DNA of 64,000 nucleotides from Magnetospirillum sp. SS-4 (GTDB lineage: Bacteria; Pseudomonadota; Alphaproteobacteria; Rhodospirillales; Magnetospirillaceae). Both the position numbers and the translations under genes were made by a program. The stretch covers positions 92,166-156,165 of the forward strand of contig NZ_LR746530.1 in NCBI RefSeq assembly GCF_902729425.1. Direction: 5' to 3'. Within the stretch, counting starts at the first letter, position 1; each line of letters opens with the position of its first letter. The notes beneath the pieces were generated by a model that saw only the letters and a list, made by a program, of their open reading frames with translations, was not told the DNA's origin and made no database searches. Shown here piece after piece: positions 1 to 64,000 of this stretch.

Positions 1-1
1 C

Positions 2-2190
2 AACGCCCAGGCGGTGCTGACCCACTACAACGCCAACAATGACCCCGATTTCGCCGGAACCCTGACCGAGTTCCTCGCCAGCGCCGGGTTCGAGGCCGCC
101 GCCCTCGCCGCGCGGACCGCCGGCGCCATCACCACCGCCTGGGAAACGGCGCTGAACGGCATCGCCGCCGCCTATGATTCCATTATCGAGGCCGAGGGAA
201 CCCTGGCCGGCCTCGATACCCTGGCCGACACCGCCCTCGGCGATGCCCAGGCGGCGGCGACCCTTGCCGGCCAGAAGGCCGCCGACGCCACCGCCAACGC
301 CGATACCGCCGAGGCGCAGGACGCCATCGCCGACGCCACCAGCGACGACGGCGTCGCCGCCACCGCCGCCGCCACCGCCGCCGCCGCCGCCAAGGACGCC
401 GCCGACGCCGCCTTCGCCGCCCGAACCCAGGTCGCCATCGCCGCCGCCAAGGTCTCGACCGTCGCCAACCTGCAAACCCAGATCGGCGCCGACGTCTCCG
501 ACGCCGCCACCCTGGTTTCGTCGGCGGTCAACAAGACCACCATCCTGGCCGCCATCACCAGCGCCACCGACTACCACGCCGCCGCCGACGCCAACCGGAC
601 GCTGGCCCAGGCCGACATCGCCACTATCGCCAGCGCCGTCGGCACCTCGGGCGACGCCAACACCGCCGCCGGCAGGCTGGCGACCCTGACCGCCCTTTAC
701 AACACCTGGGTGGTGAACCAGACCGCCGCCGCCTCGGCCGATCCCCAGACCCGCGCCCTGATCGATTCCGCCTACAAGCTGGCGGTGCAGGCCGACGGAG
801 TGATCCAGTCCGCCAGGACCAAGGCGGCCGATCTGTTCGACAAGACCGGCTCCGCCCTGGACGTGGAGGGCCAGCTGGCCGCCGCCCTGGCCGCCAAGAC
901 CGCCGCCGCCGCCGCCGCCACCGCGTCGGACGCCGTCAAGGCCGCCACCGACGCCAAGGCCGCCGCCGACCTGGTGGCGCAGTACACCGTGCTGATCGAT
1001 TCCGCCGCCGCCACCGCTACCGGCAATACCGGCGTCATCACCACCCAGCTAAGCAACGCCACCACGGCGGCCTCGGTGCTGACGGCGGCGACCAACACCA
1101 AGGTTCACGCCGACACCGCCGCCGCCCAGGCGGCCATCGCGGCGACGCAGGAAGCCATCGCGACGGCCAAGGCCGCCGAGGCCAAGGCCGAGGCCGCCCT
1201 GGCCGGCGACGCCGCCGCCAATGCCGCCAACGCCATCATCGCCGATCCCCTTGCCGACATTTCCGCCCTGATCAATTCGGCGGCAAGCCATGCCGCCCTG
1301 GCCCACGCCGCCGCCGTCGCCGCCAGCGCCGCCCAGGATGCGGCCAGCGCCGCCAGCGTCGCCGCCGATGCGGCCGCCGCCAGCGCCGCCACCGCCGCCA
1401 GCGGTCAGGCGGTGGGTTCGGCCGCCGCCAGGCTGGCGACCGCCGCCCAGACCTCGGCCACCGCCGCCCAGGCCTCGGACACCGCCGCCACCGCCGCCGA
1501 GACCGCCGCCATCGCCGCCGATTCCAAGGCGGCCGACGCCGCCGACGCCGCCGCCGACGCCGCCACCGACGCCACGGCGGCGCTGGCCAGGGCGATCGAC
1601 GCCATCGAGGGCGACATCGCCTCGCGGGCGCTGGCGTCCGAGGCCAACAAGACCATCGCCCAGGCTCAGGCCACCCTGGCGGCCAACACCTACGACGCGG
1701 CCGGGTCCACCGACGACGTCAAGGGACGCCTTGCCGCCGTCATTGCCGACATGCAGGACTGGTACAACGATCACCTGACCGATCTGGGAACCGCCACCCT
1801 GTCGACCCTGTCGACCCTGATCGGCAAGGCGGGGCAACTGGACGCCCTGGCCGCCGCCAGGGCCACCGCCGCCGACGCCGCCGCCCAGCTGGTGACCACC
1901 GCCGACGCCGCCATCGACCAGAACGTCATCGACATCGCCGCGCTATCGGCCGAGGCGACCCCCGACGCCGCCGACATGACGGCGGCCCAGGCCGAACGCG
2001 CCGACACCAACGCCCAGGCGCTGGTCGCCGCCAACCAGACCGCCATCGCCCAGGCGGCGACCCAGGCGGTGTTGCAGGTCCAGGCCAATGTGGGCGCCAT
2101 CGAGACCGGCTTCGCCAATTTCAAGTCGCAGGTCAGCGCCACCATCAAGGCCGCCAACGCCCAGGCGATCAAAACCGCCGAGACCGGCGC
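2..2190 (+). repeat. Ala-rich helical N-terminal region with ~350-aa internal repeats
   Basis: About 720 residues are dominated by Ala, Asp, Thr and Lys, with predicted long helices and many heptad-like AAxxA runs. Two similar segments can be aligned, one near 590-730 (ANRTLAQADIATIA, then GRLATLTALYNTW) and one near 1645-1800 (ANKTIAQAQATLAA, then GRLAAVIADMQDWYN). They lie about 1,055 bp apart, giving a repeat unit of roughly 350 residues. The first residues in the window (NAQAVLTHYNANND) look like the tail of another unit, so the array probably continues upstream. A stalk or coiled-coil function is inference. Confidence 0.6.
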
Positions 2191-5100
2191 GGCGCCGGTG
2201 GCGGCGGCCGATTCCGCCACCCTGAACGAGAATATCGGCCTTGCCACCAACAAGGTGACGGTCGGGGTGCTGTCCAACGACACCTATCTCGGCACCGCCA
2301 CGGTGTCGGCGATCAGCGGCGCCGCCAACGGCACCGTGGTGCTGAATTCCGACAACACCATCACCTATACGCCCAACAAGTATTTCTCGGGCACCGAGAC
2401 CATCACCTATACCCTGACCAACACGGCGACCCTCAACGTCGCCCAGAGCAAGGTCGAGGATTCCGACCCCGATTCGGTGACGCTCAACCGGGTGTTCACC
2501 ACCACCGGCACCCTGACGGTGACGGTCAACCACGTCAACGTGGCGCCGACCATCACCAACCTGACGGTGGTGGGGCTGGAGAACACCTCCGGCTCGCAAA
2601 GCGTCGCCTTCACCGCCAGCAGCTTCACCAACGCCTATACCGACCTGAACGGCCAGGCGCTGTCCAAGGTGATGATCTCGACCCTGACCGCCCACGGCAC
2701 CTTGCTGCTGAACGGAACGGCGGTCACCCTGAACCAGGAGATCAGCGCCGCCCAGCTGGGCAACCTGACCTATCGGCCGAACCAGTACTACAACGGCATC
2801 GACACCTTCCAGTGGAAGGCCTCGGACGGCGAACTGTATTCCAGCGCCGCCGCCACCGGCTCCATCAGCCTTCAGGCGGTGGTCACCGCGCCGACCGTCA
2901 CCACCGTCAGCGCCAGCGGCAACGAGAACACCACCGCCACGTTGCAGCAGGTTCCGCTGTCGATCACGGTGGCGGACGCCGACACCAGCGATTTCATCAA
3001 GTCGGTGGTGATCACCGGCGTGCCGGCCAATGTCAGCCTGTCGGCCGGCACCATGACCAGCTCCGGCACCTGGAGCCTGACCGCGGCGCAGCTGACCGAC
3101 CTGAAGCTGATTCCGGCCCAGAACTACAACGGCAGCTTCGATCTGACCGTCACCGCGACCTCGGCCGACCTGACCGACGTCAACAAGACCTCCAAGACCG
3201 TCAAGACCCTGCATGTGGACGTGGCGCCGGGGCTCAGCGCCCCCACCGTCGTCCTGTCGGCCGCCGGAACCGAGGCGTCGACCGGAATCGCCCATGCCGC
3301 ACCGATCGCCATCACCACCGCAGACACCGTCAACTCCATAAAGATTTCCGGCCTGCCCGCCGGCACCAGCCTGTCGCTGGGCACCACCGCCCTGACGGCG
3401 GTGGGCGGCACCTATACCCTGTCGGGCAGCAGCAACCTCGCCGCCCTGAACGACACCCTGGCGACGCTGAAGATCAACACCCCGGCCTATTTCAACGGTA
3501 CCGTCAGCCTGAACGTGGCGGTCCTGGTCAGCGACGGCGGCCTGAGCCAGACCTATGCCAGCGTCAAGCCGTTCGTCATCGCCCCAGTCGCCAGCGCCGC
3601 GACCCTGACCACGCCCACCGCCGCCGGCGCCGAAACCGCGCTTGGCGCCGTCATTCCGCTCAGCGTGTCGGCGGTGAACGCCGATACCTCGGACGATTCG
3701 CTGACCATCCGGATTTCCGGCCTGCCGGCCGGCGCCACGCTTTCGGCCGGCACGCTGTCGGGGGGCACCTACACCCTGACTCCGGCCCAGCTGAGCGGCC
3801 TCGCCATGCAGGTGCCGGCCTATTTCAACGGACCGGTCGACCTGACGGTGCAGGCCGTCACCGTCGACGGCGCCTCGACCCAGACCGCCACCTCCACCTT
3901 GCATGTGGACGTCGCCAACACGGCAAGCCTGCCCACCATCACCGCCCCGGCGGCGTCCGGCAATCAGGACGGCGACATCGCCCTGTCGCTGTCGGTGGCC
4001 AATCCCGACACCTCCGACACGGTGGCGGTCAAGATCTTCGGCCTGCCGGCCGGCGCCACCTTGTCGGCGGGAACCCTGTCGGACGGCACCTATACCCTGA
4101 CCCCGGCGCAGCTGTCGGGGCTGTCGCTCACCCCGGCCGCCGGCTATTACGGCTCGTCCACCCTGACCGTCCAGGCGATTTCCACCGACGGCAGCGCCAG
4201 CCAGACCGCCACCTCGCCGCTGCTGCTGGAGGTGCTGCACCCCAACGAGGCGCCATCGATCAGCGTCGGCGGCAGTTTCAGCGTCGGCGAGGACAGTCCC
4301 TCCTCGCTGTCGGGCCTGTCCATGTCCGATCCGGATTCCCTGCCGACCGACGATGTCCTGGTCACCCTGACGGTGGAGCACGGGGTCCTGACCCTGTCCA
4401 CCACCGGCCTGACCTTCACCGTCGGCGACGGCGCCGGCGACGCCACCATGACCTTCACCGGCGCCAAGACCGCCGTCAACGACGCGCTGGCGACGCTGTC
4501 CTATCTGGGCAACCCGGATTTCAACGGCAGCGACCAGCTGACCGTCACCATCGACGACCTGGGTCATTTCGGCACCGGCGGCCCGCTCACCGCCACCGAG
4601 ACGCTCAGCTTCACCGTCGACGCCGTCAACGACGCCCCGGTCATGATCGGAGCATCGGTGCTCGACGTCGCCAACATCGCCACGGCGACCGATACCGCCA
4701 TGGCCACCGACGTCGATACCGGCGACACCGTCACCTATCATTTGTGGGACGGCAGCTCTCCGACCGGCAGCCTGGTCACCCTGCACGGCACCGTCACCAT
4801 CGATTCGGTCACCGGCGTCTATACCTATACCCCCGCCCCCGCCACCAGCGAGATGGAGGTCGGCGACAGCCAGGCCGATTCGTTCCAGGTGGTGGCGATG
4901 GACAGCCATTCCGAGCTTTCCAGCCCGGTCACCGTCAACGTGTCGATCACCGCCCCGGCCATCGGCACCGTCGGCGACGACACCTTCCACAGCGGCGCCG
5001 GCGACGACGTCATCAACGGCGGAGCCGGCTCCGACGCGGTGGTCTATGACGGCCAGATGGCGGATTACGCCATTTCCACCGATGCCGGCGGCACCCTGAC

Positions 5101-8100
5101 CGTCGCCGATGGCGGGGCCAACGACGGCACCGACAGCCTGACCGGCATCGAGACCCTGATCTTCGCCGACGGAACCCTGACGGTGGCCGGCGGCGCCGGA
5201 ACCCAGACCCTGCTGGGCGGCATCGGCGTCGAGCACGTCACCGGCGGCGGCGGCTTCGCCGTGATCGACCTGGGCGACGGCGACGACTCGCTGACCCTGG
5301 CGGGAGCCGACCTCGCCGGCCTCGCCACCCTGAGCGGCGGCCTCGGCGCCGACACCCTGACCCTGACCGGCCTGCCCGGCCTGGTGACGGATTCCGTCTT
5401 CGGCCAGACCTCGGGCTTCGAGACGGTGAAGCTGCCCGCCCTGGGCGGTCCGACCCTGTCGGTGGGAACGCAGGCGGGGCTGTCGGGCATCGGCACCATC
5501 GACACCTCGGCCGTCACCGGTCCGCTGACCCTGGCGGGCGGCGGCGACCCGGCCCTGGACATCACCCTGATCGGCGGCAGCGGCGATCTGGTCCTGCCGG
5601 CGGCGATGAGCGGCACCCTCACCCTGGTCGAGACCGGCGACACCCATGTGCTGGACGCCTCGGCGGTGCCGGATTCCGGATTCAAGGGCGCGCGGCAGAT
5701 CGGCGACGATCTGGCGCTGATCCTGTCGCCCGCCGCCGGCGGCGGCACCTTGGTGGTCCAGGACCAGTTCGCCGGCACCGGCACCGGCATCAGCCATGTC
5801 CACACCGGTTCCGAGAACGACCCCGACGAGACCTTCATCGGTTCGGTCGGGGGCCAGACCACCCTGACCGGCGGCACCGGCTCCGAGATATTCGTGTCCA
5901 ATCCCAACGTCGCCACCATGATCGGCGGCGGCGGCGACGACACCTTCTTCATCGCCGAGGCCGATCAGACCGTGATCGGCGACGCCGCCGCCCAGCATGG
6001 CGGCATCGTCGGCGGCGAGGTCAACTTCACCTTCGCCACCGGGCCGGTGGTGGGCGACAACCTCGGCGCCAGCTTCGCCGGGGTGACGACGACGATGGTC
6101 GATATCGACCACATCGTCGGATCGGCCTTCGACGACACCCTGAGCGGCGGCACCGGCTACGTCACGCTGGAGGGGGCGGGCGGCGACAACACCCTGAGCG
6201 GCGGCGGCACCACCACCGTCAGCTACCAGCACGCCATCGCCGGCATCGTCGCCAACCTGTCGGCCACCGACCTGACGGTGGGAACCATCACGGTCGCCTC
6301 GGGAACCGTGCTCAACGGCTTCGGCGGCACCGACAGCCTGACCGGCATCTACCGCATTCGCGGATCGGAAGCCGCCGACGTGATCAGGGGTGGCGATTCC
6401 GGCTTCCACGTCCTGGACGGCAGGGGCGGCGCCGATACCCTGATCGGCGGCGCCGGCGACACCCAGTTCCGGACCAGCCTGGGCGGCGGGGCCACCGTCA
6501 TCGGCGGCGCCGGCTTCAACTCGCTGGCCTTCGGCAATTACATGGGCGGCGCGGTGGGCGATGCCGCCTTCGCCAACGTCAGCGCCATCCAGACCCTGAG
6601 CCTTTACGGCAACGGCACCACCGCCACCGCCGCCTCGATCACCCTCGGCACCGCCTCGGCGGCGGCGGGAATCACCACCGTCGACGGCCAGGGCTGGACG
6701 GCGGGGGTCACCATCGACGCCTCGGCGCGGAGCAACGCCCTCACCTTGCGCGGCGGCGCCGGCGACGACACCCTGATCGGTGGAGCCGGCATCAACACGC
6801 TGGTCGGGATGAATGCCGGCAGCGGCGGCGAGATGGAGATGGGCAGCAGCGCCAATGCCGCCATCACCGTCAACGCCGCCGCCACCACCATCGTCGGCGC
6901 TGGCGGCATCGACGTGATTGTCGGCGCGTCCCAGGACATCGTCTTTTCCGACGGAACCGTCGCAATCCGGGGCGGCGGCGCCACCGTGACCGGCGGCGGC
7001 GGCAACGACCATCTGGTGGTGGGCGCCACCACGACCCGCGTCGAGGCCGGCTTCGGCGACGACGTCATCATGGCCGATGCCGGCGATCAGGTCTTCGCAT
7101 TCGACGCATCGCAGATCAACGCCCAGGACACCATCGCCGGCGGCAGCGGCGTCGACACCATCGCGCTGACCGGCTTCGCCATGCTCGACGACGACGCCTT
7201 CGCCAATGTGAGCGGGGTGGAAAGGCTGAGCCTGGATGCCGGGGCGACCCAGGCCGGACTGATCCTGGGGGCCGAGGCGCAGGCGGCCGGCATCGCCGCC
7301 GTCGACGCGGCGCTGACCACCGGTTCGGTGGCGGTGGACGCCTCGGCCATGTCGTCGGGAATCACCCTGATGGCCGGCAGCGGCGTCACCTCGCTGCTGG
7401 GCGGGGCGGGAACGGATCGCGTCCAGGTGCTGGCCGATCAGGCCGACGCGGCCCTGTCCAGCTTCTCGGGCGGATTCCAGGCCTCGTTCTCCGGGGCCTA
7501 CGCCACCGCCAGCCTGATGGCCGCCGGCGTCGAGGAACTGTACTTTGCCGACGGCAAGAGCCTGACCCTGGCGCACAACGCCGGCCTCGCCACCGTGATC
7601 GGCGGAACCGGCGACGACGTCATCCGGACCAATTGGGGCGTCAACGTCATCGACGCCGGCGCGGGCGGGTCCGACACCCTGATCAGTGGCGGCGGCAGCC
7701 CCGCCACCTTCCGCCTCCACGACGGGCTGGAATCCACCGACACCATCATCGGCGGCGTATCCTCCGGCGACGTGATCCAGCTTGGCGGCGGCGTCATCGC
7801 CGACGCCGCCTTCGCCAACGTCACCGGCATCGAGACCCTGTCCCTGACCGGGGCCGCCACCGTCACCCTGGGGGCCGAGGCCCAGGCCACCGGCATCATG
7901 ATGGTCGACGCCTCGGACTCCGTCGGCGGCGTCACCATCGACGTCGGTTCCGGCGGAACGCCGATCTTCGCCACCGGCGGGTCGGGCGACGACACCTTCA
8001 CCGGCGGCGTCGGCAACCACAGCTTCGACGGCGGCGACGGCATCGACACGGTGACGTATGGCGGCACGATGGCCGGATACCGCATCGGCGCCGTCAACGG

Positions 8101-11100
8101 CGTCCTGACGGTCGAGGATATCAATCCCGGCGACGGCGACGACGGCGTCGACACGCTTGCCAATGTCGAGCAACTGCTGTTCACCGACGGCACGCTGAGC
8201 GTCGCGATGGGCAATGGCAGCCTCGGCACTCTCACCGCCGCCGGGACGCTCGCCCTGGTCAATACCGTCACCACCAGTAATCAGGAAATGCCGCATGTGG
8301 CGGCGCTGAGCGGCGGCGGCTATGTCGTCACCTGGCGGAGTATCGCGCAGGACGGCGACAGCTGGGGCGTCTATGCCCAGCGCTACGATGCCGCCGGTGC
8401 TCCGGTGGGAGTCGAGACCCTGGTCAACACCACCACGGGGTCCGAGCAGTGGGGCGAGACCGTGGCCGGGCTGGCCGGTGGCGGCTTTGTCGTGTTGTGG
8501 CACAGCAACGGCCAGGACGGCAGCGACTGGGGTGTCTACGGCAAGGTGTTCGACGCGAACGGCGTCCCCAACGCCGCCGGCGAGTTCCTGGTCAACACCA
8601 CCACCACCGGCTTCCAGGCTTGGCCGGCGGTCACCGCCCTTGCCGATGGCGGTTTCATGGCGACCTGGGACGGCGGCAACCCCCGCCAGATCTACGGCAA
8701 GCGTTTCGATGCCGACAGTTCCATGGTGGTCGACGAGTTCCAGATTTCCACCAACACGGTCGCCGATCCGGTCGAGTCCCTGATCACGCTGCCTGGCGGC
8801 GACATGGTGGTCTTCTGGCACGCCGATGGCCAGGAAACCGGCGCAAGCCCCACGTCCGGCGTTTTCGCCCAGCGCTTCAGCCCATCCGGGGCCAAGGTGG
8901 GAAGCGTCTTCCAGGTCAACACCACCGAGGCCAGTGTCCAGCATGGCGCGGCGGCGCAGCCGCTGAGCGGCGGCGGCTTCGTGGCGATGTGGCACAGCGA
9001 CCAGCAGGACGGCGACAACTACGGGGTGATCGGGAGGGTTTACGATTCCTCCGGAGTGCCGGGGGCGGAATTCATCGTCAACACCACCACCGCCGGCTTC
9101 CAGGCCTACCCCGCTGTCACCGCCCTGCCCGATGGAGGCTTCCTGGCGGTGTGGGACGCCTATCCACCGGCCTCCACGGCGCACAACGTCTTCGGCCAGC
9201 GCTTCAGCGCGCTGGGCCAGAAGGTCGGAAGCGAGTTCCAGATCACCACCGACAACTTTACCGGCGAGCATCATCCGGTGATCACCACGCTGACCAACGG
9301 TGATGTGGTGGTGGCGTGGTATGCTCCTGACGCCGATCAGACCGGCATTTACACTCAGCGCTATACCTTAACCGGCGGTGTGGCGGATGGGGCCACCCTG
9401 ACCGGCGGCGACGGCGCGGACCAGATCAATGTCGGCAGCGGCATCGCCGCCATCGACGCCGGCATGGGCGACGACACCATCGCGCTGGCGGTGGGCGGCC
9501 TGACCTCGGCGCTTACCGTCAACGGCGGCAGCGGCGTCGACACCATCGCGCTGACCGGCTTCGCCATGCTCGACGACGCCGCCTTCGCCAATGTGAGCGG
9601 GCTGGAAAGGCTGAGCCTGGATTCCGGGGCGACCCAGGCCGGACTGATCCTGGGGGCCGAGGCGCAGGCGGCCGGCATCGTCGCCGTCGATGCGGCGTTG
9701 ACCACCGGTTCGGTGGCGGTGGACGCCTCGGCCATGTCGTCGGGAATCACCCTGATGGCCGGCGGCGGCGTCACCTCGCTGCTGGGCGGGGCGGGAACGG
9801 ATCGCGTCCAGGTGCTGGCCGATCAGGCCGACGCGACCCTGTCCAGCTTCTCGGGCGGATTCCAGGCCTCGTTCTCCGGGGCCTATGCCACCGCCAGCCT
9901 GATGGCCGCCGGCGTCGAGGAACTGTACTTCGCCGACGGCAAGAGCCTGACCCTGGCGCACAATGCCGGCCTCGCCACCGTGATCGGCGGAACCGGCGAC
10001 GACGTCATCCGGACCAATTGGGGCATCAACGTCATCGACGCCGGCGCGGGCGGGTCCGACACCCTGATCAGTGGCAGCGGCGGCCCCGCCACCTTCCGCC
10101 TCCACGACGGGCTGGAATCCACCGACACCGTCATCGGCGGCGCGTCCTCCGGCGACGTGATCCAGCTTGGCGGCGGCGTCATCGCCGACGCCGCCTTCGC
10201 CAACGTCACCGGCATCGAGACCCTGTCCCTGACCGGGGCCGCCACCGTCACCCTGGGCGCCGAGGCCCAGGCCGCCGGCATCGCCGTCATCGATACGGCC
10301 TTCAACAGCAGCGCGGTCACCATCAACGCCGCCGCCATGTCGAGCGGCATCACCATCTTCGACGGCGCCGGCAGCGACACCGTCATCGGCGGCAACTTCA
10401 TCCAGTTCAACATGCCCGGGCCGGCCGAGACGGTCACCGTGGCCGGCGGCACCGTCGCCATCAGCAGCGGCGGATCGGACGACCTGCTGTCCGGCGCCAA
10501 TGTCTGGCTCGACTATGGCGGCGGCGACCACCTGTCGGTCAACAGCAACGGCACCGAGATCATCGGCGCCGTCGCCGACGACAATCTGATCGTCGGGACG
10601 GGAGTGGCCTATGCCGACGGTAGTTTCGGCAACGACACCATCACCTTGCAAAACGGCGGCATGACCCTGGCGGTCGCCGGCGTCGAGACCCTGATCGGCG
10701 GCGACGGCAACGACGCCGTGACCCTGGCCGGCGAATTCTCGGGCGGCAGCATCGATCTGGGCGGCGGGATCGACACCCTGATCCTGACCAATCTGCCCGG
10801 CTCGACCGTGGCCGACGCCGCCTTCGCCGACGTTTCCGGGGTCGAGAGGCTGGCCCTGGCGGCGGGCGTGACCACCGCGACCATCGCCCTGGGGGCCGAG
10901 GCGCAGGCGGCCGGCATCGCCGCCGTCGACGCGGCGCTGACCACCGGTTCGGTGGCGGTGGACGCCTCGGCCATGTCGTCGGGAATCACCCTGATGGCCG
11001 GCAGCGGCGTCACCTCGCTGCTGGGCGGGGCGGGAATGGATCGCGTCCAGGTGCTGGCCGATCAGGCCGACGCGACCCTGTCCAGCTTCTCGGGCGGATT

Positions 11101-14100
11101 CCAGGCCTCGTTCTCCGGGGCCTACGCCACCGCCAGCCTGATGGCCGCCGACGTCGAGGAGCTTTACTTCGCCGACGGCAAGAGCCTGACCCTGGCGCAC
11201 AATGCCGGCCTCGCCACCGTGATCGGCGGAACCGGCGACGACGTCATCCGGACCAATTGGGGCATCAACGTCATCGACGCCGGCGCGGGCGGGTCCGACA
11301 CCCTGATCGGTAGCGGCGGCCCCACCACCTTCCGCCTCCACGACGGGCTGGAATCCACCGACACCATCATCGGCGGCGTATCCTCCGGCGACGTGATCCA
11401 GCTTAGCGGCGGCGTCATCGCCGACACCGCCTTCGCCAACGTCACCGGCATCGAGACCCTGTCCCTGACCGGGGCCGCCACCGTCACCCTGGGCGCCGAG
11501 GCCCAGGCCGCCGGCATCGCGCTGGTCGACGCCTCGGACTCCGTCGGGGCGGTGAACGTCAACCATGCCGGCGGTGGCCCCGGCATCCAGATCAGGGGTG
11601 GCAGCGCCAACGACATCCTGGTCGGCAACGGCGTCGCCATGGATGACGCCAGCCCGTATTTCCCGGATTTCCTCGACCTGTCGGCGGCGACCGGGGCGGT
11701 CACCGCCGACCTGACCGCCGGCAGCGCCAGCGGTTCGGGAATCGGCGCCGACAGCGTTAGCGGCTTCCACGCCGTCATCGCCGGCTGGTACGGCAACACC
11801 CTGACCGGCAGCGCCGCCGGCGATCTGTTCTGGACGACCCATCTCGCTAGCCTGGGAACCGGCGACACCATCCACGGCGGCACCGGCGCCGACGCCTTGC
11901 AGGTCAACGCCACCACCGATCTGCGCGGCGCGACGATCGACGGCATCGAGATGATCACCGCCGGGGCCAGCCAGGGGTTGAACCTGACGGTCAACCTGTC
12001 GCAACTTTCAGCCATGGCCGCCTCGGCCCTGACCGAGGGCACCGGCGTCCTCGGCATCGATTTCGGTCTGGATGCGGCGCCGACCTCGCTGACCATCGCG
12101 GTGGACGGCTCCGGCAGCCTGACCGACATCCTCAACACCAGCTCTCCCCAGCTTTACAACCTTGACCGCGTGATCCTCGACGCCTCGGCCCTGACCACCG
12201 GCCAGACCCTGGGCGAGGGGATCAACACCGTCACCACCATCCTGGGCGGCAGCGGCAACGACACCATCAGCGTCCATGCCGGCGTGGTCCATGACGGCTG
12301 GATACTCGACGGCGGCGGCGGCTCCGACACGGTCCTTGTCGCCGATGGCGGTCTGGTCGACCTGACCCAGGCCACTCTGAACGGCGTCGAGACCATCGCC
12401 ATCCAGGCGGGCAACAGCGCCGCCACGGTGGCGCTGACCCTGGGCCAGGCCGCCGGCGTCACCCTGGACGGCGGGAACACCGATTCGGCGCTGACCGTGG
12501 ACCTGCGGCTGGCCGACGGCGGCGCGACATTCGATGCCGCCACCCTTGCCCTGGTCAATTGGGGGGCCGAGGACGCGCTGCGCATCACCGGCGGCGGCGG
12601 CGACGACACCATCACCGGCGGTTCGGGCAACGACGTCTTCGGAATCAGCGGAGGAGCCGACACCATCGATGGCGGCGGCGGCGATGACCTGCTGGACCTC
12701 TATGGCCTGTCGGGAGGAGCCACCGTCAACCTTGCCTCCGGCACGGTGATGTCCAGCCTGGGCACCACGGCCGTTTCCTCGGTGGAGCGGGTGGCCGACA
12801 GCGCCGATGTGGACACCTTGATCGGCGGTTTCGGGGCCGATGTCTTCCAGTTGCACGGCGGCGTCCACGAGGCCGACGTGATCGACGGCGGCAGCGGCGG
12901 CGACACCATCTGGCTGAGCCAGGGCGCCGACCTGCGGGCGGCAAGCATCGCCAGCATCGAGACCCTGGCGGTGAACGGCTCGTATTCCACCGTCACCCTC
13001 GGCAAGGACCAGTTCGGCACCGGCCTGTCCAGCGCCCTTCAGCTTACCGGCACCGGCATCGGCAGCCGGCTGGAGGTCGAGGTGCTGACCGCCGGCTTCG
13101 ACGCCTCGGGCTTCACCTTCGCCAACTGGACCGACCTGAGCGACTGGAGCACGTCCAACGGCAATTCCGTCAAGCTGAACGCCGCCTCGGCCAGCGGCCT
13201 GGTGACGCTGACCGGCAGCAGCGGCGCCGATTACCTGCTGGGCTCGGGCTATGCCGACACCCTGACCGGCGGCGCCGGAGCCGACAAGATGGATGGCGGC
13301 GGCGGCAACGACGTCTTCCAGCTGTTCGCCAACGACGCCCAGGCCGGCGAGACCATCATCGGCGGCGGCGGCCTCGACACCATCAGGCTGATGGGCGGCA
13401 ACGACCTGCGCGGCGTCGGCTTCACCGACGTCGAGACGCTGAGCCTGAACGGCTATTCCGCCATGATCCGGGCCGACCAGATTCCGTCGGGCTCGGTGCT
13501 TTCGGTGGTGGCCGGGACCGGCAACGAGACCTTGTACGTCTACGGCGACGACAGCGTCGGCACCGATTTCCGGACGGTCATCGGCAATCTCAGCCTGTCC
13601 GGCTTCGCCATCGGCGACCGGGTCTCGTTCATCGGCGGCAGCGGCGACGACGTCCTCAAATCGACCATGGTGATCGATGCCCTGGACGGCGGCGAGGGCA
13701 ACGACACCCTGATCGCCACCTCCGGCGCCGACACCTTCCTCGGCGGCGGCGGCGACGACCTGTTCGACTTCACCACCAGCGGCCTCAACCTGGGAGTCGG
13801 CACCACCATCAGCGGCGGCGACGGTTTCGACACGTTGCAGGCCAACGGCAACGGCGCCAACGGGAGCAGCAACTACAGCTTCTACAGCAACTCGATCTCG
13901 ATCAGCGGCATCGAGCGCATCGTCGTCCGCGACACCCAATACACCTTCAACTCCGCCGATTTCAACGGCCAGGCCGTCGAGTTCCAGGGCCTGGGCGCCC
14001 TGGGCACCGCCTCGGCCCAGCTGGTGTTCAAGATGACCGGCGGCGCCAGCGCCGATCTGTCGCAACTGACCTTCGGCGGCACCATTCCGGTTTCCGTCAC

Positions 14101-17100
14101 CCTGGATTACGCCGGTTCCGCCATGGCCGGCGACATGGTGGCCCTGGTGGGATCGACCATCGGCGATTCCATCGTCGGCGGCGTCGCCAACGACACCATC
14201 ACCGGCGGACTGGGGGCCGACATCCTGGCCGGCGGGAGCGGAGCCGACGTCTACCGCTATACCGCCGCCACGGACTCGACTGGCGCCGATACCGACGTCA
14301 TCAACGGCTTCGTGTCGGGCCAGGACGTCATCCGGTTCGAAGGGATCGGCGGCATCGTCTACGACTCCACCGCCTATTCGTGGCAAGGTTCGCTGGCGGC
14401 GTCGCTGGGGGCGATCTCGGCCATCGACAATAAGCTGGTGTTCTTCACCGACGGGACCGACGGCTGGCTGCACGTCAAGGGCGCGGGAACCGGCACCAGC
14501 TTCGACGGCACCCTGATCAAGCTGGCCGGAATCATCGCGCCGCCGTCGCCGTCCAGCCTGGACGGCGTGACCCCCAATGCGGCGCCGGTCCTGACCCAGG
14601 TCGGCACGCAGACGACGCTTTACACCTTCGACAACCTGATCGCCGGCCAGACCATCGACGGTCAGGACGGCTGGGTCGCCAATACCACCGACCTGACCGG
14701 GGTGGCGGCGGCGACCGCGTCGGGCGACTATGCCGGATCGACCGCCTTCATCGCCGGCAACAGCGGCGGCAACACCACCCGCGGCGCCTCGCACCTGTCG
14801 AACGGTTCGCTGATGATGCCGAGCCTGACCCAGGGCACCAATCTGGCCCTGGAATTCGACATGTCCCATAATTATTGGGGCAGTTCCTTCCGGGTCGGCC
14901 ACGACGCCAACGCCAACGGCAGCATTCTGGAATACGGCCCCAATCACGAGACCCCCAACGTGGGCGAGCAGGCCATCGGCCTGTTCCTGAACCCCCAGGG
15001 CAGCAGCCTGACCCTGTTCGCCGCCGACGGAACCCCGACCACCATCGCCTTCACCCCGCCCGGCCAGTGGCTGCGCTTCCACATCGACCTGGACACCGGC
15101 GCCAACGGCGGCCAGGGAACCGTCAGCCTGTCCTACCGCGATCTCAGCAATTCAGGGCCATGGACCCCCATCACCGGCTTGCAGGGCCTCGACGCCCATC
15201 TGGATTGGGTGTCCTCGACGGCGACCAACCCGACCCTGTGGAACGGCGTTCAGTTCTGGGGCGAAAGCGGCACGTTCGCCATCGACAACATTTCCATGAC
15301 CAATTCGCCGCTGTCTCCCATCGCCGAGGATAGCGGCGATGGCGCCGGCAATGCCGGCACCCTGGTCTCGGCCCTGCTGGCCGGCCACGGCAGCGACGCC
15401 AATGTCGGAACCGTCCTGGGCGCCGCCATCACCTGGGCCGACGACACCCATGGCGATTGGGAATACAGCACCGACGGCGGCGCCACCTGGGCCGACATGG
15501 GCATGGTGTCCGGCACGGCGGCGCGGGTCCTGGACGCCGCCGCCAGGGTGCGGTTCGTGCCCGATTCCGATTTCAGCGGCAACGTCGGACTCATGTTCCG
15601 CGCCTGGGACCGCTCGGACAACGCCGCCAGCGGTTCCACCGTCGACCTGACCGCCGCCGACCCGGTTTACGGCGCCTACAGCACCCTGACCGCCAACGCC
15701 ACCCTGGCCGTCACTCCGGTCAACGACGCCCCGGTCCTGTCGGGCGTCACCCACGGCGCCCAGATGACGCCGAGCCTGCTGTTGAACGCCGAACCCGGCA
15801 TGGTCCGGTCCGGTCATGTCGTCGCCACCGACGCCGACATCGTCACGGGCGACATCCTGACCTATTCGCTGGGCGGCGGCACCCTGACCGCCCATGGCAC
15901 CGTCACCATCGATTCGATGACGGGGACCTTCAACTATCAGGCCAATGCCGGCTACCAGGGCAGCGACAGCTTTTCGGTCACCGTCACCGACAGGCATGGC
16001 GGCAGCGATACCGAGACCATCAATGTCGCCGTCTATCCCTATCACAGCCTGACCATCCCCGGCACCATCATCCCCCATGTGTCGCAGGGCGGCACCCTGA
16101 GCATCGGCGCGGCCTATCTGAAGGCCTTGGAAACGCTGCCGGTGGACGATTCCACCATCGTCTACACCCTGACCGACACGGTCGATCACGGCACCCTGAC
16201 CCTGTCGGGCGCGTCGCTGGGCGTCAACGGCACCTTCACCCAGGCCCAGATCAACCAGGGATTGGTGAAGTTCGCCGCCGACGCGGGCTATGCCGGAACC
16301 GACATGTTCATGGCCTCGCTGTCGGACGGCATCGGCGGCACCGGCAGCGGCAGTTTCTCGCTCAGCATCTATGCCGGCACCAACGAGGCGCCGGTGATCT
16401 CCACCGGTGCGCTGACCGCCGACCAGGGCGCCATCACCGCCATCGGCGCCGGACAGCTGAACGCCACCGACGCCAATACCGCCAACGGCATGCCGGCCAG
16501 CCAGCTGGTCTACACCATCACCGCCCTGCCGGCCCATGGCGCCCTGATGGTCAACGGCGCCGTGCTGTCGGTGGGATCGACCTTCACCCAGGCCGACGTC
16601 AACAATGGCGGCGGCGGCATGGCGGGGCTGAAGTATTTCAGCGACGGCAGTTCCTATCACCCCGGCGATTTCTTCTCGGTGACGGTCTCCGACGGCCAGA
16701 CGACGACCGCCGCCGCCTCGGTCACCATCGGTATCGACGCCGTCGACCAGGCGCCGGTGGCCGGCAACGGCGCCGGCCACGCCCGCTATTTCGACGGCAC
16801 GTCGCCGTCGTCGATCATCGTCGCCGATCCCAACAACCGGCTGGCCTTCACCGATTCGGTAACGCTGGAAGCCTGGATCAAGCCGGACTGGACCGAATCG
16901 CCCGGCGCCCGGACCCTGTTCGCCAAGGGCATGAGCACCCTGTCCATGGATTACGGCCTGCTGGTCAAGGAAGGGCCAGACGCCGAGTCCTTCACCCTGG
17001 TGCCGGTGGTCAACGGGGTCGAACTGGCCGAAAGCTCCATCGTCTTCGGCAATGACGCCTGGCATCATGTGGCGCTGTCGCTGAACGCCGCCACCGGCGT

Positions 17101-20100
17101 CGCGATGGTCTACGTGGACGGCGTCGCCGCCGACCCGGCCAGCTTCGCCGCCGGCTCGCTGCCCGCGACCATGAGCAACCTCCACATCGGCCAGTCGCCG
17201 GCCGGCAGTTCGTTCTATCGCGGCCTGGTCGACGAGGTGCGGATATGGCACGACGTCCGCACCGAGGCCGAGATCACGGCCGGCATGACCGGCCGCCTGA
17301 GCGGATTCGAAACCGATCTGGCCGGTTACTGGCGCCTGGACGAACAAAGCGGTTCCATCGTCGCCGACCTCACCCCCAGCCAGCTTCACGGCACCACCGC
17401 GACCGGATACACCCCCGAGGTGTCGGACCGGGCGCCGGTCACCCCAACGCTGGATGCCGGCGGCAACGGCCAACTGACCGGATTCGATCCCGAATCGGGC
17501 AGCCTGACCTATGTCATCGTCGATCAGCCGACCCACGGAACCATCACCCTCAACCCCAGCACCGGCGCCTTCGTCTATACCCCCGATTTCGGCTTCGACG
17601 GCGCCGACCGGATCACCTACAAGGTGTTCGACGGCACCCATTATTCCGCGCCGGCGGTGGCCGACCTAATTCCGCTCGACGTCAACGACGCCCCGCTCCT
17701 CCACGGCGTGAGCGCCCGCGGCGGAGCGCTGGTCATGAACGGCGGCGTCGCCGGAGCCACGGCGGCGATGCCCAGCAGCCTGTTCCCGAGCGTCGCGGCC
17801 ACGTTCGAGTTCGACGTCAACCTCAACGTCGCCAACGTGACCCAGCAACTGATCAGCCTGTCGTCGACCCAGTCGCCGACCGACAAGATGATCATCGGGG
17901 TGAATGCCAGCGGCCATATTTACGTCCAGGAGGGCAATACCTCCCAGGTCAGCACCGCCACCCTGTCGCCCGATGGCTGGCATCACGTCTCCGTTTCCGT
18001 CTCGATCGAGACCGGAGTCGCCACCATCGTCGTCGATGGGCAGGGATACGGCCACGTCGACGCCTTCCCCATCAGTCTGATGAATGTGGACCGGATCTCC
18101 ATCGGCGGCCCCGCCGACGGCTCCGCCATCGAGACCCTGAACGGCATGATCGACAATGTGCGGGTGTGGTCGACGGAAAGAACCCCGCTGGAAATGGCCG
18201 CGCAGGCGGGCGTCTCGCCGACCGGAGACGAGCCCGGACTGGTCGCGGCCTGGACTTTCGACGCCGCCGGCGGCGGCATGGTCGCCGACCTGACCGGCCG
18301 CCATCCGCTGACCCTGTCGGGCGGAGCCGCCACCCTGGCCCCGCCGGTCGAGGCGATGCATTTCAACGGGTCGAGCCAACTGGCCACGACCAGCGTGGTC
18401 AGCTTCGCCGACCACACCGTCGAAACCTGGATACGGACCGGCAGCGGCGCCTCGCAGGCGCAGATCATCGGCACCCACGACCCGGCGACGGATGGCGGCG
18501 CCAGCCTGTACCTGATGTCCGGCGGCACGCTGAGGGTGCAGGTGCAGACCGGCGCCGGCGATTACCAGACCTGGGACACCTCCACCCCGGTGGCCGACGG
18601 CCAGTGGCACCACGTCGCCTACAGCTTCGACTCCGTCGGCAAGACCGCCGTCATCTATGTCGACGGCGTCGCCCAGGCCACCACTCCCGGCGGCGGCGGC
18701 AGCCTCGGCACCCTGGCGGTGACCGGCAAGGAACTGGACATCGGTTCCGCCCAGAACCTGTCGCTGCGCTTCACCGGCGATCTGGGCGACGTGCGGATAT
18801 GGAACGACATCCGGACCGGAGCCGAGATTTCCGGCGGCATGAACCGCGACATGATCGGCGACGAGCCCGGCCTGCTGTACAATTGGGTGGTCGAGGCCGG
18901 CGGCCTTGTCCGGACCACGCCGTCCGCCATCGGCGTCGGCCTGTCCGGCATCACCATGATCGCCGACGGCGCGCCGTCCGGCGCGTTGACCGAACCGACC
19001 CTGCGCGAGGGCACCACCCTCAACGGCCGGGCGGTGGCGTTCGACCTGGACGGCGACACGCTGACCTTCTCGATGGCGACCGGCGGCGATCCGCTGCACG
19101 GCAGCCTGACCGTCAATCCGGACGGCACCTACGCCTACACCCCGACCGCCGGCTATGTCGGCGGCGACAGCTTCACCCTGCGGGTCACCGACGGCACCCT
19201 GAGCGCCGAGCGGACCATCGCCGTCACCGTCACCGATTCCACCGTGGTGCACGGCGTCGCCTCCGCCACCGGGGTTCTGTTCGCCGACGGAGCCGGACAG
19301 GCGGCGCTCGCCCGGCTGGACAGCCGCGACTTCAGCGCCAATCAGGCCAGCATCGAATTCGACGTCTCGCTGTCCGGCGCGGTTTCGGGAACGCAGCGGC
19401 TGGTGGCCCTGGCCAATTACAACGGCGTCGCCGATCTGGAGGTCACCGCCAACAACGACGGCTATATCAGCCTCCGGCTGGGCGCGACCAGCGTCGCTTC
19501 CGCCGAGTTCGAATACCAGGACTGGAACCGCGTCACCGTCACCTTCGACGGCGCCGGCGCCAACCTCTACCTGAACGGCCGGCTGGTCGGCGGCTCGACC
19601 ACCGGCGTCACCGCCGACATGCTGACCGACGCGGGCAAGCTGCTGATCGGTCCGGAGACCAGCGCCACCTCGCTGTCGGCGATGTTCGACAATGTCAAGC
19701 TGTGGAACCGGACGCTGAACCCGGACGAGATCGCCGGCGGCGGCGACATCCCGGCCACCGGACTGGTTGGGCACTGGAGCTTCGACCAGCCCGGCTCGAC
19801 CGCCGAGAATCTGGCCGGCAATTCCTGGAGCGACCTGACCCTGTCGTCCTCGGCCCATATCGGGCAGCCGCCGCTGCGGGCGGCCCGCTTCGACACCGGC
19901 CAGGCGGTGGACATCGCCGGTGGCCTGGCCAGCGGCACCGGCCCCGTCACCTACGAGGCCTGGGTCCGCACCACCATGGTCGGAACCGGCACCATCTTGT
20001 CGCTGGGCGACACCAGTTCCGCCACCGGCGGCGTCTCGATGATCGTCGATGACGGCCAGCTCGCCCTGATGAACCATCTGGGTACCCAGATCGTCACCTC

Positions 20101-23100
20101 CACCGCCGTCATCAATGACGGGATGTGGCACCATGTGGTGGTGACCATGGTGGGGCAGGACGCCCGCGTCTACGTGGACGGCGCGCTGGACACGATGCTC
20201 GCCTCCGCCGAGCCGGCGCTGAACATCACCAATGGCGCCGGCCGCATCGGCAGCTGTCTTGATAGCGGCACGCCCAATCCGTTCACCGGCGACATCGCCG
20301 ATGTGCGGGTGTGGAACGTCGCCCTGACCAGCGGCGCCGTCGAGCGCAACATGAATACCCAGCTGACCGGCCAGGAGGCTGGGCTGGTGGGCTATTGGAA
20401 GCTGGACGAGGGCGGCGGCGCCACCGCCTACGATCTGGCGGGTACGGCGCAGAATGGGACCTATTCCGGCACCCCCGCCTGGGTGACGGCCGATCATGGC
20501 GACCTTACCGGCGGCGGGATCGTGAAAACCGCCCTCACCTTCGCCGGCGATCAGGCGGCCAATGCCGGCGACATCTTCGACCTGGGCCGGGGCGATTTCT
20601 GCATCGAGGCCTGGGTCAGGCCGACCAGCATCACCGGCGAGCACGTCATCGTCAGCAAGGACGCGGTCGGCGCCACCCAGCCGGGCTTCAGCCTGAGGCT
20701 GGACGAGGGCATTCCGGTCCTGAGCGTCGCCGGCACCGACATGGTGTTCGGCAACGTGGCCCTGACCGCCAGCCTGTGGACCCACGTCTCGGTCAGCCGC
20801 TGGAACGACATGTACATGCTGACCGTCAACGGCCAGCCGGTGGGGGTGGTCCAGGGTCCGGACCTCAACCTCGCCAACGATTACGACCTGCTTCTGGGGG
20901 CCCGCGCCGGCAGCGGCGGCACCGGCATCGACAACGCCACCAGCTTCCAGGGCCAGATCGCCGGCGTCAGGCTGTGGAACGACAGCCGCGACCCCGAGGA
21001 TATCGCGGAAAACATGTACCGCGCCGACATCGCCGACCACGACCTCGTGGCGTCGTGGACCGGCGACGGCGTGGCCGACGCATCGGGCAACAACCATGTC
21101 CTGACCCTGGACGGGGCCACGGTGGCGGCTGTCGCGGGCACGCTGTATCTCGGCGACAGCATCCTGGAGATCGACAGGAACCAGCCCTATCACGGCACCC
21201 TGCTGGCGACCGACGACAGCGGCGCCGCGTTGACCTATTCGGTGGCGACCAATCCGGAGCATGGCGCCATCGCGCTCAATGCCGACGGCAGCTTTGCCTA
21301 TACGCCGAATGCCGGCTATGTCGGCCCCGATAAATTCGTGCTGAAGGTCAATGACGGACGCGGCGACACCACCAAAGAGGTGATGCTGACAGTGCGCGAC
21401 ACCACCGACATCCTGGGAGCGCGCCAGCAGGATGCCGTACTGGCCTTCAAGGCCGGCCAGACCGCCGCCATCGCCAATACCGGGGCCATGGCGCTCCTGG
21501 GACAGGGTGACTTCACCATCGAGGCCTGGATCAATCCGGTCACTATCGCGGGCGCCCAGACCCTGGTCTCCAAGGGCAGCGGCGGCGAGGCCCTGTCGCT
21601 GTCGCTGGTGGCTGGCAAGCTTTCCTTCACCGTCACCGACAATAGCGTCACCTCCACCGTGCAGGCCCCGGCGGCGCTGACCGCCGGCCAGTGGGCGCAT
21701 GTGGCGGTCACCCGCCACGGCAGCGAGTTCGCCCTGTTCGTCGACGGGCAGCAGATGGCGGCCGACACCATCGCCGGCATCACCTCGCTGCTGCCGGCCG
21801 GCAGCCTGACGCTGGGCGGCAGCTTCACCGGCATGATGGACGAGATCCGGGTATGGGATCGCGGCCGCACCGCCTTCGAGATCGCCGATTCCGCCCATGA
21901 ACGGATCGATTACGACAACGGCCTGATCGCCCAGTTGAACGGCCAGGATTACGGCGGCAACATCTTCGAGGACCAGTCCGGCAACTACGACGTCGATCTG
22001 TCCACCGGGCTTGCTCCCAACACCTCGTCGCCGTTGAACAAGGCGCTGCATTTCGACGGCTCGGCCTCGGTCAACATCGGGAACAATCTCGGCCTGAGCA
22101 CCGGGCCGTTGACCATGGAAGCCTGGATCAGGTGCGAGACACTCGGCAGCAACAAGGCCATCATGGCCGTCGGCTCCGGAGCCTCTCATAACGGACTCGC
22201 CCTGTTTGTCGGCCCCACCGGCAAGCTGGGGGTGGAGATGTCCGGTTGGGGCGATGTACAGGGCAATGCCGTGGTCGCCGACGGAAATTGGCATCTGGTC
22301 ACGGCCTCCATCGCCAGTAACGGCGCCGTCAGCTTCTACGTCGACGGCATCGCCGACGGCACCGGCTCCATACCATTTACCTACGACCTCACCGCCGGCG
22401 TGGCCCGCATCGGCACCTCCTACGACGGCACTGCCTACACGTTCGTGGGTGATATCGCTGATACCCGCATATGGGGCTCGATCCGCACCGCTGCCGAGAT
22501 TCAGGGCAGCATGAACACCCAGTTGACCGGCTCCGAGGGATCGTTGCTGGGCAATTGGCAGATGAACGAGATCGTTGGCGGCACCGCCGTGGTGGATGTG
22601 GCGTCGGTTCCTCACAACGGCACCATCATCGGGACCGTGACCGTCATCGATAATGGCGGGCCGCGCATCGTCGAACCACCCAGCGCGGCCATGCATCTCG
22701 CCAGCGGTACTGTCATTGACCTGGGCAACACCACCGTTCCCCAGGGGGTCCACGACTTCACCTTCGAGACCTGGGTGCGGACCTCCGCCACCGGGCAGGC
22801 GCAGAATCTCTATGTCGCCGGCAATGGCTCTGCCTCCAGCGAGTTCCTGGTCAATACAACGACAGCCAGCATCCAGGATCAGCCAAGCGTAACGGGGCTT
22901 GATGGTGGCGGCTTCGTGGCGACGTGGCGGGATTTCAGCCAGAGCGGCGACGACACCAGCAGCTACGCCATCCGCGGACAATTGTTCACGGCCAGCGGCG
23001 CCAAAAGCGGCGGCGAATTCGTGGTCAACACCACGACCGCGTCGCACCAGGAAGAGCCCAGCGTCGCGAAGCTGGATGGCGGCGGCTTCGTGGTGACGTG

Positions 23101-26100
23101 GACGGACAGCAGTTTCAGCGGCGGCGACACCAGCCTCTATGCCGTGCGCGGGCAGATGTTCAATGCCAGCGGCACCAAGACCGGCAGCGAATTCCTGGTC
23201 AACACCACGGTCGACAATGCCCAGGACCAGTCCAGCGTGACGGGGCTTGATGGCGGCGGCTTCGTGGCGACGTGGCGGGACTACAGCCAGAGTGGCGGTG
23301 ACGCCAGCAGCTATGCCGTGCGCGGACAGCTGTTCGATTCCAGCGGCGCCAAGACCGGCGGCGAATTCCTGGTCAATACCACGACTACTGGAGGGCAGTA
23401 CGCCCCCAGTACGGCGGCGATTGACGGTGGTGGATTCGTGGTGACTTGGTTTGACGCCAGCGCGACCGGCGGCGATACCAGCGGCAATGCCGTGCGTGGG
23501 CAGATATTCGATTCCAGTGGCGCAAAGTCTGGCGGCGAATTCCTGGTCAATACCACGACTCTTAATGGCCAATTGGCTCCCAGCGTATCGAACTTGGCCG
23601 GTGGTGGTTTCGTGGTGACGTGGGAAGATTTCAGCCAGACCGGTAGCGATACCAGCGACTATGCTGTGCGCGGCCAGGTGTTCGCAGCCGGCGGCACTAA
23701 GATCGGGAACGAGTTCCAGGTCAACACCACCACTTCCGGCGCTCAGGATGCAGCCAGTGTGTCGGGACTGGCGAACGGCGGTTTCGTGGTGACGTGGGAA
23801 GATTACAGCCAGACCGGCGGCGACGGCAGCGACGCCGCCATCCGGGGACAGGTCTTCAATGCCAGCGGCACCAAGATCGGCGGAGAGTTCCTGGTCAACA
23901 CCACGACATCCGGAATCCAGAATATCCCAAGCGTTACCGGGCTTACCAACGGCGGTTTCGTGGTGACGTGGCAGGATTACAGCCTGAGTGGCGGCGACAC
24001 CAGCGCCGCCGCCATCCGGGGGCAGGTGTTCAACGCCAATGGCGAACCCGCCTCCGGTCAGGGCGCGGCCATCCAGATCCTCGCCGATGGCCGGATCGGC
24101 ATCGGCTCCGGGTTCTCGGGGACCGGGGCACTTGCCTCCAACGATGTGGTCAATGACGGACTGTGGCACCATGTGGCGGTCAGCGTCACCGGCGCCACCG
24201 GCGATTACCAGATCGTCATCGATGGCCAGACCAGTGGCATCGGCACCTTGGGAACCTCCATCGACCTGACCGGCCATGCCGCCGTCGGCAGCGGCTGGAA
24301 TGCCGGCGCCCCGGGGGCGAATCCCTTCGTCGGCGATCTGGCCGATCTCCGGGTGTGGGATACGGTTCGCACCGCCGCCCAGATTGAGGACGCCATGGGC
24401 CGGCAACTGGGCAGCGTTCCCGATCTGGTGGGTAATTGGCACCTGGACGCGGTCGACGGAGTCTCGGTGACGGATTCCTCCGCAACGCCCCACAACGGTA
24501 CCGTCACCGGTACCCTGACCCCGGTTTCCACCGGCTCGCCCATTTACGAGCAGGTGATCCACGCCGATTTCGGCGCGCCCTATCACGGCGTTCTGGCGGC
24601 GGAATCGTCCATGGGGGCCATCGCCTGGGCGCCGGCCGGCGGCAGCGCCGGCACGGCGTTCGACACCGCCCACGGCACCATCACCATCCAGGGCGACGGC
24701 AGCTTCGTCTATGTGCCGGACGCCGACTGGCACGGCATCGACAGCGTCATCGTCGAGGCCATCGGCGCCGGCGGCTCCATCACCAAGAAAGCCATCGCCA
24801 TCGAGGTCGGAAGCCCGGTCGAGCCGGTCGGCATCGGCGCCGCCGGCGCGACGTTGCAGTTCAACGGCACCAGCCAGTATGCCCAGAGCAGCGCCATCTC
24901 TCTGGCCAACACGTCCTTCACCTTCGAGATATGGGCCAACCGCACCCGGACCGACGCCGACGAGATGCTGATCGGCCAGGGAACCTCGGCCAGCCTGGAT
25001 CAGTCCCTGCATATCGGCTATCAGGTCAATTCCAACACCTTCAAGATGGATTTCTGGGGCGACGCCATCACCTATACCGACGCATCGCCCAATCTGAACA
25101 CCTGGGTGCACTGGGCCGGCAGCTACGACGCCGCCACCAACCAGGCGGTCTTGTATAAGAACGGCGTCGAGGTGGCGCGCCAGGCCATGGCCGGCGACTT
25201 CAACGGCACCGGTCCACTGACCATCGGCCAGGCGTTCGGCGGGAATTTCTTCGCCGGCCAGCTGGACGAGATCCGCATCTTCAACGACGTGCGCAGCGCC
25301 GCCGAGATCGCCGACGATTACCGCCGCCGCGACCTGGAGGACGCCGACCACCTGCTGGCCCAGTGGTCGATGGACCGTGTCCTGAACGCCAGCCAGGGCG
25401 TGGCCCATCCCTTTGTCCCGGATTCGTCCGGGGCCGGCCGTCATCTGGTCCTGGGCAGCGGAACCGCCTATGACTCGACCGTGCCGCAATTCGTCAATGT
25501 CGGCGGCCGGGCGACGTCGTTCAACGGAACATCGTCGAAGATCACGGTCCCCGACACCGGCGACATCGCCAGCCTGGGCAGCGGCGATTTCACGCTGGAG
25601 GCGTGGGTCAACCTCGCATCCGCCAGCGGCGAGGCGACGCTGCTGTCCAAGGAGACCGCCGGGCATGAATTCCGCCTTGGCGTCAAGGACGGCAGCCTGT
25701 TCTTCCAGGCCAACGACGGACTGGGGCAGACCCTCTGGAACACCGGCGGTTCGGACTATTACCTCAAGGCGGCAAGCGCGCTGAGCGTCGGCCAGTGGAG
25801 CCATGTGGCGGTCACCGGTTCCGGCGACACCTTCACCTTGTGGATCAACGGCGGCGTGGCGGCGACCTACACCGCCGCCGGCATGGGCGAACTGGCCACC
25901 GCCAGCGCCCTGGCGATCGGCGCCCGTGTCGTCGACGCCAGTTCCTCGGATTATTTCTCCGGCATGATCTCGGATGTGCGGGTCTGGAACCACGCCCGCA
26001 GCCAGTCCGACATCATGAGCTACATGAACACCCGCCTGTCCGGCGACGAATACGGCCTGGCCGGCAACTGGCGCCTTGACGACCTGTCGGCCGGAACCGC

Positions 26101-28780
26101 CCCCGACACCACCGGAACCGCCGCCGGAACCGGCACCAGCGTCAGCATGTCGGGCGTCAAGCCGCTGGTCTACGCCGACACCGTCACCACCCGCGAGGGA
26201 ACCATGGTGCGTGGCGGCCTGCTGGCCATCGACGGCGATCCCGACGCCGCCATGACCGCCGCCGTCGCCCAGCAGGCGAACAACGGCACCGTCGTCATCA
26301 CCGGCAGCGGCGCCAGCCTGGCCTACGCCTATACGCCCAACGACAATTTCGCCGGCAGCGACAGCTTCATGATCGGCATCAACGACGGCAGCGGCAACCT
26401 GACCTACGCCACCATCGGCGTCCTGGTGCGCCAGGTGCATCAGGCGCCGCAGATCAGCGGCGCTACGTCCTACACCACCGATTGCTGCGGCGCCCAGGTC
26501 CTTGGCCTGACCGTCACCGACGACATCGGCGACGTCGGCTATCAGAAATACCAGCTGGAGCTGGACGCCGGACACGGCATCATCACCCTGGCCGCCACCG
26601 GCGGGCTGACCTTCGGGTCGGGAACCGTCAACGGCTCGTCGGCCATCGTGGTCACCGGCACCCTGGACCGGATCAACGCCGCCCTGGCCACCGCCACCTA
26701 CGCCGCCGATCCCTATTGGAACGGCGGCGGCGGCGACAACCTCGCCGTCAAGGTATGGAACATTTCCGCCGATGGCGCCGGCCACACCCTGGTGACCGAG
26801 ACCGCCCTGCCGATCACCGTCGCCGACCGCACGCCGGTCGCGACCTCGGCCGCGCTGGCGGCGGCCATCGACGGCGCCGCCGTCACCGGAACCTTCACGG
26901 TGCTGGACCCCGAGGGCGCGCCCCTGACCTTCGGCACCATCAGCGGCCCCAGCCACGGCGTCCTGACCCTGAATTCCACGACCGGCGCCTACAGCTATGC
27001 CGCCAGCGACGCCAATTTCACCGGAATCGACAGCTTCACCTGGAGCGCCAGCGACGGCACCCGGACGCTTCAGCACACCGAGCGGGTCGAGGTGTACGGA
27101 CACCAGACCGCCTACGCCTTCGAATCGAACCCGCTGGCGGCCGATCCCCTCGGACTGGCGGCGCTGGACAACGCGACCCTGTGGCACAGCGCCGGCAACG
27201 ATGCCGTCGGCGGCCTGTCCCTGACCTCGTCCACCCTGTCGGTAAGCGGCGGAAGCGTCACCATCGACGTGGGGGCCTCGATCAACGCGGCGTCGCTGCT
27301 GTCGGTCGAGTCCGGCGGCAGCGTCGAACTGGCGGCCGGCGGCCTGATGACGTCCGGCGGCCTGATCAGCCTGTCCGGCGGCACCCTGACCGGCGCGGGC
27401 ACGGTGTCGCAGACCGGCGGCACCATCGCCATCCGCGGCGCCGACAATTATTTCGGCGCCGCCTACCAGAACGCGGCCGCCACCGTGCTGTTCATCGGCC
27501 ACGAGATCGATTCAGATTCGACGGTGGTGTTCGAGCACGGATTCGCCAATCAGGGAACCCTCAACCTGCATTCCGGCAATTCCTATTCGTGGTCGGGCGT
27601 CAACGTCCTCGGCGCTCTCGACAATCACGGCGTCTTGCTGTCGTCCGGCGCCGAAGCGGGCCACAACTTCATCAATGCCGCCAGCCTCGACAACAACGCC
27701 ATCTTCCAGGTGGACCGCACCCTGGAACTGACGGTCGCCGACTTCGACAACCATGGCCGGCTGATCCTGGGAGGATCGGGGACGGGGGCCGCCCTGACGG
27801 TGGCGGGATCGTCGCCGTCCACCGCCGCCCTGTTCGACAGCCACGGCAACATCCAGGGCAACGGCACCATCGACGTGACCAACGCCACCTTCGTCAATCA
27901 CGGCTACATCACCCCCGGCGCCGCCGGAATCGCCGGCACCTTGCATGTGAGCGGCGACCTGATCCTGAGCGGCGAATCGCACGTCGTCCTGGACGTCTGC
28001 CCCACCGGCATCGGTTCGGGAGCCAGCGACCAGCTATGGGTAGACGGCAACCTGACCCTGGACGGCGTCCTGCACGTCTCGGCCTCGGCCCGGCCGGACC
28101 TTCCGGTCCTGGCGCTGAACTGGGGGTCCTACGACGGGGCGTTCGATTCCATCACCGGCCTGGACAACAGCGCCGGCGGCTGGCTGCTGGACCCGGTGTT
28201 CAGCAATACCGGCCTGACGCTGACGGCGCAAACCGCCACGGTGATGACCTCGAACGCCTCGTATTCCGACACCGGCATCACCGACAGCTACGTCATCGCC
28301 ACCGGCAGCGGCAACGTCGCCCATCTGGGCGGCGGCAACGATGTGTTCATCGGCAAGGGCGGCAACAACGTGGTCGGAATCGGCGACGACGACTTCCACT
28401 TCCTCAACGGCGGCTCGGGCGGCGGCAATCAGTTGTGGTGGGAAAGCGCCGACCTCAACAAGGCGTTCGACATGACCCAGTTGCAGACCAACGCCTTGCA
28501 GAATTTCGACGTGCTGGACCTCAGCCGCGCCGGCAACGGCAGCGCCATCCTCGACCTGGCCCACATCCTGTCCATGACCAATGGCGTCAACGCCGTCACC
28601 GGCCAGGCCAACCAGCTCGTGGTGATCGGCGCCGACAGCGGCTCGGTCAGCTTCGCCGACAACGGCTGGCAGGCGGTGGGACAGGTGGAGCTGGTGGTCA
28701 ACGGCCAGCAGGACAGTTACACCCAGTACAGCAAGAACGACACCCAGGTGCTGGTCAGCAGCGACACCCATGTAAGCTGA
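2..28780 (+). CDS. Giant RTX/cadherin/LamG repeat protein, secreted, 5'-partial
   Basis: The reading frame is open from the first complete codon at the left edge, so the true start lies outside the window. More than 9,590 residues are visible. Residue numbers here count the GTG at position 14 as 1. Order seen: Ala-rich helical region (1-720); cadherin/Ig-like repeats with APVAAADSATLNEN and VNDAPVM signatures (728-1650); RTX nonapeptides of GGxGxDxxx type (1652-2740); seven-unit repeat block (2748-3121); RTX again (3123-4843); a beta-sandwich-like stretch (4856-5097); cadherin-like repeats; eleven LamG-like domains (5590-8713); cadherin-like repeats; a beta-helix-like Gly/Thr/Ser stretch (9035-9370); and a C-terminal domain typical of type I-secreted proteins. 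Cysteines are very rare. It is probably a calcium-stabilised surface adhesin or biofilm matrix protein; that role is inferred from domain content. No type I ABC transporter genes lie in the window. Confidence 0.93.
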   Translation, partial: NAQAVLTHYNANNDPDFAGTLTEFLASAGFEAAALAARTAGAITTAWETALNGIAAAYDSIIEAEGTLAGLDTLADTALGDAQAAATLAGQKAADATANADTAEAQDAIADATSDDGVAATAAATAAAAAKDAADAAFAARTQVAIAAAKVSTVANLQTQIGADVSDAATLVSSAVNKTTILAAITSATDYHAAADANRTLAQADIATIASAVGTSGDANTAAGRLATLTALYNTWVVNQTAAASADPQTRALIDSAYKLAVQADGVIQSARTKAADLFDKTGSALDVEGQLAAALAAKTAAAAAATASDAVKAATDAKAAADLVAQYTVLIDSAAATATGNTGVITTQLSNATTAASVLTAATNTKVHADTAAAQAAIAATQEAIATAKAAEAKAEAALAGDAAANAANAIIADPLADISALINSAASHAALAHAAAVAASAAQDAASAASVAADAAAASAATAASGQAVGSAAARLATAAQTSATAAQASDTAATAAETAAIAADSKAADAADAAADAATDATAALARAIDAIEGDIASRALASEANKTIAQAQATLAANTYDAAGSTDDVKGRLAAVIADMQDWYNDHLTDLGTATLSTLSTLIGKAGQLDALAAARATAADAAAQLVTTADAAIDQNVIDIAALSAEATPDAADMTAAQAERADTNAQALVAANQTAIAQAATQAVLQVQANVGAIETGFANFKSQVSATIKAANAQAIKTAETGAAPVAAADSATLNENIGLATNKVTVGVLSNDTYLGTATVSAISGAANGTVVLNSDNTITYTPNKYFSGTETITYTLTNTATLNVAQSKVEDSDPDSVTLNRVFTTTGTLTVTVNHVNVAPTITNLTVVGLENTSGSQSVAFTASSFTNAYTDLNGQALSKVMISTLTAHGTLLLNGTAVTLNQEISAAQLGNLTYRPNQYYNGIDTFQWKASDGELYSSAAATGSISLQAVVTAPTVTTVSASGNENTTATLQQVPLSITVADADTSDFIKSVVITGVPANVSLSAGTMTSSGTWSLTAAQLTDLKLIPAQNYNGSFDLTVTATSADLTDVNKTSKTVKTLHVDVAPGLSAPTVVLSAAGTEASTGIAHAAPIAITTADTVNSIKISGLPAGTSLSLGTTALTAVGGTYTLSGSSNLAALNDTLATLKINTPAYFNGTVSLNVAVLVSDGGLSQTYASVKPFVIAPVASAATLTTPTAAGAETALGAVIPLSVSAVNADTSDDSLTIRISGLPAGATLSAGTLSGGTYTLTPAQLSGLAMQVPAYFNGPVDLTVQAVTVDGASTQTATSTLHVDVANTASLPTITAPAASGNQDGDIALSLSVANPDTSDTVAVKIFGLPAGATLSAGTLSDGTYTLTPAQLSGLSLTPAAGYYGSSTLTVQAISTDGSASQTATSPLLLEVLHPNEAPSISVGGSFSVGEDSPSSLSGLSMSDPDSLPTDDVLVTLTVEHGVLTLSTTGLTFTVGDGAGDATMTFTGAKTAVNDALATLSYLGNPDFNGSDQLTVTIDDLGHFGTGGPLTATETLSFTVDAVNDAPVMIGASVLDVANIATATDTAMATDVDTGDTVTYHLWDGSSPTGSLVTLHGTVTIDSVTGVYTYTPAPATSEMEVGDSQADSFQVVAMDSHSELSSPVTVNVSITAPAIGTVGDDTFHSGAGDDVINGGAGSDAVVYDGQMADYAISTDAGGTLTVADGGANDGTDSLTGIETLIFADGTLTVAGGAGTQTLLGGIGVEHVTGGGGFAVIDLGDGDDSLTLAGADLAGLATLSGGLGADTLTLTGLPGLVTDSVFGQTSGFETVKLPALGGPTLSVGTQAGLSGIGTIDTSAVTGPLTLAGGGDPALDITLIGGSGDLVLPAAMSGTLTLVETGDTHVLDASAVPDSGFKGARQIGDDLALILSPAAGGGTLVVQDQFAGTGTGISHVHTGSENDPDETFIGSVGGQTTLTGGTGSEIFVSNPNVATMIGGGGDDTFFIAEADQTVIGDAAAQHGGIVGGEVNFTFATGPVVGDNLGASFAGVTTTMVDIDHIVGSAFDDTLSGGTGYVTLEGAGGDNTLSGGGTTTVSYQHAIAGIVANLSATDLTVGTITVASGTVLNGFGGTDSLTGIYRIRGSEAADVIRGGDSGFHVLDGRGGADTLIGGAGDTQFRTSLGGGATVIGGAGFNSLAFGNYMGGAVGDAAFANVSAIQTLSLYGNGTTATAASITLGTASAAAGITTVDGQGWTAGVTIDASARSNALTLRGGAGDDTLIGGAGINTLVGMNAGSGGEMEMGSSANAAITVNAAATTIVGAGGIDVIVGASQDIVFSDGTVAIRGGGATVTGGGGNDHLVVGATTTRVEAGFGDDVIMADAGDQVFAFDASQINAQDTIAGGSGVDTIALTGFAMLDDDAFANVSGVERLSLDAGATQAGLILGAEAQAAGIAAVDAALTTGSVAVDASAMSSGITLMAGSGVTSLLGGAGTDRVQVLADQADAALSSFSGGFQASFSGAYATASLMAAGVEELYFADGKSLTLAHNAGLATVIGGTGDDVIRTNWGVNVIDAGAGGSDTLISGGGSPATFRLHDGLESTDTIIGGVSSGDVIQLGGGVIADAAFANVTGIETLSLTGAATVTLGAEAQATGIMMVDASDSVGGVTIDVGSGGTPIFATGGSGDDTFTGGVGNHSFDGGDGIDTVTYGGTMAGYRIGAVNGVLTVEDINPGDGDDGVDTLANVEQLLFTDGTLSVAMGNGSLGTLTAAGTLALVNTVTTSNQEMPHVAALSGGGYVVTWRSIAQDGDSWGVYAQRYDAAGAPVGVETLVNTTTGSEQWGETVAGLAGGGFVVLWHSNGQDGSDWGVYGKVFDANGVPNAAGEFLVNTTTTGFQAWPAVTALADGGFMATWDGGNPRQIYGKRFDADSSMVVDEFQISTNTVADPVESLITLPGGDMVVFWHADGQETGASPTSGVFAQRFSPSGAKVGSVFQVNTTEASVQHGAAAQPLSGGGFVAMWHSDQQDGDNYGVIGRVYDSSGVPGAEFIVNTTTAGFQAYPAVTALPDGGFLAVWDAYPPASTAHNVFGQRFSALGQKVGSEFQITTDNFTGEHHPVITTLTNGDVVVAWYAPDADQTGIYTQRYTLTGGVADGATLTGGDGADQINVGSGIAAIDAGMGDDTIALAVGGLTSALTVNGGSGVDTIALTGFAMLDDAAFANVSGLERLSLDSGATQAGLILGAEAQAAGIVAVDAALTTGSVAVDASAMSSGITLMAGGGVTSLLGGAGTDRVQVLADQADATLSSFSGGFQASFSGAYATASLMAAGVEELYFADGKSLTLAHNAGLATVIGGTGDDVIRTNWGINVIDAGAGGSDTLISGSGGPATFRLHDGLESTDTVIGGASSGDVIQLGGGVIADAAFANVTGIETLSLTGAATVTLGAEAQAAGIAVIDTAFNSSAVTINAAAMSSGITIFDGAGSDTVIGGNFIQFNMPGPAETVTVAGGTVAISSGGSDDLLSGANVWLDYGGGDHLSVNSNGTEIIGAVADDNLIVGTGVAYADGSFGNDTITLQNGGMTLAVAGVETLIGGDGNDAVTLAGEFSGGSIDLGGGIDTLILTNLPGSTVADAAFADVSGVERLALAAGVTTATIALGAEAQAAGIAAVDAALTTGSVAVDASAMSSGITLMAGSGVTSLLGGAGMDRVQVLADQADATLSSFSGGFQASFSGAYATASLMAADVEELYFADGKSLTLAHNAGLATVIGGTGDDVIRTNWGINVIDAGAGGSDTLIGSGGPTTFRLHDGLESTDTIIGGVSSGDVIQLSGGVIADTAFANVTGIETLSLTGAATVTLGAEAQAAGIALVDASDSVGAVNVNHAGGGPGIQIRGGSANDILVGNGVAMDDASPYFPDFLDLSAATGAVTADLTAGSASGSGIGADSVSGFHAVIAGWYGNTLTGSAAGDLFWTTHLASLGTGDTIHGGTGADALQVNATTDLRGATIDGIEMITAGASQGLNLTVNLSQLSAMAASALTEGTGVLGIDFGLDAAPTSLTIAVDGSGSLTDILNTSSPQLYNLDRVILDASALTTGQTLGEGINTVTTILGGSGNDTISVHAGVVHDGWILDGGGGSDTVLVADGGLVDLTQATLNGVETIAIQAGNSAATVALTLGQAAGVTLDGGNTDSALTVDLRLADGGATFDAATLALVNWGAEDALRITGGGGDDTITGGSGNDVFGISGGADTIDGGGGDDLLDLYGLSGGATVNLASGTVMSSLGTTAVSSVERVADSADVDTLIGGFGADVFQLHGGVHEADVIDGGSGGDTIWLSQGADLRAASIASIETLAVNGSYSTVTLGKDQFGTGLSSALQLTGTGIGSRLEVEVLTAGFDASGFTFANWTDLSDWSTSNGNSVKLNAASASGLVTLTGSSGADYLLGSGYADTLTGGAGADKMDGGGGNDVFQLFANDAQAGETIIGGGGLDTIRLMGGNDLRGVGFTDVETLSLNGYSAMIRADQIPSGSVLSVVAGTGNETLYVYGDDSVGTDFRTVIGNLSLSGFAIGDRVSFIGGSGDDVLKSTMVIDALDGGEGNDTLIATSGADTFLGGGGDDLFDFTTSGLNLGVGTTISGGDGFDTLQANGNGANGSSNYSFYSNSISISGIERIVVRDTQYTFNSADFNGQAVEFQGLGALGTASAQLVFKMTGGASADLSQLTFGGTIPVSVTLDYAGSAMAGDMVALVGSTIGDSIVGGVANDTITGGLGADILAGGSGADVYRYTAATDSTGADTDVINGFVSGQDVIRFEGIGGIVYDSTAYSWQGSLAASLGAISAIDNKLVFFTDGTDGWLHVKGAGTGTSFDGTLIKLAGIIAPPSPSSLDGVTPNAAPVLTQVGTQTTLYTFDNLIAGQTIDGQDGWVANTTDLTGVAAATASGDYAGSTAFIAGNSGGNTTRGASHLSNGSLMMPSLTQGTNLALEFDMSHNYWGSSFRVGHDANANGSILEYGPNHETPNVGEQAIGLFLNPQGSSLTLFAADGTPTTIAFTPPGQWLRFHIDLDTGANGGQGTVSLSYRDLSNSGPWTPITGLQGLDAHLDWVSSTATNPTLWNGVQFWGESGTFAIDNISMTNSPLSPIAEDSGDGAGNAGTLVSALLAGHGSDANVGTVLGAAITWADDTHGDWEYSTDGGATWADMGMVSGTAARVLDAAARVRFVPDSDFSGNVGLMFRAWDRSDNAASGSTVDLTAADPVYGAYSTLTANATLAVTPVNDAPVLSGVTHGAQMTPSLLLNAEPGMVRSGHVVATDADIVTGDILTYSLGGGTLTAHGTVTIDSMTGTFNYQANAGYQGSDSFSVTVTDRHGGSDTETINVAVYPYHSLTIPGTIIPHVSQGGTLSIGAAYLKALETLPVDDSTIVYTLTDTVDHGTLTLSGASLGVNGTFTQAQINQGLVKFAADAGYAGTDMFMASLSDGIGGTGSGSFSLSIYAGTNEAPVISTGALTADQGAITAIGAGQLNATDANTANGMPASQLVYTITALPAHGALMVNGAVLSVGSTFTQADVNNGGGGMAGLKYFSDGSSYHPGDFFSVTVSDGQTTTAAASVTIGIDAVDQAPVAGNGAGHARYFDGTSPSSIIVADPNNRLAFTDSVTLEAWIKPDWTESPGARTLFAKGMSTLSMDYGLLVKEGPDAESFTLVPVVNGVELAESSIVFGNDAWHHVALSLNAATGVAMVYVDGVAADPASFAAGSLPATMSNLHIGQSPAGSSFYRGLVDEVRIWHDVRTEAEITAGMTGRLSGFETDLAGYWRLDEQSGSIVADLTPSQLHGTTATGYTPEVSDRAPVTPTLDAGGNGQLTGFDPESGSLTYVIVDQPTHGTITLNPSTGAFVYTPDFGFDGADRITYKVFDGTHYSAPAVADLIPLDVNDAPLLHGVSARGGALVMNGGVAGATAAMPSSLFPSVAATFEFDVNLNVANVTQQLISLSSTQSPTDKMIIGVNASGHIYVQEGNTSQVSTATLSPDGWHHVSVSVSIETGVATIVVDGQGYGHVDAFPISLMNVDRISIGGPADGSAIETLNGMIDNVRVWSTERTPLEMAAQAGVSPTGDEPGLVAAWTFDAAGGGMVADLTGRHPLTLSGGAATLAPPVEAMHFNGSSQLATTSVVSFADHTVETWIRTGSGASQAQIIGTHDPATDGGASLYLMSGGTLRVQVQTGAGDYQTWDTSTPVADGQWHHVAYSFDSVGKTAVIYVDGVAQATTPGGGGSLGTLAVTGKELDIGSAQNLSLRFTGDLGDVRIWNDIRTGAEISGGMNRDMIGDEPGLLYNWVVEAGGLVRTTPSAIGVGLSGITMIADGAPSGALTEPTLREGTTLNGRAVAFDLDGDTLTFSMATGGDPLHGSLTVNPDGTYAYTPTAGYVGGDSFTLRVTDGTLSAERTIAVTVTDSTVVHGVASATGVLFADGAGQAALARLDSRDFSANQASIEFDVSLSGAVSGTQRLVALANYNGVADLEVTANNDGYISLRLGATSVASAEFEYQDWNRVTVTFDGAGANLYLNGRLVGGSTTGVTADMLTDAGKLLIGPETSATSLSAMFDNVKLWNRTLNPDEIAGGGDIPATGLVGHWSFDQPGSTAENLAGNSWSDLTLSSSAHIGQPPLRAARFDTGQAVDIAGGLASGTGPVTYEAWVRTTMVGTGTILSLGDTSSATGGVSMIVDDGQLALMNHLGTQIVTSTAVINDGMWHHVVVTMVGQDARVYVDGALDTMLASAEPALNITNGAGRIGSCLDSGTPNPFTGDIADVRVWNVALTSGAVERNMNTQLTGQEAGLVGYWKLDEGGGATAYDLAGTAQNGTYSGTPAWVTADHGDLTGGGIVKTALTFAGDQAANAGDIFDLGRGDFCIEAWVRPTSITGEHVIVSKDAVGATQPGFSLRLDEGIPVLSVAGTDMVFGNVALTASLWTHVSVSRWNDMYMLTVNGQPVGVVQGPDLNLANDYDLLLGARAGSGGTGIDNATSFQGQIAGVRLWNDSRDPEDIAENMYRADIADHDLVASWTGDGVADASGNNHVLTLDGATVAAVAGTLYLGDSILEIDRNQPYHGTLLATDDSGAALTYSVATNPEHGAIALNADGSFAYTPNAGYVGPDKFVLKVNDGRGDTTKEVMLTVRDTTDILGARQQDAVLAFKAGQTAAIANTGAMALLGQGDFTIEAWINPVTIAGAQTLVSKGSGGEALSLSLVAGKLSFTVTDNSVTSTVQAPAALTAGQWAHVAVTRHGSEFALFVDGQQMAADTIAGITSLLPAGSLTLGGSFTGMMDEIRVWDRGRTAFEIADSAHERIDYDNGLIAQLNGQDYGGNIFEDQSGNYDVDLSTGLAPNTSSPLNKALHFDGSASVNIGNNLGLSTGPLTMEAWIRCETLGSNKAIMAVGSGASHNGLALFVGPTGKLGVEMSGWGDVQGNAVVADGNWHLVTASIASNGAVSFYVDGIADGTGSIPFTYDLTAGVARIGTSYDGTAYTFVGDIADTRIWGSIRTAAEIQGSMNTQLTGSEGSLLGNWQMNEIVGGTAVVDVASVPHNGTIIGTVTVIDNGGPRIVEPPSAAMHLASGTVIDLGNTTVPQGVHDFTFETWVRTSATGQAQNLYVAGNGSASSEFLVNTTTASIQDQPSVTGLDGGGFVATWRDFSQSGDDTSSYAIRGQLFTASGAKSGGEFVVNTTTASHQEEPSVAKLDGGGFVVTWTDSSFSGGDTSLYAVRGQMFNASGTKTGSEFLVNTTVDNAQDQSSVTGLDGGGFVATWRDYSQSGGDASSYAVRGQLFDSSGAKTGGEFLVNTTTTGGQYAPSTAAIDGGGFVVTWFDASATGGDTSGNAVRGQIFDSSGAKSGGEFLVNTTTLNGQLAPSVSNLAGGGFVVTWEDFSQTGSDTSDYAVRGQVFAAGGTKIGNEFQVNTTTSGAQDAASVSGLANGGFVVTWEDYSQTGGDGSDAAIRGQVFNASGTKIGGEFLVNTTTSGIQNIPSVTGLTNGGFVVTWQDYSLSGGDTSAAAIRGQVFNANGEPASGQGAAIQILADGRIGIGSGFSGTGALASNDVVNDGLWHHVAVSVTGATGDYQIVIDGQTSGIGTLGTSIDLTGHAAVGSGWNAGAPGANPFVGDLADLRVWDTVRTAAQIEDAMGRQLGSVPDLVGNWHLDAVDGVSVTDSSATPHNGTVTGTLTPVSTGSPIYEQVIHADFGAPYHGVLAAESSMGAIAWAPAGGSAGTAFDTAHGTITIQGDGSFVYVPDADWHGIDSVIVEAIGAGGSITKKAIAIEVGSPVEPVGIGAAGATLQFNGTSQYAQSSAISLANTSFTFEIWANRTRTDADEMLIGQGTSASLDQSLHIGYQVNSNTFKMDFWGDAITYTDASPNLNTWVHWAGSYDAATNQAVLYKNGVEVARQAMAGDFNGTGPLTIGQAFGGNFFAGQLDEIRIFNDVRSAAEIADDYRRRDLEDADHLLAQWSMDRVLNASQGVAHPFVPDSSGAGRHLVLGSGTAYDSTVPQFVNVGGRATSFNGTSSKITVPDTGDIASLGSGDFTLEAWVNLASASGEATLLSKETAGHEFRLGVKDGSLFFQANDGLGQTLWNTGGSDYYLKAASALSVGQWSHVAVTGSGDTFTLWINGGVAATYTAAGMGELATASALAIGARVVDASSSDYFSGMISDVRVWNHARSQSDIMSYMNTRLSGDEYGLAGNWRLDDLSAGTAPDTTGTAAGTGTSVSMSGVKPLVYADTVTTREGTMVRGGLLAIDGDPDAAMTAAVAQQANNGTVVITGSGASLAYAYTPNDNFAGSDSFMIGINDGSGNLTYATIGVLVRQVHQAPQISGATSYTTDCCGAQVLGLTVTDDIGDVGYQKYQLELDAGHGIITLAATGGLTFGSGTVNGSSAIVVTGTLDRINAALATATYAADPYWNGGGGDNLAVKVWNISADGAGHTLVTETALPITVADRTPVATSAALAAAIDGAAVTGTFTVLDPEGAPLTFGTISGPSHGVLTLNSTTGAYSYAASDANFTGIDSFTWSASDGTRTLQHTERVEVYGHQTAYAFESNPLAADPLGLAALDNATLWHSAGNDAVGGLSLTSSTLSVSGGSVTIDVGASINAASLLSVESGGSVELAAGGLMTSGGLISLSGGTLTGAGTVSQTGGTIAIRGADNYFGAAYQNAAATVLFIGHEIDSDSTVVFEHGFANQGTLNLHSGNSYSWSGVNVLGALDNHGVLLSSGAEAGHNFINAASLDNNAIFQVDRTLELTVADFDNHGRLILGGSGTGAALTVAGSSPSTAALFDSHGNIQGNGTIDVTNATFVNHGYITPGAAGIAGTLHVSGDLILSGESHVVLDVCPTGIGSGASDQLWVDGNLTLDGVLHVSASARPDLPVLALNWGSYDGAFDSITGLDNSAGGWLLDPVFSNTGLTLTAQTATVMTSNASYSDTGITDSYVIATGSGNVAHLGGGNDVFIGKGGNNVVGIGDDDFHFLNGGSGGGNQLWWESADLNKAFDMTQLQTNALQNFDVLDLSRAGNGSAILDLAHILSMTNGVNAVTGQANQLVVIGADSGSVSFADNGWQAVGQVELVVNGQQDSYTQYSKNDTQVLVSSDTHVS
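2195..4960 (+). repeat. Cadherin/Ig-like domain array in the giant protein
   Basis: Several ~90-110 residue beta-rich modules lie in tandem. They carry the usual bacterial cadherin-like marks: SDNTITYTPNKYFSGTETI near 2350, TYRPNQYYNGIDTFQW near 2767 and VNDAPVMIG near 4624. A distinctive sub-repeat contains ISGLPAGATLSAG-like cores at about 3349, 3712 and 4039, each followed by a YTLTPAQLSGL-like strand. Such arrays usually form rigid Ca2+-binding extenders in giant adhesins. Domain boundaries are approximate. Confidence 0.7.
7138..7897 (+). repeat. RTX long direct repeat, copy 1
   Basis: This is the first of three near-identical in-frame direct repeats in the RTX region. It encodes DAAFANVSG-type strands, a VDASAMSSGITLMAG segment, the QADAALSSFSGGFQASF segment and GTGDDVIRTNWG. 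Copy 2 has the same 760-bp length with only scattered substitutions; copy 3 shares the last ~664 bp plus a short extension to 7928. Confidence 0.9.
8255..9375 (+). repeat. Seven-unit ~53-aa repeat block 1 (possible beta-propeller)
   Basis: Seven consecutive units each start with a variant of VNTTT, continue through a P-x-V-x-x-L-x-x-GGF-V-x-W core, then a polar loop often holding QDG, and end with VYGQRFDAxG-like strands. Unit starts are near 8255, 8420, 8588, 8741, 8912, 9074 and 9239. Each unit has the strand pattern of a four-stranded blade. The block sits between RTX repeats, and its units are more divergent than those of block 2. Confidence 0.75.
9523..10282 (+). repeat. RTX long direct repeat, copy 2
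   Basis: This copy has the same length (760 bp) as copy 1. Differences include GGG for GSG near 9769 and ATL for AAL near 9835. It lies on the other side of the first seven-unit block, so copies 1 and 2 flank that block as direct repeats. Confidence 0.9.
10889..11549 (+). repeat. RTX long direct repeat, copy 3
   Basis: This copy aligns to 7265-7928 of copy 1 with one 3-bp deletion (LIGSGGP in place of LISGGGSP, near 11308) and few substitutions. Its right end shares the VDASDSVG segment with copy 1 but not with copy 2, so copies 1 and 3 share the longer right boundary. Confidence 0.9.
16780..26150 (+). repeat. Array of eleven LamG/concanavalin A-like domains
   Basis: Each ~190-residue module has FxGxxxxxx near its start, an EAWI/EAWV strand, a WHHVAVSxxxG...YVDG core and a closing xVRIWxDxRTxxEIxxxM strand followed by WxLDE. 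Approximate starts are 16780, 17710, 18350, 19250, 19870, 20520, 21420, 22035, 22675 (interrupted by seven-unit block 2 until 24052), 24830 and 25505. Short cadherin-like spacers with GSFAYTPNAGYVG-type strands separate some modules (around 17450, 19000, 21150 and 24560). LamG folds commonly bind carbohydrate; the ligand is unknown. Confidence 0.85.
22841..24052 (+). repeat. Seven-unit ~58-aa repeat block 2, inserted within a LamG domain
   Basis: Seven highly similar units each begin EFLVNTTT or a close variant, contain GGGFVVTW, then a loop with SGGDTS, and finish with AVRGQVFNASGTK-like strands. The mean unit is about 58 residues. The block interrupts LamG domain 9: the strands before it (DFTFETWVRT, NLYVAGNGSAS) and after it (GAAIQILADGRIGIGSG, LWHHVAVSVTG) join into a normal LamG sequence when compared with the preceding domain at 22035-22640. 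The sequence is a little less G+C-rich than its flanks. Confidence 0.8.
28250..28780 (+). other. C-terminal type I secretion-like domain of the giant protein
   Basis: The last ~175 residues contain a short RTX-like turn (GGGNDVFIGKGGNN), then FDVLDLSRAGNG, an ILSMTNGVNAV segment and QLVVIGADSGSV, ending in a Ser/Thr/Val-rich tail without charged clusters. This pattern is common at the C-terminus of alphaproteobacterial RTX proteins exported by ABC/MFP/OMP systems. The assignment rests on pattern recognition only. Confidence 0.6.
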
Positions 28781-28787
28781 CAGGAAG

Positions 28788-28825
28788 AAAGGCCCGGAGC
28801 CGTCGGCTCCGGGCCTTTCATTTTT
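28788..28825. terminator. Rho-independent terminator, probably bidirectional
   Basis: A perfect 14-bp stem (AAAGGCCCGGAGCC paired with GGCTCCGGGCCTTT) with a 3-nt loop lies seven bases after the giant gene's stop and is followed by CATTTTT. On the minus strand the same stem ends in a T-rich run, so it can also terminate the convergent porin gene that ends at 28846. Confidence 0.92.
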
Positions 28826-28845
28826 CCGCCGTGACGGCTTTCCGG

Positions 28846-30222
28846 CTACAGCTTGAAGACGGTCCTGAGGCCCAGCACGGTGGCGTCGGGAATGGCCTTG
28901 GCGCCATTGTCGGGCAGGGTGGCGCTGCCACCCGGATTGAACAGGTACTGGGCGTCGCCGACCAGGGTCCACCACGGTGTCACCTGATAGCTGTACATCA
29001 GCTCGACCACCGCCTCGTAATCGTGATCAGGCGCGTTGGCGGTGCCGAAACGGCGGGCGTCGGCGTCGCGGGCGGCCAGTTCGTCGCTCATCCCGCCATA
29101 GGCGAAGGCGATGGCGGCGACGTCGTCGTCGCGACTCTCGAACGTGCCCTTCAGGGTCAGGCCGGTGTCGAACCAGAACGACATCTGGTTGCGGTCCTCC
29201 GGCATGGCGGTGGTGCGGAAGAAGGCGCCGAGGCCGCTGTCGACGGTGCCGGAACGCTTCCACAGCATGTGGTCGACAATGCCGTAGACGGCCCAGTTGC
29301 CGTGATGGGTACGGGCGTTGCCGCTGGAGGCGGCGCTGCCCAGCGACAGCCCGTCCTCGTCGTAATGCTGATCGGTGGCGCGGCCGTTGTAGTAGAAGCC
29401 GCCCAGCTTGAAGGTGGCGGGCAGGCCCTTGGATTCCTTGTCCTGATTGATGGAATAGCTGGCCTCGCCGAACCACACCGGCGGCTGGTCGACGGTGAAG
29501 TCGAGACCGCTGCGATTGCGCTTCTGGGCGTCACCGCCCACATTGGTTCCGGGGGCGACGTTGCCGCTGAACACGGCCGCCATCAGGGCGATTTCCTCGG
29601 TGGGCTGCACCTTGAGGCGCACGCCGGCGTTGGACAGCGGATAGCCGCCGCCGCCCGAGGGCAGGTTGGCGGCATAGATGGCCGGCCAGCCAAAGGCGCT
29701 GTTGACCATGTAGGCGGCGTAGGTGCTGGTGTAGAACTCTTCTTGCATCGGCACGCTGCCGAAGCGGACCGAGACCTTGTCGTCCAGCAGGCTCTGTTCC
29801 ATCCACAGCGAGAACAGACGGGTCGAGGGGGCCGCCTCGATGCTGCTGACCGGGATCAGGCCGCCGATAAAATTGGCGGTCAGCTGACGGCCCTGGATGT
29901 GGAAGCCGGTGGCGTGGATCTTGCCACCCTGCCAGCCGACCGCCTTCTCAAGGTCGATGTCCAGGTCGCCCTGGAGCAGCCCGGCGGCGATGGTGCGCTT
30001 GCGGATGCCGCCGCTCATGGTGCGCATGGTCTCGGCGGTATAGGTGGCGGTCAGTTCGATGCCCCGGTCGGCGAGGCTGGTGCGCAGGCCGCCCCAATCG
30101 CCGGTCAGTTGCTCGCGCTCCCAGAATCCCTGGCCGGCCTCTTCGGCCCGCCCCGCCGACGGCGCCAGAAGCAGCCCGGCGAGCAGAAGCGGCGCCAGCG
30201 CGCCGCGTCCTTGAGTTGTCAT
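28846..30222 (-). CDS. OprB-family carbohydrate-selective porin
   Basis: The 458-residue product has a signal peptide (hydrophobic core ALAPLLLAGLLLAP, cleavage likely after GRA). The mature start WEREQLTGDWGGLRTSLADRG is the hallmark of OprB porins. The rest alternates short amphipathic beta-strands with Gly/Asp loops and ends in a hydrophobic strand (VLGLRTVFKL). OprB proteins form 16-stranded outer-membrane channels for sugars or related solutes; substrate cannot be told from sequence. The start is supported by AAGGGGATC ending three bases before the ATG. It is transcribed divergently from another porin, with a Fur-box-like sequence upstream, so metal-responsive control is possible. It converges on the giant gene across a shared terminator. 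Confidence 0.88.
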   Translation of the reverse strand: MTTQGRGALAPLLLAGLLLAPSAGRAEEAGQGFWEREQLTGDWGGLRTSLADRGIELTATYTAETMRTMSGGIRKRTIAAGLLQGDLDIDLEKAVGWQGGKIHATGFHIQGRQLTANFIGGLIPVSSIEAAPSTRLFSLWMEQSLLDDKVSVRFGSVPMQEEFYTSTYAAYMVNSAFGWPAIYAANLPSGGGGYPLSNAGVRLKVQPTEEIALMAAVFSGNVAPGTNVGGDAQKRNRSGLDFTVDQPPVWFGEASYSINQDKESKGLPATFKLGGFYYNGRATDQHYDEDGLSLGSAASSGNARTHHGNWAVYGIVDHMLWKRSGTVDSGLGAFFRTTAMPEDRNQMSFWFDTGLTLKGTFESRDDDVAAIAFAYGGMSDELAARDADARRFGTANAPDHDYEAVVELMYSYQVTPWWTLVGDAQYLFNPGGSATLPDNGAKAIPDATVLGLRTVFKL

Positions 30223-30272
30223 GCTGATCCCCTTCGGATGTGACTGCGAATTATCCTCAAATCTGAGGCTGG

Positions 30273-30301
30273 AGGTAACGGGTTTTCGACCGGCCTGTCA
30301 A
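30273..30301 (-). promoter_or_regulatory. Candidate sigma70-type promoter for the OprB-like porin
   Basis: On the minus strand TTGACA (30301-30296) is followed after 17 bases by TTACCT (30278-30273). The -35 is consensus and the -10 is weak, as expected for an activator-dependent promoter. The -35 lies seven bases from the Fur-like box. Confidence 0.4.
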
Positions 30302-30308
30302 GGGTCAT

Positions 30309-30323
30309 TGATAATAATTCTCA
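30309..30323. promoter_or_regulatory. Fur-box-like operator
   Basis: TGATAATAATTCTCA matches the 7-1-7 Fur consensus TGATAATNATTATCA at all but one defined position. It lies beside the candidate -35 of the OprB-like porin gene, about 87 bp before that gene's start. Binding by Fur, Irr or a related regulator is inferred. Confidence 0.6.
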
Positions 30324-30499
30324 CATGCTCATCGACCTATATGCCAAAATTTTAGGCTGTTTTGGCGACATCGTCTACAAAATGCGCAACCTCCGATCAG
30401 GCTGAGAAAAATTCCAAGATGAATCAATACGATCTGGTTGGCACGGTGGTTGCTTTTCTCCCCGGCATGTCGCGTGCGATGCACCATAACAAGCCGAAG

Positions 30500-30520
30500 C
30501 AAGTGTTATAACATAACATT
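30500..30520. promoter_or_regulatory. Zur-like palindromic operator
   Basis: A perfect 10-bp palindrome, TGTTATAACA (30504-30513), is extended by TAACAT. It resembles the TGTTATAACATA core of alphaproteobacterial Zur boxes. It ends about 33 bp before the start codon of the alginate-export-like porin, a position where a bound repressor would cover the promoter. Confidence 0.45.
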
Positions 30521-30552
30521 TAGCCGAGGCGGTTGCGAGAGGGGAATTTACG

Positions 30553-32106
30553 ATGGTTGGAATTGGTCTTCGGCCCCGCTGCCTGATCTCGGGCGCCATC
30601 CTGTCCGCGGTTCTGGGCGCGGCCGCCATGCCGGCCCGGGCCGACGTGTCACTGTTCGAGCAGGGCGGCCTCAAGGTCGACGGCGCCCTGACCGCCGGCC
30701 TGACCGGCTTCGTCTCCCCCGGCGCCCAGTTCGGGGTCGGCTCGTTCACCAACAACCAGGGCGCCACCGGCAAGCGCATTTCCGGCCGGCCGGTCTGGTC
30801 GGAATGGTTCATCCATCCGGAACTGAAGGCCTCCTACGCCAGCGAGGGCTTCGGAACCTTCTACGGCAATGTCAGCGGCCAGGTCACCGCCACCGGCGGC
30901 GACGGCGACCCCAGTCTGATTTCCACCACCTACGGCCATCCGGTGCTGGTCGATATCGAGAACCTGTACGCCGGGTGGCGGTCGGCCAAGCTGTTCTCCG
31001 GCCTCGACGAGAACGCCATCGACATCTCGGGCGGCCGCCAGAGCTTCCGCATCGCCGACGGCTTCCTGATCAGCAACGGCGTCAGCAACCAGGGCAAGCG
31101 CGGCGGCTGGTGGACCCAGTCGCGTACCGCCTTCTCGCAGACCGGCATCGTCCGCGCCGCCCACGGGCCGGTGCGCGGCGACCTGTTCTATCTGCAAAAT
31201 GAATCCGCCAACGGCAAGATGCCGGACGGCCTGTTCGACAGCGCCCGGACCAAGGTGTTCGGCGGCAACGTCGAACTGTTCGAAAGCGTCGCCGCCGAAC
31301 CCGGCGGAGCGGCCAAGGACGGCGCCCGCACCTATGGCGACCGCAAATGGTATGCCGGCCTGACCTATTTCACCGTCCTCGACGCCAACAGCGCCGGCAA
31401 TCTCGGCTTCAACAGCCCCGGCAACGGCGGCAACGCCTCGGTCACCAACACCATCTCGTCCAATCGCGACGGCATGAACGTGTTTTCGGCCCATGTCGGC
31501 GGCAACATGCTGCCGTTCCTGCCCGATTTCTCGCTGTACGGCAATTACGTCTACCAGCACAACGGCAAGGCCAACCGCAAGGTCGAGGCCAACGCCTGGT
31601 ACATCGAGCCGGGCTACCAGTTGTCCGAACTGCCGTGGACACCGAAGCTGTCCTACCGTTACGCCCATTTCAGCGGCGACAAGGACCCCACCGACACCAC
31701 CAAGAAGGCCTATGATCCCTTCTTCTACAACGCCGTCACCCGCGGCTTCGGCACCTGGTTTATCGGCGAGATCATCGGCAATTACGTCATCGCCAACAGC
31801 AACGTGAACATCCACCAGCTGACCCTTTCGGTCAATCCGCTGGACAACGTCAAGCTGAGCGTCCTCGGCTTCACCTACAACTACGACGCCAAGGAGCAGA
31901 CCGCCGGCGTCACCTCCGACAACCTGGCGCGCGAGATCGACTTCGCCGCCGAATGGGCGGTCAACGATCACGTCACCCTGGTGGCGGCGTTCGGAGCCGC
32001 CCGCATCGGCAGCGGCTACCGCCAGGTGCTCAACGCCAATGCCGCCGGCTGGCCGGCCGACCGCACCTGGCTGCTGGGCGAGACCTCGGTGGTCGTCAAG
32101 TTCTGA
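30553..32106 (+). CDS. Alginate-export-family outer-membrane beta-barrel porin
   Basis: The 517-residue product has a signal peptide (core LISGAILSAVLGAAAMPARA) and an amphipathic beta-strand pattern throughout, ending in the outer-membrane type C-terminal residues VVVKF. GGRQSFRIADGFLISNG and the YAGLTYFTV and NYVIANSNVNIHQLTLSVNPL segments resemble AlgE-like alginate-export proteins, which are often general anion or substrate porins outside Pseudomonas. RBS-like GAGAGGGGAA lies upstream of the ATG. The Zur-like palindrome just before the gene suggests zinc- or metal-responsive expression, which is inference. A long GC-rich hairpin follows the stop. Confidence 0.8.
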   Translation: MVGIGLRPRCLISGAILSAVLGAAAMPARADVSLFEQGGLKVDGALTAGLTGFVSPGAQFGVGSFTNNQGATGKRISGRPVWSEWFIHPELKASYASEGFGTFYGNVSGQVTATGGDGDPSLISTTYGHPVLVDIENLYAGWRSAKLFSGLDENAIDISGGRQSFRIADGFLISNGVSNQGKRGGWWTQSRTAFSQTGIVRAAHGPVRGDLFYLQNESANGKMPDGLFDSARTKVFGGNVELFESVAAEPGGAAKDGARTYGDRKWYAGLTYFTVLDANSAGNLGFNSPGNGGNASVTNTISSNRDGMNVFSAHVGGNMLPFLPDFSLYGNYVYQHNGKANRKVEANAWYIEPGYQLSELPWTPKLSYRYAHFSGDKDPTDTTKKAYDPFFYNAVTRGFGTWFIGEIIGNYVIANSNVNIHQLTLSVNPLDNVKLSVLGFTYNYDAKEQTAGVTSDNLAREIDFAAEWAVNDHVTLVAAFGAARIGSGYRQVLNANAAGWPADRTWLLGETSVVVKF

Positions 32107-32113
32107 CCGGTTC

Positions 32114-32152
32114 GGGGCCGGTCCTTCCCCCATCCGGGGAAGGGCTGGCCCC
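32114..32152. terminator. Long GC-rich hairpin, probable terminator
   Basis: A 17-bp stem (GGGGCCGGTCCTTCCCC with GGGGAAGGGCTGGCCCC, two G-U pairs) closes a five-base loop, CATCC, starting eight bases after the porin stop codon. There is no T-run, so termination may need help from Rho, or the hairpin may protect the mRNA end. Confidence 0.6.
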
Positions 32153-32213
32153 GTCACCCGCGAACGGCTCTGGACAGCGGCCTTCCCACACCCTACCTTT
32201 GGAGTAGGGATGA

Positions 32214-32591
32214 TTGTCGAAGGCGGCGTGGCAAGTGACACAGGCTTTCACGGATCAGGGCTCGCGCTCGTGGCAGCGCCACAATTGCGGCAATGACGGA
32301 ACGATCCTGATCGGCGACGCCCAGTCGCGGGCCTTCATGATCGACGCCTCGCGCGGCGGCTTCAAGCTTCGCTTCGAACAGGTCGAATCGGCGATGGCGG
32401 CGCTGTCGCCGCTGCCCCGCGACATCAACGTCGTCAACAACGCCAACTCCACCTTCGCCGCTTCCGCCATCTGGGCCAAGGACGGACTGGCCGGCTGCCG
32501 GTTCTACCAGCACCTGTCGCTGGACGAGGTGGTCAGCCTGATGACCGGCCGGTTCAAGATTCAGCTGGCGCGGATCAACACCCCGTCCTGA
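32214..32591 (+). CDS. Small PilZ-like (c-di-GMP-binding) protein
   Basis: The 125-residue product starts with a likely TTG codon; an in-frame TGA lies just before it and no in-frame ATG precedes the domain. Both PilZ nucleotide-binding motifs are visible: RxxxR (R18-SWQ-R22) and DxSxGG (D44-A-S-R-G-G49). A SAIWAKDGLAGCRF strand near the end matches the closing beta-strand of PilZ domains. PilZ proteins bind cyclic di-GMP and control motility, exopolysaccharide or secretion. It stands alone between a porin and convergent fxsA, so the target is unknown. The rest of the domain is divergent. Confidence 0.65.
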   Translation: MSKAAWQVTQAFTDQGSRSWQRHNCGNDGTILIGDAQSRAFMIDASRGGFKLRFEQVESAMAALSPLPRDINVVNNANSTFAASAIWAKDGLAGCRFYQHLSLDEVVSLMTGRFKIQLARINTPS

Positions 32592-32609
32592 ATGCCGCCA
32601 CGCCGGCTC

Positions 32610-33071
32610 TCACGCGCGGTCGGGGCGGTCGGGATCGATGATTTCATACTCGGCGTCGATCACCATCGGACGGGAACTGTCGGCATCGCCGCCCGCCGGA
32701 CGGGACGCGGCGCCGACCACGGTCATCCGGCCGCCGAACCGGCGGAACAGGACGCCCCGCACCGGCGGCAGCAGCAGCGGCAGCGCGACGCAATCGGTCA
32801 CCAGGCCGGGCACCGCCAGCAGGACGCCGGCGACGGCCAGGCACAATCCGTCGAAGGCCGCCCGCACCGGCGTCTCGCCCAGTTCCAGCCGGGCGCGGGC
32901 GTCCAGAAGCATCGCCAGCCCCTGCCGGCGCAGAATCGCCAGTCCGGCCATGACGGCGGCGACCGACACGATCAGCGTCCACCAGCCGCCGATCAGCTCG
33001 GCCAGCCTGATCCACGCCATGATTTCCACCACCGGAACCGCAACCAGACCCGCAATGATCAGCCAACCCAT
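32610..33071 (-). CDS. fxsA: FxsA-family cytoplasmic membrane protein
   Basis: The 153-residue product carries closely packed hydrophobic segments: WLIIAGLVAVPVVEIMAWI at the N-terminus, WWTLIVSVAAVMAGLAIL, and a third with LAVAGVLLAVPGLVTDCVAL. The P-x-x-E-I pattern in the first segment and the PG-x-x-TD motif are family hallmarks. The C-terminal tail is polar and acidic. E. coli FxsA, when overproduced, relieves exclusion of phage T7 by the F plasmid; its normal job is unknown. It is divergent from the Tim44-like gene, an arrangement often seen in alphaproteobacteria near secB. No secB is present here. Confidence 0.85.
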   Translation of the reverse strand: MGWLIIAGLVAVPVVEIMAWIRLAELIGGWWTLIVSVAAVMAGLAILRRQGLAMLLDARARLELGETPVRAAFDGLCLAVAGVLLAVPGLVTDCVALPLLLPPVRGVLFRRFGGRMTVVGAASRPAGGDADSSRPMVIDAEYEIIDPDRPDRA

Positions 33072-33149
33072 GCTTGCTCTTTCCCTCCACTCGCCTTATC
33101 TCTTGAACTGAGCCGACATTCCCGTGTCAGCCTACTCCGGACGAGGTTC

Positions 33150-33812
33150 ATGAACGACGGTTTCCACATCCTCGACATCGTTTTTTTCGCCATGGTCGCC
33201 GCCTTCCTGGTTTTACGGCTTAGAAGCGTGCTGGGCCGCCGGACCGGAACCGAACGGCCGCCGGAACAGTGGACCCCGCCCGAAGCCGCCACCGGCGCCA
33301 CGGTGATCGATCTGGCGACGGCGCGGCGTTCGGCCTCGGAACCGCCGCCGACCTCGCCGGTGGGCATGGGCCTCGCCGCCATCCGCGCCGCCGACCGCGC
33401 ATTCGACCTGGACGGTTTCCTGGGCGGCGCCCGCGCCGCCTTCGAATTCATCGTCGGAGCTTTCGCCGCCGGAGACAAGGCCGCCCTGCAACCGCTGCTG
33501 ACGCCCGAGGTGTTCCGCCAGTTCGCCGACGCCATCGACGCCCGCCAGCGCAATGGCGAGGTTCTGACCACCGAATTGATCGGCATCCGGTCGGTCGAGC
33601 CGGTGGAGGCCCGGCTGGACGGCAGTTTCGCCATCCTGACCCTGCGCATCGTCAGCGAACAGATCAACGCCCTTCGCAATGCCGAGGGGGTGGTGGTCGA
33701 GGGCAGCGCCGAACGGGTGATCGAGGTCGTCGACGACTGGACCTTCCGTCGCGACACCCGCTCCGCCGATCCCAACTGGGCCTTGTCCGCCACCCATATC
33801 CCGGAGGACTGA
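33150..33812 (+). CDS. Tim44-like domain protein
   Basis: The 220-residue product starts with a single N-terminal membrane segment (LDIVFFAMVAAFLVLRL). A Pro-rich linker follows, then a Tim44-like domain: GGARAAFEFIVGAFAAGD, LLTPEVFRQFADAI, a beta-sheet with TELIGIRSVEPV, and an ending of DDWTFRRDTRSADPNWALSAT. The terminal W-x-F-x-R...DPNW pattern is typical. Bacterial homologues are inner-membrane anchored and thought to help membrane protein assembly; the exact role is unsettled. The chosen ATG follows GAGG, while longer in-frame extensions overlap fxsA antisense and lack family sequence. mltA starts four bases after the stop, indicating cotranscription. Confidence 0.85.
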   Translation: MNDGFHILDIVFFAMVAAFLVLRLRSVLGRRTGTERPPEQWTPPEAATGATVIDLATARRSASEPPPTSPVGMGLAAIRAADRAFDLDGFLGGARAAFEFIVGAFAAGDKAALQPLLTPEVFRQFADAIDARQRNGEVLTTELIGIRSVEPVEARLDGSFAILTLRIVSEQINALRNAEGVVVEGSAERVIEVVDDWTFRRDTRSADPNWALSATHIPED

Positions 33813-33816
33813 GCCC

Positions 33817-35004
33817 ATGCTCCGCCGCGGCCTTGCTCCGGCGGCGCTGTTGCTGCTCGCCGCCGCCTGCGCCCCGGTCGCGCCGCCGCCGCCGGGACCG
33901 CCCGCCGTCACCGGGCGCATGGAGCTTGTTCCCCTCGGCTTCGGGCAACTGGCGGGATGGGCCGGCGAGTCCGTCGCCGCCGTGCTGCCGGCCATGCGGA
34001 AATCCTGCGACCGCATCACCAAGCTGCCCGTCGACCGTTCCATCGGCTTCGACGGCATCGGCGGCACCGCCGCCGACTGGTACGCCCCCTGCGCCGCCGC
34101 CGCCCGCGTGCCAGCCGGCGACCATCAGGCCGCCCGCCTCATGTTCGAAACCTGGTTTTCGCCCTGGCAGGTGCTGGCCGACGGCAAGCCCGACGGATTG
34201 TTCACCGGCTATTTCGAACCCGAGATCAAGGGATCGCGCCATCGTCAGGGCCGCTTCACGGTTCCCATCCACGGCAGGCCGGTCGATCTGGTGACGGCGG
34301 ATCTGGGCCGGTTCCGCCCCGATCTGGCCGGCGAGCAACTGGTGGGGCGGCTGGACGGCTCGCGGCTGCTGCCCTACGCCACCCGCGCCGAGATCGAGGC
34401 CGGCGCCATCGACGCCAAGGCGCCGGTGATGGCCTGGACCGACGACGTCACCGATTTCGCCATCATGCAGATTCAAGGCTCCGGAAGGGTCCGGCTGGAG
34501 GACGGCAGCCAGATCCGCCTCGGCGTCGCCGGCAGCAACGGCCACAAATTCGTCGGCATCGGCAAGCTGCTGAAGGAATCGGGCAAGCTGGGCACGGATG
34601 GCTCCATGCCCGCCATCCGCGCCTGGCTCAAGGCCAATCCCGGCGAGGGCCGCGCCATGCTGGCCAGAAACCCCCGCTACATCTTCTACGCCGTCAACGC
34701 CGGCGACGGGCCGCTGGGCACCGAGGGGGTGGCGCTGACCCCGGAACGGTCGCTGGCGGTGGACCCGCGCTACATTCCGCTGGGCGCGCCGGTCTGGGTC
34801 GAGACCACCGATCCCCGGGGGCAGGCGCTGAACCGCCTGATGATGGCCCAGGATACCGGCGCCGCCATCAAGGGGCCGGTGCGCGGCGACGTGTTCTGGG
34901 GCGCGGGTGAAGCCGCCTTCGATCAGGCCGGCCGCATGAAGAGCGCCGGCCGGCTGACCCTGCTGCTGCCCAAGGCGCGCAGTCCGCGCATGGCCGGACG
35001 CTGA
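33817..35004 (+). CDS. mltA: Membrane-bound lytic murein transglycosylase A
   Basis: The 395-residue lipoprotein has a signal sequence ending in AAAC, with Cys18 as the probable lipidation site, followed by a Pro-rich tether. MltA cleaves peptidoglycan glycan strands, forming 1,6-anhydroMurNAc ends. The barrel domain includes FTGYFEPEIKG, and the 3D domain has AVDPRYIPLGAPVWV and QDTGAAIKGPVRGDVFWG. Asp358 in GDVFWG aligns with the catalytic Asp308 of E. coli MltA. It lies directly after the Tim44-like gene and before an Smr-containing operon, a conserved alphaproteobacterial order. Length is close to the family norm. Confidence 0.95.
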   Translation: MLRRGLAPAALLLLAAACAPVAPPPPGPPAVTGRMELVPLGFGQLAGWAGESVAAVLPAMRKSCDRITKLPVDRSIGFDGIGGTAADWYAPCAAAARVPAGDHQAARLMFETWFSPWQVLADGKPDGLFTGYFEPEIKGSRHRQGRFTVPIHGRPVDLVTADLGRFRPDLAGEQLVGRLDGSRLLPYATRAEIEAGAIDAKAPVMAWTDDVTDFAIMQIQGSGRVRLEDGSQIRLGVAGSNGHKFVGIGKLLKESGKLGTDGSMPAIRAWLKANPGEGRAMLARNPRYIFYAVNAGDGPLGTEGVALTPERSLAVDPRYIPLGAPVWVETTDPRGQALNRLMMAQDTGAAIKGPVRGDVFWGAGEAAFDQAGRMKSAGRLTLLLPKARSPRMAGR

Positions 35005-35089
35005 GCCGCACCCGCCTCTTGCCAAGCCGCCCCCGCTTGGTCATCCTTCGCACCGGATCGGAACGCTGAATCGGAATGGACGGGGGCCG

Positions 35090-35776
35090 ATGAGCCGGTT
35101 GCTGAGCGAATGGCGCGATCGCAAGGTCCGCGAGGACGAACTGCTGCACGACCAGTTGCGCGGCGGACTCGCGGCCGGCCGCGTTCAGGTGTTCACCGAC
35201 CCCCGCATCCTGGATTTTCCGGGCTCGCCGGTACATCAGCACTGGGACCACCTGCTGCCGCTGACCCTGCTGATGACCCTGGCGCTGATCATCTTGCTGG
35301 CCGCCGGCATCGCCATCGGCATCGTGGTGATGACCCTGTGCGTGCTGGCCCATCTGTTCGGCAACAAATACTACGTCGCCTGGCGGCTGAAGATCCGCGC
35401 CCTCGCCTACCTGACCGACAATGTCGCCCAGTTCCAGGCGCTGTGGCAGCTGGGCGGCGTCGCCCTGGTGATGCGGAACGGCAACGAACCCCCCTGCCTG
35501 GCCCCCAGGGGCGACTGGCGCAAGTTCATCCGCCGCAATCTCGGCGAGGGCGAAACCCAGCGTCCCGAGCCCCTGGCCAACGCCCCTGCGGTCAGCAGGG
35601 CCGCCCCCCCCCGGCCCGAGCCGGAACCGGAGCCGGAACCGGTCCCCCAGGCCGAGCCCATGGCCGATTCCCTTCAGCCGGACCCGGTGGAATCGGCCGC
35701 GCCCCGCACCCATTGGGAATCCATCGACGACCCGGCCCCCCGCGACGAGGTGGTCCCCCCACCGCCACGGCCATGA
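35090..35776 (+). CDS. Uncharacterised membrane protein with Pro-rich tail
   Basis: I do not recognise this family. The 228-residue protein has a charged N-terminus (LLSEWRDRKVREDELL), one long hydrophobic hairpin (about residues 62-90, LPLTLLMTLALIILLAAGIA then IGIVVMTLCVLAHLFG), a basic stretch after it, and a disordered Pro/Glu-rich C-terminal third with an EPEPEPEP run. It overlaps the downstream Smr gene in an ATGA junction, so the two are translationally coupled and may act together. GGGGG before the start may serve as ribosome binding site. Confidence 0.7.
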   Translation: MSRLLSEWRDRKVREDELLHDQLRGGLAAGRVQVFTDPRILDFPGSPVHQHWDHLLPLTLLMTLALIILLAAGIAIGIVVMTLCVLAHLFGNKYYVAWRLKIRALAYLTDNVAQFQALWQLGGVALVMRNGNEPPCLAPRGDWRKFIRRNLGEGETQRPEPLANAPAVSRAAPPRPEPEPEPEPVPQAEPMADSLQPDPVESAAPRTHWESIDDPAPRDEVVPPPPRP

Positions 35777-36357
35777 GCCGGCCGCGTCTGGTCGAACCGC
35801 GCCAGCCGCGCCGCCGGACGGTCACCCCCGACGAGATTCAGATCTGGCGGGCGGTGATCCGGGACGCCAATCCGCTGCCCGGCCGGACGGTGCCGCCCGA
35901 ACCCGACAGCGTGCCGCCGGAGACCGTGCCGTCGCCGCCGCCTCCCCCCGGCCCGCCGCCTGCCCGTCCCTCGGCCACGCCGCATCCGCCCCGCCCGCGG
36001 GCCGCCCAGACCGAGCTGAGCCATGGCCATGCCCCCGGCCTCGACCGCCGCTCCGCCGACCGCATGAAGCGCGGCGAAATGACCATCGAGGCCAGCCTGG
36101 ACCTGCACGGGCACGGCCAGGACATCGCCCATGCCGAGCTGATCGCCTTCATCCAGCGCAATTGGGCGGCGGGTCGCCGCTGTGTCCTGGTGGTCACCGG
36201 CAAGGGGATCAAGGGCGCCGGAATACTGAAGGGCCAGGTGCCGCGCTGGCTGAACCAGAGCCCCCTGCGCGAGCGCATCCTGGGGTTTTCCCACGCCCGT
36301 CCCCACCATGGCGGCGACGGCGCCCTTTACGTCTTGCTGCGACGGCAGCGCCCATGA
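35773..36357 (+). CDS. Smr/MutS2-type domain protein
   Basis: The 194-residue product has a Pro-rich, probably disordered first half. A C-terminal Smr domain follows, marked by LDLHGHGQDIAHAEL, the TGKGIKGAG motif and a closing HGGDGALYVLLRR strand. Smr domains have nuclease activity on DNA or RNA in characterised proteins; stand-alone bacterial forms are linked to RNA cleavage or ribosome rescue, but this one's substrate is unknown. It starts inside the stop of the preceding membrane-protein gene (ATGA) and ends in another ATGA overlap with the HTH gene. Confidence 0.85.
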   Translation: MSRPRLVEPRQPRRRTVTPDEIQIWRAVIRDANPLPGRTVPPEPDSVPPETVPSPPPPPGPPPARPSATPHPPRPRAAQTELSHGHAPGLDRRSADRMKRGEMTIEASLDLHGHGQDIAHAELIAFIQRNWAAGRRCVLVVTGKGIKGAGILKGQVPRWLNQSPLRERILGFSHARPHHGGDGALYVLLRRQRP

Positions 36358-36716
36358 CTCCGTTCGGCGCCAGGATCAGGGAATTGCGCGACGCCAAGGG
36401 CATCCAGCTGACCCGGATGGCGGCCGACCTGAACATTTCCGCCGCCTATCTGTCGGCACTGGAACACGGCCATCGCGGCAAGCCCGCCCCCGGGCTGGTC
36501 ATGCAAATCTGCGGCTATCTGGACTGCATCTGGGACGAGGCCGAGGAGTTGAAGCGCCTTGCCGAGCTGTCCCATCCCAAGGTCACCCTGGACACCTCGG
36601 GGCTGTCGCCGGCCCGGACCGAGCTGGCCAACCGGCTGGGCCAGGGGCTGCGCGCCATGCCCGACGAGCAGGTGGAGCGGCTGCTGGCCATCCTGCGGCC
36701 GGCCCGGACGGAGTGA
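36354..36716 (+). CDS. XRE/Cro-type helix-turn-helix regulator
   Basis: The 120-residue product has an N-terminal HTH_3 domain: FGARIRELRDAKGIQLTRMA, then LNISAAYLSALEHGHRG, the recognition helix region. A helical tail with a leucine-rich AELSHPKVTLDTSGLSPART segment follows. It overlaps the Smr gene by ATGA. Homologues often follow smr in alphaproteobacteria; no target is evident. It converges on trpF with nine bases between stop codons. Confidence 0.82.
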   Translation: MTPFGARIRELRDAKGIQLTRMAADLNISAAYLSALEHGHRGKPAPGLVMQICGYLDCIWDEAEELKRLAELSHPKVTLDTSGLSPARTELANRLGQGLRAMPDEQVERLLAILRPARTE

Positions 36717-36725
36717 CGCCGCCCC

Positions 36726-37373
36726 CTATTCCCCCCGCGCGGCACGGATGAAGGCCCGGATCCGCTCGGGGTCCTTGACGCCGGGGGCGCTTTCGACCCC
36801 GGACGAGACATCCACCGCCCGGGCGCCGGAAATGCGCACGGCATCGGCCACGTTGTCCGGGGTAAGGCCGCCGGCCAGCATCCACGGCAGCCCCCAGCTG
36901 CGTCCCTTGAGGATGGTCCAGTCGAAACTGACGGCGTTGCCGCCGGGCAGGACCGCGCCCCTGGGCGGCCGGGCGTCGAACAGCAGCCGGTCGGAAACGG
37001 CGAGGAACGGTTCGGCTGCCGCCAGATCGGCCGCCTCGGCCACCTGAATCACCTTCATGACCGGCAGGCCGTATTCCAGGCGGATGGCCTCGATGCGCTC
37101 GGGCGTCTCGCCGCCGTGCAGTTGCAGCAGATCCAGCCGCACCTGGGTCAGCACCCCGTCCAGGGTGGCGTTGTTGGGATCGACGAACAGGCCCACCTTG
37201 GTCACCTCGCCGGGGGTGAACTCCACCAGTTCGGCGGCCCGCTCGGCCGAGACCGCCCGCGGGCTGGGGGGGTAGAACACCAGACCGATATAATCGGCGC
37301 CGGCCTCGATGGCGGCATCCATGGATTCGTCGTCGGTGATGCCGCAGATCTTGATCTCGACATGCGCCGTCAT
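36726..37373 (-). CDS. trpF: Phosphoribosylanthranilate isomerase
   Basis: The 215-residue TIM barrel catalyses the Amadori rearrangement of phosphoribosylanthranilate to CdRP in tryptophan synthesis. The opening strand EIKICGITD contains the catalytic Cys10. DLLQLHGGETPE and the LLFDARPPRG segment carry the general acid Asp, and GGLTPDNVADAV plus VDVSSGVESAPGVKD form the phosphate-binding end. The start is taken at MTAHVEIK because it is the first Met before the first beta-strand and lies two bases beyond the pyrF stop. Longer upstream extension would overlap pyrF and has no family sequence. It is the last gene of an ihfB-lapA-pyrF-trpF operon. Confidence 0.95.
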   Translation of the reverse strand: MTAHVEIKICGITDDESMDAAIEAGADYIGLVFYPPSPRAVSAERAAELVEFTPGEVTKVGLFVDPNNATLDGVLTQVRLDLLQLHGGETPERIEAIRLEYGLPVMKVIQVAEAADLAAAEPFLAVSDRLLFDARPPRGAVLPGGNAVSFDWTILKGRSWGLPWMLAGGLTPDNVADAVRISGARAVDVSSGVESAPGVKDPERIRAFIRAARGE

Positions 37374-37375
37374 GG

Positions 37376-38089
37376 TCACAGTCCCAGTTCCCGGTTGATC
37401 CGCCGGGCGGCCTCGGCCGGATCGGCGGCGCCGGTGATGGGGCGGCCGATCACCAGCACGTCGGCGCCCTTGGCGCGGGCCTCGGCCGGCGTCAGGAAGC
37501 GCTTCTGGTCGCCGGCCTCGCTCCAGGCCGGGCGGATTCCGGGAATCACCAGCTTGAACGAGGGGCCGCACTGGGCGCGCACCGCATCGGCCTCCAGCGG
37601 CGAACAGACGATGCCGTCGGCGCCCGAATCCTGCGCCAGGGCGGCAAGGCGCCTGACCTGATCCGACACCGGTCCGTGGAAGCCCACCGCCTCGGCGGCG
37701 GCCTGATCCAGGCTGGTCAGGATGGTGACGGCCACCACCGCCGGCGGCGCCACCCCCAGCCGGGCGGCCTCGTCCCGGGCGGCGTCAGCGGCGGCGCGGA
37801 TCATGGCGGCCCCGCCCGAGGCGTGGATGGTGGTGATGGCGGCGTTCAGCCGCGCCACGCCGCGCATGGCGGCGGCGACGGTATTGGGAATGTCGTGCAG
37901 CTTGAGATCGACGAACAGCGGCATGCCCAGGCTGGACACCGCCCGCAGGCCGGCGGGGCCGTTGGCGACGAAATATTCGAGGCCGAGCTTGAACCCGCCC
38001 ACCAGACCGGCCAGGCGGCCGGCCAGGGCGGCGGCGGTTTCGGATTCGGTGGTGTCGAGGGCGACGAAGACGGGATTGGAAGCGGGCAT
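37376..38089 (-). CDS. pyrF: Orotidine 5'-phosphate decarboxylase
   Basis: The 237-residue enzyme converts OMP to UMP, the last step of de novo pyrimidine synthesis. The catalytic tetrad region reads D61-L-K63-L-H-D66-IPNT. Phosphate-gripping motifs VIPGIRP and VIGRPITGAADP are at the C-terminal side. It begins one base after the lapA stop and is followed closely by trpF, so the genes are likely cotranscribed. Confidence 0.96.
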   Translation of the reverse strand: MPASNPVFVALDTTESETAAALAGRLAGLVGGFKLGLEYFVANGPAGLRAVSSLGMPLFVDLKLHDIPNTVAAAMRGVARLNAAITTIHASGGAAMIRAAADAARDEAARLGVAPPAVVAVTILTSLDQAAAEAVGFHGPVSDQVRRLAALAQDSGADGIVCSPLEADAVRAQCGPSFKLVIPGIRPAWSEAGDQKRFLTPAEARAKGADVLVIGRPITGAADPAEAARRINRELGL

Positions 38090-38090
38090 G

Positions 38091-38384
38091 TCAGTCCTGA
38101 ACGGGAGGGGAAATCCGGGTGGCGGCCAGCCGCCGTTCGAGGCTGGCGGCGCGGCGCCGGTCGCGGCCGGCGCGCAGGCGGCCCGGCACGGCGGTCAGCC
38201 ACACCAGCAGGGCGCCGGCCAGCAACCCCGCCGCCAGCGGCCCCAGCACGGCCAGATAGGCGGGTATCTCCAGGCCGACGGGCAACGGCCACAGGTCGAG
38301 CCGGATCTCCTGCCGGTTGGCGACGGCGAACACCGCCGCCACCGCGGCCAGGGGCAGGCCGACAAGCCAGGCCAGGACCCTCAT
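38091..38384 (-). CDS. LapA-family (DUF1049) inner-membrane protein
   Basis: The 97-residue protein has two membrane helices (about residues 3-22, AWLVGLPLAAVAAVFAVAN, and 41-66, IPAYLAVLGPLAAGLLAGAL) and a basic coiled tail rich in Arg. The NRQEIRLDLWPLP loop between them is characteristic of LapA/YciS proteins, which in E. coli work with LapB in controlling lipopolysaccharide amount through LpxC turnover. No lapB is in the window. Its start overlaps the ihfB stop, as is common in alphaproteobacteria. Confidence 0.82.
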   Translation of the reverse strand: MRVLAWLVGLPLAAVAAVFAVANRQEIRLDLWPLPVGLEIPAYLAVLGPLAAGLLAGALLVWLTAVPGRLRAGRDRRRAASLERRLAATRISPPVQD

Positions 38385-38674
38385 CAGTCCTTACCGTCGA
38401 TATTGAGCTTCTCGCGCAATTGCTTGCCGGTCTTGAAGAACGGTATGGCCTTGCCCTCGACGCTCACGGTCTCGCCGGTGCGGGGATTGCGGCCCTGGCG
38501 CGGCAGCCGCGTCTTGACCGAGAAGGCGCCGAAACCGCGCAGCTCGACCCGGTCGCCACGAGCCAGGGCGCCGGCGATCTCGTCGAAAATGGTGGTGACG
38601 ATGCGTTCAACGTCCCGCTGGTAGAGGTGTGGATTGCGCTCGGCCAGACGGGCGATCAGCTCCGACTTGGTCAT
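38384..38674 (-). CDS. ihfB: Integration host factor subunit beta
   Basis: The 96-residue protein is a DNA-bending HU/IHF family member, with helical dimerisation half [15 protein letters not shown]...IFDEIAGAL, then [12 protein letters not shown] and the DNA-inserting arm [10 protein letters not shown] with its intercalating Pro. It pairs with IHF-alpha, which is not in this window. I chose MTKSEL as start because AAGGA lies 11 bases before it; an upstream ATG at 38686 would place that AAGG directly against the start codon. It heads the lapA-pyrF-trpF operon. Confidence 0.93.
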
Positions 38675-38789
38675 GGGTCTGAACATCCTTGGAAAGTGAC
38701 GCCGCTCATCGGGGAAGGATGACCGAGCCTTGGGCTATCGTCAAGCCAAGCCTTTGACCAGGAACGGTTTTTCGAGTCCTGATTCCCGC

Positions 38790-39782
38790 TCATAGCCCCT
38801 CGTTGCGGAAGGGGCGCGACAGCAGCGCCCGAATCGCCTCGTCCAGGCCGACGTGATGGTTGATCACCGCGTCGACGGCGGCGCAGATCGGCATCTCCAC
38901 CCCCAGGACGGCGGTCATCTCCATCACCGCGCCAGCGGTGGTGACCCCCTCGGTCACCGAGCGGCGCTCGCCCAGGATGTCGGCGAGGCTCCGCCCCTGG
39001 CCAAGGGCAAAGCCCAGCGAGTAGTTGCGCGACTGGGTCGACGAGGCGGTCAGGATCAGATCGCCCATGCCCGACAGCCCCATCAGGGTTTCCGGCCGCC
39101 CCCCCTTGGCCATGGCGAGGCGGGTCATCTCGGCCAGCCCCCGGGTGATCAGGGCGGCGCGGGCGTTGTCGCCCAGGTCGCGGCCCTCGACGATGCCGCA
39201 GGCGATGGCCAGCACGTTCTTGACGGCGCCGCCGATCTGGGCGCCGGTCAGGTCGTCGGACAGATAGGGCCGGAAGCTGGCGGTTCCCAGCGCCTTGACC
39301 AGGGCCGCGCCCAGCCCGGCGTCGGCGCAGGCCAGGGTGACGGCGGTCGGCAATCCCCGCGCCACCTCGATGGCGAAGGTGGGGCCGGACAGCACCGCCA
39401 CCACCGCGCCCGGCAGTTCGGCGGCCACCGCCTCGGCCATCAGGGCGGAGGTGGACAGCTCGATCCCCTTGGCGCAGATCACCGCCGGAACCCCTTTGCG
39501 CCAATGGGGCGCCAGGGCGCGGCAGGTGGCGCGCAGATGCTGGGCCGGCGGCACCAGCAGCACGGCGTCGGCCCCGGCGACCTCGGCGTGGTCGGCGGTA
39601 GCGCGGATGGCGGGGTCCAGCGCCACCCCGGGCAGGAAATCGGCGTTGACGCAAGCGGTATTGATGGACTGGATCACCGCGTCCTCGCGGGCCCACAGCA
39701 CCACGTCGCGGCCGGCGCGGCGCGCCGTCAGCGCCAGCGCCGTGCCCCAGGCTCCCCCACCGACCACGCCGATCCTGTTCAT
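38790..39782 (-). CDS. gpsA: Glycerol-3-phosphate dehydrogenase [NAD(P)+]
   Basis: The 330-residue cytosolic enzyme reduces dihydroxyacetone phosphate to sn-glycerol 3-phosphate for phospholipid synthesis. The Rossmann motif GVVGGGAWGTALAL is at residues 5-18, CAKGIE and LSGPTFAIEVARG follow, and AVKNVLAIACGI contains the conserved Lys of the active site. GMGDLILT and RNYSLGFALGQG are further family signatures. It reads away from a 262-bp spacer that precedes the MarR gene; a CGGTCCG/CGGACCG dyad lies at 39801-39825 in that spacer. Confidence 0.96.
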   Translation of the reverse strand: MNRIGVVGGGAWGTALALTARRAGRDVVLWAREDAVIQSINTACVNADFLPGVALDPAIRATADHAEVAGADAVLLVPPAQHLRATCRALAPHWRKGVPAVICAKGIELSTSALMAEAVAAELPGAVVAVLSGPTFAIEVARGLPTAVTLACADAGLGAALVKALGTASFRPYLSDDLTGAQIGGAVKNVLAIACGIVEGRDLGDNARAALITRGLAEMTRLAMAKGGRPETLMGLSGMGDLILTASSTQSRNYSLGFALGQGRSLADILGERRSVTEGVTTAGAVMEMTAVLGVEMPICAAVDAVINHHVGLDEAIRALLSRPFRNEGL

Positions 39783-39925
39783 GCCGCCCCCGTTGCTGAT
39801 CGGTCCGGTTTACCCTGTCGGACCGGCGCGGGCAAGCGCGGCTCTTGCCCCGGCGCCCGGCATGGCCCATGGCGAGGCCATGATCGCCATCCCGTTCCGG
39901 CAAGGAGGCAGGTCCTGGAAGTCGC

Positions 39926-39949
39926 TGACCATGTCCAATATTGACCATG
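39926..39949. promoter_or_regulatory. Candidate operator: direct repeat around a CAATATTG dyad
   Basis: TGACCATG occurs at 39926-39933 and 39942-39949, flanking and overlapping the palindrome CAATATTG (39936-39943). It lies about 40 bp upstream of a possible marR promoter. It could be an autoregulatory site, but no binding evidence exists. Confidence 0.3.
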
Positions 39950-39987
39950 GCAACAAATCCAGGCCCCGATCATCCCGATGATTGGTC

Positions 39988-40016
39988 TTGAACACCTATT
40001 CAGGACCGATTATTCC
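39988..40016 (+). promoter_or_regulatory. Candidate promoter for the MarR gene
   Basis: TTGAAC (39988-39993) and TATTCC (40011-40016) are spaced by 17 bases. They lie upstream of the chosen marR start at 40045 and downstream of the alternative start at 39982, supporting the shorter protein. Confidence 0.4.
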
Positions 40017-40044
40017 TGGACAGATACGTTACAGAGGGTGGGAC

Positions 40045-40554
40045 ATGATCGATAATTCAAATCCCGATGGCGGCAATACAAAGGAAGGACTGCTGCCAAT
40101 TCGAGCGTGGCTCGCCCTGTTCAGCGCCGTCAAGCAGATCGAGGCGGTCGTCCGCATCAACCTGCGGGAATCCTTCGATTCGACCCTGCCCCGTTTCGAC
40201 CTGCTGTCGCAGCTCTACCGCGCCCCCGACGGCATGACCATGGGGGAATTGTCCAATCGCCTGATGGTCACCAACGGCAACGTCACCGGCCTGATCGCCC
40301 GGCTGGCCGGAGAAGGGCTGGTGGAGCGCCTGCAAGACAGCGGCGACCGCCGCGTCCAGCGGGTTCGCCTCAGTCCCAAGGGGCGGCGGCTGTTCGACGA
40401 CATGGCGCCCGCCAATCAGGCCTGGATCTCCTCGGTGATGGCCGGGCTGAGCGAGGAGGAACTGCGCCAGCTGCACGGATTGCTGGGCAAGTTGAGAATC
40501 TCGGTGGCCGCGTCCCCGGCGGCACGGCGTGGCGGCGGCGGCGAACCGGCCTGA
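40045..40554 (+). CDS. MarR-family transcriptional regulator
   Basis: The 169-residue product has the MarR winged-helix layout: dimer helix AWLALFSAVKQIEAVVRINL, then FDLLSQLYRAPDGMTMGELSNRLMV, recognition helix TNGNVTGLIARLAGEGLVER, and the wing DSGDRRVQRVRLSPKGRRLFD. The start at ATG 40045 follows AGAGGG at good spacing; an in-frame TTG at 39982 would add 21 residues with no family match. It lies 80 bp before the aminobenzoyl-CoA-type monooxygenase gene on the same strand, with large palindromes between them. It is therefore likely the local repressor, perhaps sensing an aryl-CoA, as some MarR proteins of aromatic pathways do. Confidence 0.9.
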   Translation: MIDNSNPDGGNTKEGLLPIRAWLALFSAVKQIEAVVRINLRESFDSTLPRFDLLSQLYRAPDGMTMGELSNRLMVTNGNVTGLIARLAGEGLVERLQDSGDRRVQRVRLSPKGRRLFDDMAPANQAWISSVMAGLSEEELRQLHGLLGKLRISVAASPAARRGGGGEPA

Positions 40555-40558
40555 ATAT

Positions 40559-40574
40559 GCTTTACATATAAAGC
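40559..40574. promoter_or_regulatory. Palindrome GCTTTA-N4-TAAAGC after the MarR gene
   Basis: A perfect 6-bp dyad with CATA spacer begins five bases after the marR stop. It is too short for a convincing terminator and may be part of the operator region of the following gene. Confidence 0.35.
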
Positions 40575-40582
40575 TACCATGC

Positions 40583-40618
40583 GACCTCGAATTAGTTTAT
40601 ATATTAACTATCGAGGTC
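40583..40618. promoter_or_regulatory. Nested palindromes, probable MarR operator
   Basis: An outer perfect 8-bp dyad (GACCTCGA at 40583-40590, TCGAGGTC at 40611-40618) encloses an inner A+T-rich near-palindrome at 40593-40610 (TAGTT...AACTA, 16 of 18 positions symmetric, centre shifted one base). It ends 16 bp before the start codon of the flavin monooxygenase gene and just before its AGGAGAG ribosome binding site. The position fits repression of that gene. Confidence 0.6.
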
Positions 40619-40634
40619 ACCCAGGAGAGCCGCC

Positions 40635-42953
40635 ATGCGCATCGTCTGTATCGGAGGAGGCCCGGCCGGGCTGTATTTCGCGCTGCTGATGAAGAAGCGC
40701 CATCCCGCCCACCATATCACGGTGGTCGAGCGCAACCGGCCCTACGACACCTTCGGCTGGGGCGTGGTCATGTCCGACGCCACCATGGAGGGGATGCGGG
40801 CCAACGACCCGGAAAGCGCCGACGAGATCCAGCAGGCCTTCAACCACTGGGACGATATCGAGGTGCTGTTCAAGGGCCGGCGCATGCGCACCAGCGGCCA
40901 CGGCTTCGTCGGCATCGGCCGCAAGAAGATGCTGAACATCCTGCAAGCCCGCTGCGAGCGGCTGGGGGTGGAGCTGGCGTTTGAACGCGACGTCGAGTCC
41001 GACCTCGACTTTCCCGACGCCGACCTGATCATCGCCAGCGACGGCATCAATTCCAGGATTCGCGCCCGCTACGCCGACGTGTTCCGGCCCGATCAGGTGG
41101 TGCGGCCCAACCGCTACATCTGGCTGGGCACCGGCAAGCTGTTCGACGCCTTCACCTTCGATTTCCGCCGCACCGAGCACGGCTGGTTCCAGACCCACAT
41201 CTACAAGTTCGATGACGAGACCTCCACCTGCATCGTCGAGACCACCGAGGACACCTTCCGCGCCCACGGCATCGAATCCTTCAGCCTGGACCAGTCCATC
41301 GCCTTTTGCGAATCCCTGTTCTCCGAGGTGCTGGGCGGCGAGAGGCTGATGTCCAACGCCCGGCATCTGCGCGGCTCGGCCTGGCTGAACTTCAACCGGC
41401 TGATCTGCGGCACATGGCACCTGCACAACGGCCGCAGCCATGTGGCGCTGATGGGCGACGCCGTTCACACCGCCCATTTCGCCATCGGCTCGGGGACCAA
41501 GCTGGCGGTGGACGACGCCATCGAGCTGGCGCGGCAATTCGACGCCAGGGGACATTCCGCCGCCGCCATTCCCGAGGCGCTGGCCGCCTACGAATCCCTG
41601 CGCAAGGTCGAAACCGCCCGCATCCAGAACGCGGCCCGCAACGCCATGGAATGGTTCGAGGTGGTGGGGCGGCGCTATGCCGACGCGCTGGAGCCTGAGC
41701 AGTTCATGTATTCGCTGCTGACCCGTTCGCAGCGCATCGGCCACGAGAACCTGCGGGTCCGCGACCAGGCTTGGCTGGAGGACTATGAGCGCTGGTACGC
41801 CGGCCGTTCCGGCCTGACGGTCCCCCAGGCCCGCCGCCCGCCGCCGCCCATGCTGACCCCCTTCGCCCTGCGGGGCATGACCGTGCCCAACCGGGTGGTG
41901 GTGTCGCCCATGGCCATGTATTCCTCGGTCGACGGCGTGCCGGGCGATTTCCATCTGGTCCATCTCGGCGCCCGCGCCCTGGGCGGCGCCGGCCTGATCT
42001 ACGGCGAGATGACCTGCGTGTCGCCCGACGCCCGCATCACCCCGGCCTGCGCCGGCCTGTGGACCGAGGAACAGGCGGCGGCGTGGAAACGCATCGTCGC
42101 TTTCGTCCACGCCAACTCGGCGGCGAAATTCGGCATCCAGCTGGGCCACGCCGGCCGCAAGGGGTCGACCCGGGTGGCGTGGGACGGCATGGATCAGCCC
42201 CTTGACAGCGGCGGCTGGCCGCTGATCTCGGCCTCGGCCCTGCCCTATCTTCCGCACAGCCCGACGCCGCGGGCCATGGACCGGGACGACATGGACCGGG
42301 TGATCGCCGATTTCGTCCGCTCCACCCGGCTGGCGGCCGAGACCGGCGCCGACATCCTGGAACTGCATTGCGCCCACGGCTATCTGCTGTCGGCGTTCCT
42401 GTCGCCGCTGACCAACCGCCGCGACGACCAATATGGCGGCGACCACGCCGGCCGCGCCCGCTTTCCCCTGGAGGTGTTCCGCGCGGTGCGGGCGGCATGG
42501 CCGGCCGAACGCCCCCTCTCGGTGCGGCTGTCGTGTCACGACTGGTTCGAGGGCGGCAACACCCCCGACGACGCCGTCGTCTTCGCCGGGATGTTCCGAG
42601 ACGCCGGCGCCGACCTGATCGACTGTTCCTCGGGCCAGGTGTGGAAGGACGATTCCCCGGTCTATGGCCGCATGTACCAGACGCCGTTCTCGGACCGCAT
42701 CAGGAACGAGCTGGGTGTTCCCACCATCGCGGTGGGCGCCATCTCGGACGCCGATCAGGCCAATTCCATCATCGCCGCCGGCCGCGCCGACCTGTGCGCG
42801 GTGGCGAGGCCGCATCTGGCCGATCCCGCCTGGACCCTGCATGAAGCCGCCCGCATCGGCTTCGCCGACATCGCCTGGCCACGCCAGTACCTGTCGGGCA
42901 AGGGCCAGTACGAGACCAATCTGGCCCGAAGCCTGGAGGCGGGACGAGGGTAG
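40635..42953 (+). CDS. Fused flavin monooxygenase / old-yellow-enzyme reductase (2-aminobenzoyl-CoA or salicylyl-CoA type)
   Basis: The 772-residue product is a two-enzyme fusion. Residues 1 to about 390 form a group A FAD monooxygenase: dinucleotide motif [12 protein letters not shown], then GWGVVMSD, and the FAD-closing [22 protein letters not shown]. From about residue 405 a second flavoprotein of the NADH:flavin oxidoreductase type begins ([20 protein letters not shown]), with [25 protein letters not shown] and a closing ARPHLADP motif. Known relatives are 2-aminobenzoyl-CoA monooxygenase/reductase of Azoarcus and bifunctional salicylyl-CoA 5-hydroxylases, which hydroxylate and then reduce CoA-activated aromatics. 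No CoA ligase or beta-oxidation partner gene adjoins it here. AGGAGAG precedes the ATG. Confidence 0.88.
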
Positions 42954-42972
42954 CGGCGGCCGGCGAAAACGC

Positions 42973-43000
42973 TTTTGGAGTCCGACGCCTGTGATATACT
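42973..43000 (+). promoter_or_regulatory. Candidate extended -10 promoter for dnaN
   Basis: TTTTGG (42973-42978) and TATACT (42995-43000) are separated by 16 bases, with TG one base before the -10. It lies about 57 bp upstream of the dnaN start in the 104-bp spacer and probably drives dnaN-recF-gyrB. Confidence 0.5.
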
Positions 43001-43057
43001 GCCCAGCCCTGCCTCGGGGGGCAGTCCTCGTTCACTTCAGGTAGTCAGCAAACCGCC

Positions 43058-44172
43058 ATGAAACTGACCATCGAGCGTGCCGCGCTGTTGAAGTCGCTGG
43101 CCCATGTGCAGAGCGTCGTCGAGCGTCGGACCACCATTCCGATCCTGTCGAACGTCAAACTGGAAGGCCGGTCCGGCGCGCTGTCCCTGAACGCCACCGA
43201 CATGGACCTGGACATCGTCGAATCGGTCGCCGCCGACGTGGTGCGCCCCGGCGCCACCACCGCGCCCGCCCACACCTTCTACGAGATCGTCCGCAAGCTG
43301 CCCGACGGCAGCCAGGTCGAGATCGAATTCAACGCCGACGATTCCCAGCTGACGCTGCGCTCGGGCCGGTCCAAGTTCTCGCTGTCCTGCCTGCCGGTCG
43401 AGGATTTCCCGGTCCTGTCGGGCGGCGATCTGCCGTTCAGCTTCACCCTGGCCGCCGCCGAGCTGAAGACCCTGATCGACCGCACCCGCTTCGCCATCTC
43501 CACCGAGGAGACGCGCTACTACCTGAACGGCATCTACCTGCACGCCACCAACGCCGGTGGCGGCGACGTCATGCGCGCCGTCGCCACCGACGGCCACCGT
43601 CTGGCGCGGGCCGAGATCACCCTGCCCAATGGGGCCGCCGGCATGCCCGGCATCATCATCCCGCGCAAGACCGTCACCGAGATCCGCAAGCTGATCGACG
43701 AGACCGAGTGCGAGATCACGGTGTCGCTGTCCGAGACCAAGCTGAAATTCGCCTTCGGCGACGCGGTGCTGACCTCCAAGCTGATCGACGGCACCTTCCC
43801 CGATTACGAGCGAGTGATCCCGGACGGCAACGACAAGATCCTGGAAGTCGACTGCAAGAGCTTCGCCCAGGCGGTGGACCGCGTTTCCGCCATCTCCACC
43901 GAGAAAAGCCGCGCCATCAAGCTGAGCCTGGAAAAGGGTACCGCCACCCTGTCGGCCTCCAGCCCCGAGAACGGCAGCGCCGTCGAGGAGATCGAGGCCA
44001 ATTACGACTCGACACCGCTGGAAATCGGCTTCAACTCGCGCTACCTGATGGACATCCTGGCCCAGGTCGAGGGCGAGACCGCCCTGTTCGCCATGGCCGA
44101 CGCCGCCTCGCCGACGGTAGTGCGCGAGGTCGCCGACAGCGGCGCCGTCTATGTCCTGATGCCGATGCGGGT

Positions 44173-44176
<4 letters not shown>
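43058..44176 (+). CDS. dnaN: DNA polymerase III sliding clamp (beta subunit)
   Basis: The 372-residue product contains the three-domain ring-clamp fold: start MKLTIERAALLKSLAHVQSVVERRTTIPILSN in sense (conserved VVERRxTIPILSN), middle FSLSCLPVEDFPVL and YYLNGIYLH, and C-terminal NSRYLMDIL ending VYVLMPMRV. It encircles DNA and tethers polymerase III and repair enzymes through their clamp-binding peptides. Its stop overlaps the recF start, and gyrB follows, the ancestral replication gene order. dnaA is not adjacent. Confidence 0.97.
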
Positions 44177-47791
<3,615 letters not shown>

Positions 47792-47857
47792 TTATTTGCA
47801 CGGTGTGTCGGGCGCCCCATAACCCGCAAATGATGAAGGCGGGCGTCGCCCCGCGCC

Positions 47858-48844
47858 CTATCCCCCGGTGACGCTCATGTGACGGCCGACCGCCGGGTGG
47901 GCGGCGCGGTCGATGATGAAGTCGTGGCCCTTGGGCTTGCGGCCGATGGCCTCGGTGATGGCGGCGTCCAGCAGGTGGTCGGATTCCGAGGCGCGCAACG
48001 GCGTCCTGAGGTCGGCGGCGTCGTTCTGGCCCAGGCACATATACAGCGTGCCGGTGCAGGTCACCCGCACGCGGTTGCAGGATTCACAGAAATTGTGGGT
48101 CATGGGGGTGATGAAGCCGATGCGCCGGCCGGTTTCCTCGACCCGCACATAGGTGGCCGGCCCGCCGGTGCGGTAATCGATGTCGGTCAGGGTCCAGCGG
48201 TGCTCCAGCCGCTGGCGCACCAGGGTCAGCGGCAGGTACTGTTCCGTCCGGTCGGCGTGGATCTCGCCCATGGGCATGGTCTCGATGAAGGTGAGGTCGA
48301 AGCCGTGCTCGCCGCACCATTCCACCAGATGGTCGTGCTCGTCCTCGTTGCCTTCCTTCAGGGCCACCGTGTTGATCTTGACGGCGAGGCCGGCGGCCTT
48401 GGCCGCCATGATGCCCTCGATCACCTGATCCAGCCGGCCCCAGCGGGTGATGGCCTGGAAGCGTTCGGGGTTCAGGCTGTCGAGCGAGATGTTGATGCGC
48501 CGGACGCCCGCCGCCGCCAGCCCGTCGGCATATTTGGCCAGCTGGGTGGCGTTGGTGGTGAGCGTCAGCTCGTCCAGCCGGCCGTCCTTGACCAGTTGGC
48601 CCAGATTGTCGATCAGGCTCATGATGTTGCGCCGCACCAGCGGCTCGCCGCCGGTCAGCCTCAGCTTGCGGACCCCGGCACGGACGAAGGCGGCGCACAG
48701 CCGCTCCAGCTCCTCCAGCGACAGCACCTCGGCCTTGGGCAGGAAATGCATGTCCTCGCCCATGCAATAGACGCAGCGCAGGTCGCAACGGTCGGTGACC
48801 GATACCCGCAGATAGCTGACGACGCGGCCAAACGGATCGATCAT
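47858..48844 (-). CDS. moaA: GTP 3',8-cyclase (molybdenum cofactor step 1)
   Basis: The 328-residue radical SAM enzyme converts GTP with MoaC to cyclic pyranopterin monophosphate. The first [4Fe-4S] cluster motif is C20-DLR-C24-VY-C27, followed by [13 protein letters not shown]. The C-terminal cluster ligands are in [19 protein letters not shown], and the protein ends in the conserved GG needed for activity. It lies 67 bp after the enoyl-CoA hydratase gene on the same strand and converges on gyrB. No other moa genes are in the window. Confidence 0.96.
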
Positions 48845-48911
48845 GGAAATGTCCTCGGCGAAACGGGCCGCCTCACTATATGGGAAGCCGATGGGCGTTC
48901 GTGAATGATCG

Positions 48912-49679
48912 TCATCGGGGACATTTGGAAAAATCCGGCGGACGCTTCTCGGCGAAGGCGGCGACCGCCTCCTTCAGCTCGGGACGCTTCAGGCAGAGGT
49001 CGAACACCGCCGCCTCGCGGGTCAGGCGGTCGAGGATCGGTTCCGGAGCGGTCTTCATCAGCGCCTTGACCATCAGCAAGGTGGCGCGCGGCTTGGCCGC
49101 CAGTTTGCGGCAGGCGGCCATGGCGACCGCTTCCAGCTCGTCGTCGGGCACCACGGCGTTGAGCAGGCCGGCCGCCAGGGCGGTGGCGGCGTCGAACGGC
49201 TCGCCCAGCATCAGCAGCTCGGCCGCCTTGCGATGCCCGGCCAGCTGGGCCAGGGTCTGGCTGGACCCGGCCTCGGGCACGATGCCCAGATTGATGAACG
49301 GCGTCAGGAAGCGGGCGGTGGGACTGGCATAGGCCAGATCGCAATGGGGTAGGATGGTGGCGCCGATCCCCATGGCGGCACCCCGCACCATGGCGACCAC
49401 CGGCTTCTTCGCGGTGACCACGGCGCGGATGAAGGCGTCGGCCACCGAACCGGTCAGCGCCTCCCAGGTGAGGAAGTCCTTGAGGTCGTTGCCGGCGGTG
49501 AAATCGGCGCCGACGCCGGCCAGCAGGAAGACGCCGATGTCGTCGTCGGCCTCGCCCCTGGCGAAGGCCTCGGCCAGGGCGGCGTACATCTCGCCGACCA
49601 GGGCGTTCTTCTTGTCGGGCCGGTTCATGCGAATGATCATGACGCCGCCGTCTACCTGGGTAAGCACCAACTCGGTCAT
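48912..49679 (-). CDS. Enoyl-CoA hydratase/isomerase family protein
   Basis: The 255-residue crotonase-fold protein has the oxyanion-hole segments [13 protein letters not shown] and [22 protein letters not shown], followed by [25 protein letters not shown] with the active-site Glu. Members hydrate or isomerise enoyl-CoA esters; the exact substrate is not readable. One Glu in the VPEAGS position, and Asn instead of the second Glu region, make an isomerase or atypical hydratase possible. The start follows AAGGAG at seven bases. It is divergent from kdsB. Confidence 0.85.
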
Positions 49680-49832
49680 CCTTGGGCTCCTTGCGCGGGG
49701 GGTCTCCCTCGTCCACCCCTTCATGCCTGCCGGGGCTGTCGTTTTTCCGAAGGTTGCACGGTCCGGCGCGGCTGGCAAGTCGCAGCCGCCCGATATATGG
49801 TTGACGCCAGCGCAGAGGAATTGGAAACCGCC

Positions 49833-50567
49833 ATGGCCCTCAACCCCGTCGTCATCATTCCGGCCCGCATGCACGCCACCCGCCTGCCGGGCAAGCCGCT
49901 GGCCGACATCCATGGCGAGCCCATGATCGTCCATGTCTGGCGCCGCGCCGTCCAGGCCGGCATCGGGCCGGTGGTGGTGGCCTGCGCCGAGACCGAGGTG
50001 TTCGACGCCGTCCATGCCCATGGCGGCAACGCGGTGATGACCGATCCCGACCTGCCCACCGGTTCGGACCGGGTGTGGCAGGCGCTGTGCGCCATCGATC
50101 CCGAGCACGGCTTCAACGCCGTGGTCAATGTCCAGGGCGACCTGCCCACCATCGATCCGGCGGTGATCCGCGCCGTGTTCACGCCGCTGAAGACCAAGGG
50201 CGTCGACATCTCCACCCTGGTGACCGAGATCGCCGTGGAGGAGGAACGCGCCAACCCCAACGTGGTCAAGGCGGTGGTCGGCCTCGCCCCCGGCCAGGCC
50301 ATCGGCCGGGCGCTGTATTTCTCGCGCGCCACCGTGCCGGCCAATGCCGGACCGCATTACCACCACATCGGGCTGTACGCCTATCGCCGCAAGGCGCTGG
50401 CCAAATTCGTCCAGTTGCCCCAGGGCGTGCTGGAACGGCGCGAGAAGCTGGAGCAATTGCGCGCCCTGGAGAACGGCATGCGCATCGACGCCGCCCTGGT
50501 TGACACCGTTCCGCTGGGTGTCGATACTCCCGCCGACCTCGAACGGGCCCGCGCCCTGCTGCGCTGA
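49833..50567 (+). CDS. kdsB: 3-deoxy-manno-octulosonate cytidylyltransferase
   Basis: The 244-residue enzyme makes CMP-KDO for lipopolysaccharide inner core. PARMHATRLPGKPL is the nucleotide-binding signature; VMTDPDLPTGSDRV, VVNVQGDLPTIDP and HHIGLYAYRRKAL are further conserved blocks. The ATG at 49833 follows GGAA at six bases; an in-frame ATG at 49797 would add 12 residues. A weak TATATG at 49794-49799 could be its -10 element, which would favour the later start. pheA follows 14 bases after the stop. Confidence 0.96.
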   Translation: MALNPVVIIPARMHATRLPGKPLADIHGEPMIVHVWRRAVQAGIGPVVVACAETEVFDAVHAHGGNAVMTDPDLPTGSDRVWQALCAIDPEHGFNAVVNVQGDLPTIDPAVIRAVFTPLKTKGVDISTLVTEIAVEEERANPNVVKAVVGLAPGQAIGRALYFSRATVPANAGPHYHHIGLYAYRRKALAKFVQLPQGVLERREKLEQLRALENGMRIDAALVDTVPLGVDTPADLERARALLR

Positions 50568-50581
50568 ACGGTGAATTCCAA

Positions 50582-51439
50582 ATGACCAGCACCCCCGATC
50601 CCAGCCGCGCCATTTCCTTCCAGGGTGAGCCCGGCGCCTATTCGCATCTGGCCTGCCGCAACGCCTATCCGGCCATGCAGCCGCTGCCCTGCGCCACCTT
50701 CGAGGACACCTTCGCCGCCGTGCGCGAGGGCCGCGCCCGCTATGCCATGATCCCCATCGACAATTCGGTGGCGGGGCGGGTGGCCGACGTGCATCACCTG
50801 ATGCCCTATGCCGGGCTGCACATCATCGGCGAGCATTTCGAGCGCATCAGCCACCATCTGCTGGCGGTGCCGGGCGCCTCGCTGGAAACCATCAAGACGG
50901 TGAAAAGCCACGTCCACGCCCTTGGCCAGTGCCGCAACCTGATCCGCGAACTGGGCCTGAAGATCGTGGTCGGCGCCGACACCGCCGGCTCGGCCGCCGA
51001 GATCGCCGAGCGCAAGGACCCCTCGGTCGCCGCCATCGCCTCGGAACTGGCGGCGGAGGCCTATGGCCTGGTGTCGCTGAAGGCCGGCATCGAGGATGCC
51101 GAGCACAACACCACCCGCTTCGTGGTCATGGCCAGGGACGCGCTGGAGCCCAACCCCAACCAGCCCTGCATCACCACCTTCGTGTTCCGGGTGCGCAACG
51201 TGGCGGCGGCACTGTACAAGGCGCTGGGCGGCTTCGCCACCAACGGCATCAACATGACCCGGCTGGAAAGCTACATGGTGGGCGGCGAGTTCGCCGCCAC
51301 CCAGTTCTTCGCCGACGTGGAGGGCCACCCCGCCAACCGCAACCTGCGCCAGGCGCTGGAGGAACTGGACTTCTTCAGCCACGAGGTGCGGATACTCGGG
51401 GTCTATCCGCTGCACCCCTACCGCATGCGGTCCAGGTGA
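50582..51439 (+). CDS. pheA: Prephenate dehydratase
   Basis: The 285-residue monofunctional enzyme converts prephenate to phenylpyruvate for phenylalanine synthesis. The catalytic domain runs from SFQGEPGAYSHLA through IPIDNSVAGRV to the invariant NTTRF motif. A C-terminal ACT domain follows, with FATNGINMTRLESYMVGG; the usual ESRP of Phe-binding ACT domains is replaced by ESYM, so feedback sensitivity may differ. No chorismate mutase domain is present. Its stop codon is directly adjacent to the stop of the convergent reductase gene. Confidence 0.95.
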   Translation: MTSTPDPSRAISFQGEPGAYSHLACRNAYPAMQPLPCATFEDTFAAVREGRARYAMIPIDNSVAGRVADVHHLMPYAGLHIIGEHFERISHHLLAVPGASLETIKTVKSHVHALGQCRNLIRELGLKIVVGADTAGSAAEIAERKDPSVAAIASELAAEAYGLVSLKAGIEDAEHNTTRFVVMARDALEPNPNQPCITTFVFRVRNVAAALYKALGGFATNGINMTRLESYMVGGEFAATQFFADVEGHPANRNLRQALEELDFFSHEVRILGVYPLHPYRMRSR

Positions 51440-52171
51440 CTACCGCCGCATCCTGCGGAACAGCGGCCACGGCAACAGCCTGAGAATCAGCGCCGCCAGC
51501 AGCCAGCGGCGCGGCAGATAGGCCATGCCGGACGGACCGCCCAGGCGCGCGACCATGGCGCGGGCCACGGCTTCCGGGCGGACCACCAGCGGACCGGGAC
51601 GCTCGTTTCCCAGCATGGTGGTGTCCATGAAGCCGGCCCGATAGAACTGGACGCGGCAACCGCCACCGTCCAGGCGATGCCGCAACGCCTCGAAATAGAA
51701 TTCCAGGCCGCGCTTGGCCGAACCGTAGACCATGTTGCGCGAACGGCCGCGAACGGCGGCCACCGACCCCACTCCCACCAGATGGGACTGACCGTTCCGC
51801 ATCAGGTCGGGCAGGAAGGCGTTGATGATCGATGCCGGCCCGGTGAGGTTGACGTCGATCAGGCGGCGCAGCGCCACATCCTCCATGATTCCGGCATCGG
51901 CGTCATCGCCTAGACCGGCAACCATGAACAACGCATCGAGTCCCCCCATCCGTTCCAGCACCCCGGTCCGCAGTTCCGCAACGTCGGGGGCGGCCAGATC
52001 CGCCTCCAGCCACTGGACGCGGGCATCGAAGCGTATGGAGAGATCGCGGGCCACCGGGTCGAGATCGCGGCCGTCGCGGGCCACCAGCATCACCTCGTGC
52101 CCGGCCTCGGCCAGACAGCCGGCCAGGGCGCGGCCCAGTCCGGCCGAGGCGCCGATCACCACCGCCTTCAC
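51440..52171 (-). CDS. DprE2-like short-chain dehydrogenase/reductase
   Basis: The 243-residue classical SDR has the cofactor motif VIGASAGLGRALAG, a VNLTG strand, Ser in GVGSVAAVRG and YGSAK as catalytic Tyr/Lys. The C-terminus is hydrophobic and basic (WLLAALILRLLPWPLFRRMRR), suggesting membrane association. It overlaps the upstream DprE1-like oxidase gene by ATGA. That pairing is the arrangement of mycobacterial DprE1/DprE2, which together invert C2' of decaprenylphosphoryl-ribose, with DprE2 reducing the keto intermediate. Assignment as a polyprenyl-phosphosugar keto-reductase is inference from this pairing. Confidence 0.75.
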   Translation of the reverse strand: MKAVVIGASAGLGRALAGCLAEAGHEVMLVARDGRDLDPVARDLSIRFDARVQWLEADLAAPDVAELRTGVLERMGGLDALFMVAGLGDDADAGIMEDVALRRLIDVNLTGPASIINAFLPDLMRNGQSHLVGVGSVAAVRGRSRNMVYGSAKRGLEFYFEALRHRLDGGGCRVQFYRAGFMDTTMLGNERPGPLVVRPEAVARAMVARLGGPSGMAYLPRRWLLAALILRLLPWPLFRRMRR

Positions 52172-53481
52172 AGCCCGATCCTCCGCGACAGCGAGGACTG
52201 CATCAGCCGGTCGGGATCAAAGGCCAGCAGGCGGGACCGGAACGTCTCCAGCCCGGAATACTGCGCCGCCACGGCGGCGGCGGGCAGGCGGGCGTCCTTC
52301 AAGATGTTGGCGCGGCAGCCCAGTTCGACGTCCAGCGCGTCGAGATCGGCGAACAGCGCCAGGGCGGCGCGCCCCCGCGCCACCTCGATGGCGAGGCTGA
52401 GCCCGTCGCCCTCGAAACGCAGCAGGCACGGCGCGCCGCCGAACGGCTTCATCACGCACAACCCCGGCGTGACCGAGTGACGGTCGAGCAGATGGCGCAG
52501 GCGGGCGATGTAGGCTTCGGCCATGTCCCAGGGGATCAGGGTCTGATGCTCGATGAAGCCGTTACGGCCATAGAGATAGAAATATTCGGGATTGGCCGCG
52601 AAGGGGAAGGTGGCGGCGGCGGCGTCCTGGCTCTTGGTGCCGCGCCACCGCCACGCCTGCATCCGGTTGAGGACGGCGATACCGGCACGGTTCATCACGC
52701 CCACCGGCAAGGCACGACGGTCCTGATCCAGTGCCCGGCAACGCCCCGGAATGGCGGCGACCTTCGGTTCATCCAGGTGACGGCCGACAAACACCAGCCC
52801 GGCGCCGGATCGGCCGGGCATCGCCAGATCGTGCCAGGAATACAGCAGGTCGGCCCCGTCCTTGCGGACCGCCAGAATTTCCGCCGCCTGCTCCAGCGAG
52901 TCCACCTTGACCGGCTCGGTCACCACCGGCCCGCCCGGCAGCGGCAGCAGCCGCAGGGTGACCGACAAAATCCAACCGGTCAGGCCAAAACCGCCGATGG
53001 TCAGCTCCAGCAGGTCGGGCCGTTCATCCGCCGACAGGCGCAACCGGCCATGGGCGGGATGGGCCAGTTCCAACGCCGTCACCCAACGACCGAAGCAGCC
53101 ATGGGCCAGCGGATTCTTGCCGTGGACGTTGCCGGCGACGCAGCCGCCGACGGTGATGTCGGGATAACCCGGCTGCACCGCCACCAGCCAGCCGCGCGGC
53201 GCCAGGAACTCGAACAGACGGCCCAGGGTGATGCCGGCCTCGACGGTGATGGCGCCCTGGACCGGGTCGAAATCCAGGATGCGGTCGAAACGACGCATCT
53301 CGACGCTACGCACACCCTCGCCGAAGCTGGCGCCGGCCAACGACAATCCGGCCCCCATGGGAATGCATGCCCCCTGCGGCATCCGGTCGAAAAAGCGGTA
53401 GCGGTCAGGGCTTTCACGCCAGCCCAGCGCGCTTTCGCCAAAGCCCAGGCAGTGGAAAAGACGCCGGGCGGGAACCGTCAT
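52168..53481 (-). CDS. DprE1-like FAD-dependent oxidase
   Basis: The 437-residue product has a VAO-type FAD domain with the DprE1 layout: MGAGLSLAGASFGEG, VEAGITLGRLFEFL, VQPGYPDITVGGCVAGNVHGKN in two adjoining motifs, then HGCFGRWVTALEL and the GGFGLTGWI loop. HGKN and the following G-x-FG match DprE1 closely. ANILKDARL near the C-terminus has a Lys in the place of the DprE1 active-site Lys. DprE1 oxidises the 2'-hydroxyl of a polyprenyl-phosphate pentose. It overlaps both neighbours by ATGA, so it is tightly coupled to the reductase and radical SAM genes. The sugar substrate is unknown. Confidence 0.8.
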   Translation of the reverse strand: MTVPARRLFHCLGFGESALGWRESPDRYRFFDRMPQGACIPMGAGLSLAGASFGEGVRSVEMRRFDRILDFDPVQGAITVEAGITLGRLFEFLAPRGWLVAVQPGYPDITVGGCVAGNVHGKNPLAHGCFGRWVTALELAHPAHGRLRLSADERPDLLELTIGGFGLTGWILSVTLRLLPLPGGPVVTEPVKVDSLEQAAEILAVRKDGADLLYSWHDLAMPGRSGAGLVFVGRHLDEPKVAAIPGRCRALDQDRRALPVGVMNRAGIAVLNRMQAWRWRGTKSQDAAAATFPFAANPEYFYLYGRNGFIEHQTLIPWDMAEAYIARLRHLLDRHSVTPGLCVMKPFGGAPCLLRFEGDGLSLAIEVARGRAALALFADLDALDVELGCRANILKDARLPAAAVAAQYSGLETFRSRLLAFDPDRLMQSSLSRRIGL

Positions 53482-54962
53482 CCCGCCATCCGCATGTTGG
53501 TCTTGATCAGCTTGATGGCGCCCTTGGCCTTGGACATGAACTGATAGAGCGAGCCGGTCTGGATCACGCTGCGCAGAATGTAGCGCGGCCGGAAATAAAA
53601 GCGGCGATAGGACCATTTCTGAAGATTGACCAGGGTGGCGAGGTCCATGAACTCGTTCCAGTGATCGACGATGAAGTCCTTGGACGGCGCCTTGGCGAAA
53701 TCCTGCCAACGGCCGGCGGCGATCACCCCCTGCCTGACCGCGTTCTCATACATCTCGGTATTGGGATAAAGCTTGAGGACCGACACCTGGGCGTAATCGG
53801 GGTCCAGTTCCATCAGGAATTCGATGTTGCGCCTGACGTCGGCCGGGGTCTTCTCGAACGGCTGGCCGATGATGAAATCGGCGACGGTGAGGATGCCCAG
53901 CTCGCGGCACCACATGAAGGCGTTGCGCACCTTCTCGGTGGTGGTGGCCTTCTTGAGGATCTTCAGTCCCTCGTCGCTGCCGGTCTCGACGCCGAACGAG
54001 ATCATCCGCAACCCCGAAGCCTTGGCGCGGACCAGCGAGGCGCGGCTGACGGTATTGACCCTGCCGCGGAAATCCCAGGTGATCTTCAGCTTGCGGCGGT
54101 CCAGTTCGTCGCAGAACGCCAGCACCTTCTTCTCGTTGATGTTGAACAGATCGTCGTAGAAACGGAATTCCTTGTAGCCCATGGCCAGGCATTCCTCGAT
54201 CTCGTCGCAGACGCTGGCCGGCGAACGTTCGCGGTAGCTCTTGATGGGAACGTCGCAGAAGGTACAGAGATAGGGGCACCCCCGCGACGACAAGATGGTG
54301 GCCAGATCGTCGGTCGAGCCGATGATGTTGTGATAGCGGTATTGGCGGATGTACTTGCGGTTGACGCGAGGCAGGCTCTCCAGGTCGTCGACATAGGCGG
54401 CCGGCACGTTGACGCGGGCCAGGAACCGCTTGTCGCGCACCGGGTTGTTGAGGTGATGCTTGATGGTCTCGCTGGTATAGACGCCCTTGATGTGGGTAAA
54501 GTCCTCGCCCTTCTCCAGGCAATCGACCAGCTGGGTGAACACCTCTTCGCCTTCGCCCACCACCACCGAATCGAATTCCGGCAGTTCAGCCGCCTCCTTC
54601 GGATAGGCGATGGGATGATGACCGCCCAGGCAGAGGTGGACGTGGGGCACCACCTCGCGGATCAGCCGCGCCGTCAGCACCACGTCCATCAGGCAGACGG
54701 TGAAGCTGGTGATGCCGGCCACGTCGGGACGGATCTCCTCGATATAGGCCTTCAACTCCGGATACCCGATGCGCTCGGCGACGCAATCCTTGAAGAACAG
54801 CTGGTGACCGGTGGTCCTGGCCTCCAGATGCGACAGCACGTACAGCGCCCCCAGCGGCGGAAAGTCGCCGAACGAATCGGCCTCCAGAAACTCCTCACCC
54901 TTTTCGTCGGGGTTCTCGATGACCTTGTTCCGATCCGGGGGGTTGATGATCAGGATGCGCAT
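53478..54962 (-). CDS. B12-binding-domain radical SAM protein
   Basis: The 494-residue product has an N-terminal cobalamin-binding-type domain (MRILIINPPDRNK, then FPPLGALYVLSHLE, PDVAGITSFT, LCLGGHHP and VVVGEGEEVF). A radical SAM barrel follows, with the cluster motif C-PYL-C-TF-C after ILSSRG. Members carry out C-methylation, ring contraction, thiolation-like or other radical chemistry, often on lipids, sugars or antibiotics; the reaction here cannot be assigned. The start MRILII is chosen because the Rossmann strand begins there. It overlaps the DprE1-like gene and lies eight bases after the methyltransferase gene. Confidence 0.82.
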   Translation of the reverse strand: MRILIINPPDRNKVIENPDEKGEEFLEADSFGDFPPLGALYVLSHLEARTTGHQLFFKDCVAERIGYPELKAYIEEIRPDVAGITSFTVCLMDVVLTARLIREVVPHVHLCLGGHHPIAYPKEAAELPEFDSVVVGEGEEVFTQLVDCLEKGEDFTHIKGVYTSETIKHHLNNPVRDKRFLARVNVPAAYVDDLESLPRVNRKYIRQYRYHNIIGSTDDLATILSSRGCPYLCTFCDVPIKSYRERSPASVCDEIEECLAMGYKEFRFYDDLFNINEKKVLAFCDELDRRKLKITWDFRGRVNTVSRASLVRAKASGLRMISFGVETGSDEGLKILKKATTTEKVRNAFMWCRELGILTVADFIIGQPFEKTPADVRRNIEFLMELDPDYAQVSVLKLYPNTEMYENAVRQGVIAAGRWQDFAKAPSKDFIVDHWNEFMDLATLVNLQKWSYRRFYFRPRYILRSVIQTGSLYQFMSKAKGAIKLIKTNMRMAG

Positions 54963-54970
54963 GGACCTGC

Positions 54971-55693
54971 CTATTTCTGCCAGACGGCGAGGACGGAGCG
55001 GCCGAAGGAATACCCGGCCAACGGGTCGGCCAGACGTGACAATGGCACCATCAGACGGTCCCAGGTCAACACTTGGCTTTGTGTGGGCATTCCCGACCGC
55101 AGCAGCAGGCGGTTGGCCAGCGAGGCCAGCAGCCCCACCGAATCCAGATAGCGGACCCGGACCGGCCGCGCCGCCGACGGAGCGATCGCCAGCAGGCCGG
55201 CGCGATGATAGCGGCGGAAGTGCCCGACCGCCTCGTCGAACGGAGTGAACAGCCACGCAAATGCCGGCGACAATACGATCAGATGGCCGCCGGGCCGCAG
55301 CAACCGCCATGCCCCCTCAAGCTCGGCCGCGTCGTGCTCGATATGCTCCAGCACGTCGATATAGACGACGCTGTCGCAGCAGGCCTCCCGCCCCTGGGCC
55401 AGAAGATCGGCGACGATTCCAGCTTCGACCCGGCAGGCGGCGGGCAGGCGGCCGGCGGCGATGCCGTCCCCGATGGCGGCGGCCATGGCCGGATCGGGTT
55501 CGAGGCACAGCCACGAGCGTTGCCCGGAAAACAGCAGGGCGGTGGTCCCCCCCAGGCCGGCCCCCACCTCGATGGCCTCGTCTCCGAGATAGGGCCGGAT
55601 CTGGCCGGCGAAATAGCGCTTCCAGTTCAGGGCATGGGCGAACAGCGTCAGTTCGGCGCCCTGGTAGTCCATGGTGGTGGCGGAATCGCTCAT
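54971..55693 (-). CDS. Class I SAM-dependent methyltransferase
   Basis: The 240-residue product has methyltransferase motif I EVGAGLGGTTALL, acidic LEPDP after strand 2, and motif IV-like VVYIDVLEHIEHD, followed by LLRPGGHLIVLSP. This is the Methyltransf_11/23 pattern often found in glycan clusters. It starts inside the stop of the upstream glycosyltransferase gene (ATGA). It may methylate the sugar or lipid made by the operon; the acceptor is unknown. Confidence 0.85.
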   Translation of the reverse strand: MSDSATTMDYQGAELTLFAHALNWKRYFAGQIRPYLGDEAIEVGAGLGGTTALLFSGQRSWLCLEPDPAMAAAIGDGIAAGRLPAACRVEAGIVADLLAQGREACCDSVVYIDVLEHIEHDAAELEGAWRLLRPGGHLIVLSPAFAWLFTPFDEAVGHFRRYHRAGLLAIAPSAARPVRVRYLDSVGLLASLANRLLLRSGMPTQSQVLTWDRLMVPLSRLADPLAGYSFGRSVLAVWQK

Positions 55694-56640
55694 TCGACCA
55701 GCGTGTCGATGCTTTGCACGTACATGTCGGCGTGCAGATGGGGAATCATCGGCATGTTGCTGCGTTCCTGCAAGGTCAGCAGGCTGGTGGACAGCAACCC
55801 GAACAGCACCGTCAACAGCGACAGCGCCAGAAAACCGATCATGTTCGACGCCCAGCCCGGAATCATCCAGTCGCTGCCGCTGAAGCGGATGATCACCACG
55901 CCCAGGGCGGCGATGCCCGTCACCGCCATGGCCGCCAGCGACAACCGCACCAGGACCGTATCGGAAAAGACGGTGATGGCCTGCATCCCATGCAGGATCA
56001 GGCTGACGAAATTCATCTTGGGCTGCCCCTCGTAGCGCCGCCCGCGAATGGTGGAAACGGTGTGGATGGGCAATTTGGAACGCAGGCAGGTGGCCGGCAG
56101 GCTGTTCCACAGATTAGGCATGAAGGACAGCCGCCGCGCCGCCGCCACCGTCATGGCCGAATAATTGCCGAATGACAGCCCGACTCCGGTCAGGCGGCGG
56201 AACAGCGACTTGTAGATGGCGTAGAACACCCGAAACACCCTGCCTTCGGAGCGCTTGGCCCGATGCGCCAGCACGATGGGCGCCTGACGCCGGGCCAGTG
56301 CCTCCAGCAGGCGGGGCAGGTCGGCGGGATCGTCCTCGCCGTCGCCATCCATCACCACCACGGCATCGACGCCGTCGCGCTTGGAGGCCAGGCTGAGACC
56401 GATGGTGATCGCCTTCTGATGGCCCAGATTGCAGGCAAGGCGGACAATGTCCACTCGCGCCACCCGCTGGAAGGCCGAACCGGCCCATTGGGCACGGTCC
56501 ACCTCCACCGACGATCCGTCGTCGATCGCCAAAATCGTGGCACTGCCATCGAAGCCGGCAAGAGTGGCGTCGATATCATTGACGAGATGGCGAAACGACG
56601 CCCAGTCATTGAAGATCGGAATGACGAAAAGAATATTCAT
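55690..56640 (-). CDS. GtrB/DPM1-like polyprenyl-phosphate glycosyltransferase (GT2)
   Basis: The 316-residue product is a GT-A glycosyltransferase: VIPIFNDW, ILAIDDGSS, NLGHQKAITIGLSLA, the metal-binding MDGDGEDDP, and RRLTGVGLSFGNYSAM. Two membrane helices follow (about residues 231-255, VRLSLAAMAVTGIAALGVVI, and 265-290, MIGFLALSLLTVLFGLLSTS). GtrB/DPM1-type enzymes move a sugar from a nucleotide donor to polyprenyl phosphate at the membrane. A Met at 56652 would add four residues; neither start has a clear ribosome binding site. It is the first gene of the minus-strand operon. Confidence 0.85.
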   Translation of the reverse strand: MNILFVIPIFNDWASFRHLVNDIDATLAGFDGSATILAIDDGSSVEVDRAQWAGSAFQRVARVDIVRLACNLGHQKAITIGLSLASKRDGVDAVVVMDGDGEDDPADLPRLLEALARRQAPIVLAHRAKRSEGRVFRVFYAIYKSLFRRLTGVGLSFGNYSAMTVAAARRLSFMPNLWNSLPATCLRSKLPIHTVSTIRGRRYEGQPKMNFVSLILHGMQAITVFSDTVLVRLSLAAMAVTGIAALGVVIIRFSGSDWMIPGWASNMIGFLALSLLTVLFGLLSTSLLTLQERSNMPMIPHLHADMYVQSIDTLVE

Positions 56641-56652
56641 GGAACCATGCAT

Positions 56653-56789
56653 CGCCGGATTTGCAGCGGCAGAATACGACGTATCCCCCCCCGCTGTTCA
56701 AGTTTTCGTTTCGGCCGGCCCGGGCTTGCCGCTGAGGATGCGGCAGAGTACAAGCATCCCCATGCGCAACCGGCCGGAATCATCCTGAC
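56653..56789. promoter_or_regulatory. Divergent promoter region of the two glycan operons
   Basis: This 137-bp spacer separates two five-gene operons reading outward. It is locally A+T-richer around 56715-56730. On the minus strand TTGAAC (revcomp of 56697-56702) and TATTCT (revcomp of 56672-56677) are 19 bases apart, a possible weak promoter. No clear operator was seen. Confidence 0.4.
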
Positions 56790-58682
56790 ATGTGCGGCCT
56801 CGCCGGCCTTTTCCTGCCCCGGACCGTTCCCGTGGTCGAGGCCGACATCGCCGCCATGCTGGCGGTGATGCGCCATCGCGGCCCCGACGGCGCCGGCCGC
56901 CACGTCTCGGACGACCGCCGGTTCCAGGCCGGCTTCACCCGCCTCGCCATCATCGACCTCGCCACCGGCGACCAGCCGCTGGTCCGGAACGGCGGCGAGA
57001 CCGTGCTGCTGGGCAATGGCGAGGTCTACAACTACCGCAAACTGCGTTCGGAGTTGAGTATCCGGGGCCATGTCTTCCGCACCCAGGGCGACATGGAAGC
57101 GGCGCTGGAATGCTTCATCGCCCGGGGACGGGGCTTCGTCCACGACCTCAACGGCATGTACGCCATGGCGCTGTACGAGCGCTCGTCCCACCGCCTGCTG
57201 CTGATCCGCGACCGCCTGGGCGTCAAGCCGCTGTACTGGGCGAAAGCGGCGGGCGGCGGCATCGTCTTCGCCTCCGAGATCAAGGCGCTGTTCGCCTCGG
57301 GCCTGATCGCGCCCCGGATCGACCAGGACGCGGTGGCCACCTTCCTGGCGCACGGCTACGTGCCGGCGCCGGCCACCCTCTATGGCGGGGTGTTCAAGCT
57401 GCCGCCGGCCTCGATCCTGAGCGTCGAATCCGATGGCACCATCGCGGTCGAGCGCTATTGGCGGCCTGCTCCCGCCGCCGGCCTGCCCACCGACGAGGCC
57501 GGCATCCGCGCCCATCTGGTGGAGATCCTGGACGACGCGGTGGGGCTGCAACTGCGCTCGGACGTGCCGGTGGGCGCCATGCTGTCGGGCGGCCTGGATT
57601 CCGGGCTGCTGGTGGCGCTGGCGGCCGGGCGGCTGGACCGGCCGCTGAAGACCTATACCGTGCGCTTCCTGGGGGCCGGCGTCGACGAGACGCCGCTGGC
57701 GGCGGCGGTGGCACAGCGCTACGGCACCGACCACACCGTGTTCGAGCTGGAGACCGGCAGCGCCGCCCAATTGCTGCCCCGCCTCGCCTGGCACGCCGAC
57801 GAGCCGTTGGCCGACGCCTCGCTGCTGCCCAATCACCTGATCAATCAGGTGATTGGCCGCGAAACCCGGGTGGTGCTGAACGGCACCGGCGGCGACGAAC
57901 TGTTCGCCGGCTACGGCCGCTATTTCCGGCTGCCGGTGGAAGCCCGCTGGCTGCGCCTGCCGCGACCACTGCGCCGGCTGGCCGAATCCCTGGTGGGGAC
58001 CGTCAACCCCTTCCTGGCGTGGCAACTGGCCCGCGCCGAAAAGTTCGACACCGATCGCGGCGGCTATTTGCACGACCATTCCACCTTGTTTCCGCCGCCG
58101 GTCCGCGCCCTGCTGGGCGGCAGCCTGCCCGGCGCGGCGCCGGCCCAGTCGCGCTTCTTCGCCGAGTTCGCCGGCCCCGCCGACAGCGGCGCGCTGTATG
58201 CCGAGTTGCAGACCTATCTGCCGGAAGACCTGCTGTGCCTGCTGGACCGCACCACCATGGCCCATTCGGTGGAGGGCCGGGTGCCGCTGCTGGACCACCG
58301 GCTGGTGGAGGCCGCCCTGGCGGTGCCGCCCGCCATCCGCACCCCCGGCGGCCGCCAAAAGGCGCTGGAACGCGCCATCGCCGCCGATTACCTGCCCGAG
58401 GCGCTGCTGAGCGCCCCCAAGCAGGGCTTCGCCTCGCCGGTGCCGGCCTGGTTCGCCCAGGGCGGGCTGACGCCGCTGGCGCGGCGGCTGCTGACCCGGA
58501 AGGAAACCCTGGAGCGCGGCTGGTGGAGCCGGGACGGCATCGAACGCCTGCTGCGTGATCCCGGCCGCCACGCCTTCCGCCTTTACGCCCTGCTGGCGCT
58601 GGAGCTGACGGTGCGGCTGCATGTGGAAGGATCGCATGCCGAGGCGCCCGCCTTCGGACTGGCGGAGATGGCCGATGGCTGA
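56790..58682 (+). CDS. asnB: Asparagine synthase (glutamine-hydrolysing)-like amidotransferase, copy 1
   Basis: The 630-residue product starts MCGLAG with Cys2 as the class II glutaminase nucleophile. Conserved glutaminase motifs are MRHRGPDGAG, RLAIIDL and NGEVYNY; the synthetase half has the ATP-pyrophosphatase loop MLSGGLDSGLL, GTGGDELFAGYGRYF and SVEGRVPLLDHRLVE. Such enzymes make asparagine or, in glycan clusters, amidate sugar carboxylates. The linkage to glycosyltransferases favours the latter but does not prove it. It is the first gene of the plus operon, and the next gene starts eight bases before its end. Confidence 0.88.
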   Translation: MCGLAGLFLPRTVPVVEADIAAMLAVMRHRGPDGAGRHVSDDRRFQAGFTRLAIIDLATGDQPLVRNGGETVLLGNGEVYNYRKLRSELSIRGHVFRTQGDMEAALECFIARGRGFVHDLNGMYAMALYERSSHRLLLIRDRLGVKPLYWAKAAGGGIVFASEIKALFASGLIAPRIDQDAVATFLAHGYVPAPATLYGGVFKLPPASILSVESDGTIAVERYWRPAPAAGLPTDEAGIRAHLVEILDDAVGLQLRSDVPVGAMLSGGLDSGLLVALAAGRLDRPLKTYTVRFLGAGVDETPLAAAVAQRYGTDHTVFELETGSAAQLLPRLAWHADEPLADASLLPNHLINQVIGRETRVVLNGTGGDELFAGYGRYFRLPVEARWLRLPRPLRRLAESLVGTVNPFLAWQLARAEKFDTDRGGYLHDHSTLFPPPVRALLGGSLPGAAPAQSRFFAEFAGPADSGALYAELQTYLPEDLLCLLDRTTMAHSVEGRVPLLDHRLVEAALAVPPAIRTPGGRQKALERAIAADYLPEALLSAPKQGFASPVPAWFAQGGLTPLARRLLTRKETLERGWWSRDGIERLLRDPGRHAFRLYALLALELTVRLHVEGSHAEAPAFGLAEMADG

Positions 58683-59628
58683 CCTCGCCGACGTCTCGGT
58701 GGTGATGCCCGCCTTCAACGCGGCGGCGACGGTGGAGCGCGCCCTGGCCTCCATCGCCGCCCAGACACTCCGGCCGCGCGAGGTCATCGTGGTGGACGAC
58801 GGCTCCACCGACGACACGGTGGCGCGGGTCCGGTCCATGATGGGGCACATGAACGGCATCCGGCTGCGGCTGTTCACCCAACGCAACGCCGGCGCCGGAG
58901 CGGCCCGCAACCGGGCGGTGGCGGAAGCGGCGGGTGGCTGGCTGGCCTTTCTCGATTCCGACGACGAGTGGCTGCCGGCCAAGCTGGAGCGTTCGCTGCG
59001 GGTCTCGCAAGACGGCGGCCTGATCATGTCGTCGCACAACCTGTTCAACGTCGCCCCCGACGGGACCGAGACCCTGAACGACAGCCGTGCCCGCTGGCTG
59101 CGCGATCCCTCCGATCCCTACCGCACCTTGTTCCTGCGCGGCTTCATCTCGTCGTCCACCGTGCTGGTGCGGCGCGACGCGGTGGTGGCGGTGGGCGGCT
59201 TCGACGACACCTTGCGCTCGGCCCAGGATTACGAATTGTGGCTGGCGGTGCTGGCCGGTGCCGGCCGGCGGTTCGAGACCTTCGCCGATCCGCTGCTGCG
59301 CTATACCCTGGCACCCGAGGGCATCACCAGCCGCATCGACCGCAAGGTGGCGTGCTCGCTGGCGATTCTCCACCGCCACATGGGCATCCTGAAGCGCCTG
59401 CCCGGTCCGGTGCTGGTTCCGGTGCTGCTGCGCGCCCTGATCATCCATTACGAGGCGGTGCAGGGCTACCGCGTCCGGGGCGAGTGGGCCGGCGTCGTCC
59501 GTCAGCTGGCGCTGTGCCCGCTGCGCCTTGCCGAAATGCTGATCCGCCTGCCCTTCGCCGACGGCGACCGCCCCGATTTCCTGGCGCGGCTGAAACCGGC
59601 CGAGGAGGTGAGCCCATGTGCGGCATAG
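58675..59628 (+). CDS. Family 2 glycosyltransferase
   Basis: The 317-residue product is a typical GT-A enzyme with VSVVMPAFNAAATVERAL, VIVVDDGSTDDTVARV, NAGAGAARNRAV, LDSDDEWLP (metal-binding DSDD) and AQDYELWLAVL (acceptor-side ED/DYELW motif). It lacks clear membrane helices, so it probably uses a nucleotide sugar to extend a glycan on the cytosolic face. It overlaps both flanking asparagine synthase genes, by 8 and 13 bases. Confidence 0.9.
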   Translation: MADLADVSVVMPAFNAAATVERALASIAAQTLRPREVIVVDDGSTDDTVARVRSMMGHMNGIRLRLFTQRNAGAGAARNRAVAEAAGGWLAFLDSDDEWLPAKLERSLRVSQDGGLIMSSHNLFNVAPDGTETLNDSRARWLRDPSDPYRTLFLRGFISSSTVLVRRDAVVAVGGFDDTLRSAQDYELWLAVLAGAGRRFETFADPLLRYTLAPEGITSRIDRKVACSLAILHRHMGILKRLPGPVLVPVLLRALIIHYEAVQGYRVRGEWAGVVRQLALCPLRLAEMLIRLPFADGDRPDFLARLKPAEEVSPCAA

Positions 59629-61466
59629 CCGGCCTGTCGGCCGCCACCCCCGACATCCTCGCCCGGCTGGGAGACATCCTCGCCCATCGCGGTCCCGACG
59701 GGTCGGGGACGTTGGTCTGCGAGCGTACCGGCTTTGGACTCGTCCATACCCGCCTCGCGGTGATCGACCTCAGCGAGGGCGGCCGCCAGCCCATGGAATC
59801 GCCATGCGGCCGCTGGGTGATCGCCTTCAACGGCGAGATCTACAACCACGCCCAGTTGCGGGCCGAGTTGGAGGGGCGCGGCCATTCCTTCCGCAGCGCC
59901 AGCGATACCGAGGTGCTGCTGGCCCTGCTGGCCGGCGAGGGCGAGGCGGCGCTGAGCCGGCTGGTGGGCATGTTCGCCTTCGCCCTGCTGGACCGCCACA
60001 CCGGGCGGGTGCTGCTGGCCCGCGACCGGGTCGGCATCAAGCCGCTGGTCTATGGCGCCCTGCCCGGCGGCGGACTGGCCTTCGCCTCCGAGATCGCGGC
60101 GCTGAAGACGGTGCCGGGCATCGACCTGGACACCGACCGCCGGGCCATGAGCGAATTCCTCGCCTGCCTCTACGTGCCGGCGCCGCGCACCATCCATGCC
60201 GGCATCAGGAAGCTTCCCCCCGGCCATGTCCTGCGCTGGAGCCCCGGAACCGCCCCGGTAATCGAGTGCTGGTGGCGGCCCGCCTTCACCGGAGGCCGCG
60301 CCCTGTCGGTGGACGAGGCCACCGAGGAGCTGATGCCGGCCCTCCGGGCCGCCGTGCGGTCCTGCATGGTGGCCGACGTGCCGGTGGGTTGCTTCCTGTC
60401 GGGCGGCATCGATTCCTCGGTGATCGCCGCCCTGATGGCCGAGGCGCGGGGCCGCAATCAGGTTTCCAGCTTCACCATGACCTTCGATCAGGCCGCCTAT
60501 GACGAGCGCGACGCCGCCAAGGTGGTGTCGGCGCATGTGGGAACCCTGCACACCGAATTGCCGGCCTCGGCCGGGCTGGTGGACGGGCTGGACCGCATGA
60601 TCGCCGCGTTCGGCGAGCCGTTCGGCAATCCCACCGCCCTGCTGATCGGCGATCTCGCGGCCAGCGCAAGACGCCACGTCACCGTGGCGCTGGTGGGCGA
60701 CGGCGGCGACGAGGTGTTCGCCGGCTATCCCCGCTATCACGGCGGCCTGCTGGCGGCCAGATGGCGGCGGATTCCGGTATTCCTGCGCAAGGGAGTGATC
60801 GAGCCCGCCGTGGCCCTGCTGCCGGAAAGCTCGTCGGGCAATCATTCCCTGCGCCGCATCCGCGAATTCGTCGCCGGCGCTGGCCTGGAGGATGCCGAGA
60901 TGTACGCCTCGTGGGTGGAATACTTCCCGCCCGGGGAGCGCCGGGCCCTGCTGGGCGGCGGCCTGCCGTCCAGGCCCATCGCCGATCTCTACCGCGCCAC
61001 CGGGCGGACCGATCCGCTGGATGCCATGCAGGAGACCGACCTGCTGTCGTTCCTGCCCGGCAATCTGATGGCCTATGGCGACGCCATGAGCATGATGCAC
61101 GCCCTGGAACTGCGGCTGCCGCTGCTGGATCACCGGCTGATCGAACTGGTGCAGGACCTGTCGGCCGGCCTGCGCTTTGCCGCCGGCAAGAAGACCCTGC
61201 TGAAATCGGCGGCGCGCCGCCTGCTGCCCGCCGCCATCGTCGACCGGCCCAAGCTGGGCTTCAACCCGCCCATGGGGTTGTGGCTGAAAAATGAACTGGC
61301 CGCCATGGTGGCCGAACGGCTGGTGCCGGAGCGCATGGCCGCCCTTGGCCTGGACTGGCCGGCGGTGGAGCGCCTGCTGGCCGAGCACCGCGCCGGCCGC
61401 CGCGATTGCTCGCTGGCGGTGTGGGCGCTGCTGGTGCTGGAACGCTGGGAGGCGACGGCGGCATGA
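59616..61466 (+). CDS. asnB: Asparagine synthase-like amidotransferase, copy 2
   Basis: The 616-residue product is a second class II amidotransferase: MCGIAG start with nucleophile Cys2, LAHRGPDGSG, FNGEIYNH, the ATP loop FLSGGIDSSVIAALM, GDGGDEVFAGYPRYHGG and LELRLPLLDHRLIE. It differs clearly from copy 1 (for example ECWWRP in place of ERYWRP), so it is not a recent duplicate. GAGGAGG precedes the start, which lies inside the GT2 gene. Two such enzymes with a glycosyltransferase between them suggest amidation of two sugar positions or residues. Confidence 0.88.
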   Translation: MCGIAGLSAATPDILARLGDILAHRGPDGSGTLVCERTGFGLVHTRLAVIDLSEGGRQPMESPCGRWVIAFNGEIYNHAQLRAELEGRGHSFRSASDTEVLLALLAGEGEAALSRLVGMFAFALLDRHTGRVLLARDRVGIKPLVYGALPGGGLAFASEIAALKTVPGIDLDTDRRAMSEFLACLYVPAPRTIHAGIRKLPPGHVLRWSPGTAPVIECWWRPAFTGGRALSVDEATEELMPALRAAVRSCMVADVPVGCFLSGGIDSSVIAALMAEARGRNQVSSFTMTFDQAAYDERDAAKVVSAHVGTLHTELPASAGLVDGLDRMIAAFGEPFGNPTALLIGDLAASARRHVTVALVGDGGDEVFAGYPRYHGGLLAARWRRIPVFLRKGVIEPAVALLPESSSGNHSLRRIREFVAGAGLEDAEMYASWVEYFPPGERRALLGGGLPSRPIADLYRATGRTDPLDAMQETDLLSFLPGNLMAYGDAMSMMHALELRLPLLDHRLIELVQDLSAGLRFAAGKKTLLKSAARRLLPAAIVDRPKLGFNPPMGLWLKNELAAMVAERLVPERMAALGLDWPAVERLLAEHRAGRRDCSLAVWALLVLERWEATAA

Positions 61467-62569
61467 TCACCACCGCGCCGCTGCCCCGATGGTCCGACCT
61501 CGCCCGGCTGGCCCGCGCCGTTCCCGCCGATCCGGTGGCGATCTCGCCCTGGCTGAAGCCGTGGGATTCGGGATTCCTCACGCCCCGCACCGCGTGGTCG
61601 CTGGCCGCCATCGCCGGGGCGGTGTCGACGCGCGCCGGCCTGCCGGCCCGCGTCCTGCTGCCCGGCTGGATCTGCGATCAGTCGCTGTGGCCGCTGCGCC
61701 GGACCGGGGCGGAGCTGACGTTCCTGCCGGTGCTGCCCGACGGCGGCATGGACTGGGCCGCCGCCGAGGCGCTGGGCGGCATCGACGTGGTGGTGGTGGT
61801 TCATACCTTTGGCCGTCCCGCCGGGATGGATGCGGCCCGCGATTTCGCCAGCCGGCGCGGCGCCCTGCTGGTCGAGGACGCCGCCCATGCGCTGATGCCC
61901 GGCCCCGGCATTCACGAGGCCGGCGACATGGTGCTGTATTCGCCGCACAAGCTGCTGGCGGTGCCGGAGGGCGCCGTCCTGGCGGTGCGTCCCCGCGCCG
62001 GGGAGTGGAGCGGCTCCATCGCCGATTCCCTCGGCCGGCCGGCGACGGCGGCCAATGACCACCGCTGGCTGGCGCGGCGCCTGATTCAACGGCTGATTCC
62101 CGACATGGCGCGCCGCTGGCTGCCCCAGGGCGGCCAGACCGATTTCCTGACCGATCCGCCGACCATGGACATGGCGCCGCCCGAGGCGCCGTCGGGGCTC
62201 TCCCGCCGGCTGCTGGCGGCGGCCGACCCCGAGCGCGAGGCCGGGCGGCGCCAGGACAACGATGCCGCCCTGCGCGAGGCCCTCGCCCCCCTGCCCGACC
62301 TGCGGCCGCTGTTCGCCGCCGGCGATTGGGTACCCTACCGGCTGGCGCTGCGGGCCGCCTCGCCCAAGGCGGCGGCCTTGCGCTACCAGGCGCTGCGCCG
62401 GGCCAGGCTGCCGGTGGAAAGCTGGCCCGACCTGCCGCCCGAGGTGCTGGCCGATCCCGCCCATGCCGAGGGCGCGGTGCTGCTGCGCCGCTCGGTCCTG
62501 CTGCTGCCGGTTCACGGCGCCCTGGAGCCCGGCCGTCTGGCGGCGGCCTATGCCAAGGTGTTGCGATGA
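61463..62569 (+). CDS. DegT/DnrJ/EryC1-like PLP-dependent aminotransferase, divergent
   Basis: The 368-residue product has fold-type I features of sugar aminotransferases: DVVVVVHTFGRPA, LLVEDAAHAL with Asp139 positioned to contact the PLP ring, and DMVLYSPHKLLAVPEGAVLAV with Lys163 as probable Schiff-base residue. The family usually aminates keto-sugars. Sequence outside these motifs is divergent, and the C-terminal half is rich in Ala, Arg and Pro, so a non-canonical substrate is possible. It overlaps asnB copy 2 and the FemAB-like gene through ATGA junctions. Confidence 0.7.
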   Translation: MITTAPLPRWSDLARLARAVPADPVAISPWLKPWDSGFLTPRTAWSLAAIAGAVSTRAGLPARVLLPGWICDQSLWPLRRTGAELTFLPVLPDGGMDWAAAEALGGIDVVVVVHTFGRPAGMDAARDFASRRGALLVEDAAHALMPGPGIHEAGDMVLYSPHKLLAVPEGAVLAVRPRAGEWSGSIADSLGRPATAANDHRWLARRLIQRLIPDMARRWLPQGGQTDFLTDPPTMDMAPPEAPSGLSRRLLAAADPEREAGRRQDNDAALREALAPLPDLRPLFAAGDWVPYRLALRAASPKAAALRYQALRRARLPVESWPDLPPEVLADPAHAEGAVLLRRSVLLLPVHGALEPGRLAAAYAKVLR

Positions 62570-63510
62570 GCCTTCTGGTCGAGTGGAACCTGCTGGACCG
62601 TCCCGCCTGGGAATCCCTGTTCGCCCAGGCCGGGCGCTCGACCCTGGTGCAGAGCTGGGCCTGGGGCGAGGCCAAGCGTGCCGTCGACGGCTGGCGGCCC
62701 CATCGGGCGGCGGTGATCTGGGCGGGCCAGCCGGTGGCGCTGGCCCAGGTGCTGGAAAAGCGGGTGGGTGGGCTGGTCCGGATCGGACGGCTCAACCGCG
62801 GCCCGGTCTGGCTGCGCCACGACCTGTCGGCCAAGGACAGGCTGGTGGTGATCGAGGCGCTACGCTCGCGCTGGCGCTGGTACAAGCTGGCGGCGCTGGC
62901 GCTGGCCCCGGAACTGCCCGAGGGCGTCGTGGTGCCGGGATTCCGGCCGCGCGCCGCCGATCGCTGGTGCTCGGCCTGGCTGGACCTGACCCAGCCGCCC
63001 GAGACCCTGCGCAAGCGCCTGGACGGCAAATGGCGCAACATGCTGAACGCCTCGGAAAAGGCCGGCCTGCTGGTGGAGGCCTCGCCCGGCTATCTGCCCT
63101 GGCTGCTGGACCGTTACCGCGAATTGCTGCGCGACAAGGGCTTCGGCGCCACGCCCCCGGCCCTGGTGGAAGCGCTGGCCGAGCACGCCTTCCGCCCCGA
63201 CGACATGCTGGTGCTGCGCGCCCAGAGCGCGGCCGAATCGGGTGGCGGCCACGATTCGGTGGCCGGCATCCTGCTGGCCCGCCATGGCGATGCCGCCACC
63301 TATCTGATCGGCTGGAGCGGCGACGACGGCCGCCGCCTCAAGGCCAGCAACCGGCTGCTGTGGCAGGCGGTGGTGGACTTGCCCCGGCTGGGGGTGCGCT
63401 GGCTCGACCTGGGCGGCATCGACGACAAGCTGACGCCGGGCATCGCCGCCTTCAAGCGCGGTATGAACGGCGAGGAATACCGGCTGGCCGGCGAATTCAT
63501 CGGGGCGTGA
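62566..63510 (+). CDS. FemAB-like GNAT-fold acyl/aminoacyl transferase
   Basis: The 314-residue product has the FemX/FemAB pattern: TLVQSWAWGEAKR near the N-terminus, WLDLTQPPETLRKRLDGKWRNMLNASEKAG, and a second GNAT half with AGILLARHGDAATYLIGWSG, then NRLLWQAVVDLPRLGVRWLDLGG. Family members transfer amino acids from aminoacyl-tRNA, or acyl groups, and occur in exopolysaccharide loci. It is the last gene of the plus operon, and its 3' end overlaps convergent recX by 14 bases. Confidence 0.82.
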   Translation: MSLLVEWNLLDRPAWESLFAQAGRSTLVQSWAWGEAKRAVDGWRPHRAAVIWAGQPVALAQVLEKRVGGLVRIGRLNRGPVWLRHDLSAKDRLVVIEALRSRWRWYKLAALALAPELPEGVVVPGFRPRAADRWCSAWLDLTQPPETLRKRLDGKWRNMLNASEKAGLLVEASPGYLPWLLDRYRELLRDKGFGATPPALVEALAEHAFRPDDMLVLRAQSAAESGGGHDSVAGILLARHGDAATYLIGWSGDDGRRLKASNRLLWQAVVDLPRLGVRWLDLGGIDDKLTPGIAAFKRGMNGEEYRLAGEFIGA

Positions 63511-64000
63511 CGCCCTGTTCCTCGGCCAGCATCTCTTCCAGCGCCGCCGCGTCCTCGGCCTCGATCACGGCGCGGCAGATTTCCCAGGGAAAGCCGGCCC
63601 GGCCCAGGGCGGCAAGGTCGCGGTCGCGGAATTCCGCCCGCTTGCCGCCGGCGCGGAACGGCCCCAGCCGCCGCCGCCGCGCCAGGGCGATGGCGGCGGC
63701 CCGGTCGGGAACCGGATGGGATTCGGCCAAGGTCTCCAGCGCCGCCTCGGCGGTTTCGGCCTCGACCCCCTTGGCCGCCAGGGTGGCGCGGATGGTCCGC
63801 AGGCTGCCGCCCCGGCGGTGCAGGGCGCGGACCCTGGCCTCGGCATAGGCGCCGTCATCGAGATAGCCCAGCCCCGCCAGCCGGGCGATCACCGAATCCA
63901 CCACCTGGGCGGCGTCGGACCGCTCGCCGCCCCAATGGGCCAGCGAGCGGTCGGCCTTGCGCATCAGCACCCGGCGGAGATTGGCCCTGGACGACGCGAA
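63497..64000 (-). CDS. recX: RecX-family regulatory protein, partial at the right edge
   Basis: The frame stays open to position 64000, so the N-terminus is missing; a GTG at 63970 is not the real start, because codons upstream read FASSRANLRRVLMRK, the usual opening helix of alphaproteobacterial RecX. The visible ~167 residues show three-helix repeats: VIARLAGLGYLDDGAYAEARV, RRGGSLRTIRATLAAKGV and RDLAALGRAGFPWEICRAVI. RecX binds RecA filaments and limits their growth. Confidence 0.85.
   Translation of the reverse strand, partial: FASSRANLRRVLMRKADRSLAHWGGERSDAAQVVDSVIARLAGLGYLDDGAYAEARVRALHRRGGSLRTIRATLAAKGVEAETAEAALETLAESHPVPDRAAAIALARRRRLGPFRAGGKRAEFRDRDLAALGRAGFPWEICRAVIEAEDAAALEEMLAEEQGVTPR

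What the first reader, a model, noticed from the sequence alone, without database searches (positions are those of the whole stretch)
22675..24500. A seven-unit repeat domain nested inside a LamG domain
LamG domain 9 of the giant protein is broken after NLYVAGNGSAS by seven ~58-residue units, then resumes at GAAIQILADGRIGIGSG. Removing the block restores a sequence that aligns strand by strand with the neighbouring LamG at 22035-22640. CAATGGC...GCCTCC occurs at both junctions (22822-22837 and 24037-24055), a possible trace of the insertion event. Domain-in-domain insertion of this kind in a repeat giant is unusual and suggests modules can be gained by loop insertion.
Basis: partly seen in the sequence, partly recalled or inferred. 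Interest (0 to 1): 0.82.

Follow-up and report, generated by a model that had tools for sequence, protein, structure and literature searches.

The report
Propeller domain nested inside lectin-like domain
Inside a giant, probably adhesive, surface protein of an environmental bacterium, a lectin-like (LamG) domain is interrupted by what looks like a complete seven-bladed propeller domain, and relatives carry uninterrupted LamG domains at the same place, giving a glimpse of how such proteins could gain new binding parts.

The parts
2..28780 (+). window part (9,592 aa) of a giant open reading frame of 11,753 aa with RTX, cadherin-like, bacterial Ig and eleven LamG domains (the split one counted once)
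22688..22837 (+). N-terminal part of LamG domain 9 (strands beta1-beta4)
   Evidence: LamG profile positions 9-51, E 0.002; four strands in model 2
22838..24055 (+). inserted block, 406 aa, predicted seven-bladed beta-propeller
22841..23014 (+). repeat unit 1 (the next units follow every 174 bases)
23885..24055 (+). repeat unit 7, 57 aa, ends ...RGQVFNANGEPAS; no eighth outer strand follows
24056..24454 (+). C-terminal part of LamG domain 9 (beta5 to the end)
   Evidence: LamG profile positions 43-183; Pfam Laminin_G_3 45 bits for the 630-aa region, cut-off 27.6; strands in model 2
22022..22585 (+). LamG domain 8, uninterrupted neighbour used for comparison
24833..25393 (+). LamG domain 10, positional anchor on the other side
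8255..9376 (+). second seven-unit array of the same repeat type, between RTX-like stretches of the same protein (RTX context read by eye)

Best explanation
LamG domain 9 of a giant RTX/cadherin/LamG protein is a split domain. Its fold is laid down as strands beta1-beta4, the chain then leaves through the beta4-beta5 loop, builds a complete seven-bladed beta-propeller of 7 x 58 residues, and returns to finish the LamG. Each unit starts with one outer strand (EFLVNTT) and goes on with three strands (SVTGL, GGFVVTW, AIRGQVF), so the first strand of the block would close the ring by pairing with the last three ('velcro'). That would put both ends of the propeller side by side, which is what a loop insertion needs. 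Shown by sequence: the nesting, the count and phase of the units, the uninterrupted relatives. Predicted: the propeller fold (high confidence) and the position in the LamG hairpin (moderate confidence). Inferred: the LamG acts as a scaffold that pushes the propeller sideways out of the fibre as a ligand-binding (probably glycan- or surface-binding) head; and the inserted propeller was not a copy of the array already in this protein but came from another lineage of the family.
Against: No single model has both parts confident: in model 1 the LamG flanks have pLDDT 24-55, in model 2 the propeller drops to 53-88 (means of ten). No pair error or coordinates were available, so that the halves form one sandwich, that the ring closes by strand exchange, and that the ends lie side by side were not measured. 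In model 1 the outer strand is a full strand in only four of seven units, and the closing strand at the start of the block is a two-residue bridge (66-67). The left LamG piece is weak in sequence (E 0.002), and it passed the threshold in three of eight loci of G000/G011. LamG9 is at most 39% (G000) or 41% (G011) identical to uninterrupted LamGs of the slot series, and its nearest tree neighbours are slot-8 LamGs of two relatives (support 0.87), so the uninterrupted state is positional, not a recent empty allele. Deep nodes of the array tree around the block are unsupported (0.30, 0.0), so the donor is unknown. No ligand, secretion or adhesion evidence; the function rests on analogy.
Confidence: 0.72

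Rival explanations
1. The LamG-with-propeller arrived in this slot as one piece by domain shuffling; the insertion itself happened in another LamG or protein.
For: LamG slots 8 and 9 do not form clean ortholog groups across the genus, while slots 7 and 10 do. G009 shares an 80% identical LamG8 but has a clearly different, uninterrupted LamG in slot 9.
Against: No other LamG-flanked propeller was seen: among the 211 arrays of the fetched loci only those of G000 and G011 have a LamG piece next to them, and in 385 class genomes no match other than the window's own runs far past the junction (query residue 72; the furthest ends at 89).
Confidence: 0.35
2. The block is an open string or solenoid of seven repeats and not a closed propeller.
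For: On the window's block no Pfam family reaches its cut-off and no NCBIfam family is listed, and no PDB chain matches convincingly by sequence. Outer strands are incomplete in three of seven units of model 1. 36 of 161 arrays do not have seven units.
Confidence: 0.05
3. No nesting: the two flanks are unrelated remnants, or a LamG decayed after being broken.
For: The left flank alone scores weakly (17.2 bits), the joined score is only the sum of the halves, and the LamG flanks are unconfident in model 1.
Against: The pieces follow on in profile order and align with uninterrupted LamGs; both halves look to be under purifying selection between G000 and G011 (dN/dS 0.14 and 0.40); LamG-like strands on both sides in model 2.
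Confidence: 0.06
4. The nested propeller is an enzyme domain of the CylK kind and not a binding head.
For: Closest solved fold is the CylK propeller.
Against: 13% identity, and no CylK chain listed at E <= 10 in three sequence searches of the PDB; the essential Arg105 of CylK comes from its other domain (PMC8916777, passages), and here the block's neighbour is LamG.
Confidence: 0.05

Closest known systems
Split domains with projected ligand-binding domains in RTX adhesins (AhLap, FrhA, MpIBP)
   Same: A guest domain buds from a host domain whose chain is discontinuous, in a long RTX-containing repeat protein (PMC12077191, abstract and passages; PMC10865825, passages).
   Different: Hosts described in the passages seen are Ig-like domains, an RTX beta-roll and possibly a vWFA domain; guests are CBM/sugar-binding, RTX-like, vWFA, PA14 and peptide-binding domains. 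Here the host is LamG and the guest a propeller. 'propeller', 'laminin' and 'LamG' do not occur in the main text of PMC12077191.
CylK seven-bladed propeller (7RON; PMC8916777, passages)
   Different: 13% identity, no sequence-detectable relation; an enzyme with its active site at the domain interface; not nested.
Bap1/RbmC biofilm adhesin propellers (PMC10102183, passages)
   Same: Velcro-closed propeller in a modular surface adhesin, where it binds the biofilm polysaccharide.
   Different: Eight blades; not in a LamG; a different protein family as far as tested (no sequence match in the PDB searches).
Recently amplified propellers such as WRAP and PkwA (PMC6805158, passages)
   Same: Blades of high mutual similarity; strand moved to the N-terminus for velcro closure; seven-bladed.
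   Different: WD40 family, shorter blades (the WRAP blade construct is 41 residues), not a loop insertion.
Trypanosomal trans-sialidases and NanB-type sialidases
   Same: Propeller and lectin-like domain in one chain (recalled); they make up much of the Foldseek list of model 2.
   Different: Six-bladed sialidase propellers (recalled); superposition rmsd about 16-23, so the relative arrangement does not match.

Membership tests
LamG (Pfam Laminin_G_3) | profile match above the curated cut-off | tested here: met
   45 bits for the 630-aa region with two stretches, cut-off 27.6; own profile covers positions 9-183 of 184 in two pieces
LamG (Pfam Laminin_G_3) | one beta sandwich formed by both halves | tested here: inconclusive
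   LamG-like strand order on both sides in model 2, but no pair error or coordinates; model 1 unconfident there
seven-bladed beta-propeller fold | seven blades in the arrangement of a solved seven-bladed propeller | tested here: met
seven-bladed beta-propeller fold | velcro closure of the ring by terminal strands | tested here: inconclusive
   phase of the 125 arrays fits 1+3 closure, but in model 1 the first strand is only a two-residue bridge
CylK alkylating enzymes | detectable sequence homology | tested here: not met
   no CylK chain listed at E <= 10 with the sequence, the array profile or the unit profile
CylK alkylating enzymes | catalytic Arg105 and Tyr473 across the two domains | not tested
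   no residue-level superposition available
split-domain pairs of RTX adhesins | host domain discontinuous in sequence around a guest | tested here: met
split-domain pairs of RTX adhesins | host is an Ig-like domain (the usual case) | tested here: not met
   host is LamG; an RTX beta-roll and a vWFA host are also described
split-domain pairs of RTX adhesins | guest binds a ligand on its far side | not testable with these tools
   needs binding assays
RTX adhesins | RTX repeats, adhesive domains, type I secretion | tested here: inconclusive
   RTX, cadherin-like, Ig-like and LamG domains found; secretion not tested; no type I secretion family among the ten nearby downstream ORFs scanned at E <= 1e-5, two of which had no hit

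The most novel reading that the evidence does not exclude
This locus shows how a split domain of an adhesin arises: an ordinary LamG in a tandem LamG series received a complete, self-closing seven-bladed propeller from another lineage in its beta4-beta5 loop, without loss of LamG residues, and became a scaffold that projects a new binding head. Velcro-closed propellers would then be portable loop cargo, and this CylK-like, often RTX-associated seven-unit family, for which I found no Pfam model of its own, would be a general stock of such heads in Alphaproteobacteria.
Probability: 0.35. Interest if true: 0.68.

Novelty: new variant of a known kind. Interest (0 to 1): 0.5.

Why it matters
Split host domains are used to recognise ligand-binding parts of giant adhesins (PMC12077191), but in the passages I saw nothing on how an ordinary domain becomes split. 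Here split and unsplit LamGs occupy the same slot in species of one genus, so the step can be tested. The same work outlines a seven-unit propeller family (30 of 385 class genomes at E <= 1e-10, the window's own included) whose closest solved fold is CylK, whose authors call it an unprecedented fusion of a calcium-binding domain and a propeller.

Tried and rejected
Junction repeat as an insertion footprint: rejected, chance level and altered on the left in the sister. Foreign base composition of the block: GC 0.631 against 0.651 in the neighbouring LamG sequence and 0.684 in the gene; not telling. Copy of the array already in the protein: rejected, the two arrays fall in different clades and are 39% identical; but the loci (best 80 of 204) were chosen by similarity to the block, which favours its clade. 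Exact junction residue from profile scores: not resolvable, many shifted joins score alike or better. Pfam hits on the repeats: 104 families over the 31 members of A4 at E <= 1, among them MoaF_like in 19 and CopC in 18 (best E 1.5e-17); cut-offs are not shown for these members; I disregarded them as sums over repeats because they vary from member to member, which is a judgement, not a test. Solved structures by sequence: one hit at E 1.3, two at 0.25-0.33 and none, all disregarded. Regex for the outer strand: it finds the motif at the start of only 72 of 125 arrays, so its low count after the last unit (10 of 125, background 14%) is a weak control. LamG-only rows together with propeller rows in one alignment: misaligned, hence two separate models. 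The structure lists are filled by propellers, so the LamG part was not tested by fold search. Searches for print, in the held open-access library only: split domain + adhesin + propeller, 0 papers; beta-propeller + domain insertion + LamG, 0; at least three of laminin G-like, beta-propeller, domain insertion, split domain, 0; the paper on companion split domains (10.1002/prot.26689, seen only in a reference list) is not held.

Full report
What is there. The giant frame (window 2-28780; 11,753 aa in all) holds RTX, cadherin-like, Ig-like and LamG domains. Between LamG8 and LamG10 a LamG is interrupted after residue 7612 by 406 residues and continues at 8019. The left flank matches LamG profile positions 9-51 (E 0.002), the right flank 43-183 of 184 (E 4e-26). 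With LamG8 left out of the seeds, the flanks joined in a script give one hit of 94.5 bits over positions 15-184. That is the sum of the flanks scored alone (17.2 and 77.2); with the block in place the pieces give 14.2 and 72.4. Joins that keep one to five units stay in two pieces; with six units kept one hit of 70.3 bits runs through positions 7-184 by using block sequence.

Relatives. In a search of 60 related genomes one, G011, matched the whole 639-aa query at 74%. Its contig length (152,450) equals that of JAUSFB010000045.1, a Phaeospirillum sp. MAG found as L064 with the same identity. Of the 16 other genus genomes I examined the LamG series in 11: G011 has the block; G001, G002, G005, G008, G009, G014 and G016 have an uninterrupted LamG in the slot between LamG8 and LamG10; G003, G007 and G013 have only one LamG between LamG7 and LamG10. 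Of the remaining five, G004 and G015 gave no match, G006 one weak match, G012 is 79% complete and was not fetched, and the two stretches fetched from G010 did not show the series. Stretches of G017, G020 and G025 (same family, other genera) were fetched too and are not counted. A tree of the slots shows clean groups for slots 7 and 10, but a mixed group for 8 and 9, in which G000 and G011 LamG9 pair with support 1.0 and next join G001 and G002 slot 8 (0.87). So the uninterrupted state is by position and subfamily, not a recent allele. In 385 class genomes (G011 not among those listed) no match at E <= 1e-8 other than the window's own runs far past the junction. Among 211 arrays in fetched loci a LamG piece lies next to an array only in eight loci, all of G000 or G011; the right piece passes in all eight, the left piece in three.

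Evolution. The block is 73% identical to that of G011, 51-56% to its thirteen next best arrays, at most 48% to genus arrays (the best being one of G010), and 39% to the second array of the same protein. It lies in a clade of 82 arrays (0.99) that includes that G010 array; the second array lies in another clade of 13 arrays from the genus and from G017 of the same family (1.0). Nodes close to the block are unsupported, so its source is unknown. Within the block units appear to have been exchanged: G011 units 3 and 5 are 88% alike in protein and 85% in DNA with a shared run of 51 bases, and G000 unit 3 is closer to G011 unit 1 (72%) than to G011 unit 3 (65%). The number stayed at seven in both. 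dN/dS between the two genomes is 0.14 and 0.40 in the LamG halves, 0.38 over the block, 0.21 in units 1, 2 and 7, and 0.36 in LamG8 (a simple Nei-Gojobori count of my own). The family occurs in 30 of 385 class genomes, the window's own included.

Mechanism. In RTX adhesins, ligand-binding domains bud out of split domains that project them from the fibre, with both ends on one side (PMC12077191, abstract and passages; PMC10865825, passages). The present case fits that logic with other parts. Bap1 and RbmC use an eight-bladed velcro propeller to bind biofilm polysaccharide (PMC10102183, passages). New propellers arise by amplification of blades, and velcro closure by strands moved to the N-terminus is frequent (PMC6805158, passages). 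That this propeller binds a ligand is inference; glycan or surface polysaccharide is my best guess.

The junction repeat. CAATGGC...GCCTCC is present at both places, but of 5,000 draws of random in-frame pairs in the gene 21% reach its alignment score and 28% its word length, and G011 reads AGCGGCCCCACCTCC at the left while its right copy is intact. I reject it as evidence.

Verdict. Observation confirmed, nesting supported, footprint rejected. New variant of a known kind. Interest 0.5: the split and unsplit states in one genus and the propeller family are worth a specialist's time, but function is unknown and nested domains in adhesins are known.

Noticed in passing
window 8255-9376: A second seven-unit array of the same repeat type lies between RTX-like stretches of the same protein and belongs to a clade of 13 arrays from the genus and one related genus.
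   Followed up: partly
L078, L080, L092, L101, L104, L129, L141, L033: Ten non-redundant arrays in these loci have eight units, against the rule of seven; possibly eight-bladed.
   Followed up: no
L013 114-878 (residues of its frame): A run of 14 units, perhaps two propellers in tandem.
   Followed up: no
G051:C1:149680-157920 and 1799380-1805970: Several propeller matches with equal or near-equal scores at regular spacing within ORFs of 4,013 and 4,177 aa, suggesting recent large tandem duplications.
   Followed up: no
L034 (start of the giant, upstream of the window): The N-terminal region of the giant looks like a FecR-type domain by eye; no domain search was run on it.
   Followed up: no
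window 28846-30222 (-) and 30553-32106 (+): An OprB-family porin and an alginate-export-like protein lie just downstream of the giant.
   Followed up: no
window 21428-25393, LamG slots 7-10: LamG slots 7 and 10 are stable across the genus while slots 8 and 9 are mixed or lost, so this stretch may be a hot spot of domain shuffling.
   Followed up: partly
L054 3914-6733: An IMG/VR contig encodes a free-standing seven-unit propeller followed by a part that looks lipase-like and RTX-like by eye; I did not test whether the contig is really viral.
   Followed up: no
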